A DNA stretch of 64,000 nt from Cafeteria roenbergensis (Eukaryota > Sar > Bigyra > Bicosoecida > Cafeteriaceae). Below, in pieces: positions 1-64,000 of this stretch. The DNA is taken from NCBI GenBank assembly GCA_008330645.1, contig VLTN01000007.1, positions 1 to 64,000 of the forward strand, given 5' to 3'. Within the stretch, counting starts at the first letter, position 1. Each line of letters starts with the position of its first letter. The notes beneath the pieces were generated by a model. It searched no databases and had not been told where the DNA came from. It saw nothing but the letters and a program-made list of their open reading frames with translations. The position numbers were made by a program, and so were the translations under genes.

Positions 1-19
1 ACCCTAACCTAACCCAACC
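1..19. repeat. Degenerate telomere-like CCCTAA stretch at the left edge
   Basis: The first 19 bases read as variants of CCCTAA/CCTAAC. A chromosome's left end would show the C-rich telomeric strand in this orientation. Only about three imperfect units are present, so this may be the inner edge of a telomere, an interstitial remnant or chance. The retroelement remains that follow fit a subtelomeric location. Confidence 0.35.
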
Positions 20-724
20 TTTCGCCTCCCCGACGGCGTCCCACAGTGCCTACCTTCTCCCCCACCACCACCGGCCCCCGCTTGGATGGAACCTCCGAGC
101 GATTCTCTGCGGTTGGCATTTCATATATTTGCATTCGTTACATCGCTCGGTGAGCGTCCCCCCGCGGCTCGAGTCCGGACTTCGACATCGGGCCGGACGT
201 GGGCGGCGCGACCGAGCGAACACCCTTTCTTGTGGGTTCCGGGCTCACGCCATTCTTTCTGCATTGGGATTTGATGCGGAGTCTGACCCGCCGTCAAAGC
301 TTCGTAGCATCTTGTCCTCGCTTCGACTCTCCGCCGCTTTGGCTATCGCTCACGCAGCGGCTCGACGCCGGGCCCTCGACGATCCTCGGGCTTTCGAGGC
401 TGGCGGCTGGGCGGAGCTCTCGCTCGGGTCAACGCCCATCTTGCCCCCTCCTCGACCAGGGGTCGCGGCTCTGGACCCCTGTCGCGGTCTTGCAGCTACT
501 TCGTGGAAAAGTGTGACCAATGGCGATTTGTCTTCGCTACGGCTCTTCTGGGCTCGGATGCCCGCGTGATCGAGCCGCTCCATCCCCAGGGCGGTCCCAA
601 GGAACTACCCTACCTCTCCTGAGGAAGCGACCGCGCTCCGGAGTCTGGTCGCTACGGAGGTGCGAACGGTTGGCTGGAGCCGCTCAGTGATTCTGATGCG
701 ATCAAGGCTCGTCGTCCTGCTCCG
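20..724. other. Region upstream of the RT remnant; no convincing gene
   Basis: Open frames here are short, overlap one another and match no family I recognise. The stretch probably holds the 5' part (leader or gag-like region) of the decayed tyrosine-recombinase retroelement, because the RT frame becomes recognisable at about 725. I see no RNA gene, intron pair or clear terminal repeat. Confidence 0.4.
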
Positions 725-1439
725 CTGAACGTGGTTCCCAAGAGCCCAGCTCCCGACGGCACCAGGAGGTGGCGCTTAGTGGCCGATAACTCCGAAACTC
801 GCCATCGCTACTTCGATGGCACGGGACTGCGCCCCGTGGGAGTGAACGCGTCGGTTTCCGGGACATCGCTGCCGTACCCCCGCACGCCCGTCGCTCGGCG
901 AGGTGGCAAGCGCATTGCTGGGTCCGGAACCGCCGTCCCTCCTGGCGTCCCTGGACGTGTCGGTCGGTTTCAAGCGCATCCGCCTTTCGGCGGCCTCGAG
1001 CGTGCTATTCACAGTTCGTCTCGATGGTACCACGTACGTTACCACGGCATCCACTATGGGAGCGTCCAGTTCCAGCAGTTTCATGAATTCGGTAACCGAC
1101 GCAGTGGCCCAAGCGCTTTCGACAGCGGACACCAAGATCTTGGCCTTTTGCGACGACTTGCTCCTCGCCATCCGGTCGGGCCCTGACAAGGCAGCGGGTG
1201 AAGTCGACCGAGTCAGAGACGCGATGTCGCAGCTGGGCATTCCGCCTCAGTCTGAAAAGACTGCGCTCCCTTCGAGCTCGATTGAATGGGTTGGGACACG
1301 GCTGTTCGCTGCCGGCCCGCACGGCCCGGCAAGGCTGGCCATGAAAGACGCTGCGGTGTCAGAAGCGGCGGCAGTGCTGACGGCTCTCACGCGTGACGCA
1401 GCGGATCGTGAGCTGCTAGCGAAGGTGGTGGACGCTTGA
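725..1439 (+). pseudogene. Reverse transcriptase domain, frameshifted
   Basis: The first part (about 725-840) reads VVPKSPAPDGTRRWRLVADN, like the RT fingers motif 'VPKkdg.WRlv.D'. After a frame change the palm follows: a hydrophobic strand, a GASSSSSFMNSVTDAV helix and the catalytic box FCDDLL, equivalent to YxDD, near 1146-1163. The frame ends at a TGA at 1437-1439 and continues open after it in the same frame, which indicates a nonsense mutation rather than a natural end. It would have copied the element's RNA into DNA. Confidence 0.7.
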
Positions 1440-1505
1440 CGTGGTTTTCGGTCATCTGCAAGCCAATTCGCCCACTCCTCCGCGACATACGGCTGGCGTT
1501 GGCGG

Positions 1506-2558
1506 ATGCTCCGGACCGGAACGGCGCCACTCGGATCTCGCGCGACCACCGCGGCTCGCTACCTCCTACGCGTCGTTCCGGGGATATCGCGCCCAGTGCG
1601 CGCAGAATACGCCCTCCGCTTATCGCGCCCTCCGGACCAGTTCCCGTCGCTGGTGGTGGTCACGGACGCGTCGTCCACGGGTTTCGGGTTCGTCCTGTTC
1701 GACTTGCGCCGAACCGTCAACGCGAAAGTGAACGGTCTCACCCGCCGGTGTGTCGACGTCACGCTGTTCAAAGGCACCTGGAGGTCGGACATACCCCAGT
1801 CCGTCCGATCCGAGTTCGCCTGCGCCGCCATGGCGGTGGTGGTGGCCTCGTCCGTGGCGCCCGGCGGCAACGCACGGCTATTGTCCGACTCCACGACAGT
1901 GGTGGGGGGGATTCAATCGCATGTCGCCGTCGGCGCGATCCGCGCACTCTGACGACATCGCAGTCCCGCTTGCCCCTCACTCTCCTCCGCTCCCGGCTTG
2001 TTTGTGCATGCTGACCACATTCAGGGTTCTCTCAACACGGTGGCGGACTTTCTCAGTCGCGTCTCGCCGAATGGCGACGGTGCGCCATGGCCCGATGGGG
2101 CGTTGCCCCGACTGTGGGCGCGGTTGTCGAGTTTCTCGAGGCTGCACCACGAATTGCCCGTGCCCTCCTCTCCGAGGTTGGTCGACTTGGGAGTGGTGGG
2201 ATCCTGTCGGCTGGCTGGAGGCCGGGTGTCTGCGGCCGGGTTCGTCGTCCCAACCGCCGACGACGCGTGGGCCGTCTCTCCCCTATTGGCCTTATGGTCC
2301 GGAGACTCGATCCAAGTCACCCCGGCCTTCCGCGTGTATGCTGACGCCGCGGAGCGGACAGGGCTCACTCTCCCCTTCGGGAAAACGGCAGCGGCCACAA
2401 TCTCGACAGCGTTCCTGTACATCGGAGCGGCCCGGCCCCAGCGGTTTCGCGACCGCCACCGTGGCTTCCTACTACCACAACGTCATCCGCCTGGCCCGCC
2501 TCATGTTGATGGAGCCAGACGCGGCGACCTCGCGCCTGGTGGGCTCCCTCGTAACTAA
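1506..2558 (+). pseudogene. RNase H domain of the retroelement, with stops
   Basis: This is the same frame as the RT. It carries the RNase H strand VVVTDASSTGFGFVLFD (catalytic Asp, about 1655-1710), the SEFACAAMAVVVA helix with the catalytic Glu (about 1810-1850) and RLLSDSTTVV with the third Asp (about 1875-1905). A stop interrupts the frame at 1950-1952. It resumes with HADHIQGSLNTVADFLSR (about 2005-2060), the typical end of RNase H in DIRS and Gypsy elements. The fold would degrade the RNA of the RNA/DNA hybrid. Confidence 0.7.
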
Positions 2559-3218
2559 GCGCATCCAGAGGTGGGACGCCCCACCATCGACACAAGAGGC
2601 GTGTTCTCCCGAGGAGACGTTGTCCGCGCCATCAGCCTCGCCACCGTGGACCCCGCGGTGGCCGCAGCCACAGCTGCGTGCTGGGACGCTGTGTCCCGGG
2701 CCGGGTCCCTGCTTACCCGCCAGTCCCCGGGCTCTCGCAGCGACCCGACGCCCCGAGCGCAGGCCAGAGTCCTCAAGCGCAGGCCCTTTCTCGTCGTGGA
2801 ACTCCAAGTCTTCGAGAAGATGTCCAAGTCGTGGGAGCGCCTCCTCTTCGATACCGACCCCTCTTCCCCACAGTACAATCCCACAGCCGTGGGAGCCGCA
2901 GCCGCCATCGAGAGGCTCATGGCCGAGCGCCGGTCCCCCTCCGAGCCCCTCTGGCGAAAGCGAGACGGCACGCACGTCGTCCCTTCCGATCTGGTGGCCG
3001 CCCTCCAGGCGGCTAACCCTCACCTGCGCATGTGCCGCATTACCCCGCACAGCTTCCGAATCTCGGCTGCTAGCTGGCTTGTGAACCAAGCCCACGTCAG
3101 CCGGGAGCGCGTCGCGGCCCTTGGCCGCTGGCACGACCCGAAATCTCTTGACACCTACATCCGAGTGAACACCGTCGTCCCGGAGTTCACCCGACTGGAT
3201 CGCTCTGCGATGCCCTGA
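2440..3218 (+). pseudogene. Tyrosine recombinase of the retroelement, frameshifted
   Basis: A helical core-binding segment containing SYYHNVIRLARLM (about 2468-2510) is in a different frame from the catalytic domain, so at least one frameshift has occurred near 2575. The catalytic part ends with HSFRISAASWLVNQAHVSRE, then GRWHD and TYIR (about 3047-3165). These are the H-x-x-R, Trp/His and nucleophilic Tyr landmarks of the family. The box I Arg is less certain. DIRS-superfamily elements use this enzyme instead of a DDE integrase. It stops at TGA 3216-3218. Confidence 0.72.
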
Positions 3219-3417
3219 TCTATGGAATGGGATGGCTCGGAGGGCGACCCTGGCGGTCCCCGCCGAGCCGAATCTTTAGCCACTAGGTCAGCATCGGCGA
3301 TTCTCGCCTCCACTCTGCCAACCAGAAATAAGACAGCAGGGCCGGGAAGCCGACGGTGTGACTCGGCTCGCATCGGCAGCGTCCAACCCGGCCTTGAAGA
3401 AGGGAGGCTACGCTCAG

Positions 3418-4497
3418 ATGAGGCTGGCAAAGATGCTGAGCAAGGGCTGCAAAGCCGGGGGCATGGGCCTGCCTGGCGTAGCGCAGTTCCGCTTCGAGGC
3501 GACAGCGGGCTTCATCGAGGCAGTTCGAGACATGCGGAAAGGGCGGTTCGAGATGGCACCACCGCCGGAGGAGGCCCTCGACGGACCCGGCACTGGTGGA
3601 GGCGGAGGAGAGCCAGCGTCGGGGAGTGGTGCCGGAGCAGGACCAGCCAACGCCGGCGGGGCGGAAGCGGAGGATAAGTCGGGTGCGGCGGCTGCTGCAG
3701 CGGGCGGCACGCCGTGGGTGGACCACCCGGCGGTCGGAGAGAGCGAGTCCAAGGAGGACTGCGAGGAGGGCCCGGCGCACGGGCAGCAGCTTGCAGGTAC
3801 GCTGGATGGGTGGCTCGTCAGCGGTACGGAGGGAGCGGCTGAACCGGAGCATCAGCCAACACCGACAAGCGGAGGCCAGACGGGCGGCGGAGGTGCGGCT
3901 GCCGCCAGCGCGGCGGGAGCGGCGACCGAGATGACGACGGGCGGTGGCGGCGCAGCGGCAGCTAGTGCGGCTGGCGCTCCAACCGGCCAAGAGACATCTG
4001 ATGCCGCACAACCGAGAGCGGATGCGGCACAGGTCTACTCGGTCAGGCGAACGCCGGCGATCGGGTTGGCCAGGGACGGACCTGACGCGGACGCGGACGG
4101 CAACGACCCCAACTGGAAGGGCATCTCGCTCAAGAAACTCGTGATGCGGGCGCTGAGGCGCTCAGACCGCAGCGATGCGACCAAGGAGGTGGGCGACATC
4201 CTGCTGCGATGCGAGGAGGTCGCCAAGGGAGCCTACCGGGACTACGAGCGGGACAGCAAGGAGTACAAGGACGCCTGCACCGAGGCACGGTACTTCAGGC
4301 CGGACAAGGACTGCGTCGTGGGCAAGGAGGCCGACCTTCATGCCGCCAGGGTGACGAAGCGCTACCAGCTGGCGCATGTGTGGAGGTCGGACATCGCGGG
4401 GGCTGTCGAGGGCCTGGAAGAGCTGCGCGCCGAGATCGAGGAGCTGGCGCTGGAGGCGATGATGGAGCTCAGATCTGACGACGAGTCGTCGGGATGA
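3418..4497 (+). CDS. Gag-like low-complexity protein of a second mobile element
   Basis: This open frame encodes 359 residues from the first ATG; the frame is open from 3358. The N-terminus is basic (KGGYAQMRLAKMLSKGC), the middle is long and Gly/Ala/Thr-rich, and the C-terminal 120 residues are charged and probably helical (about 4100-4490). I recognise no domain. The stop lies one base before the ATG of the next ORF (4499), which encodes the N-terminal side of a nuclease. That compact join, next to a duplicated mobile 3' end, suggests the first ORF of a retroposon. It could also be the N-terminus of one long protein split by a frameshift. No reverse transcriptase motif is present between 3358 and 6640. 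Confidence 0.45.
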   Translation: MRLAKMLSKGCKAGGMGLPGVAQFRFEATAGFIEAVRDMRKGRFEMAPPPEEALDGPGTGGGGGEPASGSGAGAGPANAGGAEAEDKSGAAAAAAGGTPWVDHPAVGESESKEDCEEGPAHGQQLAGTLDGWLVSGTEGAAEPEHQPTPTSGGQTGGGGAAAASAAGAATEMTTGGGGAAAASAAGAPTGQETSDAAQPRADAAQVYSVRRTPAIGLARDGPDADADGNDPNWKGISLKKLVMRALRRSDRSDATKEVGDILLRCEEVAKGAYRDYERDSKEYKDACTEARYFRPDKDCVVGKEADLHAARVTKRYQLAHVWRSDIAGAVEGLEELRAEIEELALEAMMELRSDDESSG

Positions 4498-4498
4498 C

Positions 4499-5718
4499 AT
4501 GGAGGCAGCGGCAAACCTGGTGGAGGAGTTCATCAGGGCCTGCAAGGGAGCCCGCTGCCTGGCCGCAGCGACAGGGTTCGAGGGCTTCTTGCCCGACACC
4601 CTGGGTAAGCTGCCGGGCGAGCTGAAGGCCAAGCTCCGCAAGTGCCTGTACGGCGACGGGGTGACAGCGCGGGCGAACGAGCAGACCGAGGCGCCCTGGC
4701 AGCGCAAGATGGTGCTGCATCACGACGACATGCTGCGCATCAAGCACGAGTGTGTCTTCCTGCGCCGGCTGGCCAAGGCGCGCAGGGCCTGCACAGCACG
4801 CTGCAGGGCCGAGGCGCTGGCCAAGGGCACGCCGGAGAAGCGTGTCGCCAACATCGACGACCCGGCCATGCTGCGCGTCATGAGCGACCTGGTCGCGTTC
4901 CGAGAGGCGTGCGTGCCGGGAACGCACTACTGGCTCCGCAACACGATGATGGGGCCCCGCGGGCTCACAGACGAGGAGTTCGCGGTGGTCACCCGCTACC
5001 GCATCGGAGCCTCCGAGGCCGACCACGTGGTGCCGGACGGCGTGCCGATCAACTGCGCGTGCGTGCAGCGCGGACACCACCGCGAGAGGCACCGTCCACA
5101 TCGGCGGGGTCTCGGGCGTGGCACATCACCTGGCGCGCTGCCGCTGCGGCAAGGGCTCCACCATCCGGGCGCACAACGACGTCCGCGACGTCCTGCACGC
5201 GGCGGTGCGCTCGGCGGGACTGCAGTCGGTGGTGGAGCCCTCCAGCTGGCAGGACGGGCAGACGCGCTTCGGGTCCCAGCCGGGGTCCAGCGAGGCCGCG
5301 CGCAAGCGACCGGACCTGCGGGTGCACGTCGACTTCGAGACCACCTGTCTTGTCGACGTGCAGATCACCTCGGCGGTGAGCAAGTCCTACGTGACGCAGG
5401 GCCTGCAGAACATGGACGCCTTTCTCGAGCGCCGTGAGAATGACAAGATGAGGGAGTACAAGAAGAGCTCAGCTACAAAGGACAACTTGAGCTCCATTGT
5501 GCCCTTCGTCATCACGACCACGGGACGCATGGGGACCGGCGGCCTTCGCCTTCCTCAAGAAGGTGGCGGACACGGCCTTCGGTGACCGGCCGAGGGAGCG
5601 TGCGCGCTGGGCCTTCCGCTGGCTGTCGAGGCTGAACGAGGTCATCGCCAAGGGACTGGCGACCCAGCTGATCGGGCAGACGCAGTACCTGCGACAGCAG
5701 GTGGAGCGTTTGCGGTGA
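4499..5718 (+). pseudogene. Zinc-finger plus PD-(D/E)XK-like endonuclease ORF, copy 1 (broken)
   Basis: The ORF starts at ATG 4499 and runs about 190 codons, then needs a frame change near 5060-5100. The new frame holds HLARCRCGKGSTIRAHND, a Cys/His cluster, followed by RPDLRVHVDF and LVDVQIT (about 5310-5370). This 'RPD...VDV' pattern, after a Cys/His motif, matches the restriction-like endonuclease tail of site-specific non-LTR retroelements such as R2. An extra G near 5530, compared with copy 2, shifts the end out of frame. So copy 1 carries at least two frameshifts. Assignment to a nuclease rests on motif pattern, not on a search. Confidence 0.5.
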
Positions 5719-6634
5719 GCAGGGGCGGCTGAGTGACGACTCGAGGCAGTGTGATGGGAGTGATCTGGGACTTGAGACTTGGGATTGCGGGTTTGGCGCG
5801 GTTTGTGATTCATCGGTGATGGAGTTGCTGGATTGGTTTTTGATGAGTCTGTGACTCGAGTGTGTGGTATGGTGACGCGAGTTTTCGACCCCCCCCAACG
5901 ATGTTCTTCATCCGCGACGTCCTGCACGCGGCGGTGCGCTCGGCGGGGCAACAGTCGGTGGTGGAGCCTTCCAGCTGGCAGGACGGGCAGACGCGCTTCG
6001 GGTCCCAGCCGGGGTCCAGCGAGGCCGCGCGCAAGCGACCGGACCTGCGGGTGCACGTCGACTTCGAGACCACCTGTCTCGTCGACGTGCAGATCACCTC
6101 GGCGGTGAGCAAGTCCTACGTGACGCAGGGCCTGCAGAGCATGGACGCCTTTCTCGAGCGCCGTGAGAATGACACGATGAGGGAGTACAAGAAGAGCTCA
6201 GCTACAAAGGACAACATGAGCTCCATTGTGCCCTTCGTCGTCACGACCACGGGACGCATGGGACCGGCGGCCTTCGCCTTCCTCAAGAAGGTGGCGGACA
6301 CGGCCTTCGGCGACCGGCCGAGGGAGCGTGCGCGCTGGGCCTTCCGCTGGCTGTCGAGGCTGAACGAGGTCATTGCCAAGGGACTGGCGACCCAGCTGAT
6401 CGGGCAGACGCAGTACCTGCGACAGCAGGTGGAGCGTATGCGGTGAGCAGGGGCGGCTGAATGGCGACTCGTGGCAGTGTGATGGGAGTGGTCTGGGATT
6501 TGGGACTTGGGATTGCGGGTTTGGCGGGGTTTGTGATTCATCGGTGATGGAGTTGCTGGATTGGTGATTGGTGAGTCTGTGACTCGAGTGTGTGGTATGG
6601 TGACGCGAGTTTTCGACCCCCCCCAACGATGTTC
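5182..6634 (+). repeat. Tandem duplication of a mobile-element 3' end, about 727 bp x 2
   Basis: Copy 1 is 5182-5906 and copy 2 is 5911-6634. They differ by scattered substitutions and one indel. Each contains the nuclease tail, a shared 3' untranslated region from GTGAGCAGGGGCGGCTGA and the same terminal CGACCCCCCCCAACGATGTTC. Copy 2 is followed by a second AACGATGTTC (6635 onward), which may be a target duplication or a fragment of the preferred target. Confidence 0.8.
5911..6446 (+). pseudogene. 5'-truncated second copy of the endonuclease tail
   Basis: The segment begins abruptly at TCCGCGACGT, which corresponds to 5182 in copy 1, and repeats the rest of the ORF nearly base for base about 729 bp downstream. 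Here the last part stays in frame to a TGA at 6444-6446 and gives the intact C-terminus (AFAFLKKVADTAFGDRPRER onward). It retains the RPDL...VDVQIT motif but lacks the Cys/His cluster and everything upstream. There is no start codon of its own in good context. It is most simply a 5'-truncated insertion. Confidence 0.6.
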
Positions 6635-7276
6635 AACGATGTTCATTCAAAACCCCTCCCTCCCATCGAGGGGGGGGGAACTTCAGCCCCCTGTTCGCTC
6701 TGCCCCCCATCAATGCTCATTCTTCGTTTGCGGGCATATACTAACCATAGCGATTTTCGGATGACCTGGCTCGTCGCCGACTTGGCACAGGTTCGCGCGC
6801 GCACCCAGCAGCACAGATCCGCAGTCTCGTCGGCTGGGGACAACAAGTTGTGCACTCGCTACGCCTGAGCCATGCTTCAGGTGCGGGCCGGTCTCATGGT
6901 GCCGACCCGGCGGTTGGCAGTCCGCGCCCTGGCTGCAGCACAAGCGGCTGCGGTGGAGCAAATGCTCGCCTCGTGCTGGCGCGGCGCAAACCGGCAAGCC
7001 GAGCCGGTTGTCCTCGGTGCTCTCCGCCTCGACCACTCCCCGCGCGCGTGCATTCGTGTTAGCTGGCCTGGCTTTGCCCCGCAAGGTCCAGGTCTCCGCA
7101 ACCTGCTCGCCGATGCCCGCTCATCGGGAGCATCTCGCGCCGCTGCGGGAGCTCTGCAGTGCTGCTGGCACCATCATGGGCGGCAACTCCGTGGCCCACT
7201 TTTCCAGGCGGGAGCGCCCAACTGTGGCTCGTTCAGGCTTCCCAGGCCCCCACTCATCACCCCGCAGCAGCGGGCC
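6635..7276. other. Junction between mobile elements and the ankyrin gene; no gene seen
   Basis: The first 150 bases have a G9 run and locally lower GC than the neighbourhood, including an AT-rich patch at 6735-6765 (catatactaaccatagcg). The rest probably contains the promoter and 5' leader of the ankyrin gene. Frames here are short and unlike known proteins. Confidence 0.4.
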
Positions 7277-10200
7277 ATGGCCGCTTCTGCCGCGACTGAG
7301 AACAGGCTGCTGCTCGCCCTGGCGGATGCCAGCGGCAGCGGCAACACTGCCGAAGTCAGCAGGCTGCTGGACGCAGGAGCGTCAGTGAACGGGATGTGGC
7401 CAACACCCGTGAGCGCGATTCGTGAAGAGCTTCAAGTCGTGCCCAGGCGCAACGGTCAAGGGAGCTGCTGAGGCGACGCTTGGAACCGACATGGGGGTAG
7501 CCGAGAGCAAGAGCAAGGCCAAATGCTTGCGGCACTGAGCCCGCCACAGTGGCCTGGGCAGGGCAGGCAAATAGGGCCATGTTGCGCTCCGCTGGCGGAC
7601 CCCTTGGTCGACGACCAGAGATGTGCTTTTGGCTGGGGTTGTGTGTCTCCGCAGCATGGAAGGACGGCGTTGCTGTTGGCCTCTCGCTACGGCCATGCGG
7701 ACATCGTGCGGATGCTGCTCGACCGTGGCGCCAGCGTGGATGCCACCGATCGCGTGAGCCAGCCCGCGTGCCTCGCCGCGCCGCCGTCGACCCTGCACGG
7801 GGCAGCCGGGCCCATGCCACAGCGGATGGAGCGTGGCCGGGTGAAGCAGCCCGCCGAGACGGTGACGAGGGCAGCGAGCGTTGGTGCGCGGGGGGTCAAT
7901 GTGCGGCGAATGCGCGCCTGGCTGGGGTTGTGTGTCTCCGCAGTACGGACGAACGGCGCTGATGTGGGCCTCCGATAACGGCCATGTGGACATCGTGCGG
8001 ATGCTGCTTGGAAGTGGCGCCGACGTGGATGCCACAGACGACGTGAGCCAGCCCGCGTGCCTCGCCGCGCCGCCGTCGACCCTGCACGGGGCAGCCGGGC
8101 CCATGCCACAGCGGATGGAGCGTGGCCGGGTGAAGCAGCCCGCCGAGACGGTGACGAGGGCAGCGAGCGTTGGTGTGCGGGGGGTCAATGTGCGGCGAAT
8201 GCGCGCCTGGCTGGGGTTGTGTGTCTCCGCAGTACGGAAGGACGGCGCTGCTGTTGGTCTCGAAGTGCGGCCATGTGGACATCGTGCAGATGCTGCTCGG
8301 AAGTGGCGCCAGCGTGGATGCCGCCGAGCGCGTGAGCCAGCCCGCGTGCCTCGCCGCGCCGCCGTCGACCCTGCACGGGGCAGCCGGGCCCAGGCCACAG
8401 CGGATGGAGTGTGCCGTGGCAAGGTGGCCTGCTAAGCGGATCACTTGGTCCAGGAAGCGAGCGTTGGTGTGAGCAGGGTTGCCGTGCGGTGACACGGGTG
8501 ATGTGCTTGCCTGCCTGGTGATGACTCGGCATTGCAGAATGGCACGACAGCACTGATGTGGGCCTCTCATAGCGGCCATGCGGACATCGTGCGGATGCTG
8601 CTCGACCGTGGCGCCAGCGTGGATGCCACCGACGACGTGAGCCAGCCCGCGTGCCTCGCCGCGCCGCCGTCGACCCTGCACGGGGCAGCCGGGCCCAGGC
8701 CACAGCGGATGGAGCGTGGCCGGGTGAAGCAGCCCGCCGAGACGGTGACGAGGGCAGCGAGCGTTGGTGTGCAGGGGGTCAATGTGCGGCGAATGCGCGC
8801 CTGGCTGGGGTTGTGTGTCTCCGCAGTACGGAAGGACGGCGCTGATGTGGGCCTCCGATAACGGCCATGTGGACATCGTGCGGATGCTGCTCGGAAGTAG
8901 CGCCAGCGTGGATGCCGCCGAGCGCGTGAGCCAGCCCGCGTGCCTCGCCGCGCCGCCGTCGACCCTGCACGGGGCAGCCGGGCCCAGGCCACAGCGGATG
9001 GAGCGTGGCCGGGTGAAGCAGCCCGCCGAGACGGTGACGAGGGCAGCGAGCGTTGGTGTGCGGGGGGTCAATGTGCGGCGAATGCGCGCCTGGCTGGGGT
9101 TGTGTGTCTCCGCAGTACGGAAGGACGGCGCTGCTATTGGCCTCTCGCCACGGCCATGTGGACATCGTGCGGCTGCTGCTCGACCGTGGCGCCAGCGTGG
9201 ATGCCACCGATCGCGTGAGTCAGCCCGCCTGCCTCGCCGCACCACCGTCGACCCCGCACAGGGGCAGCCGGGCCCAGGCCGCGGCGGACGCAGCGTGGCC
9301 GGGTGAAGTGGCCCGCTTGGAGGGTGACGAGGGCAGCGCGACCTGGTGTGCGGAGGGTCGATGTGCGGCGAATGCGCGCCTGGCTGGGGTTGTGTGTCTC
9401 CGCAGCATGGACGAACGGAGCTGCTGTGGGCCTCTGATCGCGGCCATGTGGACATCGTGCGGATGCTGCTCGACCGTGGCGCCAGCGTGGATGTCACCGA
9501 CGACGTGAGCCAGCCCGCGTGCCTCACCGCGCCGCCGTCGACCCTGCACGGGGCAGCCGGGCCCAGGCCACAGCGGATGGAGCGTGGCCGGGTGAAGCAG
9601 CCCGCCGAGACGGTGACGAGGGCAGCGAGCGTTGGTGTGCGGGGGGTCAATGTGCGGCGAATGCGCGCCTGGCTGGGGTTGTGTGTCCCCGCAGTACGGA
9701 AGGACGGAGCTGCTGTGGGCCTCCGATAACGGCCATGTGGACATCGTGCGGATGCTGCTCGACCGTGGCGCCAGCGTGGATGCCACCGACGACGTGAGCC
9801 AGCCCGCGTGCCTCGCCGCGCCGCCGTCGACCCTGCACGGGGCAGCCGGGCCCATGCCACAGCGGATGGAGCGTGGCCGGGTGAAGCAGCCCGCCGAGAC
9901 GGTGACGAGGGCAGCGAGCGTTGGTGCGCGGGGGGTCAATGTGCGGCGAATGCGCGCCTGGCTGGGGTTGTGTGTCTCCGCAGCATGGACGAACGGAGCT
10001 GCTGTTGGTCTCGAAGTGCGGCCATGTGGACATCGTGCGGATGCTGCTCGACCGTGGCGCCAGCGTGGATGCCACAGACGACGTGAGCCAGCCCGCGTGC
10101 CTCGCCGCGCCGCCGTCGACCCTGCACGGGGCAGCCGGGCCCAGGCCACAGCGGATGGAGCGTGGCCGGGTGAAGCAGCCCGCCGAGACGGTGACGAGGG

Positions 10201-10764
10201 CAGCGAGCGTTGGTGTGCAGGGGGTCAATGTGCGGCGAATGCGCGCCTGGCTGGGGTTGTGTGTCTCCGCAGTACGGAAGGACGGCGCTGATGTGGGCCT
10301 CTGATAACGGCCATGTGGACATCGTGCGGATGCTGCTCGACCGTGGCGCCAGCGTGGATGTCACCGACGACGTGAGCCAGCCCGCGTGCCTCGCCGCGCC
10401 GCCGTCGACCCTGCACGGGGCAGCCGGGCCCAGGCCACAGCGGATGGAGCGTGGCCGGGTGAAGCAGCCCGCCGAGACGGTGACGAGGGCAATGCGAGCG
10501 TTGGTGTGCGGGGGGTCAATGTGCGGCGAATGCGCGCCTGGCTGGGGTTGTGTGTCTCCGCAGTACGGAAGGACGGCGCTGATATTGGCCTCTCGCTACG
10601 GCCATGTGGACATCGTGCGGATGCTGCTCGACCGTGGCGCCGACGTGGATGCCACTGATGACGTGAGCAACCAAGGTGCTTGCTCGCATTGCCGCAGGAC
10701 GGCCAGCCCTTTGCTCGCAGCTGTGCGTCCCCCAGCCACAGGGCACGCTCTGATCCCGCATTGA
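7277..10764 (+). CDS. Ankyrin-repeat protein built from tandem single-repeat exons
   Basis: Exon 1 (7277-7408) encodes 44 residues with a first ankyrin-like half repeat (NTAEVSRLLDAGASVN). Exons 2-12 are each exactly 99 nt and encode one 33-residue ankyrin repeat: 7655-7753, 7944-8042, 8233-8331, 8538-8636, 8827-8925, 9116-9214, 9406-9504, 9695-9793, 9984-10082, 10273-10371 and 10564-10662. All introns are phase 0, GTGAG...CAG. The consensus repeat is GRTALMWAS..GHVDIVRMLL with DRGASVDATDD. Exon 12 reads on into a 34-residue tail ending at TGA 10762-10764, though a further 3' exon is possible. Ankyrin stacks bind protein partners; no catalytic or membrane domain is visible, so the role is unknown. 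Repeats vary mainly at surface-loop positions (SRY, SDN, SKC, SHS). Confidence 0.85.
7655..10662 (+). repeat. Array of 11 exon-intron units of about 289 bp
   Basis: Each unit is a 99-nt ankyrin exon plus one intron. Intron lengths are 190, 190, 206, 190, 190, 191, 190, 190, 190 and 192 nt between exons 2 and 12. Most introns are almost identical along their full length, from GTGAGCCAGCCCGCGTGCCT to TTGTGTGTCTCCGCAG. The intron at 8332-8537 diverges in its second half and the one at 9215-9405 in its middle. The array has expanded by duplicating whole exon-intron modules. Confidence 0.9.
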
Positions 10765-11767
10765 GCTGCCCGCTCAACAACCGAAACATACCCGTGTCGC
10801 AGAACGGGTCAAACGCCCTCGCCTTTTGCTCTTGCCGCGAATGCCAGACTCTGCTCCGCGGTCTGAGCGTCTTCAGCGGTGTCCGGTAACGCCTCCGATT
10901 CGAGCTGATGCGTGTGATCGTAAGGAATGGTGATCACGCATCCAGCAGTGGCCAAACGGGCACCTGTTAGGTGTCCGGCGCCAGCGGGCTGGGAGTAGCG
11001 GTGCCTTGCTCGGAGACTGCACCCACAGGCGGGCACTGAAACCTCGCAAGCCACCTCCCAGCCTGCCGCGCGATGGGCGGGCGGGTCACGAATGCGGCTT
11101 TGCACTCACACAACCTCAAAGCCGACCGCGACGGGCCCTGGAGTGCTGTGCGAACGCTCGCACGGCACGGAAGGCAAAGCGGGGCGAACGCTGCGCGCGC
11201 CTTGCCTGAGAGCTGCTTGTCTTGGCCGCCGACGCAGGCGGGTAGACTTGAGCTCGGGACCCTCTGGGTCACGCCGGGGGCAGCCCCAGCACGCTGTGGG
11301 GAAGCCGCGTAGCCCAGGAGAGTGTCGCGAAAATGCCAGATGGCTCGTCTGCTCTGCCGGAGTAGAATCCACGTCTACGGACAAATATTGGAAATGATCG
11401 AAATCTAGGGCTGCTGTACAACTTGGTTGGCATCGAAACGCTACCGCTAAACCTTGCGAGCGCATGTGGCTCTGCTTTCTACGGCAGAGCTGCACCTCGC
11501 CGATCGTCAATCGTTTTGCGCCCTCCGAGAAGCGAGCGCACCCGGTGGTCAGGCCCACGTGGGCTTCCCGGGCGACCCCCCGTACCGTCTCGGGCGCGCG
11601 CCCCGTGTGGTGTGTGCGTGAACTCGTGTGACCCACCCTCCCGTCCCTCGGGCGACCCCGTGTGGTCCCCGCCGCGCCGAACTGTAGCCATTTTGGACAA
11701 CATCATCTAAATAACATCCGTCCTTCACCAGCACGCGGCCTCTCAACGTCCACACAGGTCAGCAGGA
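10765..11767. other. About 1 kb between the ankyrin and TPR genes; nothing recognised
   Basis: The 3' ends of the ankyrin gene (plus) and the TPR gene (minus) converge on this stretch. It has lower coding character than its flanks, several short frames on both strands that match no family I know, and no obvious repeat or RNA gene. Untranslated ends and polyadenylation signals should lie here but no clear AATAAA is present. Confidence 0.4.
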
Positions 11768-14700
11768 TTACGAGGGGAGAGACCGGACTCCCGTCTCCAC
11801 CTTCCTTTGGCAGCGATCCAGCAGGCGTTGAGACTGTTGGGAATGAGGGTGGAGCTCGCCGAGCGACTTCGCGAAGATCACAGAGCACCTCGTGAGCAGA
11901 TCCAACGCCGCAACGTACTCCCCCTTGTGCATCCGACACTGAGCTGTAGTGAACAGCGTGTTCGCGAAGCTCGGGTGCTCCTCGCCCACCGACGAGGCGT
12001 AGATGTCCCTGCACCGCCCCAGCAGATCCAACGCCGCGTCGTGCTCGCCCTTGGCCATGCGGCACTGCGCCATCGTGTACAGCGTGTTCGCGAAGCTTGG
12101 GTGCTCCTTGCCAAGCGAAAGAGCCTGAATCTCCTTGCATCGGACCAGCACTTCCAGCGCCGCGTCGTGCTCGCCCTGAGCCAGCCGACACTGCGACATC
12201 ATTGCCAACGTGCGCGAGAAGCTCGGGTGTTCCTCGCCCAGCGACGACGCCCGGATGTCCCTGCACTGCTCCAGCACCTTCCGCGCCACACCGTACTCGC
12301 CTTTGGCCATCCGGGACTGCGCCAACGCGTAAAGCGTATCCGCGAAAGCTGGATGTTCCTCGCCCAGCGACGAGGCCTGGATGTCCTTGCATCGCTCCAG
12401 CAGATCCAGTGCTGCATCGTACATCCCCTTCTCATTGAGACACAGCGCCATCGCGGACAGCGTGCCCGCGAAGGTCGGGTGCTCCTCGCCCAGCGACGAG
12501 GCGTAGATGTCCCTGCACCGCTCCAACAGAGTCAGCGCCGCATCGCACTTCCCCCTGGCCCGCAAGCACTGCGCCATCGTGTACGACGCGCTCGCGAAGC
12601 TCGGGTGCTCCTCGCCCAGCGAAGAGGCGTAGATACCCCTGCAGCGCTCAAGCAGATCCAGCGCCGCATCGTACTTGCCTGTGTCAATCCAGCACTGTGC
12701 CATCGTGTAGAGTGTTTGCGCGTAACTCGGGTGCTCTTCGCCCAGCGACGAGGCCTGGACGTCCCTACACCGCTCCAACAGGCCAAGCGCCGCATCGTAT
12801 TCGCCCCTCTCCATTCGACACTGCGACATCGTGAACAGCGTCTTCGCGAAGGCCGGGTGTTCCTCTCCCAGCGACGAGGCCTCAATGGCACTGCACTGCT
12901 CCAGCAAACCAAGCCCAGCGTCCAACTCGCCTTTGGCCATCCAACACTGCGCCATCGTGGACAGCGTGCTGCCAACTGCCAGGTGGTCCTTGCCCAGCAA
13001 CTTGGCCTGGGTAGCCCTGCACCGCTCCAGCAGCTCCAGTGCCGAATCGTTCTCGCCACGCTCCAGCAGGCGGAATGCACAATTCTGCAGCGTCGGCCCT
13101 GCAGCATTGCTCCCGGCCACGAGTTCGCTCCACCCCGCCGCTACCACTAAGCACAAGACCTCCAACGCGCCATCCGAAGAAGCGCGTGCGCAAGTCTCCG
13201 ACAGCGAGTGCACCGCACCACCGCGGTGGTGCCGCCACGACTCGCTGCACAGCTGCTCGCTCAGCCTCAAACCGCGCAGCTGCGTCGTGATCAAGCGTTC
13301 CGCCAGTCCTGCCGAGCTGCCCCCGAACGACAGCGCAGCGCCTCGCCGCTCGCTCCGCGCGCCGGACCCAGACACCTTCACGCGCCGCTTGCACTCCCGT
13401 TGTATGGCCGCCCACGCCTGCCCGACGGCGCATCCGCCAGCGGCCGCTGCCCGGCCCACCAGCACCGCCGTCGCCAGCGGCACGCCGCGGCCCCTGGCCG
13501 CCACGCCCCGGGCCACGCAGCACGCCAGCAGCCAGGCCGCATCCGCATCGGAGCCACCGGCAGCTCCCTCTGACACCAGACCCTCCAGTGCCGCTGCCCC
13601 GCTCGACCCGGGGCTCGGCAGGCTGGCGCATGCCGCAGCGGCGCGCAGCAACGACGGAGGCAGCCCCATACCGCCGGACTCCCCTGCTCGGCCCAGCACC
13701 ACGCCCAACACCTGCCAGGCGTGCCGCAGCCCCAGCCCGCGGCAGTGCAGGCCAGCTTTCACCGCTCCTCGCACCGAGGCCACGTCATCGCCCTGCCCTG
13801 ACCGCCAGCACGCGACCAGATGCTCCTGCACCGCGTCTGCCGCCCGGCCCACGTTGTCGGTGCCTAGCAACACGCCGCCAGCCGCCACAAGCCTGCCCTT
13901 CGCAAGACCCGCGGCATCCCTGCCACCCGCCATCACGGCGTCCGGTGACACCGGTTCCGCCCCTGCCTCCTGCAGCACGGCCGCTGCCTCGGGACGGAAC
14001 AGCGCCGTCAGGTGCACTGCCCGCCAGAACTGCCCGGGCCGTGGCAGGAGCACTCGGATCGCCCCGTCGCTCGACTGCATCACCGCCACCCCGCAGCACG
14101 ACGCCAGCGGGCCCAGCTCAACTTCGTTCCACGCCGGAGCCGTGCCACCGGTCAGGAGCCCAGCCTCTCGGGCGGCCAGCGTGGCCAAGGCAGCGTCAGC
14201 CGAGCCGCCCTCCGGCAGCCCCACCACTCGCAGCACCGGCGAGGACGAGGACGAGGACGCCGACGCATCCACAGCTGTCCTGCCATCTTCACCATCAGCA
14301 CCAGACGGGATCCCAAGCGCAGCGGCCCATACGACCGCAACCTGGCCACCCGCCGCCGCGCAGCCGCCGGTCACGTCGGGGATGCACAGCCGGTGCGTGT
14401 CCAGCAGCACCACCTCGCCCCTCGGCAGCGCGTGCAGCTCCACGTCGAACGGCAGACGACACGGCACGCCACCGGCGTCTCTGGCCACAGTGGCGCTGTG
14501 CTCCGCGTGCACCGGCCGCAGCGGGTCCAGCACCACGCCGTGCTCCGCCTCCACCGCCGCGCACACACCCGAGCTCTCGGCGGCATGTCGCCCCGCACCC
14601 ACGCTCTCCAGCAGCGCGTCCGTGGCCGGGCCCATCCGCGGGAAGCCGTCCGGGTCCCTGACGCCCCGCACCCTCCGGTACTCGTGCCGCGTGAACAAGC

Positions 14701-15412
14701 CGGAGCTGGGAGCCTTCAGACTCGGGGCCAGGTGCAGCCCCGCCGCCAGCTCCTCCGCCACGTCATCCAGCGCTGCGCACACGTGTGTCGTCTTCCCGCC
14801 GTCACTCGATCCGACCCGCAGCGTGTCGCAGCCGACCGCGTGGCGCGAGAAGCCCTGCACGCGGTACACCCGCTCCGGCCGACCAGCCGCGTCGCGCACC
14901 GTCACGTCCACGCACGACGCCAGCGGCACCGTCAGCAGCCGCGCCGCGTCCGCCTCGTGGAGGTGCGTGAGCATGGCCAGCTCGTGCTTGGCCGCCTTGT
15001 CCGACATCACGGAGGAGCCCTTGTAGATTCCCACCGTGTCCTCGGCGATCTTGAAGAAGGCCCCCGTGCTGGGGTCGGCCACCTTGACACCCCCGGCGAT
15101 GCCTGCTTTCACCACTTGGAGCGCCTTGCCCCCTCCCAAGCGGCCCACGCACTCCAGCGTGAGGTGCAGAATCGTCCTGGCGTCGCCGCTCCGCTTGCGC
15201 TGCTTGGCTTCGTGGAAGCCCCTGGCGATGGCGTCAGCGGCGCCCTCCGTCACGCGCTGGAAGGCCCGCCTCACGCGCGCCAGCTCCTCCAGCCGCTCCA
15301 GGTGGCTGTGGGCGGTGAGCGTGGGTTTGCTGCGGAGGCGCGCGGCCTTGTCGCCCAACGTTTCGGGGCGAGGCGCGCCGGCTGCGGCCGGCCCCTCCGC
15401 ACAGTGCGGCAT
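11768..15412 (-). CDS. Clu-like domain protein with ten kinesin-light-chain-type TPRs
   Basis: The frame is open from 15877 but its first in-frame ATG is at 15412, giving 1214 residues; a 5' exon upstream is possible. Roughly residues 110-320 resemble the Clu domain of clustered-mitochondria proteins (YRVQGFSRHAVGCDTLRVGS, DDVAEELAAGLHLAPSLKA, ELHALPRGEVVLLDTHRLC). The C-terminal third (about 780-1200) carries ten 42-residue TPRs of the kinesin light chain type with core YDAALDLLERCRDI.ASSLG, then EEHPSFA.TLYTMAQCRMAKG. Kinesin light chain TPRs bind cargo and Clu proteins act in mitochondrial distribution, but this pairing does not identify a specific orthologue. The repeats are unusually uniform, which implies recent expansion or gene conversion. 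Confidence 0.75.
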   Translation of the reverse strand: MPHCAEGPAAAGAPRPETLGDKAARLRSKPTLTAHSHLERLEELARVRRAFQRVTEGAADAIARGFHEAKQRKRSGDARTILHLTLECVGRLGGGKALQVVKAGIAGGVKVADPSTGAFFKIAEDTVGIYKGSSVMSDKAAKHELAMLTHLHEADAARLLTVPLASCVDVTVRDAAGRPERVYRVQGFSRHAVGCDTLRVGSSDGGKTTHVCAALDDVAEELAAGLHLAPSLKAPSSGLFTRHEYRRVRGVRDPDGFPRMGPATDALLESVGAGRHAAESSGVCAAVEAEHGVVLDPLRPVHAEHSATVARDAGGVPCRLPFDVELHALPRGEVVLLDTHRLCIPDVTGGCAAAGGQVAVVWAAALGIPSGADGEDGRTAVDASASSSSSSPVLRVVGLPEGGSADAALATLAAREAGLLTGGTAPAWNEVELGPLASCCGVAVMQSSDGAIRVLLPRPGQFWRAVHLTALFRPEAAAVLQEAGAEPVSPDAVMAGGRDAAGLAKGRLVAAGGVLLGTDNVGRAADAVQEHLVACWRSGQGDDVASVRGAVKAGLHCRGLGLRHAWQVLGVVLGRAGESGGMGLPPSLLRAAAACASLPSPGSSGAAALEGLVSEGAAGGSDADAAWLLACCVARGVAARGRGVPLATAVLVGRAAAAGGCAVGQAWAAIQRECKRRVKVSGSGARSERRGAALSFGGSSAGLAERLITTQLRGLRLSEQLCSESWRHHRGGAVHSLSETCARASSDGALEVLCLVVAAGWSELVAGSNAAGPTLQNCAFRLLERGENDSALELLERCRATQAKLLGKDHLAVGSTLSTMAQCWMAKGELDAGLGLLEQCSAIEASSLGEEHPAFAKTLFTMSQCRMERGEYDAALGLLERCRDVQASSLGEEHPSYAQTLYTMAQCWIDTGKYDAALDLLERCRGIYASSLGEEHPSFASASYTMAQCLRARGKCDAALTLLERCRDIYASSLGEEHPTFAGTLSAMALCLNEKGMYDAALDLLERCKDIQASSLGEEHPAFADTLYALAQSRMAKGEYGVARKVLEQCRDIRASSLGEEHPSFSRTLAMMSQCRLAQGEHDAALEVLVRCKEIQALSLGKEHPSFANTLYTMAQCRMAKGEHDAALDLLGRCRDIYASSVGEEHPSFANTLFTTAQCRMHKGEYVAALDLLTRCSVIFAKSLGELHPHSQQSQRLLDRCQRKVETGVRSLPS

Positions 15413-16215
15413 GTCGGTTTCGGGAGCCGCCGCGACAGGACTTGCGCTGGCTTGCGTGACTTGGCCCGGGACGAGGACGGCTTGCTGGAGCACGGGGTCG
15501 TATTGGCCCGCTCCCGCAGCGCCGGCTTCCGAGGCCGCGACGGCTTCCTCCGCACGAGGCACACCGACGCCTATCAAACATGCATCGTAGCCGTCAACTG
15601 CGCCGCGGTCGGCCACTGTGAGGGAGCGGGCGACAGGCCGAGGTCGACGAGCAGCAACCGAACTGGCCAGCCCCCAACGCTCCGACAGCCTGTCCCCCTC
15701 CCTGAGCCCCAAGTTAAAAACGCGCGCCCGCACGATGCTGCGCAAAGAGCTTGTGATACGATGAGGCAGCACCAGGCGCCCACTCACTTGAACCCTGGAT
15801 GCGAGTGCGGTCGCTGAGTCCGTGTGAGTGTTGTTTTTATCGTGCAGCAGGCTGGGCCATAGTTGGGGAGTGCCCACTCAAATAGGAGCCGAGATGAGGC
15901 CAGGATTTGTCGCCGACCGATTATTTGTACCGAGCACACGCGCTTGAGCGCAATGCGGGTCCAGCCGGTTGAGCTACGAGCGCGCGGCCGCAGCTCAATG
16001 CAGCGCAGCATTTCGGGTTGTGCGCCAGTCACGCAAACAGGACGCCATCTCTGCGCATCGCGTCGCGTCGCCAGATCGTCTGCAAACCCTGGCTTCGAGC
16101 CGAAGGCCGGCATCAGCTGGCCTATGCTCAAGCACTCGGCAAGGGAGTGCAAAACGCGCTCGTGGACGGCTTTGGACGTGCTGCGTTGCGGAGCAGCTCC
16201 TCCGCAGATACGCAG
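15413..16215. other. 5' flank of the TPR gene; possible upstream exon
   Basis: The TPR gene's frame stays open to 15877 but lacks an ATG beyond 15412, so 15413-15877 may be 5' leader, intron or extra coding sequence; an acceptor-like GGCGCAG lies near 15600. On the minus strand, 15965-15976 is a perfect RNA polymerase III A-box match (TAGCTCAACCGG), but no complete tRNA can be folded around it. The remainder to 16215 is the 3' flank of the next minus-strand gene. Confidence 0.35.
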
Positions 16216-19200
16216 TCACTTGGGTGCGCCGTCGCGAGGCGCGCTTTCGCCTCCGGCACTGGCATCGATGACCACGCCGTCGTCTGGGGACGGAGGCTGC
16301 CCTTGGCTCTGCTCCGCGGCCGCGTCTTCGGCCGGGTCCGCAGCAGGCGGCTTGTCCTTGGATTCTTCGGGCACCTCAGTCACCCCAGTCTGGCCGCCCC
16401 CGAGCAGAGCCTCAGTCTCCTCGGAGCCAGTGGCTCCAGGAACCTGGCTTTCCGTCACGGTTGCCGACCGAGCTGCGTCCTCAACCTCCTGCGCATCCGC
16501 GTCAACGCTTGCACCGATGGCCTCGAGCTCGGGACTGAGCTGTGATTCGGAATGGGCTCCTGCCGCCGGCTTGGCGGGTGCTGCGGGCTGGCTGGCCGGG
16601 GTCAGGGCGTCTAGAACATCGTCGGCAGTCCTCTGGACCTCGAGGTCTGCGCTTGACCCGGTGCGTTTCCGCAAAATGGCGTCAGCGTCTGGCGCTCTGG
16701 ACCCGCCGACCAAGGCTTCGATCTCGGTTCGGCGGGCGCGCAGCGCCTCGATTCCCTCCAGGGGCGACCGCCGGATCAGGTTTCGGCTCGCCACGAGGGC
16801 GTCGCGCTCCGCAGCTGCTCGCTCTTGGGCCTTGGCCGCCTGCTTGGCGTCCTCGGTTTCCTTCCGGGCAATCGACTCGGCTGCGAGTGCTCGCTGAGCT
16901 GCTTCCGTGCGGGCCTCGTCGAGGGCCCCCACCGTCGCTTTCCACGACTTGCCTTGCTGCTGCATGGCGAGCAGCTCTTCCGCTTGGCGACGCAGGCGCG
17001 CCTTCGCGGCCTCCAAGTCGTTGCCCTTGCTGGCGACTGCGTCCTCAAGTCGGCGCACGGCGACGTCGGCGCTGAGGGCATCTCCGGACGAAAGAGTCTC
17101 GCTCACAGTTCGCGCATGGAGCTCCGCCTTGGCGCGCTCGAGGCGCGACCGGAGCTTGCGCACTTCGTCCGACGCACCTTGTAGCGTGTCGGCCGAAACC
17201 GATACAGCGGACATGGACGCCTGTGCGTCGAGCTCGGCCTTTTCAGTTGTGCCGCGCATCGCCTGCACTTGCGCCGCGAGCTTCTCGTGCTGCTCCTCGA
17301 AGTGCTGGCGGCGGGATCTGTCCGCATCGAGCTCGAGCTTGGCGGCGGCAGTTGCGCGGTCCGCGGCCGCAGCGGCCTGTTCCAGGACAGCGAGGTCGGC
17401 TTGGGCAGTCGCCTCCTGCAAGCCCAGCTTGCTGCGAACCCTGTCCACCGCGGCAGCTTCAGACTTGGCCTCGTCGGCTTTGGCAGTGGAATTGCGCTCG
17501 GCGCTGATCGCCGCCTGTCTAGCCTTGCTTGTGGCTTCCTCGGTCGCGACCTTGAACTTTTCGACCTCCTCAAGGCTGTGTGACGTCCGGGCCAGCGCTT
17601 TGAACTCGGAGTTTTGCCGCTCGGTGTTGTCCTCCACCTCGAACTTGAGTCGCTGTGCTTGCTCAGAGGCGCCAATGAGCGCAGTGGTTGCGTCATCAAT
17701 GATTCCCTTGAGTTTGGCCAGCTCCGCTCCAAGCTCCTGTTTGCGCGAAACCGCTGCCTTCGAAGCCTGAACGCTGCTGGAAAGGAGTTTGATGAGGTCA
17801 GCCACCTGCTTGCGAAGGTCGTCGCGAGCCTTGACGGAGCTGTCAAGTTGGGCCTTGACCGCAACGTACCGGTTCCGCGTGACGGTCTCCCGCTGCTTGG
17901 TCTGGTAGTAGCGGCGGTGCTGCAAATTGCGGTGTTTTTCGTAGTGCCAGTAATTGTAGCACTCCTGGCTCCAGGGCGGGCACTTGGCTCGCGAGGAGGA
18001 ACGGCCTGAGCGCTCGCGGAACCGAGGCATGTCTTCCTCCTCCACGATGGCCTCCTCGGACGCAGGGCCGATGGCCCCCTCCTTGTCAGCGCGCGCTGCA
18101 GTGCGGCCCTCGAGGCCTGCCTCCTGCTGGTGTGGCTGAGCCTGAGCGGAAGCATTCGAGCCGCCGCCTCGCATCAGCGCCTCTGCGTCCATCTGTCCAC
18201 CCAGGGCAAGGTGCTTTGACACCGACGCCGCAGACTCGAGCAGGTGCCGCTCAGAATGCTCCGCTTTGGTCGCATCTGTGCGTGGCGGCGGAGGGCCGCA
18301 CGCCTTGCACGCAGAAACGTCCTCGGAGCAGTCGCACGTTCCCAGGAGACCTTCTGCTGTCGCGGCCACCAGATCGATGTGGTGCTGCAAAGCTGCGTTC
18401 TTCATGACGAGGCTCTCGTAGGTTGCCCGCGACTTCGCCCGCTCAGCCTCATCGAAGCGAGCCCTGTGCTCGGCGGCCTTGCTCTCTGCACGGTGAACTC
18501 GTTCGGCGACCTCGGCCAGCTGGCTGCGGGCCGACTCCAGGGCAGCTTTGACGGCAGTTGCGTTGCTTCGCGCCGCTGCAGTGAGCTCCTCCAGCTGGTC
18601 CTGCTTGAGGGCCAGGCCAGCGGACACGCTGGACAGCTTCTGCAGCTCGCCCTCAAGCGAAGCCCGGCGGTCTGTGAGCTCGGACACGCGAGACGCCGAC
18701 GCGGCAAAGGCGGACTGCGCCATATTCGCCGCCTTGGTCACGCGCGAAAGCTCGTCTCGAAGCACGCCGTTCCGCGTCAGTGCGGAGCCGCTCTTGGCTT
18801 CCAGCTCCTCCTGCTCGGCGCGAACCTCCCGCAAGTGTTGCTCTGCGGAACGTCTGTGCTCCGCGGCCTGGTTGAACTCAACTTGCAGCTGCTGCAGGGC
18901 CTGCTCGGCCTCGGCTGTCTTTGCGAGCTCCGCCTCTCGCTCTGCCTGCAGCGTGGCGAACTCCGACCGGCTTGCCTCCACGTGGTTGCGCGTCTCGTTG
19001 ACTAGCTCGTTCAGGTGGGAGACGGAGGACTCCAGCTGAGCCAGTGCTTTGCCCGCGGCCGAAGCCGCTGCCCGAGCTTCCTCAGTCGTGAGCCTCAGCT
19101 GGATGCGCGACGCCGACGCCACTCCGAGCAAGTGTCCAGACTCCGTCGCCATGGCAACGATGGCCTTTTCATCGCTATCAATCGCCCGCTCGGCCTCGTG

Positions 19201-20323
19201 CTCGCGCTGTGTGATCTCTGCGATGCGCTGTTGAAGCCTGAGGTTCGTGCTGTTGTACGATGAAATTGCAAGCTCCTGGCTCCGCAGGCGTTCCGACAGG
19301 CTGCGGGCCTCGCGGACCTCGCCGGCGCGCTGATGAAGCAGCCCCTCCACCTGGGTCTCGACGACTGCCTGCCCTGCGCGAGCTGACGCCAGCGACAGCT
19401 TGAGGGCCGTCAGCTTGGCCGTCAGTTGCGACTGCGCCTTGTCAGCCTCAGCCTTCTCCTTCATGGCAGGGCCAACCTTGTTGTCGAACTCGGTAGCCTT
19501 GTTGTCGTGGTGGTTGGCCCAGTGGAGCCAGTGGTTGTACTCGTTGCGCCGATGGCCCCAGTAGTAGCAGTCGTGGTGGTGGCGCTTCCAGCAGCCTTGC
19601 CATTTCCAGTACCACTTTGCCCCGGCCTGGGCCTTGGTGCTGGCGCCCACGTGAGCCGACGCAGCGGAGAGCACGGTGTCTGCAGGGCCAAGAATGCAGG
19701 ACACGAACAGGACAAGAAGACCACTGGGGGGGTGGGGGGGGGCGCAAGCTTTGCGCCGGAGCTGCAAACAAAGCGCAGAGCGGCCGTCTTGGGGCGCCTT
19801 GTGGGCAATGGCCCGCAAACGAGGGTGAATATGCACAAGGCGGTGGCAATTAGGCCGGCGACGCAAGGCCGCCCGCAGCAAAGGCAAGCCCAAACGGGGC
19901 GAGACGGATTGAGTTGGCCGCCAATCGCGACTGAAACCCGGCGCTATGCCGCCAGAGGGGCGTCCGCGCTTGGCTTCCGCGAGGCCCCGAGGCGCAAATC
20001 CGTTCCCACAGATTGCCGCAAAGCGGCTCATTGCTCCATGCATCGAGCAAGCGCAGTGCTCTGGCGCGGGGAGGTGTGGGGGAGCTGGCTGCACCAGGGC
20101 GCCGCGCAAAGCGTCGGCCTGTCTCCGGCGCGGCCTGGAGGGAGCTTGTGCTCAAAGCCTAAAACTGGCCTCCCTGTTCACGGGTGGGACTGACACGGCG
20201 TAGGAGCAGGAGGCAAAGACGCTTCTCACCTCGCTGGACGTCCACGGCAGCGACCGGCGCGAGCTTCGAGACCAGCGCAAGCGCGGTGATGCCGGCGGCA
20301 GCCGCGAGCGCGCGGACCGCCAT
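16216..20323 (-). CDS. Large secreted coiled-coil protein with Trp/Tyr/His-rich modules, paralogue 1
   Basis: Exon 1 (20323-20230) encodes a signal peptide (MAVRALAAAAGITALALVSK, then LAPVAA) and joins exon 2 (19679-16216) across a 550-nt phase 1 intron, giving 1185 residues. After the signal comes an aromatic and His-rich head (WYWKWQGCWKRHHHDCYYWG), a coiled coil of about 450 residues, a Cys motif CDCSEDVSACKACGPP and an acidic linker. A second aromatic head (CPPWSQECYNYWHYEKHRNL), another long coiled coil and an acidic tail with AERDALVASRNLIRRSPLEG and LVGG follow. The downstream gene on the same strand has the same plan, so the two are tandem paralogues. I know no described family with this plan; it looks like a secreted fibrous or cell-surface protein. 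Function is unknown. Confidence 0.8.
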
Positions 20324-20937
20324 TGCTGGGGAGAACTGGAAGTCGAGAGTGCGACACTCGCCGCGGTGGCAACGTGCGGCCCGATGCGGGGTGGCTGGGG
20401 CGGCGCCTGCGGGCAGCGAGCGGTGGCGGGGGTGCGCTCGTTTCGCCCGCCCGCGTTGCGGCAGCCCTGCGGTTCTCGCGGGCAACGTCTGCCCGTCGTC
20501 GATCGTTGCTTCCTGGCCCGCAGAGCCTCGCACAACGTGGACCACGGGGCGTTCTGCTCCTTCATCACAACAGCTCGCTGGGCCGGGGCACCGCTCAAGG
20601 CGTGGAGCGAGAAGGGAGCGGGTGGAAGCAGTGCCATGTTGAGCGAGGGGGGAAAGGAGGCACACACACGAACGCAAGCACAAACTCGACCAAAGCACCC
20701 GTCGCTGCCAGCAAGAGCAAGCCGCGGGGCATCCCCGTGCAATGCGCACGCCCGCGCTGCTGACACGTGCGGGCCCGCGTCGGGCAAGGGCTTCCCGGCC
20801 GCGAGCAGCGGGGTTGGCGGACGGCTCGGCCGACGCGGGGGGGGGTGGGGGGGGGGGCAACGGCCAGATCGCCAGGCCGCGCTCTGTTAACCCCAGGCAG
20901 ACAGGCGGGAAGGTCGCGGGAAAGGAGGGTGGCCAGC
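20324..20937. other. Intergenic region between the two secreted coiled-coil paralogues
   Basis: It holds the promoter and leader of paralogue 1 (start codon at 20323 on the minus strand) and the 3' flank of paralogue 2 (stop at 20938). G-rich runs occur at 20838-20859. I see no extra gene. Confidence 0.4.
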
Positions 20938-23900
20938 TCAGGCGGTGGCTGCCTCCATGGCATTGGCCATGTCCGACGAGGCGTCAGTCGATGCGGCCGC
21001 AGAGTTCATGTCCGGTGCGGGCGCTGACTCGCCCGCCGCAGGCGCGGGGGGCGCAGCGTCGCCGGAGGAGCCAGAGGCGGCGGCCCGCTCCTCCTCCGAG
21101 GGAGGGCGCCCGACGCCCATGGCCGCGTCGAGCTCGCGGTCGCCCGACGCGCTGTCGGCGGGGAGGTCCGCGGCGGTGACAGCTGCCGCGCTGGCAATGT
21201 CGTCCACAGCGTTCTGGTCAGCCATGGCGCCGCCGTCGCCGGCAGAGACATCCTCCTCCTGCTTCTCCACCACGGGCTCGGGTACGGGGGCAGGGGCAGC
21301 CGGCTCGATCAGATCGGACACGTCTTCCTCCGCCTCGGGCTCCTCCCCGAGGAACGACGAATCGGCCAGCAGCTTGGCAGCCGACTCGGCGCGCTCGCCG
21401 CCCACCAGGTGCTCGAGAGCCTGGCGGCGCTCGAGGGTCTCGGAGATGCTCTCCAGGGGCGAGCGCACCACCAGGCCGCGGCGCGCGGCAAGGGCGTCCC
21501 GCTCGGCCGCACGAGAGTGGCGCTCCTTGGCCGCCTCGGACGCCAGCTTGGCCTCCTTGTTGGCGACAGCGCCGGCAGCCGCCACGCGCGCGCGTGCGGC
21601 CGTGATCTGGGCGTTGAGGCGCTCGCGCGCGGCCTCCGCGCTCTCCATCTGCGACCGGAAGAGGCGAGCCTCCTCTGCGACGCGCGCCAGGCGGGCCTTG
21701 AGGGACTCGGACTCGGACTCCTTCTCGGACACGGCGTCCTGGAGGCGACGCACCGCAATGCCCACAGACGAGGCGTCGCTCGCGCCCAGGGCGTGGGCGG
21801 AGCTGGCGGCGTGCATGGCCGCCTTGGTGCGCTCAAGCTTGGCGCGGAGGGTGCGCATCTCGCTGTGGGTGGACTTGATGTTCTCCCGGGAGGCCTGCAC
21901 CGCGGCCAGGGAAGCTGCAGCCGACGCCTTGGCGGCCTCGGTGGCGGCGTGGGCAGCCTTGATGTCCTCCTCCGTCTTGGCCACCGTGGCGGAGCGGGTG
22001 TCGCGCAGCTTGGACGACGCCTCAGCGGTGGCGCGCGCCTCGCGCTCCTCCGCGATGGCGTGCTCGCGCGCCGCGAGCGCGGCCCGCAGCTCCGCTGTGT
22101 CCGACTCCTCGCGCAGCTGCAGCGTGGACAGCTCGCCGCTGATGGTGCGAAGCTCCGCCTCAAGCTTGCCCATCTCCTCGCGGAGGGACGACTCCACCTT
22201 GAGCGCGTGCTGCCGCGAGCGGGCGAGGGACTCCGCGGCCTCCGACTGCATGGTCTCGGCCTTCTTGGCGTTGGCCGAGGCGCGCTCCAGGGTGCGGTGG
22301 TCGGCGTTGCGCTCCTCCTTGAGGTCCTCCACAACGAACTCCAGGCGCTCCGCGTTGCTCTGCGAGGCAGCCAGGCCCTTGTACGCCAGCTGCATCTGCT
22401 CGTCGATCGTCTTCATCTGCTCCCGGATCGCGTCCCGGCGCTTGCCCGCCTCCTTGGTCGCCTGGCGCATGTTCTCGTTGGCCTGCGTCTCGGCCTCGAG
22501 CTGCTGCTGGACCTGCGTCCGCTCGTTGTGCACCCGGTCGTAAAAGGCCTTGTTGTACCGGCGCTTGTTGTAAGCGTGGTTGCGGCGCCAGCTCATCCAG
22601 TGCCGCTCGCGGTAGTACTTGTGGCGCCAGTGGTTCTGCACGCCCCACGCCCACGTCTCGTACTTGCAAATGTCGTGGCGCCAGATGCACCACCCGCGGT
22701 GCCAGGGCGGCTGCCAGCCCCTGGGCGGCGTGAAGACCTTCTTGAACTTGTCGTTGAGGCCGTTGACCGGCGACATGGCGGTGGAGTCCGCCTCGGCCTT
22801 GGAGCCCCCGCGAAGGGACACACGAGACTCGCGGAACCGCATGTCGGAGGCGGAGGCGAAGAGCGCGTCCTCCTCCTTGAAGCGGGCCTCCTCGGCCTCC
22901 TTGGCGCCGTCCGCCTCCTCGTCCTCCTTGGCGCCGTCCGCCTCCTCGGCCTCGTCCTCGGCCTCCTTGGCGCCGTCCGCCTCCTCGTCCTCGGCCGCGG
23001 GCGCCGCCTCCTCGTCCTCGGCGTCCTCCTGCTCCGACTCGATCGATGCCACGGCCTCCTCCGCGGAGTGCTCGGCGGCGTCGGCCTCCTCGGCGATCTC
23101 ATCGGCCTCCTCCTGCTCAGCGGGAGCGGCGGACGCGGAAGCGCTGGGGGCGGCGGACGAGGTGGAGCTGGGGGCCGCTGATGCCGTGGAGGTGGGCGTG
23201 GGGGTTGCGGTGGAAGTGGTCGACGGCTCCGAGGACGGCGTGGCGGAGGCAGACATGGACGCCGACGGAGTGGCGCTGGTGCTGGGGGACGGGGTGGGGG
23301 ACATGGCGAGGCTGGCGCGCTGCAGCGCCTCGTCGGCGCCTGCGCGGAGCTCAGCGGCAGCGGCCACCGTCTGGGCGACCGCGTCGTCGCCGGCGCCAGC
23401 AACGTGCGGGCCGCACTTGTCGCACCCGTTGACGTCTTGCGAGCAGTCGCAGAAGCCCATCAAGCCCTCTGCCATGGTCTCGATGTGGCGCGCGCGCCGC
23501 ACGGTGGAGGCGGCGGTCAGGCCGAGGGCCTCGCGACGCGCGCGGCGGGTGGCGATGGCGTCGCTGTCGGCCTGGGCGCGGGCCTGCTCTGCGCGGGCCT
23601 CCGCTGCCTTCTGGCGCAGCATCTGGGCGGTGAGGTCGCGGCGGACGCGGGCGAGCTCCTCCTTGGCCATGGTGGCGTTGACGTGGAGCTCGTCGTGAAG
23701 GTGCTCAAGCTGCTCCTTCTTCTCGCGCAGGGCCGTGGACGCGTTGCTGAGCTCGGCGATGTGGTGCATGAGCTGCTGGCGGCGCTCCGACAGGGCGCCG
23801 AGGGACGCCGTAGAGGTGGAGGCGGCCTCGCGGTTCTCCTTGAGGACGCGGTCGACGAACGACTGCTCCTTGGAGAGCGCGTCGGCCTTGCCCGAGGTGA

Positions 23901-25514
23901 GGCGGTCCTCCTGCTCAGTCTCGGCCTGCTCGCGCGCCTCGTTGGCGGCGGCCTCCATGGCTGCGCGGCGGTCGTCGAGGCTGGTCCCAAGCTGCGCCTG
24001 CAGCGAGGTGAGGCGCAGCTCAAGGGCCTGCGACTCCGTATCGGCGGCGGCGCGCGCGTCGACGAGGCGCTTGTACTCGGCGTGGAGGGCCTCCACCTGG
24101 TCGATGGTCTCGTTGCGGCGGCGCTCCAGGTTCGTCACCTCCTCCACGAGGGCGTCGTGGCGCTGGTGTCCGGCCTTGATGGAGTCCTTGTCCTCCTCGA
24201 TGTCGAGGGAGAGCTGGATGCGGGTGGCGGCTGCCTGGCCGTTCACAGCGCCGGCCTCCTCCAGCTCCTTCACGGTCTGCTTGGCCAGCATGTCCGCGCG
24301 GCGCTCCTCGTCGGCGGCCTCCTTGGTCACGCGCTCGATCTCCTTTTGCAGGCGAATCGCCGTCTGGTTGAGGCCCTTGTGGCGAGCGTCCGCGGCCTGC
24401 GCGCGGCTCACGAGCGCGGCAGCCTCGCGAGCAAGCTTGCTCCGGCGCACCTTCTCCATGCGCAGCAGCTCGGTGGCTCCCTTGTAGACCCCCTCGAGCG
24501 CCTGGCGCGCCATCTTGATGCGGGTGATCTGGTTGTTGATGGAGCCGATCTTCTTGCGCTCATCGCCGGCCTTGGCCTGCAGCTCGCGCGCCTCCTTCTC
24601 GGCACCCTGCCACGCGTCGTGGATGCCCTCCCACGCGTTGATGTAGTTCATGCCGTAGCGGTGGTAGTACTTGATGTTGTGGTAGCACCACCACGGCGCG
24701 CCGCACCACTTGGCCTCCGTGCTCACCGCGGAGCGGCCGGAGCGCTCCATCATGCGGTTGTACGAGTCGCCGGCATCCTTGACCGTTTCCTCGGACCAGT
24801 TGGCGAGGTCCGTCGTGTCCGTCACGTCGACCTGAACAGGCGGGGGAGAGTCGGCGAGCGCCATCTCAGACGCGCCGAGTACAGCTGCGAGCCACAACGG
24901 GGAGCGCGGATTCGGGGGTGCGCACGAGAGCACAGCAGTCGCGACTAGCGAGGAGCGCCGTGCAAGTGTGCATGGGGGCGGGGGAGGGGGGAGCGGAAGG
25001 CAGGCTAGGGGGCCAGGGCGGGCGGAGCGTGAGGCGGGAGAGAGCGGGGCAGTCGGTGCATCAGGCCAGTCCTGAGCCGCAGCACAAGACTTGATGGGCA
25101 GACGGCCCACGCTCGCCCACAGGCCGCCCGCCCCGGAAGTCCCGCCCGCAGGCGTGCCGCGCTCGAGGAAGGCCCGTGCTCCAGGGGGAGTGGTGCGGCG
25201 TGCGGGGCCAGGGTGGGGTGCTCGCCTGCGGCTTTAAGACCCTGGCTGTGAGCAGCCCAAACGCTGCCGCCCGCCTGGCAGCGGACCGCCGCCCCTCTGG
25301 GCGCAGCCGCTGCGCCCGGCCATCCCTCCGCTTCACAATCACCCGAGCGCTGTGCGCGGCAGCGGCGCGCTGGCCGGGCACGGCCGAGCAGCCGGCCGTC
25401 GAGGTGCTTGCGCTGAGCGCCGCTGCAGCCCCCGCAAATCGCGCCCTCACCCTGCTCGGCAGAAGCCGTAATGGCAGCGACCGCCACGGCCAGGGCCATG
25501 ACGATAGCCTTCAT
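20938..25514 (-). CDS. Large secreted coiled-coil protein with Trp/Tyr/His-rich modules, paralogue 2
   Basis: Exon 1 (25514-25451) encodes the signal peptide MKAIVMALAVAVAAITASAE and joins exon 2 (24884-20938) through a 566-nt phase 1 intron, giving 1336 residues. Head 1 is WCGAPWWCYHNIKYYHRYGM, followed by a coiled coil and CDCSQDVNGCDKCGPH. A Ser/Thr/Pro then Asp/Glu/Ala-rich linker with repeated EEADGAKE comes next. Head 2 has GWCIWRHDICKYETWAWG and HWMSWRRNHAYNKRRYNKAF, followed by a second coiled coil and the shared AERDALAARRGLVVRSPLES with LVGGERA near the C-terminus. The same intron phase, module order and Cys motif as the neighbour show common descent. The mucin-like linker fits an extracellular location. 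Function is not known. Confidence 0.82.
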
Positions 25515-26066
25515 GGTCAAAGCAAGCCCCGCAGGCTGGGGGGCACCTCCTGGTGCTTCCCGCTCAGAGGGTGTGAAATCGCCTCCGCGGCCGCGGCTCC
25601 GAGGCGTGGCCGACGTCGTCTCGCTCCGTCTCGCGGCAGAGCAAGCCAGCCCTGCGAGGCCGCCCACGGGCGATGCGCGGCTTTGAAGCGGCCGTTCACC
25701 GCGCCCATGCCTTGCATCGGGGACCGCCATGCCTTCCCTCGGCGGATGACTCCCCTGAGGGGCCGGGAGTCGCGCCGGTCAGGCCGCGCCGCCGGCCAGC
25801 AGAGCCGCGCAGCCTCGGCAACGCTCGCAAACCGCAGTCGACCTTGGCCGCGCACTCGCTCGCGGCAGGAAGGCTCCGCGTGTCGGGCGCCGGCGAGCCT
25901 GCTGGTGCGTTGCTCACGTGCGCTGTGGTGCGCACCTGGTGGCTGCCTTACTTCCCCACTGGCGGGGCTGAAAAAAACACTCTCTCACTCGACAAGCAAT
26001 TAATAGACTCGGACCGCTCACCAGCGCGGCGCGAAATCGCTGGCACGATGTCGCCGGAGCCCTCCG
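25515..26066. other. Promoter side of paralogue 2 and 3' flank of NTH1
   Basis: Paralogue 2 starts at 25514 and NTH1 stops at 26067, both on the minus strand. An A-rich patch (CTGAAAAAAACACTCTC) lies at 25970-25986. No further gene, RNA or repeat was recognised. Confidence 0.4.
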
Positions 26067-27665
26067 TCACTCACGCGGTATGGGAGGCCCCCCGGGGCGC
26101 CCCGCTTCGCGGGCCGGCGAGCGCGCTCGCTTTCTGCTCGGCCGCGGTGGCGGCGACTGCGGCTCGGCAAGCGGGTCTGCGTCCGCCAGCAGCGCGGGGC
26201 GCGGCCTTGGCCCGAGAGCCTTGCCAGCTGCCACTGGCTCTGGCTCGGCGGCCGCGGCTTGGCCCGCGATGGCCAGGGCCTCGGCCACCGGCGTCATGTC
26301 GACTTCCACGGGGCGGGAGGTCCGGCGGCGCCTCGGGGGGCTGCCCGTCCCGCCCTCCCCCCTTGCTTCGCGAACGAGGCGAGCGGCCTCTTGGCTTCCA
26401 AGGGCCTGCTCCCAGCTCCTGCCGGTAGGGCAGAGCGATCGCACGACGCACTCGGCGCAGGCGGGGTCCCGGGGCAGGCACACGGTCTGCCCGAAGCCGA
26501 CGAGAAGCAGATTCACCTCGGGCCAAAGCGACCGCGGCAGCCACTCCTCCAGCTGGGCGCGGGTCTCCTCGGGGTTCCGCGTGTCCTGGTGGTGCGGGCT
26601 GGCGGCTAGCGCGGCAGAACACGCAGCAACGTCGGCCGCCGTCACGACGGGGCCCGCGCAGGACGCGTCGCTGGGCTCCGCTGCCTCCGCTGGCCCGGAT
26701 CCGCGTGGCAGGCCTGGGGGGCACCCCTTGCCCGCCGCAGCGCCAGCGCCGGGGTCGCCCGACACCGGTGCCGTGCCGTGGCGGTCCGCGCCCTCCAGCT
26801 TCCCCTCCATCGGGGGAGCGCCCCCGCTCCTTCCCACCCAGCGCAGCCGGTTCGCCACGCGGTGCACGTGCACGTCCACCCCGATTCCGCCCCCGCGGCC
26901 CCACGCGCTGGTCATAGCGATGTGCGCCATTTTGGGCCCGACGCCCTTGAGCCGCAGCAGGCCGGGCAGGTCCGGGGGGATGTCCCCGCCGTGCTCGGAG
27001 AGGCACCGCTGCGCCGCCAGGCGAAGCGTCTCCGCCTTCTTGCGGTAAAACCCCACGGGGTAGATGAGCTTCTGGAGCGCCTCCTCAGGGACGGCCGCCA
27101 GCCGGTCTGGCGTGCAGCCGAAGGCGCGCAGCCGCCCCATGGCGGCGTACGTCACCTCGTCCTTCGTCTGGCTGGACAGCATGAGGCTCACGAGGACCTG
27201 GAAGCGCTGCACCGCCGCTGGCGCGTCGGGGTCTGCCAGCCGCTCGCAGCCCATTGTGTCCACGGGGGCGTCGGCGTCCGCTCGCATGCTCCGAATCCCG
27301 GCGTACACGGCGTCCCAAGCGGCTGGGGCTCCCGCTCCCGCCCCCGCGGCCGCGAGGGCAGCGCGCCCGGGATCCGTGCGCCACGCGGCCATGGCCCCTC
27401 GGGACGGCGGGAGGGGAAGCGCCGAGGGCGTTGCCACGTCAGCGGCCGCGGCTGATGGCGGCTGCTCGTACTCGATCTTCACCGGCGCAGCCCGTCCCGT
27501 GGCCTTCTTGGCTGTGGCACGTGGCTTGCGTGTCGCTCGCGCAGGTGCGGTCGCAGCGTGGCCGCCCGCTTCTGCGGCGCTCACCCTGGCCGCGGCGCCG
27601 GAGTACCGAAAGGCGTTCAGTGCGCTCTCAGCCGCGCCGCAAGAACCGACACTTCGCCGAGCCAT
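26067..27665 (-). CDS. NTH1: Endonuclease III homologue, bifunctional DNA glycosylase/AP lyase
   Basis: This gene encodes 532 residues from ATG 27665. An in-frame ATG at 27827 would add 54 residues through a stretch that looks more like promoter sequence. The HhH-GPD core shows VLVSLMLSSQTKDEVTYAAM and the helix-hairpin-helix LKGVGPKMAHIAM with catalytic Lys (about residue 241). GVDVHVHRVANRL with catalytic Asp (about 260) follows. The iron-sulphur motif C-x6-C-x2-C-x5-C is CLPRDPACAECVVRSLC (about 395-411). The enzyme removes oxidised pyrimidines and cleaves abasic sites in base excision repair, in nucleus and/or mitochondria. A 50-residue insert of low complexity separates the Asp loop from the cluster, and the N-terminal extension is basic (about 130 residues). 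Confidence 0.9.
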   Translation of the reverse strand: MARRSVGSCGAAESALNAFRYSGAAARVSAAEAGGHAATAPARATRKPRATAKKATGRAAPVKIEYEQPPSAAAADVATPSALPLPPSRGAMAAWRTDPGRAALAAAGAGAGAPAAWDAVYAGIRSMRADADAPVDTMGCERLADPDAPAAVQRFQVLVSLMLSSQTKDEVTYAAMGRLRAFGCTPDRLAAVPEEALQKLIYPVGFYRKKAETLRLAAQRCLSEHGGDIPPDLPGLLRLKGVGPKMAHIAMTSAWGRGGGIGVDVHVHRVANRLRWVGRSGGAPPMEGKLEGADRHGTAPVSGDPGAGAAAGKGCPPGLPRGSGPAEAAEPSDASCAGPVVTAADVAACSAALAASPHHQDTRNPEETRAQLEEWLPRSLWPEVNLLLVGFGQTVCLPRDPACAECVVRSLCPTGRSWEQALGSQEAARLVREARGEGGTGSPPRRRRTSRPVEVDMTPVAEALAIAGQAAAAEPEPVAAGKALGPRPRPALLADADPLAEPQSPPPRPSRKRARSPAREAGRPGGPPIPRE

Positions 27666-28063
27666 TGCCCAGGCGCGCCGCAAAGACAGGACGGCTGCTC
27701 CAAGCGACGCTGCGGACGGCTGCGGTGCGCATTCTGGCCGCTCGCCCTCTTGTCCGGCACGGCGAATACATATTGACCGTGCAGCAAACAACTTTGACGA
27801 TTGGCTGTTGTCTGCCCCCGCTTGCATCGGACGAGGCAAGCACCGATGCAGTGCGTGGCGCTCGAGCGGTCGGGCGCCGCTGGCGTCGGCAGGTCAGTTT
27901 GCTGGTTGTCCTGGCAGTGCAGGCGGCGGTGGCGACACGGCCGCGCGCAGAGCCAGCTTCGACAACACACTGCCCAGCAGAGTCGCAGGCCGGTCCACCG
28001 CTCGGCGAGTGTCGGCACTCGCAACGCAGCAGCTTCGCAGCTTGCCTCTTGGTGGGAGGCGTC
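27666..28063. promoter_or_regulatory. Divergent promoter region, NTH1 / lysozyme A
   Basis: The 398 bp separate the NTH1 start (minus) from the lysozyme A start (plus). The part at 27765-27830 is less GC-rich (AATACATATTGACCG, CAACTTTGACGATTGG) and is the best candidate for core promoter elements. No defined box is claimed. Confidence 0.35.
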
Positions 28064-29378
28064 ATGAAGCGCTTTGGGGTTGCGACTGCGCTGCTTGCGG
28101 CGGCAGCTTTGCCGCAGGCGTTTGCAACGTGAGAGTGGAGTGCGGCCGATGGGCGCGTCAATGCACGGGAGCGCACCGGCCGCGTGCCTGCCACAACGGA
28201 CTGGGGTGTGTGCACGCGGCTGGTGCGGACAGCTTTCGCAAGGGTGGGGGGCACAGGCAGACTTTTCCGTGGTTGAACTTGGTGCCACTGCGCACGTCAA
28301 CGTTGAATGCCGGCGGGTTGTTGAAGCCGGCACGCTCGACGTTGTCGAGACTCGTCCGAGGGGCCATACAGCGTGCCCCGTGCGTGAGGAATTGTGAGGC
28401 TGCGACCTGTCGCAGCTACGGCATGGACGTGTCCGCGCTGGTGTCAGCTGACCAGTACAAGTGCCTCAAGGGCAAGGGCATCGACTTCTCCATCGTCAGA
28501 GCATGGCGGTCGTACGGCGGGTTCGACTCCAACGCGCGCGCCTCCGTGAGCAACGCGTGGGCCGGGGGCATGAAGAACGTCGATGTCTACCTTTTCCCGT
28601 GCACGAGCAAGAGCGCCTCGGACCAGGTGGCAGGCACCGTGTCTGGAATGAAAGGCGTCAAGTACGGCCAGATGTAAGTACAGGCACAGCGCATGGGTGG
28701 CTCTTGTAGCATTGCGTGCCAGGGGGCGCAGACCACGGAATCCGGCCACCTGTGGAGTCCTCCTGCCGCGCGCAGCTGGATTGACGTTGAGACCAACCCC
28801 TCGAGCGGGTGTGGATGGGGCAGCAACCTGGCTCAGAACTGCGCGTACATTGGACAGCTGCTCGACGCCGTCAAGTCCCACGGTATCAAGCCAGGCGTGT
28901 ATGCAAGGTGAGCACGGCCCAGCATGCAGGCGAAATCGGCGCCGTTCAGCAGTGGAGCCATAGCGCTTCACGCCTGCGCTTGGACGAGCCGACGATTTCG
29001 ACACGTTCAAACCCACTGCCTGGCGTGCTTGTCGCAGCCCATACATGTGGGGAAAGATCGCTGGCAGCTCGTGCACGATCGGCAAGAACTACCCCCTCTG
29101 GTGGGCCGACTACAACAATGTGAGACGGCAGCCGCTGCCAGGGAAAAGCTGCGGTTGCGAGTGCCCCGCTTGACCCCGCACGACCCGGACGCGCCCAAGG
29201 GGTGTTCGCTCAGCAGCCGCGTGCCCCCCCCGTGTCTGTCCGTCTTGGAGTCCTGGTCGCGCAGGTGCCAGGCTGGCCTCCTTACAAGGCATTCGGCGGC
29301 TGGACCAAGCCCGCCATTCACCAGTTCTCTGATGCCGGCAACGCTTGCGGGGTCCGCTACGACAAGAACTACTACTGA
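28064..29378 (+). CDS. Secreted GH25 lysozyme, paralogue A
   Basis: Five exons encode 216 residues: 28064-28128, 28416-28673, 28776-28907, 29038-29119 and 29265-29378. Exon 1 is a signal peptide (MKRFGVATALLAAAALPQAF). The mature protein starts YGMDVSALVS and contains FSIVRAWRSYGGFD, DVYLFPCTSKSASDQVAGTV, IWIDVETNPSSGCGW and WWADYN. These are the hallmarks of the GH25 subfamily of Entamoeba and nematode lysozymes. Likely catalytic acids are Asp111 and Glu113 in WIDVE and Asp26 in GMD. The fold cleaves the MurNAc-GlcNAc bond of peptidoglycan, so the protein may help digest bacterial prey or defend against bacteria. Intron 2 has a GTAAG donor, unlike the usual GTGAG. It is the most divergent member of the array. 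Confidence 0.88.
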
Positions 29379-29727
29379 GCCCCGGATCGACCAAGCAGGG
29401 GCAGCATCAGCTCGGGGGCGGCGCGGTTGGCTGGCGGGTTGCGGCGCAGCTGTGTGATCCCCGCCAGGCCGTTAGCTGCCTGCCGCGAGGCCTCAGCCCG
29501 CCAGCCTCACGTTGGTGCGCTGGAATTGGGTGTGCACACGCGCTTCAAACGGGGCCGGGCGCCCCTGCGACTGCCCGCAACCGAACAATCGTGTCCCACA
29601 GTTGTCAGCACCGCTTTTATTTGCCACTCAAGCTGTCCGGGATCGATCGGCAGCAGAGACGCGCGCTGGCCGGGAAGCCGGGGGCTCAGACTCCCCACTG
29701 CGCTCGAGCGAGAGCCTCGCTCTGGCC

Positions 29728-30980
29728 ATGCGGACCCAAGCCATTCTGATCGCTCTTGCAGCGGCGGCCCTCGCGCCGTCTGCCGTGGCCACGTGAGAGC
29801 GAGCGCTGGCTTCCGCCGCAGCAGTGTGAAGGCCTTCAACTTGCGCGTCCTTCCTTGCCGCCAAGCGCGGCAAGCCGTCCGGCATCCCCAGCAGCTCGCC
29901 TCGCACGCGGCGGAGGGCGCCATCATGAGCTCCCTGCGGGCCACGACGCGCTGGGCGCATGCCGCGGGCCAGCGCTATTGGACCATCGCCTGAGATTCTG
30001 CTTCCCCGGCACGTTTTCGCGCAGGTACGGCATGGACGCGGCCACCCACGTGTCTGCGGACCAGTTCAAGTGCCTCAAGGGCGATGGTATCGAGTTCGCC
30101 ATCATCCGCGCCTGGCACTCGTACGGTGGCTTCGACACCAACGCTCGCACCACTGTCGACAACGCGTGGGCCGGAGGCATGCGCGACGTCGACGTCTACC
30201 TCTTCCCGTGCGCGTCCAAGAGCGCCGCGGACCAGGTTGCAGGCACGGTGTCCGGCATGTCGGGCGTCAAGTTCGGCCAGATGTGAGCCATTGCCCGGCG
30301 TGCGCCTCGTCGTTGCCCGCGTTCCGAGCCGAGCATGCCTCCACGCTCACCTCTGGCTGCCCCAAGCTCCCGAGCTTCGCGCCCCCGCAGCTGGATGGAC
30401 ATCGAGACCAACCCGTCAAGTGGGTGCGGCTGGGGCAGCGACCTCGCCCGCAACTGCGAGTACATCGGCGAGCTGCTCAAGGCCGCTGAGTCCCACGGCA
30501 TCAAGCCCGGAGTCTATGCCAGGTGAGCGACGAAACGCGCCGATGCGCCGATGCCTCGAGCCCCGAGCCCAGCGCAGGGCCCGCCCGTCGATTTTCCAAC
30601 CGTGTCCCCTCCGCTTGGCCTCTCTGGACGCGCCCGCTGCGTGTCACCTCGCAGCCCGTACATGTGGGGCAAGATCGCCGGCAGCGCCTGCACGGTGGGC
30701 CGCGACTACCCGCTCTGGTGGGCTGACTACAACGGCGTGAGTGCGGCGCGGGCACGGCCCCGGATGGTCGCCGGGGGCGAGCGCGGCCAGAGCCGAGGCC
30801 GCCGGTGTGGCGTGCCGCTGCGGCCCAACCCGACCGCGTCTGCCGCCCTCGCGCTTGCCTTCGCAGGTGCCGGGCTGGCCCCCCTTCGGCGCGTTCGGCG
30901 GCTGGAGCAAGCCGGCCATCCACCAGTACGCGGACAACGGCGCTGCTTGCGGCGTGTCGTACGACAAGAACTACTACTGA
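29728..30980 (+). CDS. Secreted GH25 lysozyme, paralogue B
   Basis: Exons are 29728-29792, 30025-30282, 30391-30522, 30655-30736 and 30867-30980, with the same lengths (65, 258, 132, 82, 114 nt) and phases as the other three copies; 216 residues. The signal peptide is MRTQAILIALAAAALAPSAV. The mature part has YGMDAATHVS, FAIIRAWHSYGGFD, IWMDIETNPSSGCGWGSD and a C-terminal CGVSYDKNYY. Catalytic acidic residues Asp26, Asp111 and Glu113 are kept. From intron 3 onward the DNA is almost identical to paralogue C, including introns and the intergenic region, while intron 2 is unrelated. Confidence 0.9.
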
Positions 30981-33351
30981 GCACTGCGCGCGTTTCCGGG
31001 GCACCACAGCATGTGTGCGCGCCCCGCTTCAGCCCTTGCAACGGCCTCTCAGGCGGCTGTGACGCGCCCGGTCTCGCTTCAGCGCGGGCTCGCGCCGCTG
31101 TTTGGCGCGGTCTTGTGTGCGCGTGGCCGGTGGCGCTGAGCCGCAACACTGACCACAGCTCCCGCCACTGGCGAGGGGGCGAACGCACCGCTTGGCACCG
31201 CCGGGCCACACGAAGGGCCCAGGATCGCGCACTCGCGCCGGGGCTGCGGGACAGGTCACACGTGCCCAGTGGGGGGCTTGCGAGGCCTGGTTCGCGATCG
31301 GTGTGGGCGAGGCGGCAGAGGCGTCGCTGCCAAACGTCAACTTGGCCTCGCGATGCGCGCGCACTCTTTGCCGCTCTCGTCGTCGAGAGCCGCTGCTTCC
31401 GAATGCGGACGCAGTCTATTCTCCTCGCCCTCGCGGCGGCGGCGCTTGTGCCGTCGGCGCTGGCCACGTGAGCGCGGCCGGAGGGGCAGCCGCGCGTGGG
31501 ACAGACCCGGGGTGCAGCAGACCTGTCGCGGGGCGAGCTGCCCGGGCCTGGCGCTGCCGATGGCGGCGGGTGGCGCTGCGCCTGGCCCGCAAGTGCGAGT
31601 GCGCCGCACGCGGCCCGGTGGTGGGTGGGCCACCAGTGCCGCGCCCTGGCTCTTGTCCGGTGCCAGGCAAGCCTTGCCAATGTTCCAAGCTTCCGTTGCA
31701 TGCAACTCACGATGCCTCTCGCAGCTACGGCGCGGACGTGTCGAGCCACGTCTCGCCCGACCAGTGGAAGTGCCTCAAGCGCGATGGCATCGAGTTTGCC
31801 ATCATCCGTGCGTGGTCATCGTTCGGTGCCTTTGACCCGAACGGACGCACGACTGCCGCGAACGCGTGGGATGGAGGCATGCGCGACGTCGACGTCTACC
31901 TCTTCCCGTGCGCCGGCAAGAGCGCCGCGGACCAGGTCGCCGGTACAGTCGAAGGCATGAAGGGTGTCAAGTTCGGCCAGATGTGAGTGCTTGGGTTCGT
32001 TTGCGGAGGCGCGCTCGCCGCGTTGGTTCCGCGTTCAGCTCCATCGTTTGGTCCCTGACGATGTTCGAGCGCGTGTTTGCGCAGCTGGATGGACATCGAG
32101 ACCAACCCGTCTCGTGGGTGCGAGTGGGGCGGCGACCTCGCCCGCAACTGCGAGTACATCGGCGAGCTGCTCAAGGCTGCCGAAAGGCACGGCATCAAGC
32201 CCGGGGTCTATGCCAGGTGAGCGACGAAACGCGCCGATGCGCCGATGCCTCGAGCCCCGAGCCCAGCGCAGGGCCCGCCCGTCGATTTTCCAACCGTGTC
32301 CCCTCCGCTTGGCCTCTCTGGACGCGCCCGCTGCGTGTCACCTCGCAGCCCGTACATGTGGGGCAAGATCGCCGGCAGCGCCTGCACGGTGGGCCGCGAC
32401 TACCCGCTCTGGTGGGCTGACTACAACGGCGTGAGTGCGGCGCGAGCACGGCCCCGGATGGTCGCCGGGGGCGAGCGCGGCCGGTGTGGTGTGCCGCTGT
32501 GGCCCAACCCGACCGCGTCTGCCGCCCTCGCGCTTGCCTTCGCAGGTGCCGGGCTGGCCCCCCTTCGGCGAGTTTGGCGGCTGGCGCAAGCCGGCCATCC
32601 ACCAGTTCGCGGACAACGGCGCTGCTTGCGGCGTGTCGTACGACAAGAACTACTACTGAGCACTGCGCGCGTTTCCGGGGCACCACAGCATGTGTGCGCG
32701 CCCCGCTTCAGCCCTTGCAACGGCCTCTCAGGCGGCTGTGACGCGCCCGGTCTCGCTTCAGCGCGGGCTCGCGCCGCTGTTTGGCGCGGTCTTGTGTGCG
32801 CGTGGCCGGTGGCGCTGAGCCGCAACACTGACCACAGCTCCCGCCACTGGCGAGGGGGCGAACGCACCGCTTGGCACCGCCGGGCCACACGAAGGGCCCA
32901 GGATCGCGCACTCGCGCCGGGGCTGCGGGACAGGTCACACGTGCCCAGTGGGGGGCTTGCGAGGCCTGGTTCGCGATCGGTGTGGGCGAGGCGGCAGAGG
33001 CGTCGCTGCCAAACGTCAACTTGGCCTCGCGATGCGCGCGCACTCTTTGCCGCTCTCGTCGTCGAGAGCCGCTGCTTCCGAATGCGGACGCAGTCTATTC
33101 TCCTCGCCCTCGCGGCGGCGGCGCTTGTGCCGTCGGCGCTGGCCACGTGAGCGCGGCCGGAGGGGCAGCCGCGCGTGGGACAGACCCGGGGAGCAGCAGA
33201 CCTGTCGCGGGGCGAGCTGCCCGGGCCTGGCGCTGCCGATGGCGGCGGGTGGCGCTGCGCCTGGCCCGCAAGTGCGAGTGCGCCGCACGCGGCCCGGTGG
33301 TGGGTGGACCACCAGTGCCGCGCCCTGGCTCTTGTCCGGTGCCAGGCAAGC
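30500..33351 (+). repeat. Segmental tandem duplication within the lysozyme array, period 1679 bp
   Basis: The segment 30500-31672 (end of paralogue B, intergenic region, promoter, exon 1 and most of intron 1 of C) matches about 32180-33351 (end of C through intron 1 of D) with few differences. The stop codons (30978 and 32657) and the start codons (31403 and 33082) are both 1679 bp apart. Identity in non-coding DNA shows the event was recent. The match ends inside intron 1 near 31672/33351. Confidence 0.85.
31403..32659 (+). CDS. Secreted GH25 lysozyme, paralogue C
   Basis: Exons are 31403-31467, 31725-31982, 32085-32216, 32349-32430 and 32546-32659; 216 residues. The signal peptide is MRTQSILLALAAAALVPSAL. 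Relative to A and B, the first motif reads YGADVSSHVS (Met replaced by Ala, Asp kept), and FAIIRAWSSFGAFD and SRGCEWGGD differ at substrate-side loops. WMDIETNPS is intact, so it should be active. Its promoter, exon 1 and intron 1 are almost identical to those of D, while its exon 3 to exon 5 region matches B. Confidence 0.9.
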
Positions 33352-34361
33352 TTTTCCAACGAGCAAGCACGGGCTTCCACTTGTTGGATCTTTGTGCCGA
33401 GCCTCTGCCATGTTTGCAGCTACGGCGCGGACGTGTCGAGCCACGTCTCGCCCGACCAGTGGAAGTGCCTCAAGGGCGATGGCATTAACTTTGCCATTGT
33501 CCGCGCGTGGTACTCCTTTGGTGCCTTTGACCCGAACGGGCGCACCACCGTTGCCAACGCGTGGGCCGGGGGCATGGACGACGTCGACGTCTACCTCTTC
33601 CCGTGCGCCGGCAAGAGCGCCGCGGACCAGGTTGCTGGCACGGTGTCCGGCATGTCGGGCGTCAAGTTCGGCCAGATGTGAGCCATTGCCTCAGCCAACA
33701 CGTTTGCGCCACGCCACGAGTGCTTCCTCAACAGTTCTCCCTTCACCCTAGGCACTTGCAATTCCCTCGCAGCTGGATGGACATCGAGACCAACCCTTCC
33801 CCCGGGTGCGGCTGGGGCAGCGACCTCGCCCGCAACTGCGAGTACATCGGCGAGCTGCTTCAGGCCGCTGAGGCCCACGGCATCAAGCCCGGAGTCTATG
33901 CCAGGTGAGCGACGAAACGCGCCGATGCGCCGCACCCCGAGCCCCGAGCCCAGCGTAGGGCCCGCCCGTCGATTTTCCAACCGTGTCCCCTCCGCTTGGC
34001 CTCTCTGGACGCGCCCGCTGCGTGTCACCTCGCAGCCCGTACATGTGGGGCAAGATCGCCGGCAGCGCCTGCACGGTGGGCCGCGACTACCCGCTCTGGT
34101 GGGCTGACTACAACGGCGTGAGTGCGGCGCGGGCACGGCCCCGGATGGTCGCCGGGGGCGAGCGCGGCCAGAGCCGAGGCCGCCGGTGTGGCGTGCCGCT
34201 GCGGCCCAACCCGACCGCGTCTGCCGCCCTCGCGCTTGCCTTCGCAGGTGCCGGGCTGGCCCCCCTTCGGCGCGTTTGGCGGCTGGAGCAAGCCGGCCAT
34301 CCACCAGTACGCGGACAACGGCGCTGCTTGCGGCGTGTCGTACGACAAGAACTACTACTGA
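33082..34361 (+). CDS. Secreted GH25 lysozyme, paralogue D
   Basis: Exons are 33082-33146, 33420-33677, 33773-33904, 34036-34117 and 34248-34361; 216 residues. The signal peptide is identical in sequence to that of C. The mature part has YGADVSSHVS, FAIVRAWYSFGAFD, the WMDIETNPSPGCGW catalytic strand and CGVSYDKNYY. It is the last copy of the array: the sequence after its stop differs from the conserved block that follows B and C. Intron 4 is closest to that of B, intron 1 to that of C, so it is a mosaic. Confidence 0.9.
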
Positions 34362-34683
34362 GCACGGCACAGCGAGAGCGTCATCATCGTGCCCACGTCT
34401 GCCGGGCTGCCTCGAGCGCACACTGCGCTGCCGTTCCTCGGGTCCATGCCGAGCGATCGAAGCAGGAGCCCGCTTCGGACTGGCGCGTGCGGCTGTGCAT
34501 CGTGCTTGATCGAGCGCGCCGCCACTGCGACTGAACCGCCACCCGTTGCTGTTTCGCGCCAGTGCCCGGCTCGTTGGCCCCGTTCCGCTGCGCCACTCGC
34601 GCCCGCAGCCTGCGAAGCAGCCCTCAGATCGCAACACAACACACCGCCGCTCACGCAAGCGTACTGCCACGAGAGCCGCTGCG
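34362..34683. other. 3' flanks of lysozyme D and the coiled-coil gene; nothing recognised
   Basis: Two genes converge here: lysozyme D ends at 34361 on the plus strand and the coiled-coil gene ends at 34684 on the minus strand. No repeat of the lysozyme array block and no RNA gene was seen. Confidence 0.4.
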
Positions 34684-35490
34684 TCAACCAAGGCCCTCGG
34701 CAACTTGCCCGAGAGCCTCTGTCAGCCCAGCCAGCAGCGGGCCGCACTCCTCGAGACTGCCCTTCGCATCGGCAGCATCGCCTGCCGCCTCGAGCATCGC
34801 CACAGCCCTCGGCAGCAGCTCTTCGAGGGCGGCAGCCGCCCCGGATATGGCGCGGCAGCTCTCCAGCTGGCCGCCTGTCAGACACCCCGCGTCGATGGCG
34901 CGCTGCAGCCGCGCGGCGGCGTCCCTCGCCGAGGCCGCCTCTGCCTCTAGCCGAGCAACCCGCCCTTCCAGGTCCGCGCAGCGCGCCTCGCTGTCCGCCA
35001 GCCGCTCCTGGAGCTGCTGCTTCGCGGACTCAGCCGCGCCAAGCTCCTCGCACCGCCGTCTGGCTTGCTCAAGGTCGCTCGCAAGAGCAGCCCTGGCAGC
35101 CTCGGCAAGGCGCAATGACGCGCGCAGCGCCCTCTCGCCGCTGCTCCGCTCTGCGCCACTGCTGGCTTCCGTAGTGGCAGGGGGGGTGGTGACTGCCGTC
35201 TGCGAGCCGGCCTCCAGCGTCTGCACACCGTCCCGACCGCCGGCGCCGCGGTCGCCATGGCGCCCAGCCGCAGTGTCTTCAGTCGTAACGCTGCTGCCTT
35301 TTCCCGGAACGGGGTAGAACGCATCCCGAAAGCGCCCAGCTCCCAGGGCAAGCGCGCTCGTGTGGGAGTCCGTAAGAACATGCCGATTCTTGTACAGAAT
35401 GCGCTCCAGCGTGCCAACGTAGGCCCTAGCAGCCTCCAGGCGTTCGCCTTCCTCCGCGCCCGCCGCAGATCGCTCCCGGTCCGCCTCCAT
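34684..35490 (-). CDS. Coiled-coil protein of unknown function
   Basis: The first in-frame ATG is at 35490 (268 residues), but the frame is open upstream to about 35583 and a 5' exon may add an N-terminus. The segment after the start reads EAARAYVGTLERILYKNRHV and GAGRFRDAFYPVPGKG. A linker of about 50 residues and then an Arg/Glu/Ala-rich coiled coil follow (RLAEAARAALASDLEQARRR onward), ending EALGQVAEGLG. I recognise no family. It is divergent from eEF1B-gamma, whose start is at 35801. Confidence 0.55.
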   Translation of the reverse strand: MEADRERSAAGAEEGERLEAARAYVGTLERILYKNRHVLTDSHTSALALGAGRFRDAFYPVPGKGSSVTTEDTAAGRHGDRGAGGRDGVQTLEAGSQTAVTTPPATTEASSGAERSSGERALRASLRLAEAARAALASDLEQARRRCEELGAAESAKQQLQERLADSEARCADLEGRVARLEAEAASARDAAARLQRAIDAGCLTGGQLESCRAISGAAAALEELLPRAVAMLEAAGDAADAKGSLEECGPLLAGLTEALGQVAEGLG

Positions 35491-35800
35491 GAGCCCCGCA
35501 AACTCGGATTCACAGGCGGCCGTTTGCGCTGCTTGGCTTGCGCTCGCGCGGCCCGGCCCTCCAACGCCGGTCGCCGCCCCCACAAATCACCGATGGCCGC
35601 TGCGGGGAGCCAGCACAGCGACTGGGGCCTGCGGGTCGGGGGGAAGCCCGGGAGGGAGGCTCTTGTGCCAGCCAAGGCCCGCTGCACCGGCAGTGGCCGG
35701 GCAGAGCCGGGACCGGCTGGAGTTGCCCATCTCGCCGGATTGCAAGGCTGGCGCCGAGGTGCGGTGCCGGCCGCCACTTCGGTGGACGAAAAAGGCGACC
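35491..35800. promoter_or_regulatory. Divergent promoter region, coiled-coil gene / eEF1B-gamma
   Basis: About 310 bp separate the first ATGs. Part of it (35491-35583) may still be coding for the minus-strand gene. No defined promoter motif was identified. Confidence 0.3.
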
Positions 35801-37513
35801 ATGGCTGCCGCCGCTTCGGGCCTCGTGAGCTCCCGTTCGCGCTGAGCCGCCATCGCCCCCGCTGCAGCGCTTCCGCGCCCCCCCCGCCGCCCATGCACTG
35901 CCGGGGGCGGCCTGCGCGCGCCCGGGGACTGGCGCAAGCGCCCGCGTGGCTCTGCGAAGTCGGACAGCGTGCCAGCAGCCGGTGCCGCCCGCGAGCCCCC
36001 TGCAGGTCCGGCCCGCGCCGCCGGCATGCTCCCAGCTGAGCAGCCGCAGCCGACGGGGCCTCTGGCTTCCGGCTGGGGCCGCCGCTGGCCGGGGCTGCCG
36101 CGACGCCGGGACGATCGCGCGACGGAAATTGTCCAATCGAGATCGTTCGCACCCCTGGCTTCGCTCCACCCCTGTCGCCCCGTCCGCCGTATTGCCGCGC
36201 TGTCGGGCCCGCAGACTCTGTACTCGTATGAGGGCGACTTCCGCGCCCTCAAGGTGCTCATCGCCGCCGAGTTCAACGGCGTCGACATCGCCACCCCCGA
36301 GTTCAAGGTCGGCACCGACAACGTGACCCCGGAGTTCCTGGCCAAGAACCCCCTCGGCAAGGTGCCGGTCATGGACACCCCGGAGGGCAGCCTCTTCGAG
36401 TCCAGCGCCATCGCGCGCTACGTCGCGCGCCTCCGCCGCGACTCGGACCTCTGCGGCCGCAGCTTCTTCGAGTCCGGCCAGGTCGACGCCTGGGTGGACT
36501 TCTGCTCGCACCAGGTCGAGGTGCCGTCGTCCCTCATCGTCTTCCCCATCTTCGGCTACACCCCGTACAAGAAGCAGATCGACATGCAGGCCTGGACCGA
36601 CCTCACCGCCGCCCTCGCCGCCATGGAGAAGCACCTCCTCCACCACACCTACTTCGTGGGCGAGAGCATCACCCTGGCCGACATCGCCCTCGTGTCTGCC
36701 CTCTTCTACCCCATGACCATGGTCCTTGACGCCGAGGCCCGCGCCTCCTTCCCCTGCGTCACTCGCTGGTTCACCACCTGCGTCGGCAAGCCCCAGTTCG
36801 CCGCTCGCCTCGGCGAGACCACCCTCTGCGTGGAGCGCATGCTCGCCGAGGGCGCCAGCAAGGCCGCGGCCGCCAAGGGCGGCAAGAAGGGCGGCGACAA
36901 GAAGGCCGGCAACAAGAAGGGCGGCGACAAGAAGGCCGCCGCCAAGGCGGATGCCAAGCCCGCCGCCGCCGCTGCCGCCGCCGCCGCTGCCCCCGCCCCC
37001 AAGCCCAAGGCCAAGAAGTGGCACGAGGAGCTCCCCCCCTCCTCCATGAACATGGACGACTTCAAGCGCTTCTACTCCAACGCCCCCACCGACCCCGAGT
37101 CTGGCGACCGCGACTTCTTCGCCGTCATGCCCGAGTTCTGGGCCTCCAAGTTCGACAAGGAGGGCTACAGCATCTGGTTCTGCGAGTACAAGTACAACGA
37201 CGAGAACAAGGTCTCCTTCATGACCTCCAACCTCGTTGGCGGCTTCGTGCAGCGCGCCGATGAGGTGCGCAAGGTTGCCTTCGGCAACATGCTCATCCTC
37301 AACGAGGAGGCTCCCTTCCGCATCGCCGGCTGCTGGATGATCCGCGGCCAGTCTATCCAGCCGCTCCTCGACTGCAACCCCGATGCCGAGTACTACGACT
37401 GGACCAAGGTCGACCCGGCCAGCGAGGAGGACCGCACCAAGGTCGGCGCCTTCTGGTGCTGCTACGAGGACTTCCTCGGCATCAAGGTGCAGGACGCCAA
37501 GATGTTCAAGTGA
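35801..37513 (+). CDS. Translation elongation factor eEF1B gamma subunit
   Basis: Exon 1 is only eight codons (35801-35824, MAAAASGL). After a 390-nt phase 0 intron, exon 2 (36215-37513) completes 440 residues. Residues about 9-85 are a GST N-domain (TLYSYEGDFRALKVLIAAEF, NPLGKVPVMDTPEG, LFESSAIARYVARL) and 95-210 the GST C-domain. A Lys/Gly/Ala-rich linker (about 230-275) leads to the EF1G C-terminal domain (WHEELPPSSMNMDDFKRFYS, FWASKFDKEGYSIWFCEYKY, CWMIRGQSIQPLLDC). The protein is the scaffold of the eEF1B complex, which reloads eEF1A with GTP in translation. Codon use is strongly biased to C-ending codons, as expected of a highly expressed gene. Confidence 0.95.
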
Positions 37514-37913
37514 GACCCCCCCCCCCCCGCCACCAACAAGCCCGCGCCGCCTAGCCTGGTGCTACTGCCAGGCGAGGCGGCGCGTTTGCTCGGCCTCAGT
37601 GCCTTGCTCCACCCTGCGCGGCCTGAGCAAGCCATCGAGTGTGTGTGTGTGTGTAGGAGGCGCAGCGCATGCTCGCCTGGAGAGAGAGGGCCGCCCTTGC
37701 GTGCAAGAGCGCTTGGGCCTCTTCTCTCTGCCGCCCTTGCGCCGCTGCAACCACCAACTCGTCCACCGAAAGCCAGGCTTGCATTGTCCCCGCAGCAATC
37801 GAGCCACACTCCCGAACGCTCACAAACGTAAGCACACTCACACTAACGGTCACGCAGCGGGACGGCAGAAGAGCGACACGGCTCCATGCCAGGCGCCCCG
37901 GTTGAGCGGACGC
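37514..37913. other. Convergent intergenic region with poly-C and GT repeats
   Basis: Two stop codons face each other across 400 bp: eEF1B-gamma (plus) and DMAP1 (minus). It starts with a C13 run (about 37517-37529) and contains a short (GT)n tract at 37638-37652. No gene is seen. Confidence 0.5.
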
Positions 37914-40143
37914 CTAGCGCGGCCGCTTTGCCCCCGCGTCGTCCCCCGGGGCGGACCGCTTGCGCGACACGGTCTGTGGCGCATGCGCCAGGGTGATGCC
38001 CCCGCTGGAGTTCTTGGCGACGCCAATGGCGCCGCCATGGGCCGTTGCGATGGACTGGCTGACGCTCGACACAGCGCGCGAGCGGGCAGCCTGGGAGGCA
38101 GCAGAGGCGGCAGCCGCAGCGGAGGACGGCCCTCCCCCGCCGGACGCGGCGGCCGCCGCCGCGGCGTGGCTTCGGGCGGACATCCGCGCGGCCTCGAGCG
38201 CCTTGAGCGGGTCCTCCACCTTGAGGGGGACCACGGCCATCGTCTTGCGCGTGATCTGCAGCGCCATCACCGCGCGCTCGCGCAGGTCCACCGCCTGCTG
38301 CAGCCGCAGCAGGGCGGCGCTCTGCCTGCGCAGCACGGTGAGGGCGTGCAGGGTGGCGGCGCTTGGGAAGATCTTTGCGGCGGCGGCCACCCCCAGCTCG
38401 CCCAGCAGCGACGTCACCTTGATGTGGAGGCGAGAGGCGTGCGGCGTGCCGTCAGGGAGCGCGTTGATCTGCTCGCTGCGAAGGCGGACTCCCGTGAAGG
38501 CATCCAGGCAGGACGTCTTGCCGTTCCAGGCCGCCGGCCCGCCACGCGGGCGCCCCTCCTTGGCTGGGGCGAGCTGCGACAGCAGGGGCACGGACGGAAC
38601 CGGGGCGCTGGCGGCGCCACCTCCCGCGACGGGCGTGCCTGCCGCTGCGGCGGCGGCATGCGGCGCAGCAGCGGAGGAGGAGGACGAAGACGAGGACGAG
38701 GAGGAGGAGGACGTGGCTGGCGCGCCGGCAGCCGCCTCAGTCGGGCCCGAGCCGGAGGTTGCCGCTGCCGCTGCCGCTGCCGCCGCTGCCGCTGCTGCCG
38801 CCGCCGCTGCTGCAGCAACCGCGGACGACGCAGGCTTGGTGGGGACTTCGGCGTCGGTGGGACGCATGGCGTGCTCCTCGAGTCGGTGACGGTCGCTTGT
38901 GACCGCCTCCGCGAGGATGGCGGAGGCGATGGTGCCGCCCTTGGCGGCGGCGCGGAGCTGCTCGAGCCGCTCGTCGATAACCCGCAGCTCGTCCAAGAGC
39001 AGGCGCTCCTGCAGCAAGCGCTCGGGCTTGGTCTTGGAGTAGGCGCCGTGCACGTGCCTCCGCCGCTTGCTGTCCAGCTCGGGGTCGTAGTGGAAGTCTG
39101 TGTACTGCGTGCGGCCGATGGCGCTGTTGCTGTTGGCGGGGAGCGCGTTGATGCGTGCGCGGATTACGCGGGACATGACCGTGTAGAAGCGGCGCTTCAG
39201 CTCCTCCACCTGCACGAACCGCCACGGGAACCTGTCCCGGATCACCGCCCAGCGGAGGTCATAGCGGCGGCACAGGTCGAAGAGCGTGTCGGTCATCTCG
39301 CGGGTCCACTGGGAGTCCGGGTCCGTCGAGGGCGCGTCGGGAGAAGGCGCGAGGTACTTGCGGTAGTCCTCGTCCGTGTACCGGATCAGGTCGATCTTCT
39401 TGTTGAACCGCGCGAACGGGTAGTCGGGGAACTCAGCCGACGCGCGCACCCAGTGCGAGAGCTGGAGCGAGTCCTTGCTCCGGGCCGACGACGTGAACGG
39501 GCGCCAGGCCCTGCGAGCGGAACCGGGGGAGACGGGCAGGGCGCAGGCTGGGCGGCGGTCGCGCGATTCGGGGGCCAGGGCGCAAACGGGCTCGCGCGCC
39601 CAGACCGCAACAGCGCTTACCACTTGGCCGTCTTCTTGCCTCGCATGCGCCGCACAAGCGCTGCCAGCGAGCGGTCCTCGGCGGGAGCCTGCGCGGTCGA
39701 AAGGCGGCGTGGAAAGCAGCGGCAGGCAGTGGGGCCTTGAGCCGTCCACGGCCTCAGGCGGTGCGTGTCCCGGACAGCAGCCCCGACGGACCGATGCAGC
39801 GCCCGCCGGTCCCTCGAGGCCCGGGCAGCGGAGCGCGAGCGCCGCGCGCGCGCAGCGTCGTTGAGCAGCCCTGCACGCCGTGCACCTCTACCGTCCCTCC
39901 CTGTCCCCGGCCCACGGGTCTGCAGGGGCGCAGCACATGACCCCCAGCTCGCCCGTCAGCCCAGCTCACCATCGAGGGGAGGCTGCCGGCGTCCATCAGC
40001 GCAAACGCCTCTCGCGAGAGGCCGTGAGGGCGGACCGGCGCCGCCGCTGCCCCGGAGCGGGAGGAGCGACCGGCCGCGGCCCCCGAGGACGAGTCAGCTG
40101 GTGCGCCCGCGCCCCGCATGATGTCGGCCACGTCGGAGGACAT
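37914..40143 (-). CDS. DMAP1: DMAP1/SWC4 chromatin-complex subunit
   Basis: Three exons encode 612 residues: 40143-39970, 39688-39621 and 39510-37914. Exon 1 starts [20 protein letters not shown] and ends [18 protein letters not shown], like the N-terminus of human DMAP1. The 68-nt exon 2 gives [11 protein letters not shown] and completes a Trp codon across a phase 2 intron. Exon 3 continues [20 protein letters not shown]. The SANT-like domain follows ([39 protein letters not shown]), then a coiled segment and long Ala and Ser runs near residue 300. The family is part of the NuA4 acetyltransferase and SWR1/SRCAP H2A.Z-exchange complexes in the nucleus. Intron 2 uses GTAAG. The gene is divergent from RPS23. 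Confidence 0.92.
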
Positions 40144-40310
40144 GGCGGTCGCCCGGCAGCCGGTGGCGAACGCCCGCTCCTGGGCGGCTTGCAGGACGTG
40201 GCCTGGCCGGATCCTGGCCGGGCAGTCGTCTCTCGTTTTCGGCGCGGCTCTGTCGGGCCGTGACGAAGCTGTCGACACCCGGTGCTTCTTGGTACCTTCG
40301 GACTTTCAAG
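40144..40310. promoter_or_regulatory. Bidirectional promoter, DMAP1 / RPS23
   Basis: Only 167 bp separate the two start codons on opposite strands. CTTTCAAG directly precedes the RPS23 ATG, and a short pyrimidine patch (CGTCTCTCGTTTTCGG) is at 40227-40242. Transcripts from both genes must start within this gap or overlap. Confidence 0.5.
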
Positions 40311-41235
40311 ATGACGCGCGGGTGAGCGCCGCTCGCGCCGCCCGCTCCAGGCCGGGCGTGGCCTTCCAGAGGCCGAGCAGGCGCTCCGCGGCGCGGCGAG
40401 GCTGCGGGCGACGCGCGGCGACTGGTTCCTTGCCGGCGCCTGTTTTTCTGCTGGCCTGCCCCTCGCCCCCTCGCAGCAAGCCGGCCGGCATCCAGGCTGC
40501 GCGCAAGCTGCGCAACCACCGCCGCGAGCAGCGGTGGGCGCAGAAGACCTACAACAAGAGCCACTCCATCACCGCCATGAAGGCTAACCCGTTCGGCGGC
40601 GCTAGCATGGCCAAGGGCATCGTGCTCGAGAAGATGTGAGCGGCCTCCGCGGCCCGAAGCCGCGCTGGGCGCCACCCCGCACCGCCTCGCCAGGGTGGAT
40701 TATCAGGGGCGCATACGGGCCTGGTTCTGGCGCCGGCGGGCGTGCGGGGGCAGCGCCTGCGGTAGCCCTCGCGGCGGACCGCAAGCCTGGCGCTCCAGCA
40801 GGGCTGGCTCCGACTTTCTTGCTGCTGGCTTGCCCCGCCCCTCCCCGCCTCGGCGGCGACCGCTTGGGCCGGCTTTGCTGTGCGGCGCGGCCCCGCTGCT
40901 CTCGTCGGCTGGCGTCCGCGACCTTTGGACCCCGCCCGCTCGCTCGCTGCTGCCTCGCTTTGCGCAGGGGTGTTGAGGCCAAGCAGCCTAACTCCGCCAT
41001 CCGTAAGTGCGCCCGCGTGCAGCTTATCAAGAACGGCAAGAAGATCGCCGCCTTCGTGCCCCGCGATGGCTCGCTCAACTTCGTGGACGAGAACGACGAG
41101 GTGCTCATCTCCGGCTTCGGCCGTGCCGGCCACGCCGTCGGTGATATCCCGGGTGTCCGTTTCAAGGTCGTCAAGGTGGCGGGTGTGTCCCTCCTTGCCC
41201 TCTTCAAGGGCAAGAAGGAGAAGCCCCGCTCGTGA
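40311..41235 (+). CDS. RPS23: 40S ribosomal protein S23 (uS12)
   Basis: Three exons encode 145 residues: an 11-nt exon 1 (40311-40321, MTRG with the last codon split), exon 2 (40477-40635) and exon 3 (40968-41235). The product has [80 protein letters not shown] and ends KGKKEKPRS. All are standard for eukaryotic uS12, which sits at the decoding centre of the small subunit. The conserved Pro-Asn in KQPNSAI marks the loop next to the A site. Length is close to the human 143. Confidence 0.96.
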
Positions 41236-41586
41236 GCAGCTGCTGGCTCGGGGACGCGCGGTGGCCCGCTCCTGCTTGCGACCGCCCCCAACAGCGTGAC
41301 CGCATGCCGCATGCACAGCCGCGCAGCCTCCCCAACAACGAGGGAACCGGGTTGTCGCCCTCTCTTGCCCGCGTCTCGCCACAGAGCATCGCCGCACACA
41401 CGCGCTCGCGCACGCACTCGGGAACCCCGGTCGAACACCAGCGCGTCATCGGTCGGCTCCCGCGGCGGACGGAGCAACGCACCCCGGCTCTGCAGAGTCG
41501 CAGCGGCGAGGATCGGGGCCGAAGCGCCGGCAGCCACGCCCGAGGCCGGCAGCGCGGCGCCCAGGTCAGGTGCGGATCGGGGCCAG
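41236..41586. other. Spacer between RPS23 and the long coiled-coil gene
   Basis: It holds the 3' end of RPS23 and the promoter and leader of the next plus-strand gene. No other frame, repeat or RNA gene is convincing. Confidence 0.4.
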
Positions 41587-44500
41587 ATGTCGTCGCTCCA
41601 GGCTCTGGAGGCCGTGACGCGTGCGCAATGGCGCCCAGGCACCTCGGGGTCGCGTTCGGCGGGCAACGGCACCTCTGCCGTGGATGTTGCCCTTGCGCCG
41701 CGCGAGGCGGCCGGGGGAGCGGACGACGACGACCATGTGCAGATGCTGGCATCGCAGCTCGCCGCCCAGGTGAGGCCGTCCCTGCCGCGCAAGGCGCACG
41801 CCGGGGCCGCTCGGCGCCAGGGCCGCGGGAGCGCGCCGCGGATTGGACAGTCCCGCTGGGCGATGCTGGCCCGGGCGCCCGCGCCGGCAGCCAGCGCCCG
41901 GCCACGCTGGGCCCGTTAGGCCCATGTCGCTCTCGGCATCCTGACGTCCCGCGGTGCGGCGCAACCGTCAGGCCTGGTCGGGCGGCGCTCGGCCCGTGGC
42001 GCACTCGGCCCCGGCCGCCGCGCCGCGTGGCCTGACGCTTGCAGCGGGGAGCCTGGAGGCAGCGGCCCCGGCCTTGCTTCGCTGAGTGCGACTGTTTGTG
42101 CGCACATTCAGCACCGCGGCGGGCGGCTTCGGGCGCAGCCGGCCTGGCCGCTCGCGGCGGCTTGCGCGTTGCTGCGCTTCCTCCGCCGGGCAGCCCTCCC
42201 TGCGCTTGCCCCGGCGTCTCCTTCTCCCTCTCTCTCTCCCCTCCCCCCACTCCCCCCCGTGCTTGCTCGCTCGCTGGCGCAACCTGCCGCTGTTCTTGCT
42301 GTTGCTCGCCCTTCTGCCTGCCTGCAGGTGGAGCAGAACCACGAGCTGCTGGAGCAGGTGGCGGAGCTGGAGGAGCAGGCCCTGGCGTCGCAGCGCAAGC
42401 AGCAGGAGAAGCAGGCCGGGCTGCGCCAGGCGCTGCAGGTGGCGGACGCGGCGCGCGCCGAGGCCAGCGAGACGAAGCGGCGGCTAGCCGTGTCGGAGGA
42501 GATGCTTGCGCGCGCACGGCACGAGGCCGAAACGGCGCGCGTGTCGGGCGCGGCGTCGGCGCGGCGGGAGGAGGAGGCCCGCAGGCAGGCCGAGGCCGGC
42601 GGCGAGCGGGAGGAGACCCTTCGTGCGCGCTGCAAGGAGCTGGAGGAGGAGCTGGCGGCAGCGCGGCGGGAGGCCCGGCAGGCGCGCAGCGCGCAGGAGG
42701 AGGCCGAGGAGCAGCAGGCACACGCCTCGCGGGAGGCGCGCACGGAGGCCGACGCCGCCATGGCCAAGGCGGCCGCGCTGCGGGCGGAGCAGGCGCCCCT
42801 GCGGGCGGAGCTCGACGCGCAGCGGGCCCGCGCCGAGCGCGCCGAGGTGGAGGCGGCGGCCGCGTCGAAGCAGCGAGACGAGGCGCAGACGCGCGCGCGG
42901 AAGGCCATGGAGCGCGCCCGCGAGATGGAGAGCACGCTGCGCGCCGGGGAGGGCAGGGAGGGCCGCGCGGCGGAGGCGGTGGAGGCGGCCAAGGAGGCAG
43001 CGCGGCGCGCCGAGGCCGAGGCGGCGCAGAGCCGCGAGGCGCTGGAGCAGCTGGACGCGGAGCACGCGGCCTCCAAGCAGATGCTGGCGGAGGCCCGCGC
43101 CGAGACCAAGGCGGCGCTTACAGAGGCGGAGCGCCACCGCGCCGCGGCGGAGGCGGCGGAGCGCGAAGTGGCCAAGGAGTCCGAGGCCCGACAGCGCGAG
43201 GCGGCGCGGCTCCAGCAGCAGCTCGCCGAGGCGCAGGCCAACCTCTCCCGCCTGGCGGAGCTGAGCGAGCAGCGGGAGGCGCAGTGGGCGGAGCAGACGC
43301 AGCGCAAGTCCGAGGAGCTGCTCGCGGCCAGGGCGGAGGCGGAGGAGGAGCGGGAGGGCGCCGAGCGCCGGCTGGTGGAGCTCAGCGGGCTGCTGGAGGC
43401 GGCGCGCGATGACGGGGCCAAGACCCAGCGGCGCCGCGCCGAGGAGGCGGCGGCCACCGAGCGGCAGCTCAGCCGCCTGCGCGCTCGCGTGGCGGAGCTG
43501 GAGGAGGAGGCCCGCGTGGCCGCCGCAGAGAGCAAGCGCGCCCAGGCGGAGCAGGCCGCCACCGTGGAGCGGCTGCGGCGCGAGAGCGTGGAGCGCGCCG
43601 AGCAGCACGTGCGCACGCTCTCGGCAATGACGGCCGCCGTCTCGGACCTGCACGCCGAGTGCGACACCCTGCGCGAGGACACCTCGGCGGCGGCCGCGGC
43701 GGCGCGCGCCGCGCAGTCGCGGCTCAGCAGCAGCTCCTCCGGTGAGTCCAAGGGCCTGTACGAGTGGTACGAGCAGGTCCGCCGGGGCTTCCTCTTCCTC
43801 CTGGACGGCGTGGTGGCGGCCCGCAGGGAGGCCGAGGACGCCAAGGACCTGCAGCACGCCGCGGAGCTGCGGCACGAAGAGGCCCGCGAGGAGTGCATCA
43901 TGGCCCAGGAGGCCGCCTCGCGGGCCGAGAGCGAGCTTCTGGCCGCCACGCAGCGCGCCGCCGACCTGGAGCGCGGCCAGGCGGCTCAGGCCTCGTCCGC
44001 CGAGCGCACCACGGCCGCCCTGCAGCTGGAGAAGGACGATCTCGAGGAGCGCATGGCCCGCACGCAGCGCCAGCTGGCGGCGGCAAACGAGCGGCACCTC
44101 GACCTCCAGCGGCGCATCCACGACGCGGACGCGGCGGCAGAGGACAGCCGCTCCACGCACGCGGCCGCCGTCGCGCGCCTCGAGTCGGAGGCGCAGGCTG
44201 CCCGGCACGCCAAGCAGGAGGCGGAGCGCGCCCTGGAGCGGGCCGCGGCGGAGGCAGAGCAGCTCCGCACTCGCGCGGAGGCCGCCGAGGCGGCGGCCCG
44301 CGACGCGGAGGCCAGAGCGGCGGAGGCGGCTGAGGGGGGCAGTGCCGCCACCGACGCGTTCCGGAAAAAGGCTGCTAGCCAGGGGGCGCAGGTGCGGGCG
44401 CTGGCCCAGACGGCCGAGACGATGCAGCGGCAGCTCGGGCAGACGCGCACGCTGCTGGCCATGGTCACGGCGCAGCGGAAGGAGCTGCAGCGCGAGAACG

Positions 44501-44763
44501 CGGACCTGCAGGCGCAGCTCGACGAGCACGCCGAGCGGTCGCTGCAGGCGCACTCGGACGCGGCAGGCACGGGCGCGGGCGCGGGCGCGGGCGCGGGGGC
44601 GGTTGCTGCCAGCAGGGCGCGGGCGGCCGCCGCGGGCTCCGAGGGCCCACGCTCCCCCCCCGTGGCGGGCACGGACAGAGGCGCGTCGCCCGGCTCTGCC
44701 GGCAGCTCGCTGCACGACTCGGCGGCTGACCTGCGCGCCATGCGGGCCGGCCTGGACGAGTGA
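41587..44763 (+). CDS. Long coiled-coil protein
   Basis: Exon 1 (41587-41769) encodes 61 residues ending DHVQMLASQLAAQ. A 558-nt phase 0 intron follows, and exon 2 (42328-44763) completes 872 residues. Nearly all of exon 2 is heptad-rich, with Glu, Ala, Arg and Gln dominant (VEQNHELLEQVAELEEQALA onward). A short non-coiled break near the centre reads GLYEWYEQVRRGFLFLLDGV. The C-terminus is a Gly/Ala/Ser-rich tail. The architecture fits a cytoskeletal or trafficking adaptor of the tethering type, but no specific family is recognisable because low-complexity coiled coils match many proteins. The long antisense frame here is a shadow of the coiled-coil codon pattern. Confidence 0.75.
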
Positions 44764-45080
44764 GCGCGCGCGGTCGGCGCGGCAGGCCTCGCTCGCCCTC
44801 GCTGGGGAAGCTTTCGATGTCGCGCCAGTGGGCAGGCTTGTGGCGCCGCGGCCGCGGGCGCCGCCCCGCTCGTTGCGCTCCACTCCCCCTTCCGCCACCC
44901 GTCTCTCTCGATGTGTGTCTGTGCGTGTCCGTGTGTGGGAGCGCTGCCTGCGGCCGTCGAGCGGTCTCCTTGCAACGCAGTGTTTCTCGCCGTGCCGCCT
45001 TTTGCCTCCGCCAGCAGCACGCCTCTCACACGAACACACACACACACACACACACACCCGCGCTGTATTGCACAGCGCGG
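44764..45080. other. Convergent intergenic region with a CA microsatellite
   Basis: It lies between the 3' ends of the coiled-coil gene (plus) and coatomer epsilon (minus). A run of about 13 CA units spans 45033-45057. No gene is seen. Confidence 0.6.
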
Positions 45081-46293
45081 CTACGCGGTGCCACAGGCGC
45101 GAGCTGCCGCGGCGCGTGCCGTCGCGCTGGCCTGTGCGAGCGGGGTGTCGGCGTGATCGCGCTCCAGCTCGTCGGCCAGGCGTCGCGTGGCCTCCGCCGG
45201 CTTGCCGGTGTGCCGGGAGCAGGCGATGAGGTTCGCGAGCACCGCGGGGGAGGCGGGGCCGGACGAGGCCGCCTTGACCAGGTGCTCCTGCGCGTCCTCG
45301 AAGCGGCCGGCCGCCATGCACGCCGCCCCGAGGCCCGCGAGCAGCTGCTGGTTGGGGCCGAACTTGTCGATGAGCTCCAGGAAGGCGGCGGCCGCGTCAT
45401 TGGCGCGCTCCCGGCCCGAGGACTGGTTCACCCACGCGCTCGCCAGCACCGCGAGGGGGGCCTCGTCGTCGAGCTTTCGCATCGTGGCCACCGTTTCGCC
45501 GGCGAGGTCGGCCCGGTCAATGGCGAGCAACGAGGCTACCTCCAAGGCCATCTGCTCCAGGCTCTCGCGGTGCCGCACCAGGGACAGGGCCATCGCGTGG
45601 TCACCGCAAGCACCGGCAAGGGTGGCTGCGATGGCGCGGACGAGGGCTCCGTTGCTGGCGGCGGGCCGGCCCATGATCTCGTCGGTCTTCTCGGCGAGCG
45701 CCGCCTTGGCCGCGTCCGCCGTCACCTTGCCGCTGGCAAGCTCGGCATGCAGACGAACGAGCGCGAGCTCCAGGTCCGACGTGCCGGCCTTGACCTCGTC
45801 AAGCACCACGACGGGCTTGCCAGAGGCAATGTAAGACCGGTACACAAACACGTCGCGCTCCAGCTTCAGAGCGGCACCCGCTGCGCGGGACGACGACGCC
45901 TCGCTGATGGCCAGCTGCGATCCACGTTGCGGCGGAGTCGGGGGGCCGGGGGCGCGCGAAAGGCGAACGTCAGAGCCACAGAGACGGAGCTGGCGGGCGC
46001 ACGTGGAGAGCGGCTCGGCACCGCTGCACGCGCGCAGCCTCGGGCTTGCTCCACCGCGGCAACGCACCCCACGCCCACGACAGCGTCACACTGCGCGAAC
46101 CCCTTTGCGCTGACTTGGCAGACGCGGCGGCGAGCCGGGCTTTCCGGCAGGGGCCGCAACCTGGCTGCGGCAGGCCGGAGGATTGCCGCACCGCGGCCGC
46201 CAGGCGCACCTGGGGCGGCCGACTCACCTGGAAGCTGCCGAGGAAGTAGTTGTTCTTCACCATGAACAGCGGGTCCGGGGCAGTGGTGGCCAT
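45081..46293 (-). CDS. COPE: Coatomer subunit epsilon
   Basis: Exon 1 (46293-46228) encodes MATTAPDPLFMVKNNYFLGS plus FQ. A 313-nt phase 0 intron follows, and exon 2 (45914-45081) completes 299 residues, the usual length of epsilon-COP. Diagnostic segments are LERDVFVYRSYIASGKPVVV, SLEQMALEVASLLAIDRADL, FLELIDKFGPNQQLLAGLGA and GRFEDAQEHLVKAASSGPAS, all within the TPR-like solenoid. The protein stabilises alpha-COP in the COPI coat that returns vesicles from Golgi to ER. It is divergent from UBC9, with 135 bp between start codons. Confidence 0.92.
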
Positions 46294-46428
46294 CGCGCCC
46301 CTGCACGGCGGGAAGCAGTGCCGCCGCGCGGCGGGCAGCCGGCTGTGCGCTCGTTCGCCGGCAGAGCGGCGGCGGCTGGGGCTTGCGGCTGCCGCCACTG
46401 TGGAGCCGAGGTCACCGAACCTGCGGGC
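46294..46428. promoter_or_regulatory. Bidirectional promoter, COPE / UBC9
   Basis: The two opposed start codons are 135 bp apart, the shortest such gap in the window. No TATA-like element is visible in this GC-rich gap. Confidence 0.5.
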
Positions 46429-47533
46429 ATGGCATCGGCAGGCTTTGCGGAGGAGCGCCTCACAGAAGAGCGCAAGCATGTGCGCAGGGAGCGCCCCCAC
46501 GGCTTCTTCGCCAAGCCCGTGTGAGCGGGCACATGGGCTTCGAGCGGCCGCGCCCCGAGGCGGCTGCGCGCGCTGCTCTTGGGGCCGCCCAGCTTTTTCT
46601 CCCCTGTGCCCGCGCTGGCAGTGCGGCCATCTGCCCCTCCCCTCTGCTTGGGGAGTGCGGGGACTGGTCCCGCCCGCGGCGCGCGAGGCGTCCACACGCC
46701 CGAGGCTGCAGGCTGGGGCGTGAGAGTTTCCCGTTGTGCTCGCGCAAGCCGGTGTCTGCCGCAGGAAGAAGCCCGACGGCTCCATGGACCTCTTCACCTG
46801 GACGGCGGGCGTACCTGGGGAGGCCGGGACCCCTTGGGAGGGCGGCGTGTACAAGCTGAACATGTACTTCCCGGAGGACTTTCCGGCGAAGCCGCCCAAG
46901 TGCCAGTTCGACCCACCTCTGTTCCACCCCAACGTCTACCCCAGCGGGACCATCTGCCTGTCCATCCTGAACGCGGAGAAGGGCTGGGAGCCGTCCCACT
47001 CCGTGCTGCAGGTGCTCAAGGGCGTGCAGCTGCTGCTCAACACGCCCAACCTCGACGACCCGGCGCAGCGCGAAGCCTACGACCTCATGCGGTGAGGGCG
47101 CGCGCGCGGAGGCAGCCGCTGCGCAAGCGTGGCGGAGGCCTGCGCCCTGCCTGTGCGGCTCCGCTTGGGGCTCGGGCGTGGGCGGGCGGGCGCTCGCTGC
47201 GCCGCAGCGGCGCACATGCAAGCCAGCAACGGCAGCCAGCCGCAGCGGCGCACATGCAAGCCAGCAACGGCAGCCAGCCGCAGCGGCGCACATGCAAGCC
47301 AGCAACGGCAGCCAGCCGCAGCGGCGCACATGCAAGCCAGCAACGGCAGCCAGCCGCAGCGGCGCACATGCAAGCCAGCAACGGCAGCCAGCCGCGCCCG
47401 TTCGCCCCCCACGATCCAGTATGTGTGACCCGCTCCCCCCCGCCTCCCTCCTCCTCTCCCCTTCCGCAGGCGCGATGTGGCGGCTTACGAGGCGCGCGTG
47501 CGCGAGGTGGCCAAGGCCAACACGCCTGCCTAG
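46429..47533 (+). CDS. UBC9: SUMO-conjugating enzyme UBC9 (E2)
   Basis: Exons are 46429-46520, 46765-47091 and 47470-47533, giving 160 residues. The N-terminal helix is RLTEERKHVRRERPHGFFAK. The core contains GTPWEGGVYKLNMYFPEDFP, then the active-site region HPNVYPSGTICLSILNAEKG with catalytic Cys95. NTPNLDDPAQREAYDLM and a terminal helix YEARVREVAKAN follow. The HPNVYPSGT signature and the C-L-S-I-L following it are specific to UBC9 among E2 enzymes. It accepts SUMO from the E1 and transfers it to target lysines in the nucleus. Intron 2 carries a 38-bp minisatellite. Confidence 0.95.
47204..47393 (+). repeat. 38-bp minisatellite, five copies, in UBC9 intron 2
   Basis: Units starting GCAGCGGCGCACATGCAAGC begin at 47204, 47242, 47280, 47318 and 47356 and look identical. 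The period is not a multiple of three, and it sits in an intron (47092-47469), so it is non-coding. Confidence 0.9.
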
Positions 47534-47986
47534 AGACGCGCGGAGGCGGAGCCGTGAGACAGAGGCGCCGGGGCCCGACGCGGCGGCACCTGCTCGCCGC
47601 GACGAGGGCCCCCGCGTGCCTGCTGCGGGTGGATGCGTGTGTGTGCGTGCGTGCGCATGGAGCTGTGCCGCCAAAGTCGCTGCCAAAGTCGGTGCACGCT
47701 CGCCTCTGCGTTGCGAGGGCAGACCGGTCACGCGGCCTCCCTACGATGGGGTGGGGGGGGGGGGGGAACGATCCCGACCAGAGCCACACATGGCACACTC
47801 CGCGACTGGCGCTCATCGGCGGCGCAGCGCTGCGACGCGCAGTGGCGCGACGAGGCGCCGAGGGGTCTCGCACGCGGCAGCGCCTCTGAAACGCTGGCCG
47901 CACAGACCCCCTGGCGCCTCGTCGCGCATGCTGGAGACTAGCTCCAGGAGAGTGGGGTGGCTGAGGCAAAACCTGAGCCGGGATCG
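47534..47986. other. Convergent intergenic region, UBC9 / bL36
   Basis: This is the 3' flank of both genes. It includes a run of about 14 G at 47753-47766. No gene or RNA is recognised. Confidence 0.45.
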
Positions 47987-48286
47987 TTATGTACCACCGT
48001 CCTCGTCCTCGTCACCGGCCTCGGCGAGGCTGTCGTCGCCCGCAGCCGCGATGCCGAACACGGAGCGAACAAGGTCGTTGGCGCCCGCGGCCGCCCCGAT
48101 GGGGGGACCGAAGTACAGGCCCTGGGCCGCAACGGCAGCCGGGCGCGCCGCATCGGCGGCCATGGTGGCGAAGCCCTGGCGCTGCTTGTGCTTGGGGTTC
48201 TCCTTGCACACGATGAGCACCTTCTTGCCGCGCTTCACGACACGGCACCCGCCGCACATCTTGCGCAGGGCGGAGCGGACCTTCAT
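47987..48286 (-). CDS. Bacterial-type ribosomal protein bL36, probably mitochondrial
   Basis: Ninety-nine residues from ATG 48286. The first 40 match bL36: [20 protein letters not shown], then [18 protein letters not shown], with the zinc ribbon ligands Cys11, Cys14, Cys27 and His33. Bacterial and most organellar bL36 end there; this one has about 60 extra residues ending in an acidic DEDEDGGT tail. No presequence is visible after this ATG. The frame is open upstream and an acceptor-like CGACGCAG lies near 48317, so a targeting exon could precede it. The protein belongs to the large subunit of an organellar ribosome. Divergent from SART1. Confidence 0.8.
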
Positions 48287-48664
48287 GGATTCCAGCAGCA
48301 GGCGCGCGCCTGCGTCGGGCCGGGCGGGTTGGGAGAGCGCGCAGGCTCTGTGGCCGGGCGCGGAAGGTGATGCGCGTGAGCAGCTGTGTGTCGGCCTGCC
48401 CGTGCCCGGGGCCCGCGCCGGGCGGGGCCGCCCTCTTGCGCTTGCCACTCTCACCGATATCTGTTCCCCCTGCCTTTCCTGCTGTGGCGGCACTGCGCGG
48501 CCGCAGCTGGGGCCGCTGCCGAGGCGTGGCGGAGGCTTGTCGTCGCCGGCTCTGCCGCCAGCCGTTCCGGCATCCGCAAGCGCGGCGCAAGTCGGGGGCC
48601 ACAGGGCGCCTGCAAAGCCCGCTCGCCTTGCGCTCGCCCCCGGTCTCCGGGCGAAACGGCCGCC
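48287..48664. promoter_or_regulatory. Divergent region between bL36 and SART1
   Basis: This 378-bp gap separates opposed start codons. The SART1 frame is open without a stop back to about 48386, and a 5' exon of either gene could lie here. Confidence 0.35.
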
Positions 48665-51409
48665 ATGCAAACCGCCAAGGTATCGGAGCGGGGCGGAGAA
48701 GTGTCGTGCTCGGTGGAGGAAACGAACCGCATCCGGGCGAGCCTCGGCTTGGCGCCGCTGCGCACGAAGGCCGCGGCCTCTGCCCCGGCGCCCGCGCCGG
48801 CGTCCTCCGCGGGCGAGATTTCTCTGTCGGTGGCGGAGACGAACGCGCTGCGGGAGTCGCTCGGTCTCAAGCCGCTGCGAGTCGGCGCCGCTTCGGCGGA
48901 AGCGCCGGCGGAGGGCTCGTCCCGCAACCCTGTGGCGGTGAAGCCCACCACTGGCGTGCCGTCTAGCGCGGCTTCGGTGCAGGCGCGTGTGGAGGAGGCC
49001 CGTGCGCGGCGCGAGGCGGCAAAGCGCGACGCAGCGTTTTCTGGGCCGAGCCTTGGCCAGTCGCTGCTCGCTGCGGGAGGGGGCAGCGCGGCCGACTGGC
49101 TGGCAGGGGCGCGGGCCCGCTCGGCGCGCCAGGCTGCCGCAGGCCCGGCTGGGGGCTCCAAGTCGGCGCAGGCTCGGCGGGGGGGAGGGCGCGTGGGCGG
49201 AGTAGGCACCTCGGCCCACGACGAGGACGACGAGGACGAGGAGGAGGGTCAGCTGCTCATCGGCCACGACGCGGACACCTTCAAGGAGGGACAAGAGGCG
49301 GTGCTCACCCTGAGAGACACCACTCTGCTCGACGGCCGCGGCCGAACGCTTGCCGCCGCCGAGGACGTCGCGGAGGAGGAGGGGGCGGTTTCGGCGCGCG
49401 CCGCGGCGGAGCGGAAGGAGCGCGCTGCCAAGGCCAAGCGGCCGGTGTACGACCCGTTCGCGGCCGGGGGCGAGGAGGGCGACGTCTTGGGCCACTACGA
49501 CGACTATGAGGGTATCGACCCAGCCATCGACGGCGGGGTGGCCGGCGGGGCGCGGCGGGGCGCGGGGCTCGCCGTGCGCGCGGACGGCTCCACCGTGGAC
49601 CTGAAGGACGCCGAGGCCGTGCGTCGGCGGCTGGAGCTGGCGCGGCAGGGCGTGGTGGAGCAGAGTGCGTCGACGAGCGCGGGGGTGTCGTTCGCCGGGG
49701 GGCGGGCCGTGATTGACGCCGGGCGGGACGTGATGCCGGCGGCTGAGGCGGCGGCCATGGCGGCCGAGGAGGCGGCGGCTGAGGCGGCGCGGAGGCGCCG
49801 GCGTGCCCGGCGCGCTGCCAAGGCGCGTCGTCGGGATCGCGCCTCTGGGCTGGACGACGACGACGACGACGGAGGCGGCGGCGATGCAGCTGGCGCTGGC
49901 GGCGCGGCTGCTCCTGGCGCGAAACGGCCTCGGACGACGGGGGCGGCGGCCGCGGGGGGCAGCGACCCCGGGCTGGTGGCAGAGCTGCGCGCGGCTGCGG
50001 CGGGTACCGCCGGCGAGCACAGGGGGTCGCGGCGCGGCGGGGGGGTCACCGGCACGGGTGCCGTTGCGGCAGGTAGCCGAGACCGGGCGGCCGAGGAGGC
50101 GGCGTCATCGGCGGGTGCCGCGGCGTTCCAGGCGGCAGTGGGCTCCGCGGTGGAGGTGGCGCGGCGGCGGCTGGAAGGAGTGCGTGTGCGGCGGGTTGGT
50201 GGGCCGCGCGCGGCCGCTGCGGGCGGGGCGGCGGCGGTGCGGGCGGCGGCGGCGGCGTCAGGGCAGCGCCGCTACCAGCTGCGGGCGGGGTCGTCGCGCG
50301 CGCCCGGCGGCACTGATGGGGCAGAGGAGGACGAGGACGAGGACTACGGAGCCAGCCTCGCCAGGGCACGCAGCCTCGCGCAGCAGCGCAGAGCGGCGGC
50401 GGCGGGCGGCGGGGAAGGCGGGGGAGGCGAGGAGGACGAGGACGAGGACGAGGCCGAGGGCGGGGGCGGCGTGGGCGTGGGCGTGAGGGGGGGCGAGGAG
50501 GGCGCGCGGCTGCTGGAGGCCATGGCGCGACAGGCGGCGAGGCGGGCGGCGGCGGGCGCGGCGAGGGGCGGGGCGCTCGTTCTCAGCGCGGCAACAGACT
50601 TCACTCGCGGCCTCGGCGGGGCCATGTCAGCCAAGGCAGCCGCTGAGGCCGCCAGGGCCAAGGCGCTCGAGGCGCGTGCCCGAGCCCGCGCCGCTGCCAC
50701 GGCGGGACCCGCCGTCAAAGCAGAGCCGGCAGAGCCGGCAGCAGATGCAGAGCCGATCGAACCAGGCACGACGTCGTCCTCATCGTCGTCCTCGTCATCG
50801 TCATCGTCATCGTCATCGTCGTCCTCCTCCGCTGCTGCTACTGCTGCTGCTGCTGCGGGCGGCAGTGTCGTCTCGCAAGCGCTCTCTGAAGCAAGCAAAC
50901 TGTGGGCTGAGGTGGGCCCCAGCGGCTCCAGTGGGGGCGACGCCGGTGACGCCGGTGACGGCGGGCGGGGCCCCGTGGCCTCCGGCACTGCTCACGGACC
51001 GCTTGGCACCGACGCGCTGCTGGTGGAGGGGAGCATGTCGGCTGCGCTGCACCACATTCGCAGCATCGGCGGCACGGCGCCCACCTCGAAGCGAGATGCG
51101 CAGGTTGGCCGCGCGAACGACGAGCGGACTGATTTGTCAGAGTACGAGGTGACCGAGGGGAACGGGTTTGCGCCGTTCCGGCTTGAATACCGCGACCAGT
51201 TTGGTCAAAACCAGACCAAGTCCGAGGCGTACCGGACGCTTTCGTACCGGGTCCACGGCCGCGGACCGTCGAACCGCCGCCAGGAGAAGGTCCTTCGCAG
51301 GTTTGTCGACGAGCAAGACAGGACGGCTGCAGCCGGGTCGGCCCACCTCAAGGACCTCGCCCCGGGCTCGTCCAAGCGCAGCGGCCAGGCGTACGTCAAG
51401 CTTGGCTGA
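48665..51409 (+). CDS. SART1: SART1/Snu66, U4/U6.U5 tri-snRNP protein
   Basis: This gene encodes 914 residues in a single exon from ATG 48665. Two copies of the Hub1-interaction (HIND) motif open the protein: [20 protein letters not shown] (residues 13-32) and [20 protein letters not shown] (about 52-71). Core SART-1 segments follow: [53 protein letters not shown]. The C-terminus has [20 protein letters not shown] and [16 protein letters not shown]. In between lie Gly/Ala/Arg-rich and acidic runs and a Ser stretch of about 20. SART1 is needed for tri-snRNP assembly and spliceosome activation in the nucleus. Yeast Snu66 also has two HINDs, human SART1 one. Confidence 0.92.
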
Positions 51410-51571
51410 GTGCCCGCTCTGCCCCAGCCCCCCCCAGCAATCGCGGCGCTCGTGCCACTCCGCGGCCACACGCACGCGCACAGCACCGCAAACCAGCGAC
51501 GGCCGTCAAGAGCCGCTGTCCCTGGCGCTGCCGCACTGTCTGAGCTGCGCCTGTTGGCCTCCCATTCTGAC

Positions 51572-53194
51572 ATGGCGTGGACCACGGCAGGCGCCAGCAG
51601 GCACCTGCGCGCCGGAGCACCTGCCGCAGGCCTCGCCAACGACACGGGCGACAACCACTGCTACCTCAACGCGGCAGTGCAAGCCCTGCTGCGCGTCGGG
51701 GCTGCTCGCGCCGCGGTGGACCGCCTTGGAAAGCTCCGTTCCCGCTGGCAGTCGGCAAAGCACCCCCTTGGCACGCTTGTAGACGAGACAGCCTCCGTCT
51801 TTCGCCATTTGGGCAATTCTAGGACGGGGGCATCGAATGCCGACCTTGGGGCGTTCCGGCGGGCCCTCCGCGAGGCAGTGCTGGACTCGGCAAAGACGGA
51901 CGCTGCCGACGCGGTGGGCCTGGGCGAGAGGCAGCTCGGCGATGCAGGGGAGGCATTGGAGCTAATTGTGACCACGCTGTTCCGGGCCGAGCGCTGGATG
52001 AACCGCGGCGCGCGCTCTGGGCCGGTTCGCGATCTGCTTCCCTCTTCGGAGGCTGAGGCTGGCGGGGCCGTTGCCGACGCGCTGACGTGCGTGGTTCGGC
52101 GCCGAACACGCTGCACCCTGTGCGGCCACACAGAGGACGCCCGCGCCGTGTCGTCGCAGGTCACAGAGCCTGTGATCGTCGCTGACTTGCTCGCCCAGGC
52201 AGGCTCCGGCGGGGCAAGTGGCGCGCGTCGTGCCGCCGGTGCCGCTGGCCGCGCGACCGCTGCCGCCGGCACCGGCACCGCTGGTGCTGCTGCTGCCGCT
52301 GGTGCCGGCACCGCTGGTGCTGCTGCTGCGCCGCTCAGCACGCCCCCCCGCCCGGTGTGGGGCGGCGCTGTGCCCGCCACCCTCCGTGCCGCCGCAGCCT
52401 CCTCCCCTGCAGCGGTCTGCCCGCCGGAGAGGGCCCCCGGGTCGTCTGGCTGCCTTCTGGCCACTCTGAGTCGCTCAACGGACCCCCTCGTGCGCTGCTC
52501 CGGCTGCAACAAGGTGGGCGGCATACGGTCCACCCGCCGGCTTGTGAGGGGGGGTGAGAGCCTATCCCTCCAGCTCGTCTGGCCGCCGGGACCGCACGCC
52601 TCGGGGGCCCTGTCCTGCGTGCGGGGGGCCCTTGGGGACCTGTTCGTGGACCTGGCCGACGTCTTTGACGGCGGGGCCGGCACGGACGGCGAGCGACTCC
52701 CCTGCCGCCTCCGGGCATGCGTGCTGTTCCGAGCCGCCCACTTCGTCGTCGTGGCGGATGTCAGCCGGGGCGGCGGCGCGAGCGACCGTGACGTGGCACG
52801 TCTCCGGGCCACCGGCGCTGGCAGCTGCCCGCCTCCACCGGCAGAGCCCGCAGCCGACCCTTCGCCTCGCTGGGTGTGCATCGACGACAGCGCGGTGCGG
52901 CCGGCAGTGTCGCCCTGGGACCATTGCGAGCGGCTCGGGTTCGCGCCCTGCCTGCTGGTCTTTGAGATGCTGGGGCCGGGCGCGGAGACCCCCAGTGACG
53001 GGGGAAGGGCGCTTGCCGAGGCGGCGGAGGCGGCCGTGGCTGCGGCGGCCGTGGCTGCGGCGGCCGCTGCTGCGGGTGCACGCGGCCGCGGGCCGGCCGC
53101 GGGGTCGGGCGGAGGCTCCTCGAGCGGGAAGCGTGGCGGCGGCGCCGGGGCGGGTGCTGGGGGGTTCCCTGGGCTTGGCAGCGTGCGCAAGTGA
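51572..53194 (+). CDS. Ubiquitin-specific protease-like protein, USP53/54 and plant UBP type
   Basis: This gene encodes 540 residues from ATG 51572 in one exon. The Cys box is GLANDTGDNHCYLNAAVQAL with Cys30, a good match to the peptidase C19 consensus. The His box region has CVLFRAAHFVVVADVS, followed by WVCIDDSAVRP and the terminal strand FAPCLLVFEM, so Cys, His and Asp of the triad are all present. A C-x2-C unit (RCTLCGHTEDA) and a second (LVRCSGCNKVGG) may form a zinc finger. The N-terminal layout resembles USP53/54 and the plant DUF629-type proteases. It would remove ubiquitin from targets. The C-terminal 70 residues are Ala/Gly-rich and probably disordered. Confidence 0.8.
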   Translation: MAWTTAGASRHLRAGAPAAGLANDTGDNHCYLNAAVQALLRVGAARAAVDRLGKLRSRWQSAKHPLGTLVDETASVFRHLGNSRTGASNADLGAFRRALREAVLDSAKTDAADAVGLGERQLGDAGEALELIVTTLFRAERWMNRGARSGPVRDLLPSSEAEAGGAVADALTCVVRRRTRCTLCGHTEDARAVSSQVTEPVIVADLLAQAGSGGASGARRAAGAAGRATAAAGTGTAGAAAAAGAGTAGAAAAPLSTPPRPVWGGAVPATLRAAAASSPAAVCPPERAPGSSGCLLATLSRSTDPLVRCSGCNKVGGIRSTRRLVRGGESLSLQLVWPPGPHASGALSCVRGALGDLFVDLADVFDGGAGTDGERLPCRLRACVLFRAAHFVVVADVSRGGGASDRDVARLRATGAGSCPPPPAEPAADPSPRWVCIDDSAVRPAVSPWDHCERLGFAPCLLVFEMLGPGAETPSDGGRALAEAAEAAVAAAAVAAAAAAAGARGRGPAAGSGGGSSSGKRGGGAGAGAGGFPGLGSVRK

Positions 53195-53631
53195 GGGCCG
53201 GCAGGGAGCGTGAGCATGCGGCCGTCGTGTGTGCCGATGGCAGCTGCGGTGACGAATCGGCGAATGCGGCGCCGCTGCTTGGGGCGGGCGTGAGGGCACG
53301 GGCGGCATTGGTCGGCGCTGGCGGCCGTCACACGCATGGCTCGATGCAAGCGTCGCCGCGGCGGGGGAAGGGTGGGGAGAAGGAGGGAGGGGGCAGCGAG
53401 CCGTGTTGCAGGTCACACGAAGTCGGGAGGGTGGGGGTGGGCAGGAGCAGTTGGGGCAAACGCGGCCCGCCCCCCCCCCCTCTGCAGGCGCGAGGACAAG
53501 GCCCCGCCCCTCGCAGGCGCGGTCCCTGGTCGGGGGCGGGGGTGGGTGGGGAGGGGGTAAAGGGAGTACAGGCGCAAGGGCGTGCCTGCCGCAGCAGGGT
53601 TCCGGCCGGCAAGCGGCCGGCAGGTCGCCCC
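53195..53631. other. Convergent intergenic region, USP / HPt genes
   Basis: This 437-bp, G-rich stretch includes a C10 run at 53471-53480. No gene is recognised. Confidence 0.4.
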
Positions 53632-55052
53632 TCACTCGCTGCCGTCGCCGGGCGGCAGCTCGAACTCCGCAAGCTCGACCTCCACGTGGTCGCGGGGCAG
53701 CTTCTCGGTGAGCTCCTCGATGTCCTCCGCGACGTCGGCGATGTCGTCGGCCCAGTCCTCCTGGTTGTAGTCCTCGGGCTCGCCCTCCGGCATGGGCTCG
53801 CCGTCGTCGAGCTCCTCCTGGGTGGGGATGTACATCTGCGCCTCCTCCACGTCGGGGATGCCGCAGCGGTGCTCCAGGATCTGCGGCGCAGTTGCCGGCG
53901 AGTGCCAGCCGAGGCGGGAGGCGAGGGGCGGGCGGGGTGGCGGCGGCAGAGGCGGGGAGACGAGCGCAGCCGCTGCGGCAGCGGGCAGCAGATGCGAGCC
54001 GCACCGGCGGCGGGGGGGGCTCGCAGGGCCCTGCGGCCGCGAGAAGCAGGGCGCGCGCGCGGCTTGGCAGTCTCACGTGGGCAAGGAGGTCGTCGTGCAG
54101 GAAGGCGATGGCCTCGCGCAGGCGCAGCCAGGCCACGCGGACGAGGTGGCGTCCAGGGCCGAGCGTGGCATCGATGTGCGCCCGCCTGGCGGCCTCGGGC
54201 ACGACCTCAGACTCGGTGCGGCCGACAGCGTCCTTGAGCGGGAGCTCGATGGCGCGGAACGCCAGAGCCACGCGGTCAAAGGTGACCGTGGCCGCAGCGC
54301 CCTTGACGGCGTGCGCGGGCTCCCTCAACGCGCGCTCAATGGTGCGCGACTCGGTCGACGATGCGAACTTGACGTCCATGGTCATGTTCCCTTCGTCGTA
54401 GCTCCGGAGCGCCTCCATGATGCGCCTGAGGGAGCTGGTGGCGTCCAGAAGGAAGCGCTCAACGAGGTTGATCGTTTCCAAGACTTCCTCCCGCCAGTCA
54501 ATTTTCACGTCCGGCATGGACATATCGAGCCCAATCTGCGGGGGCAACAAGCAAACGGGCCGGTCATGCAAGTGTGTGGCCGGCGAAACCGGTCCCGCAG
54601 ACGGCCCAGCGCGAGAGCGGCCGGAACACAGTGGCCATCAGGATCAGATTCGCTGGTGCACTGGCGACTTCGGCTTCCGACGCAGGCCAGCTCACGTTCT
54701 CGAAGTTGCGCCGGATGCTGAACATGTCCACCTCGGACAGGTCGCGGTCTGCGGGGCAAGGCGGCAGGGATGGCGGGGCAGCGAGACGCGGGCAGGCGTG
54801 GGCGCCGGCGAGAAGGGCGAGGTGGCAACCCCAGCTCAAACGTGAGGGGTGACTGGCCACGCCTCCCGCGCCAAGAGCGGCGGGCATGGCCTCACCCGCG
54901 ATCAAGCCCAAGTAGTCGTTGTACTTGGCCCGCTGGCCGGACGCGGGCGGGGCGCTGGAGGCCCCAGGGGCAGCCTCGGGGCCGGCGTCCGAGGCAGCGG
55001 CGCCGCCGCCAAACACTTGCAGGTCGTCCAGGTCGGACGAGGCAGCGGCCAT
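53632..55052 (-). CDS. Protein with a histidine-phosphotransfer (HPt)-like domain
   Basis: Four exons encode 305 residues: 55052-54896, 54748-54696, 54535-54077 and 53880-53632. All joins keep frame (phases 1, 0, 0) at GTGAG...CAG sites. Residues about 90-165 resemble an HPt four-helix bundle: LVERFLLDATSSLRRIMEAL, then the signature AHAVKGAAATVTFDRVALAF with phospho-acceptor candidate His145 and the usual Lys-Gly after it. The C-terminus reads HRCGIPDVEEAQMYIPTQEE, then a strongly acidic tail ending PPGDGSE. HPt proteins relay phosphate between hybrid histidine kinases and response regulators. This one is twice the usual length, so it may be a diverged or structural use of the fold. The call rests on the motif alone. 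Confidence 0.6.
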
Positions 55053-55275
55053 GACTGCAGGAGCACAGGCAACGGTCGAAGCGGACAGCCTCGCGAAGCT
55101 CTGGGTGGCGGAGGGTGCCGCTGACGCCGGGCAGTGCCTGCGACGGCCCCTTCCGCGAGTGCGTGTCAGGAACCAGCGGCTGTCGATGGGCTCGGGTGGA
55201 GAAGCTCTGCATCGCGCTGCCCCAACCAACCGCCAAGCGGGCTGCGCTTCCCCGCACTCCCCGGGCGGGGCTGAA
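55053..55275. promoter_or_regulatory. Divergent promoter region, HPt gene / 2OG dioxygenase
   Basis: This 223-bp gap separates opposed start codons. The dioxygenase frame remains open upstream to 54919, so a longer start is possible and would overlap the HPt gene's exon 1. Confidence 0.4.
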
Positions 55276-56235
55276 ATGGCAGCACGGGCGGAGGCTGAGG
55301 CGCCTGGCGAGCTTTCGCGGCCGGGGGTGGCCGTCAAGTCGCTGCCAGGAGGAATGTTGGACCCAGAGCCGCCAGCGGCAATCGCGCACGAACTGGTGTC
55401 GCTGCCGACCGGCGACAAGGCCCTGCTGCTCCACGGCCTACTGTCGCCCGGGGAATGCGAGCGCATTGCCGCAGCGTCGGTGGCGGTGGGAATGCAGCCT
55501 GCGGCTTTGCACAAGACTGGGCGAGACTGCGACCGGGCTGAGCTCGAAAACCCCGAAATTTCCGCGGAGCTGTGGCGCCGCGCCCGGGCTGCTGTGAGCG
55601 GCGAGGGCAGCCCGTTCGCCAGGCTCGAGTTTTCTGTGGACGACGAGCGTGTGTTCGGCGGCGATGCCGCGGGCGAGTGGACGCCTTGCGGCCTCAACAG
55701 CCGGTTCCGCTCGTGTCGCTACGGCCCTGGAGGCCACTTTTCGCCGCACGGCGACGGCTGGGTCGCCATTCCAGGAACAGAGACGCGCACGTTCCTCACC
55801 TTCATGGTGTACCTGAACGACGTGCCTGCGGAGCGCGCGGGCGCCACGCGGTTCCTGCGCTTCCCATCGGACTCGGAGGACGGCCTCGAGGCGGTGACCT
55901 TGACGCCGGACGGGCGGTTGGTGGGCAACTCGGCGCTCGTGGTGCACAAGGTGCAGCCCAAGACGGGCATGGCCGTGGTGTTCCTGCAGTGCAGCGTGCT
56001 GCACGACGGGGAGCCGGTGCGCTCGGGCCACAAGGCCATTTTCCGCTCGGACGTGGTGTTCGAGCGACGGCCCGGCACCGAGGTGCCGCGGGAGGGGCCG
56101 CGCCACCAGGCGCTGCTGCTGCACCGGCGGGCCGAGAGGGCGGAGGCGAAGGGGGACTTCGCTGAGGCCACGCGGCTATACCGCGCAGCCTACAAGCTGG
56201 ACCCCAGCCTGGAGGCGGGCATGGCCGCTGCCTAG
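55276..56235 (+). CDS. 2-oxoglutarate/Fe(II) dioxygenase, prolyl 4-hydroxylase-like, with a TPR-like tail
   Basis: This gene encodes 319 residues from ATG 55276. The double-stranded beta-helix core has FRSCRYGPGGHFSPHGDGWV with iron ligands His158 and Asp160. FLTFMVYLNDVPAERAGATR follows, then QCSVLHDGEPVRSGHKAIFR with the third ligand His243 and 2-oxoglutarate-binding Lys253. This H-x-D...H...K order is that of the prolyl 4-hydroxylase family. No signal peptide or ER retention signal is seen, which suggests a cytosolic or nuclear enzyme. The last 35 residues (RRAERAEAKGDFAEATRLYR onward) form one TPR-like hairpin. The substrate is unknown. Confidence 0.85.
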   Translation: MAARAEAEAPGELSRPGVAVKSLPGGMLDPEPPAAIAHELVSLPTGDKALLLHGLLSPGECERIAAASVAVGMQPAALHKTGRDCDRAELENPEISAELWRRARAAVSGEGSPFARLEFSVDDERVFGGDAAGEWTPCGLNSRFRSCRYGPGGHFSPHGDGWVAIPGTETRTFLTFMVYLNDVPAERAGATRFLRFPSDSEDGLEAVTLTPDGRLVGNSALVVHKVQPKTGMAVVFLQCSVLHDGEPVRSGHKAIFRSDVVFERRPGTEVPREGPRHQALLLHRRAERAEAKGDFAEATRLYRAAYKLDPSLEAGMAAA

Positions 56236-56317
56236 GGCCGATGGGCGCATGTGCGTGAGTGCGTGAGTGCGTGTGCGTGTGTGCTAGGAAGGGGGGGAAT
56301 GCACTCCGGTCGGAGGG

Positions 56318-56368
<51 letters not shown>
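56318..56368. repeat. Perfect TGC/CAG trinucleotide microsatellite, about 17 units
   Basis: An uninterrupted (TGC)n tract lies in the 325-bp convergent spacer between the dioxygenase (stop 56235) and Cactin (stop 56561 on the minus strand). It probably falls in one or both 3' untranslated regions. The rest of the spacer shows a GTGCGTGAGTGCG-type tract at 56250-56282 and no gene. Confidence 0.95.
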
Positions 56369-56560
56369 GTTGGCTTGGCAGGTGCGTGGCTGGCTCGAGC
56401 CGCGAACGGGCTTGACAGTGCAAGCGCAATGGCACGCACGGTTGGAGCAGCCGGCGCAGCGGCCGGGGTCCCAAACCACACGCAAGGGCACGCACGGCTG
56501 CGCGCCGCGGCTTGTGGCGGGACAGGCTCGGGCCGCGGGGCAGCCTGCCTCGCGAGGGGC

Positions 56561-58984
56561 TCAGCGCCTGTAGAAGTGCGTCTTGAGGTTGAAGAAAAGC
56601 TTGTAGACGCCCCTGTCGAACGCGCAGACGTACCCCGACCGCTTGCCGGTCAGCCACTCGCGGTTGACGATCTTGAAGGCCACGTCCTCGTAGGGAGGGC
56701 CCCCGTGGATGCGCAGCATGCAGAAGGCAGGGGAGTCTGCCGGTTCCAGCGAGAAGGTGGGCGGCTTGGAGGGGTCGAGCAGGTCCGGGTAGAACACGTC
56801 GAACTTGTACCCCTGCACCATTTTGGGGGGCGGGTTGTCGCGGTCATAGTAAGCCTTATTGTGCGAGTTCCAGTGGTACCCGGACCGCACTCGCGTGATG
56901 TACCGGGGCCGCCGAGGCCGAAAGCGGTCGGCGAAGGCAGCCTGCTCCTCGGGCGTGAGCATGGACCGGTCAACAGCGCCGGCCACAGCTCCGTCCGCCG
57001 GGCCCACGAAGGTCTCTGCCGCCTCCTGCGAGAACTCGTTAGAGCGCAGCAGCCCGCGCTCGATCGCCTCCTGGACCGTCATCTGCGCGGTCGGGGCGCG
57101 GTCAGCTGACGACGACGAGGAGGACGTGGTCGCCGCGTCCGCGGCTGCCACAGCGGCGGCCGCGGCCGCACCCCCGCTGCCGTCAGCGCGGCCCCTAAGC
57201 CTGGCCGCGGCGCGACTCCGCTCCAGCTCCACCAGCCGCTGCAGGTCGCCGGGCGAGACCACCTCAACCTCCGAGGTGGCGGCCTCGGCGGCGGCCTCCG
57301 TGGCGCTGGCGCCGCGAAGCGGCGTCGGGCTGACAGCCCGGCCGGCGGCGGGGCGGGAGGAGGCGGCGCCGCTGCCGGCAGCTGCTGCTGCCGCTGCTGC
57401 TGCTGCCGCTGCTGCTGCTGCTGGTGCCGCTGCTGGCGCCATGCCGGGGTGTTCTTGCCCGGGCGTGACCGGTGGCAGGGTCTGCTCTGCCGTCCCTGCC
57501 GCGGTTTCGTCAACTTCGTCTGCCTGGTCCCACAGCGCCTGAGCAACGCCCGCGTCTCTCATCGTGTCCTTGAGCACCCTGGCGAGGTGCTTCTGCCGCT
57601 GCCGCAGCAGCTCCCGGTGGATTGAGCGAAGCTCCTGCCGCGCCCTCAGCACAGCCACGGCCCGCAGCACTGCCTGCCAGTAGGCCGCAACGGATAGCCC
57701 ACCTGTAGCCGGCGCGGCACCGCCGCCGCCGCCGCCGCCGCCCCTGGTGCTCCCGAGCGCGGCGTCCGCTGCCGCTGCCTCCTCTGCCCTGCGGATGACG
57801 TCACGCTCCAGCTCTGCCAGCCCTTGTGCGTCCTTCAGTGCCATCGTCTGGATGACGTCACGCTCCACGCTGGTGGGCAGGCCCCCGATGCCAGTTTCCT
57901 CGCCAGCCTCCTCTGCTTCCGCCTGCTGGAGCGAGTCCTCTGCCAGTACTGCCAGGCATGCCCAGTAGCGGGCGTACCGGGCGCGTTTCGCCTCCAGCTC
58001 CGCCTCCGCCCGGACCCGCGCCTGCCGCACCGCCTCGGCCGCCTCCCCCGGCCCCGCGCCCCGCTGCTCTGCCAGCAGAGCCGCTTCCTCCGCCGCCTGC
58101 CGTCGCAGCTCGTCGGCCGAGGTGCCATCCGCCTCGGCGCCCATGCCCGCTAGCGTGGCGATGTCACGCAGGAGGGCGCGCAGCTCGACGGCGGGGAGCG
58201 CGGACACCACTGCATACGGCTCTGCCACTTCGAAGTCGACGGCGGGGTCCGCCACGAGGGCCGCGGACTCTGAGCGGTGCGCGGCCGGCAGCGCGGAGCA
58301 CCGCTGGCGGCCTGCCTCGACGAGCATGAGGTTCTTGACGAGGACGTCGGAGGGGCGCTCGCGGCCCTCCTTGACCCGGATGACGGTGCGGCGGCGGTGC
58401 TGCACGCGCTCGAAGGCGGCCTCCTGGGCCTCGTAGGAGCCGTGCATCTCCTCCTCCCGCATGCGGTCCTCCTCGGCGCGCAGGCGCTCGCTCTCCAGCT
58501 GCTCGGCCTCGCGCTGGCGGCGGCGCTCCTCCACGGCGGCCAGCTCGCGCACGATGGCGGCCTCGCGCTCCGCGGCCGCGTCCGGGCCCGCTTGCTGCTG
58601 CGGCCGCATCGCCTCCCGCTTGCGCCACACGAACCGCTTCGTCAGCTGCGGGTCCCCGAACGGGTTCACGTCGTCGCTATAGCCCAGGTACTCGGCAAGG
58701 CGCCCGGAGCTCTCGTCCTGGGCGGTTGGCGCAGGGGGCGGGCTCGGCGAGCGCCGCCTGGACTCCCTCTCGCTGCGCCGCGAGTGCCGCCGAGAGCTCG
58801 AGCGCCGCGACTCGTCGCGCCGGTCGTCGTGTGAACGGGAAGACCCGCGCCGGTGGGACGACCGCTCCCGGGAGTGCCGGCTGCGAGAGTGATCGCGCCC
58901 GTCGTCCCGGTGCCGCCTGCTGCTGCTGCGCCCGCGGCCCTCCCGGTCGTAGTCGTCGCCGCGCCGGCTCGGCCGGTCTGCCAT
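56561..58984 (-). CDS. CACTIN: Cactin, splicing-associated protein
   Basis: This gene encodes 807 residues from ATG 58984. The frame is open further upstream but that part is unlike Cactin. The N-terminal 95 residues are an Arg/Ser/Asp-rich RS-like domain. Then comes GRLAEYLGYSDDVNPFGDPQ and LTKRFVWRKREA, which is typical of the family, and the Cactin mid domain (RPSDVLVKNLMLV onward). Low-complexity Ala/Gly stretches separate it from the diagnostic C-terminal domain: YITRVRSGYHWNSHNKAYYD, GYKFDVFYPDLLDPSKPPTF, and an end in YKLFFNLKTHFYRR. Cactin acts in pre-mRNA splicing in the nucleus and interacts with the late spliceosome. Its C-terminus is the most conserved part, as seen here. Confidence 0.93.
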   Translation of the reverse strand: MADRPSRRGDDYDREGRGRSSSRRHRDDGRDHSRSRHSRERSSHRRGSSRSHDDRRDESRRSSSRRHSRRSERESRRRSPSPPPAPTAQDESSGRLAEYLGYSDDVNPFGDPQLTKRFVWRKREAMRPQQQAGPDAAAEREAAIVRELAAVEERRRQREAEQLESERLRAEEDRMREEEMHGSYEAQEAAFERVQHRRRTVIRVKEGRERPSDVLVKNLMLVEAGRQRCSALPAAHRSESAALVADPAVDFEVAEPYAVVSALPAVELRALLRDIATLAGMGAEADGTSADELRRQAAEEAALLAEQRGAGPGEAAEAVRQARVRAEAELEAKRARYARYWACLAVLAEDSLQQAEAEEAGEETGIGGLPTSVERDVIQTMALKDAQGLAELERDVIRRAEEAAAADAALGSTRGGGGGGGGAAPATGGLSVAAYWQAVLRAVAVLRARQELRSIHRELLRQRQKHLARVLKDTMRDAGVAQALWDQADEVDETAAGTAEQTLPPVTPGQEHPGMAPAAAPAAAAAAAAAAAAAAAGSGAASSRPAAGRAVSPTPLRGASATEAAAEAATSEVEVVSPGDLQRLVELERSRAAARLRGRADGSGGAAAAAAVAAADAATTSSSSSSADRAPTAQMTVQEAIERGLLRSNEFSQEAAETFVGPADGAVAGAVDRSMLTPEEQAAFADRFRPRRPRYITRVRSGYHWNSHNKAYYDRDNPPPKMVQGYKFDVFYPDLLDPSKPPTFSLEPADSPAFCMLRIHGGPPYEDVAFKIVNREWLTGKRSGYVCAFDRGVYKLFFNLKTHFYRR

Positions 58985-59384
58985 CGCAGTCCCGCAGCTG
59001 CTGCTGCCCTGGTCTGGGCCCCTGCAAGTCCCCAGCCCCGCTGCGGTGCGCCGCTCGGGGAATGGTCGCCCAGAGGCACCAACGAGGCAAGCCCAAGCGC
59101 TGAGTGCTCTGCCCTGAGTTGGCGCCGCTAGTTCAGGACGCAGGCGCCGTAGTCGGGCAGCGAGTGCGTGTTGTACTGCGAGACTTTTTTGTTTCTCTTT
59201 TTGACTGCGGACTCGCTTGGCCCCGCCACACGAGCGCGCCTGGGGCCGGGCTGTGGCAGCCAGTGGACGGGCTCGCTTGTGGCAGGCAGGCCCGCCGAAG
59301 CAGCGGCTTGCCCCGGGAAGGTCCCAGTCGAGCACGCCGCGGCCCGTGCGACTGCCCAAGCGCGAGTGCCGCCCAGGCGCTGCC
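58985..59384. promoter_or_regulatory. Divergent promoter region, Cactin / unknown protein
   Basis: The start codons are 400 bp apart. The lowest-GC patch (GAGACTTTTTTGTTTCTCTTTTTGACT) is at 59180-59206 and may contain core promoter elements of either gene. No RNA gene is seen. Confidence 0.4.
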
Positions 59385-62300
59385 ATGGCAACCAGGGCCC
59401 TTCGGCGCGCTGCCACAGCGTCCAAGGAGCCGTGGCTCGCGCTGCCAGATGCCCTCGCCGAGCTGGGGCAGGTGCATGCAGGGTCGGCGGTGCCCGAAGT
59501 CCAGGCAGCCGTCGGCCTTGCCCTGCAGCGCTGCCTGCGGGGACAGACGGTGCCCGCTGTTGCCGGGAGCCTGCCCGCCGGCGTGGAGCTCACGCCCGGC
59601 GCGGACAAGACGCTGCGCGCCGCCGAGGCGCTCCTGCTGAGCGTGGCCTGCGCAACGGAGCAGGAGGTCGCGGCGGGAACGGGGCGGCGGGCTCTGCGCG
59701 GCATCCCTGCGCTCTCTGGGGCCCACGAGGCCGCCCTAGCTGCGCACGCGTGCCGTCTCGGCGGCCCCCTCAGCGAGGCTGCGGCTAGGCGCGCCCTCTT
59801 GCGTGCGCTGCATCGAGCGGGGGCGCAGTGGGCTCTGCCGCAAGGCTGGCTCGCCGGCGCCCCCGCCGAGCGCCCCGACGCAGCGGGCGAAGGCCTGAGC
59901 GTGTGGGTGGACAGGGGCCTCCCGGGGCGCTGCTGGCTCCTCTCGCTGCGCTGCGAGGCCGGCCTGCGCTCCGCTGCGGACGCCAGACGCCTCGGCACGG
60001 CCCTCCTGCCGCGGAGCGACGCCGCCGACGCCGCCACCACCACCGCCACCACCACCACCGCCACCGCCGCCGACGCCGCCGCTGCCGCCGCCACCACCGC
60101 CGCCTCTGGCACAGGCTCTCCCGCCGGCACCGCGAACCCGGCCCCAGCGGGGACCACCGCGGGGCCCGGACGCCTCTCAGGCGCGCGCGCCGCCTCGCCC
60201 CTGGCTGCGCTGCTGGATGCTCTGCCGAACGAAGTGGCTCTGCTTGACGCTGCGCAGCGCACCGAGCCGGCTTCGAGCGTGAGCGGCTTTCGGCAGCGGC
60301 TCCCGGACGAGGAGGCCGACGGTCGAGCCGAGCGCTCGCTGCTGCTGCTGGCCGCAGCGCTTGTAGACGCTGCCCCGCCCGCACTGGCGGCCGCGGGCCT
60401 CGGCGCGGACGATGCCGCCGCAGAGCAGGAGGCGGGGTCGGGGGCGGCAGCGTCTGCGGCGCGACGCGGCACCGACCCCCTCGAGGCGCCCCTCTGGGAG
60501 CTGTACCGCCGGGGCCAGGCGCCCCCTTCGCAGCTGCTGTCGGAAGCCCTGCGGTCGATCCGCGCCGTCGGCAGGCAGGGGCTGGCCCCGCGGGCACTGC
60601 GCGCGGTGCGGGGGACGGGGCTGCGGCCCGACGCCGGCACTGGGCGGCAGCTGGCGGCCATGGCCGCCGACGCGGGCGACGCGGATAGAGCCGGTGCGGT
60701 TTCGCGTGCCGTTGGTGGGGCTGCCGGCGAGGTGCAGGGGCGCATGGCGGGGCTGCGCGCGAGGCTTGGGCGTGGGGAGGCTGCGGCGGCGGCGGCGGAG
60801 GTGCTTGCGCTGCTGGACGAGGAGGACTGTGCGAGCGGCAGTGCCAGCGAGAACGACGAGGCGAATGCGGCGGTGGCATGGACGCCAGAGGCTGCAGGGT
60901 GGGCGCTGCGGGCGCTGCGGGAGGCGGCGGCGGCGGCGGAGCGGGCTGCGGCTGGGAGGCTGTTGCGGCCGGTCAACCCCGGGCAGGGTTCGGCCGATGA
61001 CGGGTCGGGGCGGTTTCGCGATGACGTGCACAGCGGTGGGCTTGGCAACAGCGACGGCGACAGCGACAGCGGCGGCAGCGGCGGTGGCGGCGGTGGCAGC
61101 GGCGGTGGCGGCAGCGGCGGTGGAGACGCCACGGACAGCGGCCACGGCTCCGGCGCTCGTTCGGGCGGCGAGGCGTCGGCGTCGGGACGGCGCCGCCGCC
61201 GGCGCAGGCAGCCGCTGGCACCGGTGGAGGCAGACCACGACCGTGCGGCAGACGCCCTCGCCGGCGCCGTCGCGGGCGCCGCCGCTGACGGGTGGGCGAT
61301 GCCCGGTCAGGTGCTGGTCACTTCCAGGTCACTCTGGCATCGCTCGGGGAGCCTTCCCAAGAGCCGGTGGGGCTTGCTCGAGGCCCGGCCTGATGGCGGC
61401 GTGGACATCGGCAGAACGTTTCTCCGCCGGGCGCGCTGGGGCGCAGCGGCAGCCGAAGCCGCGAGAAGCGAGCGGCACCGCCGCGCCTCGGAGCAGCTCG
61501 GCCGGGTGCAGGCTGGGGCGCGGCACCTGTGGGGGGGCGCGGTGTTTGAAGCTGACGACGACGACTCGGACGCCGGTGGCGCCGGCGGCGATGCCGGCGG
61601 CGAAAGCCTCAACGGAGAGCGACACGGCGTCGCTCGCAGCCCCGGCGCCGTGTGTGGCCCTGGTGTTGCGGCGCCGGGAGGCGGCGGCCTGGGCGCGGCG
61701 CTCGGCTCATCGGCCGCCAGCCAGCGCCAGTCAGGCGCCGATCCAATCCGATCACAAAACTCGGCCACGGCGCGCGCCTGCGCTGCGGCCGACGCCATTT
61801 GGACGAGGCTGGCGGCGGGGGGGTGGTCGCCCGGTCCCGCGGCGTGCGCAGAGATGGCTGCGCTCAAGGCCGTTGGGCGCCGGCCCGCCGAGGCTCTGCT
61901 TGCCGTGGAGACAGCGGCGGCCCTGGGGCACCCGCTGGGCAGCCAGCTGCTGCGGCCGGGGCTGCGCGCGGCGCGGGCTGCTCCGGCCGCCTCGGGCGAG
62001 GCGGGCACTGCGGCCGCCACGTCGCTGCTGCGGCCCGCCGCGCTGCTGCGGCCGCTGCGGCCGCCACTGCGCACGGACGGACTGCTTGCGTCACTGGCGC
62101 CGCCGGGGTCGCTGCAACGCACGGCGCCCCACGCTGTCGCCCGCTCGCCCCCTCCCGCCGCCGCCACGCCGCACTCCGACCCGGTCTGGGCGCTGGCGGC
62201 CGCGGCCGGGATCCGGCCCGGGGTGGCCCCCGCCGACGCCCTGGCGCCCCTCGCGACGCTGCTGGTCCACGCTCAGGCCACGGGCGTGGCCGAGGCGGCG

Positions 62301-62702
62301 GCGGCCGGCGCGGCCGGCAACCGGTGGCTGGCGGCCACCGTCGCCGGGCTGATGCGAAGTGGCTTTCAGACGTCGGCGGCAGAGCTTGTTCGGTCGCTCC
62401 ACCCACAGGGCGCCGACCCTGCGCCCGCGGCCCCGTGGCTGCAGGCCGGGCGGGTCGACGCCGTGCGGTGGCGGTCGCATCTGCGGCTGCGGCGGCCGGT
62501 GCCAGCGTTCCGGCAGCGGTTGCTGGCCGGGGTGGACCTGGGGACAGCGGAGCGGCGGGAGGGCGCGCTGCTCTGCCTGCTGGGCGCGGACGAGGATGGT
62601 TTGAGCCTCGCAGCGCTGCAGCAGCGAATGGAGGCAGAGGCGGCGGCCGCCGCGCTGGAGCGGGCCAGGCTGGCGGAAGAGCGAATGGGTGCGCGTGCCT
62701 GA
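59385..62702 (+). CDS. Large protein of unknown function, Ala/Gly-rich
   Basis: This gene encodes 1105 residues from ATG 59385 in a single open frame. The N-terminus (MATRALRRAATASKEPWLAL) is basic and Ala-rich, as in mitochondrial targeting sequences. Helical stretches (AQWALPQGWLAGAPAE, RSIRAVGRQGLAPRALRAVR) recall degenerate helical-repeat (PPR-like) proteins, but I cannot fit a clear 35-residue register. Interspersed are Thr/Ala runs (60025-60110), a Gly/Ser-rich tract (61060-61125) and a segment rich in Arg (RRRRRRQPLAP). The C-terminus ends in a helical, Glu/Ala/Arg-rich tail. Codon bias fits its neighbours. If organellar helical-repeat RNA binding is right it would match the basic N-terminus, but that is speculation. 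Confidence 0.6.
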   Translation: MATRALRRAATASKEPWLALPDALAELGQVHAGSAVPEVQAAVGLALQRCLRGQTVPAVAGSLPAGVELTPGADKTLRAAEALLLSVACATEQEVAAGTGRRALRGIPALSGAHEAALAAHACRLGGPLSEAAARRALLRALHRAGAQWALPQGWLAGAPAERPDAAGEGLSVWVDRGLPGRCWLLSLRCEAGLRSAADARRLGTALLPRSDAADAATTTATTTTATAADAAAAAATTAASGTGSPAGTANPAPAGTTAGPGRLSGARAASPLAALLDALPNEVALLDAAQRTEPASSVSGFRQRLPDEEADGRAERSLLLLAAALVDAAPPALAAAGLGADDAAAEQEAGSGAAASAARRGTDPLEAPLWELYRRGQAPPSQLLSEALRSIRAVGRQGLAPRALRAVRGTGLRPDAGTGRQLAAMAADAGDADRAGAVSRAVGGAAGEVQGRMAGLRARLGRGEAAAAAAEVLALLDEEDCASGSASENDEANAAVAWTPEAAGWALRALREAAAAAERAAAGRLLRPVNPGQGSADDGSGRFRDDVHSGGLGNSDGDSDSGGSGGGGGGSGGGGSGGGDATDSGHGSGARSGGEASASGRRRRRRRQPLAPVEADHDRAADALAGAVAGAAADGWAMPGQVLVTSRSLWHRSGSLPKSRWGLLEARPDGGVDIGRTFLRRARWGAAAAEAARSERHRRASEQLGRVQAGARHLWGGAVFEADDDDSDAGGAGGDAGGESLNGERHGVARSPGAVCGPGVAAPGGGGLGAALGSSAASQRQSGADPIRSQNSATARACAAADAIWTRLAAGGWSPGPAACAEMAALKAVGRRPAEALLAVETAAALGHPLGSQLLRPGLRAARAAPAASGEAGTAAATSLLRPAALLRPLRPPLRTDGLLASLAPPGSLQRTAPHAVARSPPPAAATPHSDPVWALAAAAGIRPGVAPADALAPLATLLVHAQATGVAEAAAAGAAGNRWLAATVAGLMRSGFQTSAAELVRSLHPQGADPAPAAPWLQAGRVDAVRWRSHLRLRRPVPAFRQRLLAGVDLGTAERREGALLCLLGADEDGLSLAALQQRMEAEAAAAALERARLAEERMGARA

Positions 62703-62900
62703 CGCGGGCAGACGGCGCGCAGACGGCGCGCGATCAAACGACGCGCTGCGGCAGAGTGGGGCCGTGAGGGGCGCGCGCGCGCGCGCAGGAACCTCTGACC
62801 CCTGCCGGCAGAGCGTCGCAGCTGCAGCCGCGCGCGCACTCGTGTTGCGTTGCGCACACGCCTCCAGAGCCGGCTTCCCCGACCATCGCCAGCGACGCGC

Positions 62901-64000
62901 ATGGCGGCGGAACTCCCGGGGTCGCGGGTCTTCGCTGACGGAACACCCGCGACTGGCCCGGACTTTGAGTTTGACAGAATCGATGCGCGTCACTGGCGCC
63001 AATTGCTGGAGAGCAAGCCACAGCGCCGCAAGCTCCACCACAACCCCTCGGCGGCGAGCGTGCACAGTCGCGAGGCTGGAAGGCCATGGCGCCGGGCCGG
63101 TGACGCGGAGATCGCTGCTGCCAACGAGGCTGCCAAGGTGAGCGCAGCCCAGCACCGGCCGCGGCAACCCCGCCGCGGCGATCCCGCAGCGTCTCGCGCA
63201 GCCTTTCGGGCGTCCGAGCGCAGCCTCGCTGAGGCGGCGCGGCCTTTCGAGCCCGCTGGCGCGCCGGACGCCGACAGTGGCGCTCGCGCAGTTGTGCGTT
63301 TACGTTTTCGCTTTCGGCTTGCCTTGCCTTTGCAATCGCGCCCCGCAGCCTGAGATGTTCCGCAAGCGGCTGCGCGGGTGGGCCGTGCAGACCTCCAAGG
63401 GCCTGAAGACAAGCTTTGGCGTGGACGTGGACGCGTCTTCGATCCAGAGCAAGCTGGCGGACGCTTGGCGCATTCGCGAGCGGTTGGCGGCGGCAGAGGG
63501 CACGGCAAGGGCCGCGGCCGACGAGGCGGGGGCGCGGCGGGACGCCATAGCAGACGACGCGGCAGACGTGCTGTCCGCGGCCGAGGCTGCCAACGCGGCG
63601 CTGGAAGCGGCCCGGGAGGCGCTCGGCGCGCTGCGGGCGCGGCGGGCGGCGGCCGAAGCCGAGGCTGCGGCGGGGAGCTCAGGCAAGGGAGGGAAGGCAG
63701 CCAAGGGCGGTAAGGGCGGCAAGGCGGCGGCAGAAGCAGAGGCGGCCGCCGCGGCGGAGGAGGAGGCGGCGGTGGGGGCCGTAGAGGCGGCGGAGGCAGC
63801 GGCGGCAGCGGCGGAGGCGGCGGCAGCGCCCCGGCGGCAGGAACTTGAGGCGGCGGAGGCGGCGGCCAGAAGGGCGTCTGAGGCCGCGGACGGCGTCGCC
63901 GACGGAGAGCTGCGGCCTGGCGAGGGGGAGCTGCTGGCGCTGCTGGATGCTGCTCGCGGCTTCCGAATGGCGGCGGCGCTGCGGGCGTTGGGGCTCTCAG
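62901..64000 (+). CDS. Partial gene of unknown function, truncated by the window edge
   Basis: Exon 1 (62901-63137) encodes 79 residues beginning MAAELPGSRVFADGTPATGP, with FDRIDARHWRQLLESK, and ends AANEAAK. A 211-nt phase 0 intron follows. Exon 2 starts at 63349 (PEMFRKRLRGWAVQTSKGLK, TSFGVDVDASSIQSKLADAW) and stays open to 64000. From about 63500 on, the product is an Ala/Glu/Arg-rich coiled coil with a Gly/Lys stretch. I recognise no family. Confidence 0.6.

Follow-up and report, generated by a model that had tools for sequence, protein, structure and literature searches.

Paralogous double-rod coiled-coil proteins with predicted secretion in Cafeteria: an apparently undescribed three-gene family

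Cafeteria, a tiny marine bacteria-eater, carries genes for three long, predicted secreted rod proteins, and two of them lie within the window analysed here, a stretch of 64,000 nt. The locus raises the question of what kind of family these proteins form and what they might build. No description of structural proteins of the bicosoecid surface, flagellar hairs or granules was found in a literature search. Many highly expressed genes of this species, almost certainly Cafeteria burkhardae, are reported to lack any match (PMC7852580). A three-gene family with conserved rod geometry offers concrete candidates for such proteins as well as localisable markers.

The two genes, designated A and B, are adjacent on the minus strand, to which all coordinates below refer. 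Both had been described in the earlier note and were found again, with products of the same lengths, 1185 aa (A) and 1336 aa (B). In the sequence-based model of gene A, exon 1 (20230..20323) encodes the signal peptide (MAVRALAAAAGITALALVSKLAPVAA...) and is followed by a predicted phase-1 intron of 550 bp (19680..20229; donor GTGAG, acceptor GCAG) and by exon 2 (16216..19679), which encodes the remainder of the protein. Gene B is modelled likewise, with a signal-peptide exon (MKAIVMALAVAVAAITASA...; 25451..25514), a predicted phase-1 intron of 566 bp (24885..25450) and exon 2 for the remainder (20938..24884). The separate signal-peptide exon and phase-1 intron that had been claimed are thus present in both genes, with GTGAG donors and AG acceptors, and exon 1 is likely to be spliced to exon 2. 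A rule for such exons (ATG, hydrophobic core, no early acidic residue, phase-1 GTGAG or GTAAG donor), whose limits were fixed after the family exons had been seen, gave a match upstream of 3/3 family genes. Among 244 control pieces taken from the window it matched one, and this sole control match is gene B's own exon, split by the edge of a piece. A and B are paralogous (BLASTP E 2e-26 for the N-terminal half and 4e-24 for the C-terminal half, 29-30% identity). No functional link to the neighbouring genes was seen.

Each product consists of two modules. In A, aromatic head 1 (residues 52-90; 19504..19620) lies in a stretch of 59 residues (42-100) with 7 Trp, 8 His, 4 Tyr and 2 Cys. It is followed by rod 1 (approximately residues 97-478; 18340..19485), which carries N-glycosylation sequons at 174, 259 and 404, by the Cys cluster CDCSEDVSACKACGP (480-494; 18292..18336) and by the inter-module linker (495-583; 18025..18291). 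The basic motif RFRERSGRS (584-592; 17998..18024) stands before the second module, and after it come head 2 (596-640; 17854..17988), rod 2 (approximately 641-1010; 16744..17853), the AERDAL..RSPLE..LVGG motif (988-1024; 16702..16812) and an acidic tail with the motif VPGATGSEETEALLGG (1111-1126; 16396..16443). In the product of gene B, aromatic head 1 (79-115; 24604..24714) and rod 1 (approximately 116-498; 23455..24603; sequons at 194, 279, 402 and 424) are followed by the Cys cluster CDCSQDVNGCDKCGP (500-514; 23407..23451), a linker that is first Ser/Thr/Pro-rich and then acidic (515-703; 22840..23406) and the basic motif RFRESRVSLRGG (704-715; 22804..22839). Aromatic head 2 (745-800; 22549..22716), situated in a stretch with 9 Trp (736-815), rod 2 (approximately 801-1170; 21439..22548), the AERDAL..RSPLE..LVGG motif (1148-1184; 21397..21507) and the tail motif LPADSASGDRELDAAMGVG (1262-1280; 21109..21165), a degenerate PGATG motif, come next. 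The CDCS.DV..C..CGP motif, the aromatic heads, the acidic or Ser/Thr/Pro-rich linker and the AERDAL..RSPLE..LVGG motif, all claimed before, were found in both proteins. Three features are added here to those listed previously: the PGATG-like motif of the tail, RFR[EQ] and the conserved sequons.

Protein searches of the own genome with five of the six modules (both of A, the N-terminal one of B and, for the paralogue found, both of C) identified a third paralogue, C, which has 1362 residues, is encoded on contig C72 and follows the same plan. The arrangement of signal-peptide exon, phase-1 intron and single large exon is also read from the sequence in 3/3 genes. The discovery of C changes the interpretation of the family. 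The Trp/Tyr/His-rich heads of A and B are absent from C, which contains 3 Trp in its 1362 residues where A has 10 and B has 15, so the aromatic heads, given in the earlier note as part of an identical plan, do not define the family. AERDAL/RSPLE is likewise present in A and B and missing from C. What A, B and C have in common are their two coiled-coil rods, the Cys cluster that follows rod 1, RFR[EQ] before module 2 and VGG.RA. Beyond A, B and C no paralogues were recovered in these searches, the next matches having E values of 0.014 (C24), 0.022 (C17), 0.275 (C40), 0.367 (C77) and 2.7 (C81). C17 and C40 were inspected and lack the family plan; C24, C77 and C81 were judged by E value only. A search with the stretch holding head 2 of B returned B itself and a chance match on C8 (E 0.46). 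A 9-base pattern was uninformative, with 598 and 597 matches in the genome and with 686 and 612 among control matches.

The family stays below the cut-off of every Pfam and NCBIfam model, and neither B nor its second head has a sequence match in the PDB. Two scans of viral contigs yielded 66 and 47 pattern matches and one of prokaryotes 150, with none confirmed in either. Across Pfam, NCBIfam, viral contigs and prokaryotes, A, B and C apparently constitute an undescribed protein family, as had been suspected.

The rods of the family have a conserved geometry. The presence of long coiled coils was borne out by the windowed heptad power, which is 2.3-3.7 in 6/6 rods of A, B and C versus 1.0-1.1 in shuffles. 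Each rod spans at least 360 residues and, if every helical residue adds about 0.15 nm, would measure roughly 54 nm when fully extended. In rod 1, the distance from sequon 1 to CDC is 306 residues in all three proteins. In rod 2, F..E is separated from AVR[RK]L by 194 residues and the latter from VGG by 118, again in A, B and C alike. Shift 0 was the best ungapped alignment for 6/6 rod pairs, with an identity of 25-32%, and the three proteins represent a clear case of paralogous rods whose length stayed fixed with identity down to about 27%. Rod 1 of A keeps a single heptad register across most of its length; from window A119 to window A461 the phase is constant to about 0.65 residue. In rod 2 the core positions shift in a way that resembles a stutter. 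Here MAFFT places small compensating gaps in the middle of the rod, where A-B and A-C have an ungapped identity of 16-22%, and equal spacing need not therefore imply the absence of indels. Parallel in-register charge pairing showed no general preference in rod 1: among 41 shifts, the in-register position ranked 3 for A-A, 33 for B-B, 29 for C-C, 31 for A-B, 9 for A-C and 35 for B-C. Axial charge periodicity exceeded the 95% control level in 0/6 spectra, the nearest being rod-2 charge (6.9 vs 7.2).

The positions of cysteines and sequons are also restricted. A and B each contain 8 Cys and C contains 6, all of them in a head or in the cluster after rod 1, and the six 365-residue rods contain none; in C there is only one Cys per head. 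All 11 sequons of rod 1 (A 3, B 4, C 4) fall on four alignment columns, three of which are common to A, B and C and the fourth to B and C. The Asn residues shared by all three proteins in rod 1 number three and are exactly those of the shared sequons. Random placement reproduced the sharing of even two columns in 0 of 200,000 trials. Rod 2 holds a single sequon in the three proteins combined. The total is approximately what composition predicts (A 5 vs 3.1, B 5 vs 4.4, C 4 vs 3.4), so that by this count the placement of the sequons is unusual, not their number. Past residue 35 no strongly hydrophobic segment was found, the maximum 19-residue hydropathy mean being 1.09 in A, 0.84 in B and 0.96 in C, and values in the final 60 residues do not exceed about 0.02. 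This leaves no evident membrane or GPI anchor. RFR[EQ] precedes module 2 in 3/3 proteins within a linker that is otherwise poorly alignable; judged by eye, this basic motif does not fit the canonical furin consensus in every one of them.

The head-rod-head-rod order had been attributed in the earlier note to duplication of a head-rod module before duplication of the gene. The rods give no support to this idea. All nine rod 1/rod 2 comparisons gave z values of -0.6 to 1.9 against heptad-block shuffles, and the profile-profile comparison gave a probability of 4.9% with a score of 27.5, within the range of 60 controls (mean 20.9, maximum 29.4). Weak hints of duplication are given by the heads: BLASTP pairs head 1 of A with head 2 of B (E 1e-4), 3/9 pairs of N-terminal and C-terminal heads have p<0.05 against composition shuffles, and 1/9 module pairs reaches z 4.7 when the heads are included. 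By eye, ERSGRS stands directly before head 1 of B and likewise before head 2 of A.

The view of A, B and C as large secreted double-rod proteins, probably structural, is supported by these data. Rod lengths and sequon sites have stayed fixed while most of the sequence diverged, which fits building blocks of an extracellular fibre. We propose, as a somewhat probable reading, that the three proteins are secreted, N-glycosylated, disulphide-capable rods of locked length and build a fibre, either outside the cell or in a granule. The chains would enter the ER, where rod 1 would be N-glycosylated on the conserved sequons. The chains would pair as coiled coils, and disulphides would cross-link them at the rod ends. 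Lateral packing of the rods in a fixed register, with A, B and C perhaps mixed in one assembly, would give an extracellular fibre or one in a secretory granule. Going further, RFR[EQ] may mark a point between the two modules at which the chain is cleaved during maturation or docks, and A and B may use their aromatic heads, which C lacks, as adhesive or cross-linking ends. In a wider form of the proposal, which we consider fairly unlikely, the three would be obligate partner chains of one secreted hetero-oligomer. This length-locked, sugar-studded and disulphide-capped double rod would be the repeating unit of a bicosoecid-specific extracellular structure, an independently evolved stramenopile counterpart of keratin or fibrinogen.

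The same rods could instead belong to a single folded chain. AlphaFold2 predicts mainly long helix, which speaks for rods, but with low pTM values (0.38 and 0.24, from two-row alignments), and models rod 1 chiefly as two helices, residues 58-283 and 289-434 of the modelled stretch. A Foldseek search of the PDB with this model returned mostly SMC-arm-type hairpins, the top matches being largely arms of SMC, MukB and Rad50 (best E 2.6e-4, TM-score 0.36 on the query). A, B and C might accordingly be monomeric antiparallel helical hairpins that act as extracellular spacers or adhesins and not as fibre subunits; the rod would then be shorter, which counts against a straight parallel rod. Antiparallel charge pairing in rod 1 also peaks at one offset for A-A, B-B and A-B, an offset that comes second for A-C. 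However, this peak, about 3 standard deviations high, is the best of all offsets tried among homologous chains. The predicted helices are moreover unequal (226 vs 146 residues), the heptad phase shifts by just about 0.3 residue across the predicted break, and an oligomeric coiled coil that is predicted as a single chain tends to come out folded back. We regard the hairpin as quite improbable.

Two further alternatives concern the destination of the proteins. They could form the content of an extrusome or other regulated secretory granule and work like the matrix proteins of ciliate trichocysts and mucocysts; they would then be acidic coiled-coil precursors that are cut between the modules, packed into the granule and expand on release. 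The predicted secretion, the net acidic composition (D+E exceeding K+R in 3/3) and the two rods, between which the linker carries the shared basic motif, agree with this. Against it, known trichocyst and mucocyst matrix precursors are shorter than the 1185-1362 aa of A, B and C, and no Pfam model reached its cut-off; such a role seems quite unlikely. Alternatively, the proteins could be components of mastigonemes, the tubular hairs on the anterior flagellum, in which case they would be put together in the ER and then travel to the surface of the flagellum. A published account describes tripartite tubular mastigonemes on the anterior flagellum as typical of stramenopiles (PMC11412368). A secreted rod family with 0 confirmed relatives in the viral and prokaryote scans agrees weakly with this origin. 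The described stramenopile mastigoneme proteins are Cys-rich and of the EGF type, unlike A, B and C with their 6-8 Cys and no EGF match, and we consider this assignment quite unlikely as well.

Compared with known systems, a fibre of secreted rods finds several partial parallels. The likeness to SMC/Rad50 arms consists of the Foldseek matches to arm structures and of NCBIfam matches confined to the coiled coil (best 35.5 bits vs a cut-off of 567); A, B and C differ by the presence of a signal peptide and the absence of an ATPase head, and the similarity is that of generic coiled coils. Diatom cingulins and silaffins, Lys-rich silica proteins, are likewise secreted by stramenopiles and carry segments rich in Trp or Tyr; likened by description only, A, B and C differ from them as coiled-coil rods. 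The ciliate TMP/Grl matrix proteins are secreted acidic coiled-coil proteins (partly after PMC9159632). A, B and C resemble them, again by description only, in these properties and in a possible processing site, the shared RFR[EQ], but are larger. Intermediate-filament proteins, which are cytosolic or nuclear, have a head-rod-tail plan with a rod length fixed across diverged paralogues. A, B and C share this plan, the fixed rod length and the stutter-like shift in rod 2; they differ by the signal peptide and sequons, which point to the secretory pathway, by the two rods and the Cys clusters, and no filament domain was matched in Pfam. Chains of the fibrinogen/laminin type are secreted paralogues with a length-conserved coiled-coil rod, Cys clusters at the rod ends and N-glycosylation sites. 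Those chains form hetero-oligomers joined by inter-chain disulphides; A, B and C, for which such an oligomer is a proposal, have two rods per chain and match no fibrinogen C-terminal or laminin globular domain in Pfam. They are alike in being paralogous, predicted secreted chains with sequons, in which Cys clusters bound a length-conserved rod 1.

Genes A and B lie next to each other on the minus strand of the window, which covers bases 1-64000 of contig C7 and has a GC content of 70.6%, and encode paralogous proteins in which two modules, each a head followed by a coiled-coil rod, are joined by a linker. In the sequence-inferred models, gene A (1185 aa) consists of exon 1 at 20323-20230 and exon 2 at 19679-16216, separated by an intron of 550 bp (19680-20229). 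Gene B (1336 aa) consists of exon 1 at 25514-25451 and exon 2 at 24884-20938, with an intron of 566 bp (24885-25450). The third paralogue, C (1362 aa), was modelled in the same way on contig C72, with exon 1 at 93912-93846, an intron of 563 bp (93845-93283) and exon 2 starting at 93282; a second candidate exon inside exon 2 is less likely. All three introns are in phase 1 and have GTGAG donors. Their lengths are almost equal despite the rods being only about 27% identical. Signal-peptide exons followed by a phase-1 donor were sought with a single rule, formulated once the exons had already been seen; it gave a match upstream of all three genes and in one of 244 control pieces, the latter being gene B's own exon at the piece edge. 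The paralogues are 46-53% identical at codon positions 1 and 2, versus 28-38% in a shifted control, and 38-53% versus 32-44% at position 3. Gene A has a third-position GC of 77%, so that its codon bias is unlike that of its neighbour B (92%) and of C (91%).

Used as a query against the own genome (36,303,456 bases, 167 contigs), the C-terminal module of A recovered paralogue C (E 4e-20). Five of the six modules were searched in this way; each found A, B and C (weakest E 4e-20), and nothing else matched below E 0.014. This search scores only candidates passing a loose first look, and more distant members may exist. The earlier note knew of no described family with this combination of features, and the Pfam and NCBIfam searches agree with it. 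No Pfam model reached the cut-off for A, B, their four heads, their Cys clusters (the CDC...C stretch after rod 1) or the two modules of C, and NCBIfam returned coiled-coil matches alone, far below cut-off. A PDB sequence search gave no match for B up to E 0.1 or for its head 2 up to E 1. No title or abstract in the literature search, whose coverage excludes most subscription papers, describes such a family; in the published annotation the proteins may have names such as hypothetical protein. The Pfam-matched neighbours of A and B look like ordinary genes. Two of the ten neighbouring open frames scanned encode a CLU-domain protein with a long TPR array (TPR_12 E 3e-55; 11771-15877, minus strand), which adjoins gene A, and an HhH-GPD base-excision DNA glycosylase (E 4e-20; 26070-27893, minus), which adjoins gene B. 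Matches in three of eight additional frames correspond to a DMAP1-like SANT protein (37917-39887, minus), a SART-1 family protein with HIND motifs (48380-51406, plus) and cactin (56564-61306, minus).

The ungapped pairwise identity among A, B and C is 25-28% in rod 1 (360 columns) and 26-32% in rod 2 (382 columns), and in all six rod pairs none of the 31 shifts compared does better than shift 0, which leads by a factor of 1.8-2.0. The distance from the first N-glycosylation sequon to the CDC is 306 in every protein. The rod 2 distances F..E to AVR[RK]L (194) and AVR[RK]L to VGG (118) are likewise common to all. The RY/KY landmark at the beginning of rod 2 lies 75, 73 and 75 residues before F..E, and rod 2 overall is therefore not entirely invariant. 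In mid-rod 2 the identity of A to B and C drops to 16-22%, and MAFFT inserts small compensating gaps there. The rod 1 sequons (three in A, four each in B and C) are confined to four columns. At two of these the middle residue varies (NST/NQT/NGT and NET/NET/NDT), and the Asn residues common to all three proteins in rod 1 are solely those of the three shared sequons. Rod 2 carries one sequon across A, B and C combined. Sequon totals are near the composition expectation; the unusual feature is their placement, which provides the best signal-peptide-independent evidence for predicted entry of the proteins into the secretory pathway. All cysteines fall within the heads or the CDC...C cluster. The basic motif RFR[EQ] precedes module 2 in all three proteins, within a linker that is otherwise poorly alignable, and the acidic tail motif PGATG[SD]..T[ED]A is present in A and C and, in degenerate form, in B.

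The aromatic heads proposed earlier are found in A and B; C, with 3 Trp in total and one Cys per head, has no aromatic head. The proposed C-terminal motif is similarly reduced in C, which lacks AERDAL and RSPLE and keeps VGG.RA. The head-rod-head-rod plan had also been taken to suggest internal duplication. Comparison of rod 1 with rod 2 against heptad background gave z values of -0.6 to 1.9 in all nine cases, and the profile comparison (probability 4.9%, E 0.0081) scored 27.5, within the range of 60 controls (mean 20.9, standard deviation 3.5, maximum 29.4). The rods thus have no detectable relationship beyond heptad background, and the duplication is unsupported. When the heads were included, z reached 4.7 in one of nine module comparisons, the remainder being 0.3 to 2.9. 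BLASTP aligned A head 1 with B head 2 (E 1e-4), and shuffling gave p<0.05 for three of 15 head pairs, all of them an N-head against a C-head (A1-B2 0.020, B1-A2 0.005, C1-B2 0.035). The pairs A1-B1 (0.058) and A2-B2 (0.140) fail this test, which implies that the resemblance among heads is mostly composition. A very old module duplication may be a residual possibility.

The heptad period peaks at 3.50-3.51 residues in all six rods. The phase of rod 1 holds steady across windows A119 to A461 (1.15-1.78 of 3.5) and is lost past A461. The signal of rod 2 is weaker (window power down to 1.0); its phase drift amounts to roughly two thirds of a residue and its core positions shift in a stutter-like manner. 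AlphaFold2 models built from two-row alignments predicted helices at 58-283 and 289-434 of the modelled stretch for rod 1 (mean pLDDT 74.0, pTM 0.38) and long helices for rod 2 (67.8 and 0.24). In Foldseek the rod 1 model lay close to SMC, MukB and Rad50 arms as well as to chemoreceptors, with 7 matches at E <=0.001 (best 2.6e-4), and the rod 2 model had no match below E 0.87. Neither model decides between oligomeric states.

The family, its gene plan, the secretory signals, the placement of sequons and cysteines and the equal landmark spacing are established at the level of sequence. The chains would be N-glycosylated, and their rods would oligomerise, be capped by disulphides and assemble laterally. 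Cleavage may occur at RFR[EQ], and the aromatic heads could serve as adhesive or cross-linking elements. We propose that A, B and C might form a hetero-oligomer, because fixed rod length at low identity is as expected for partner-matched rods. The charge pairing of rod 1 counts against this proposal: parallel in-register pairing revealed no general preference (A-A ranked 3 and A-C 9 of 41, the other four 29-35). None of the six axial charge periodicity spectra exceeded the 95% control. Such constancy of length despite divergence is also expected where rods have to fit against neighbouring ones; intermediate filaments and fibrinogen are examples of rods under constraints of this kind.
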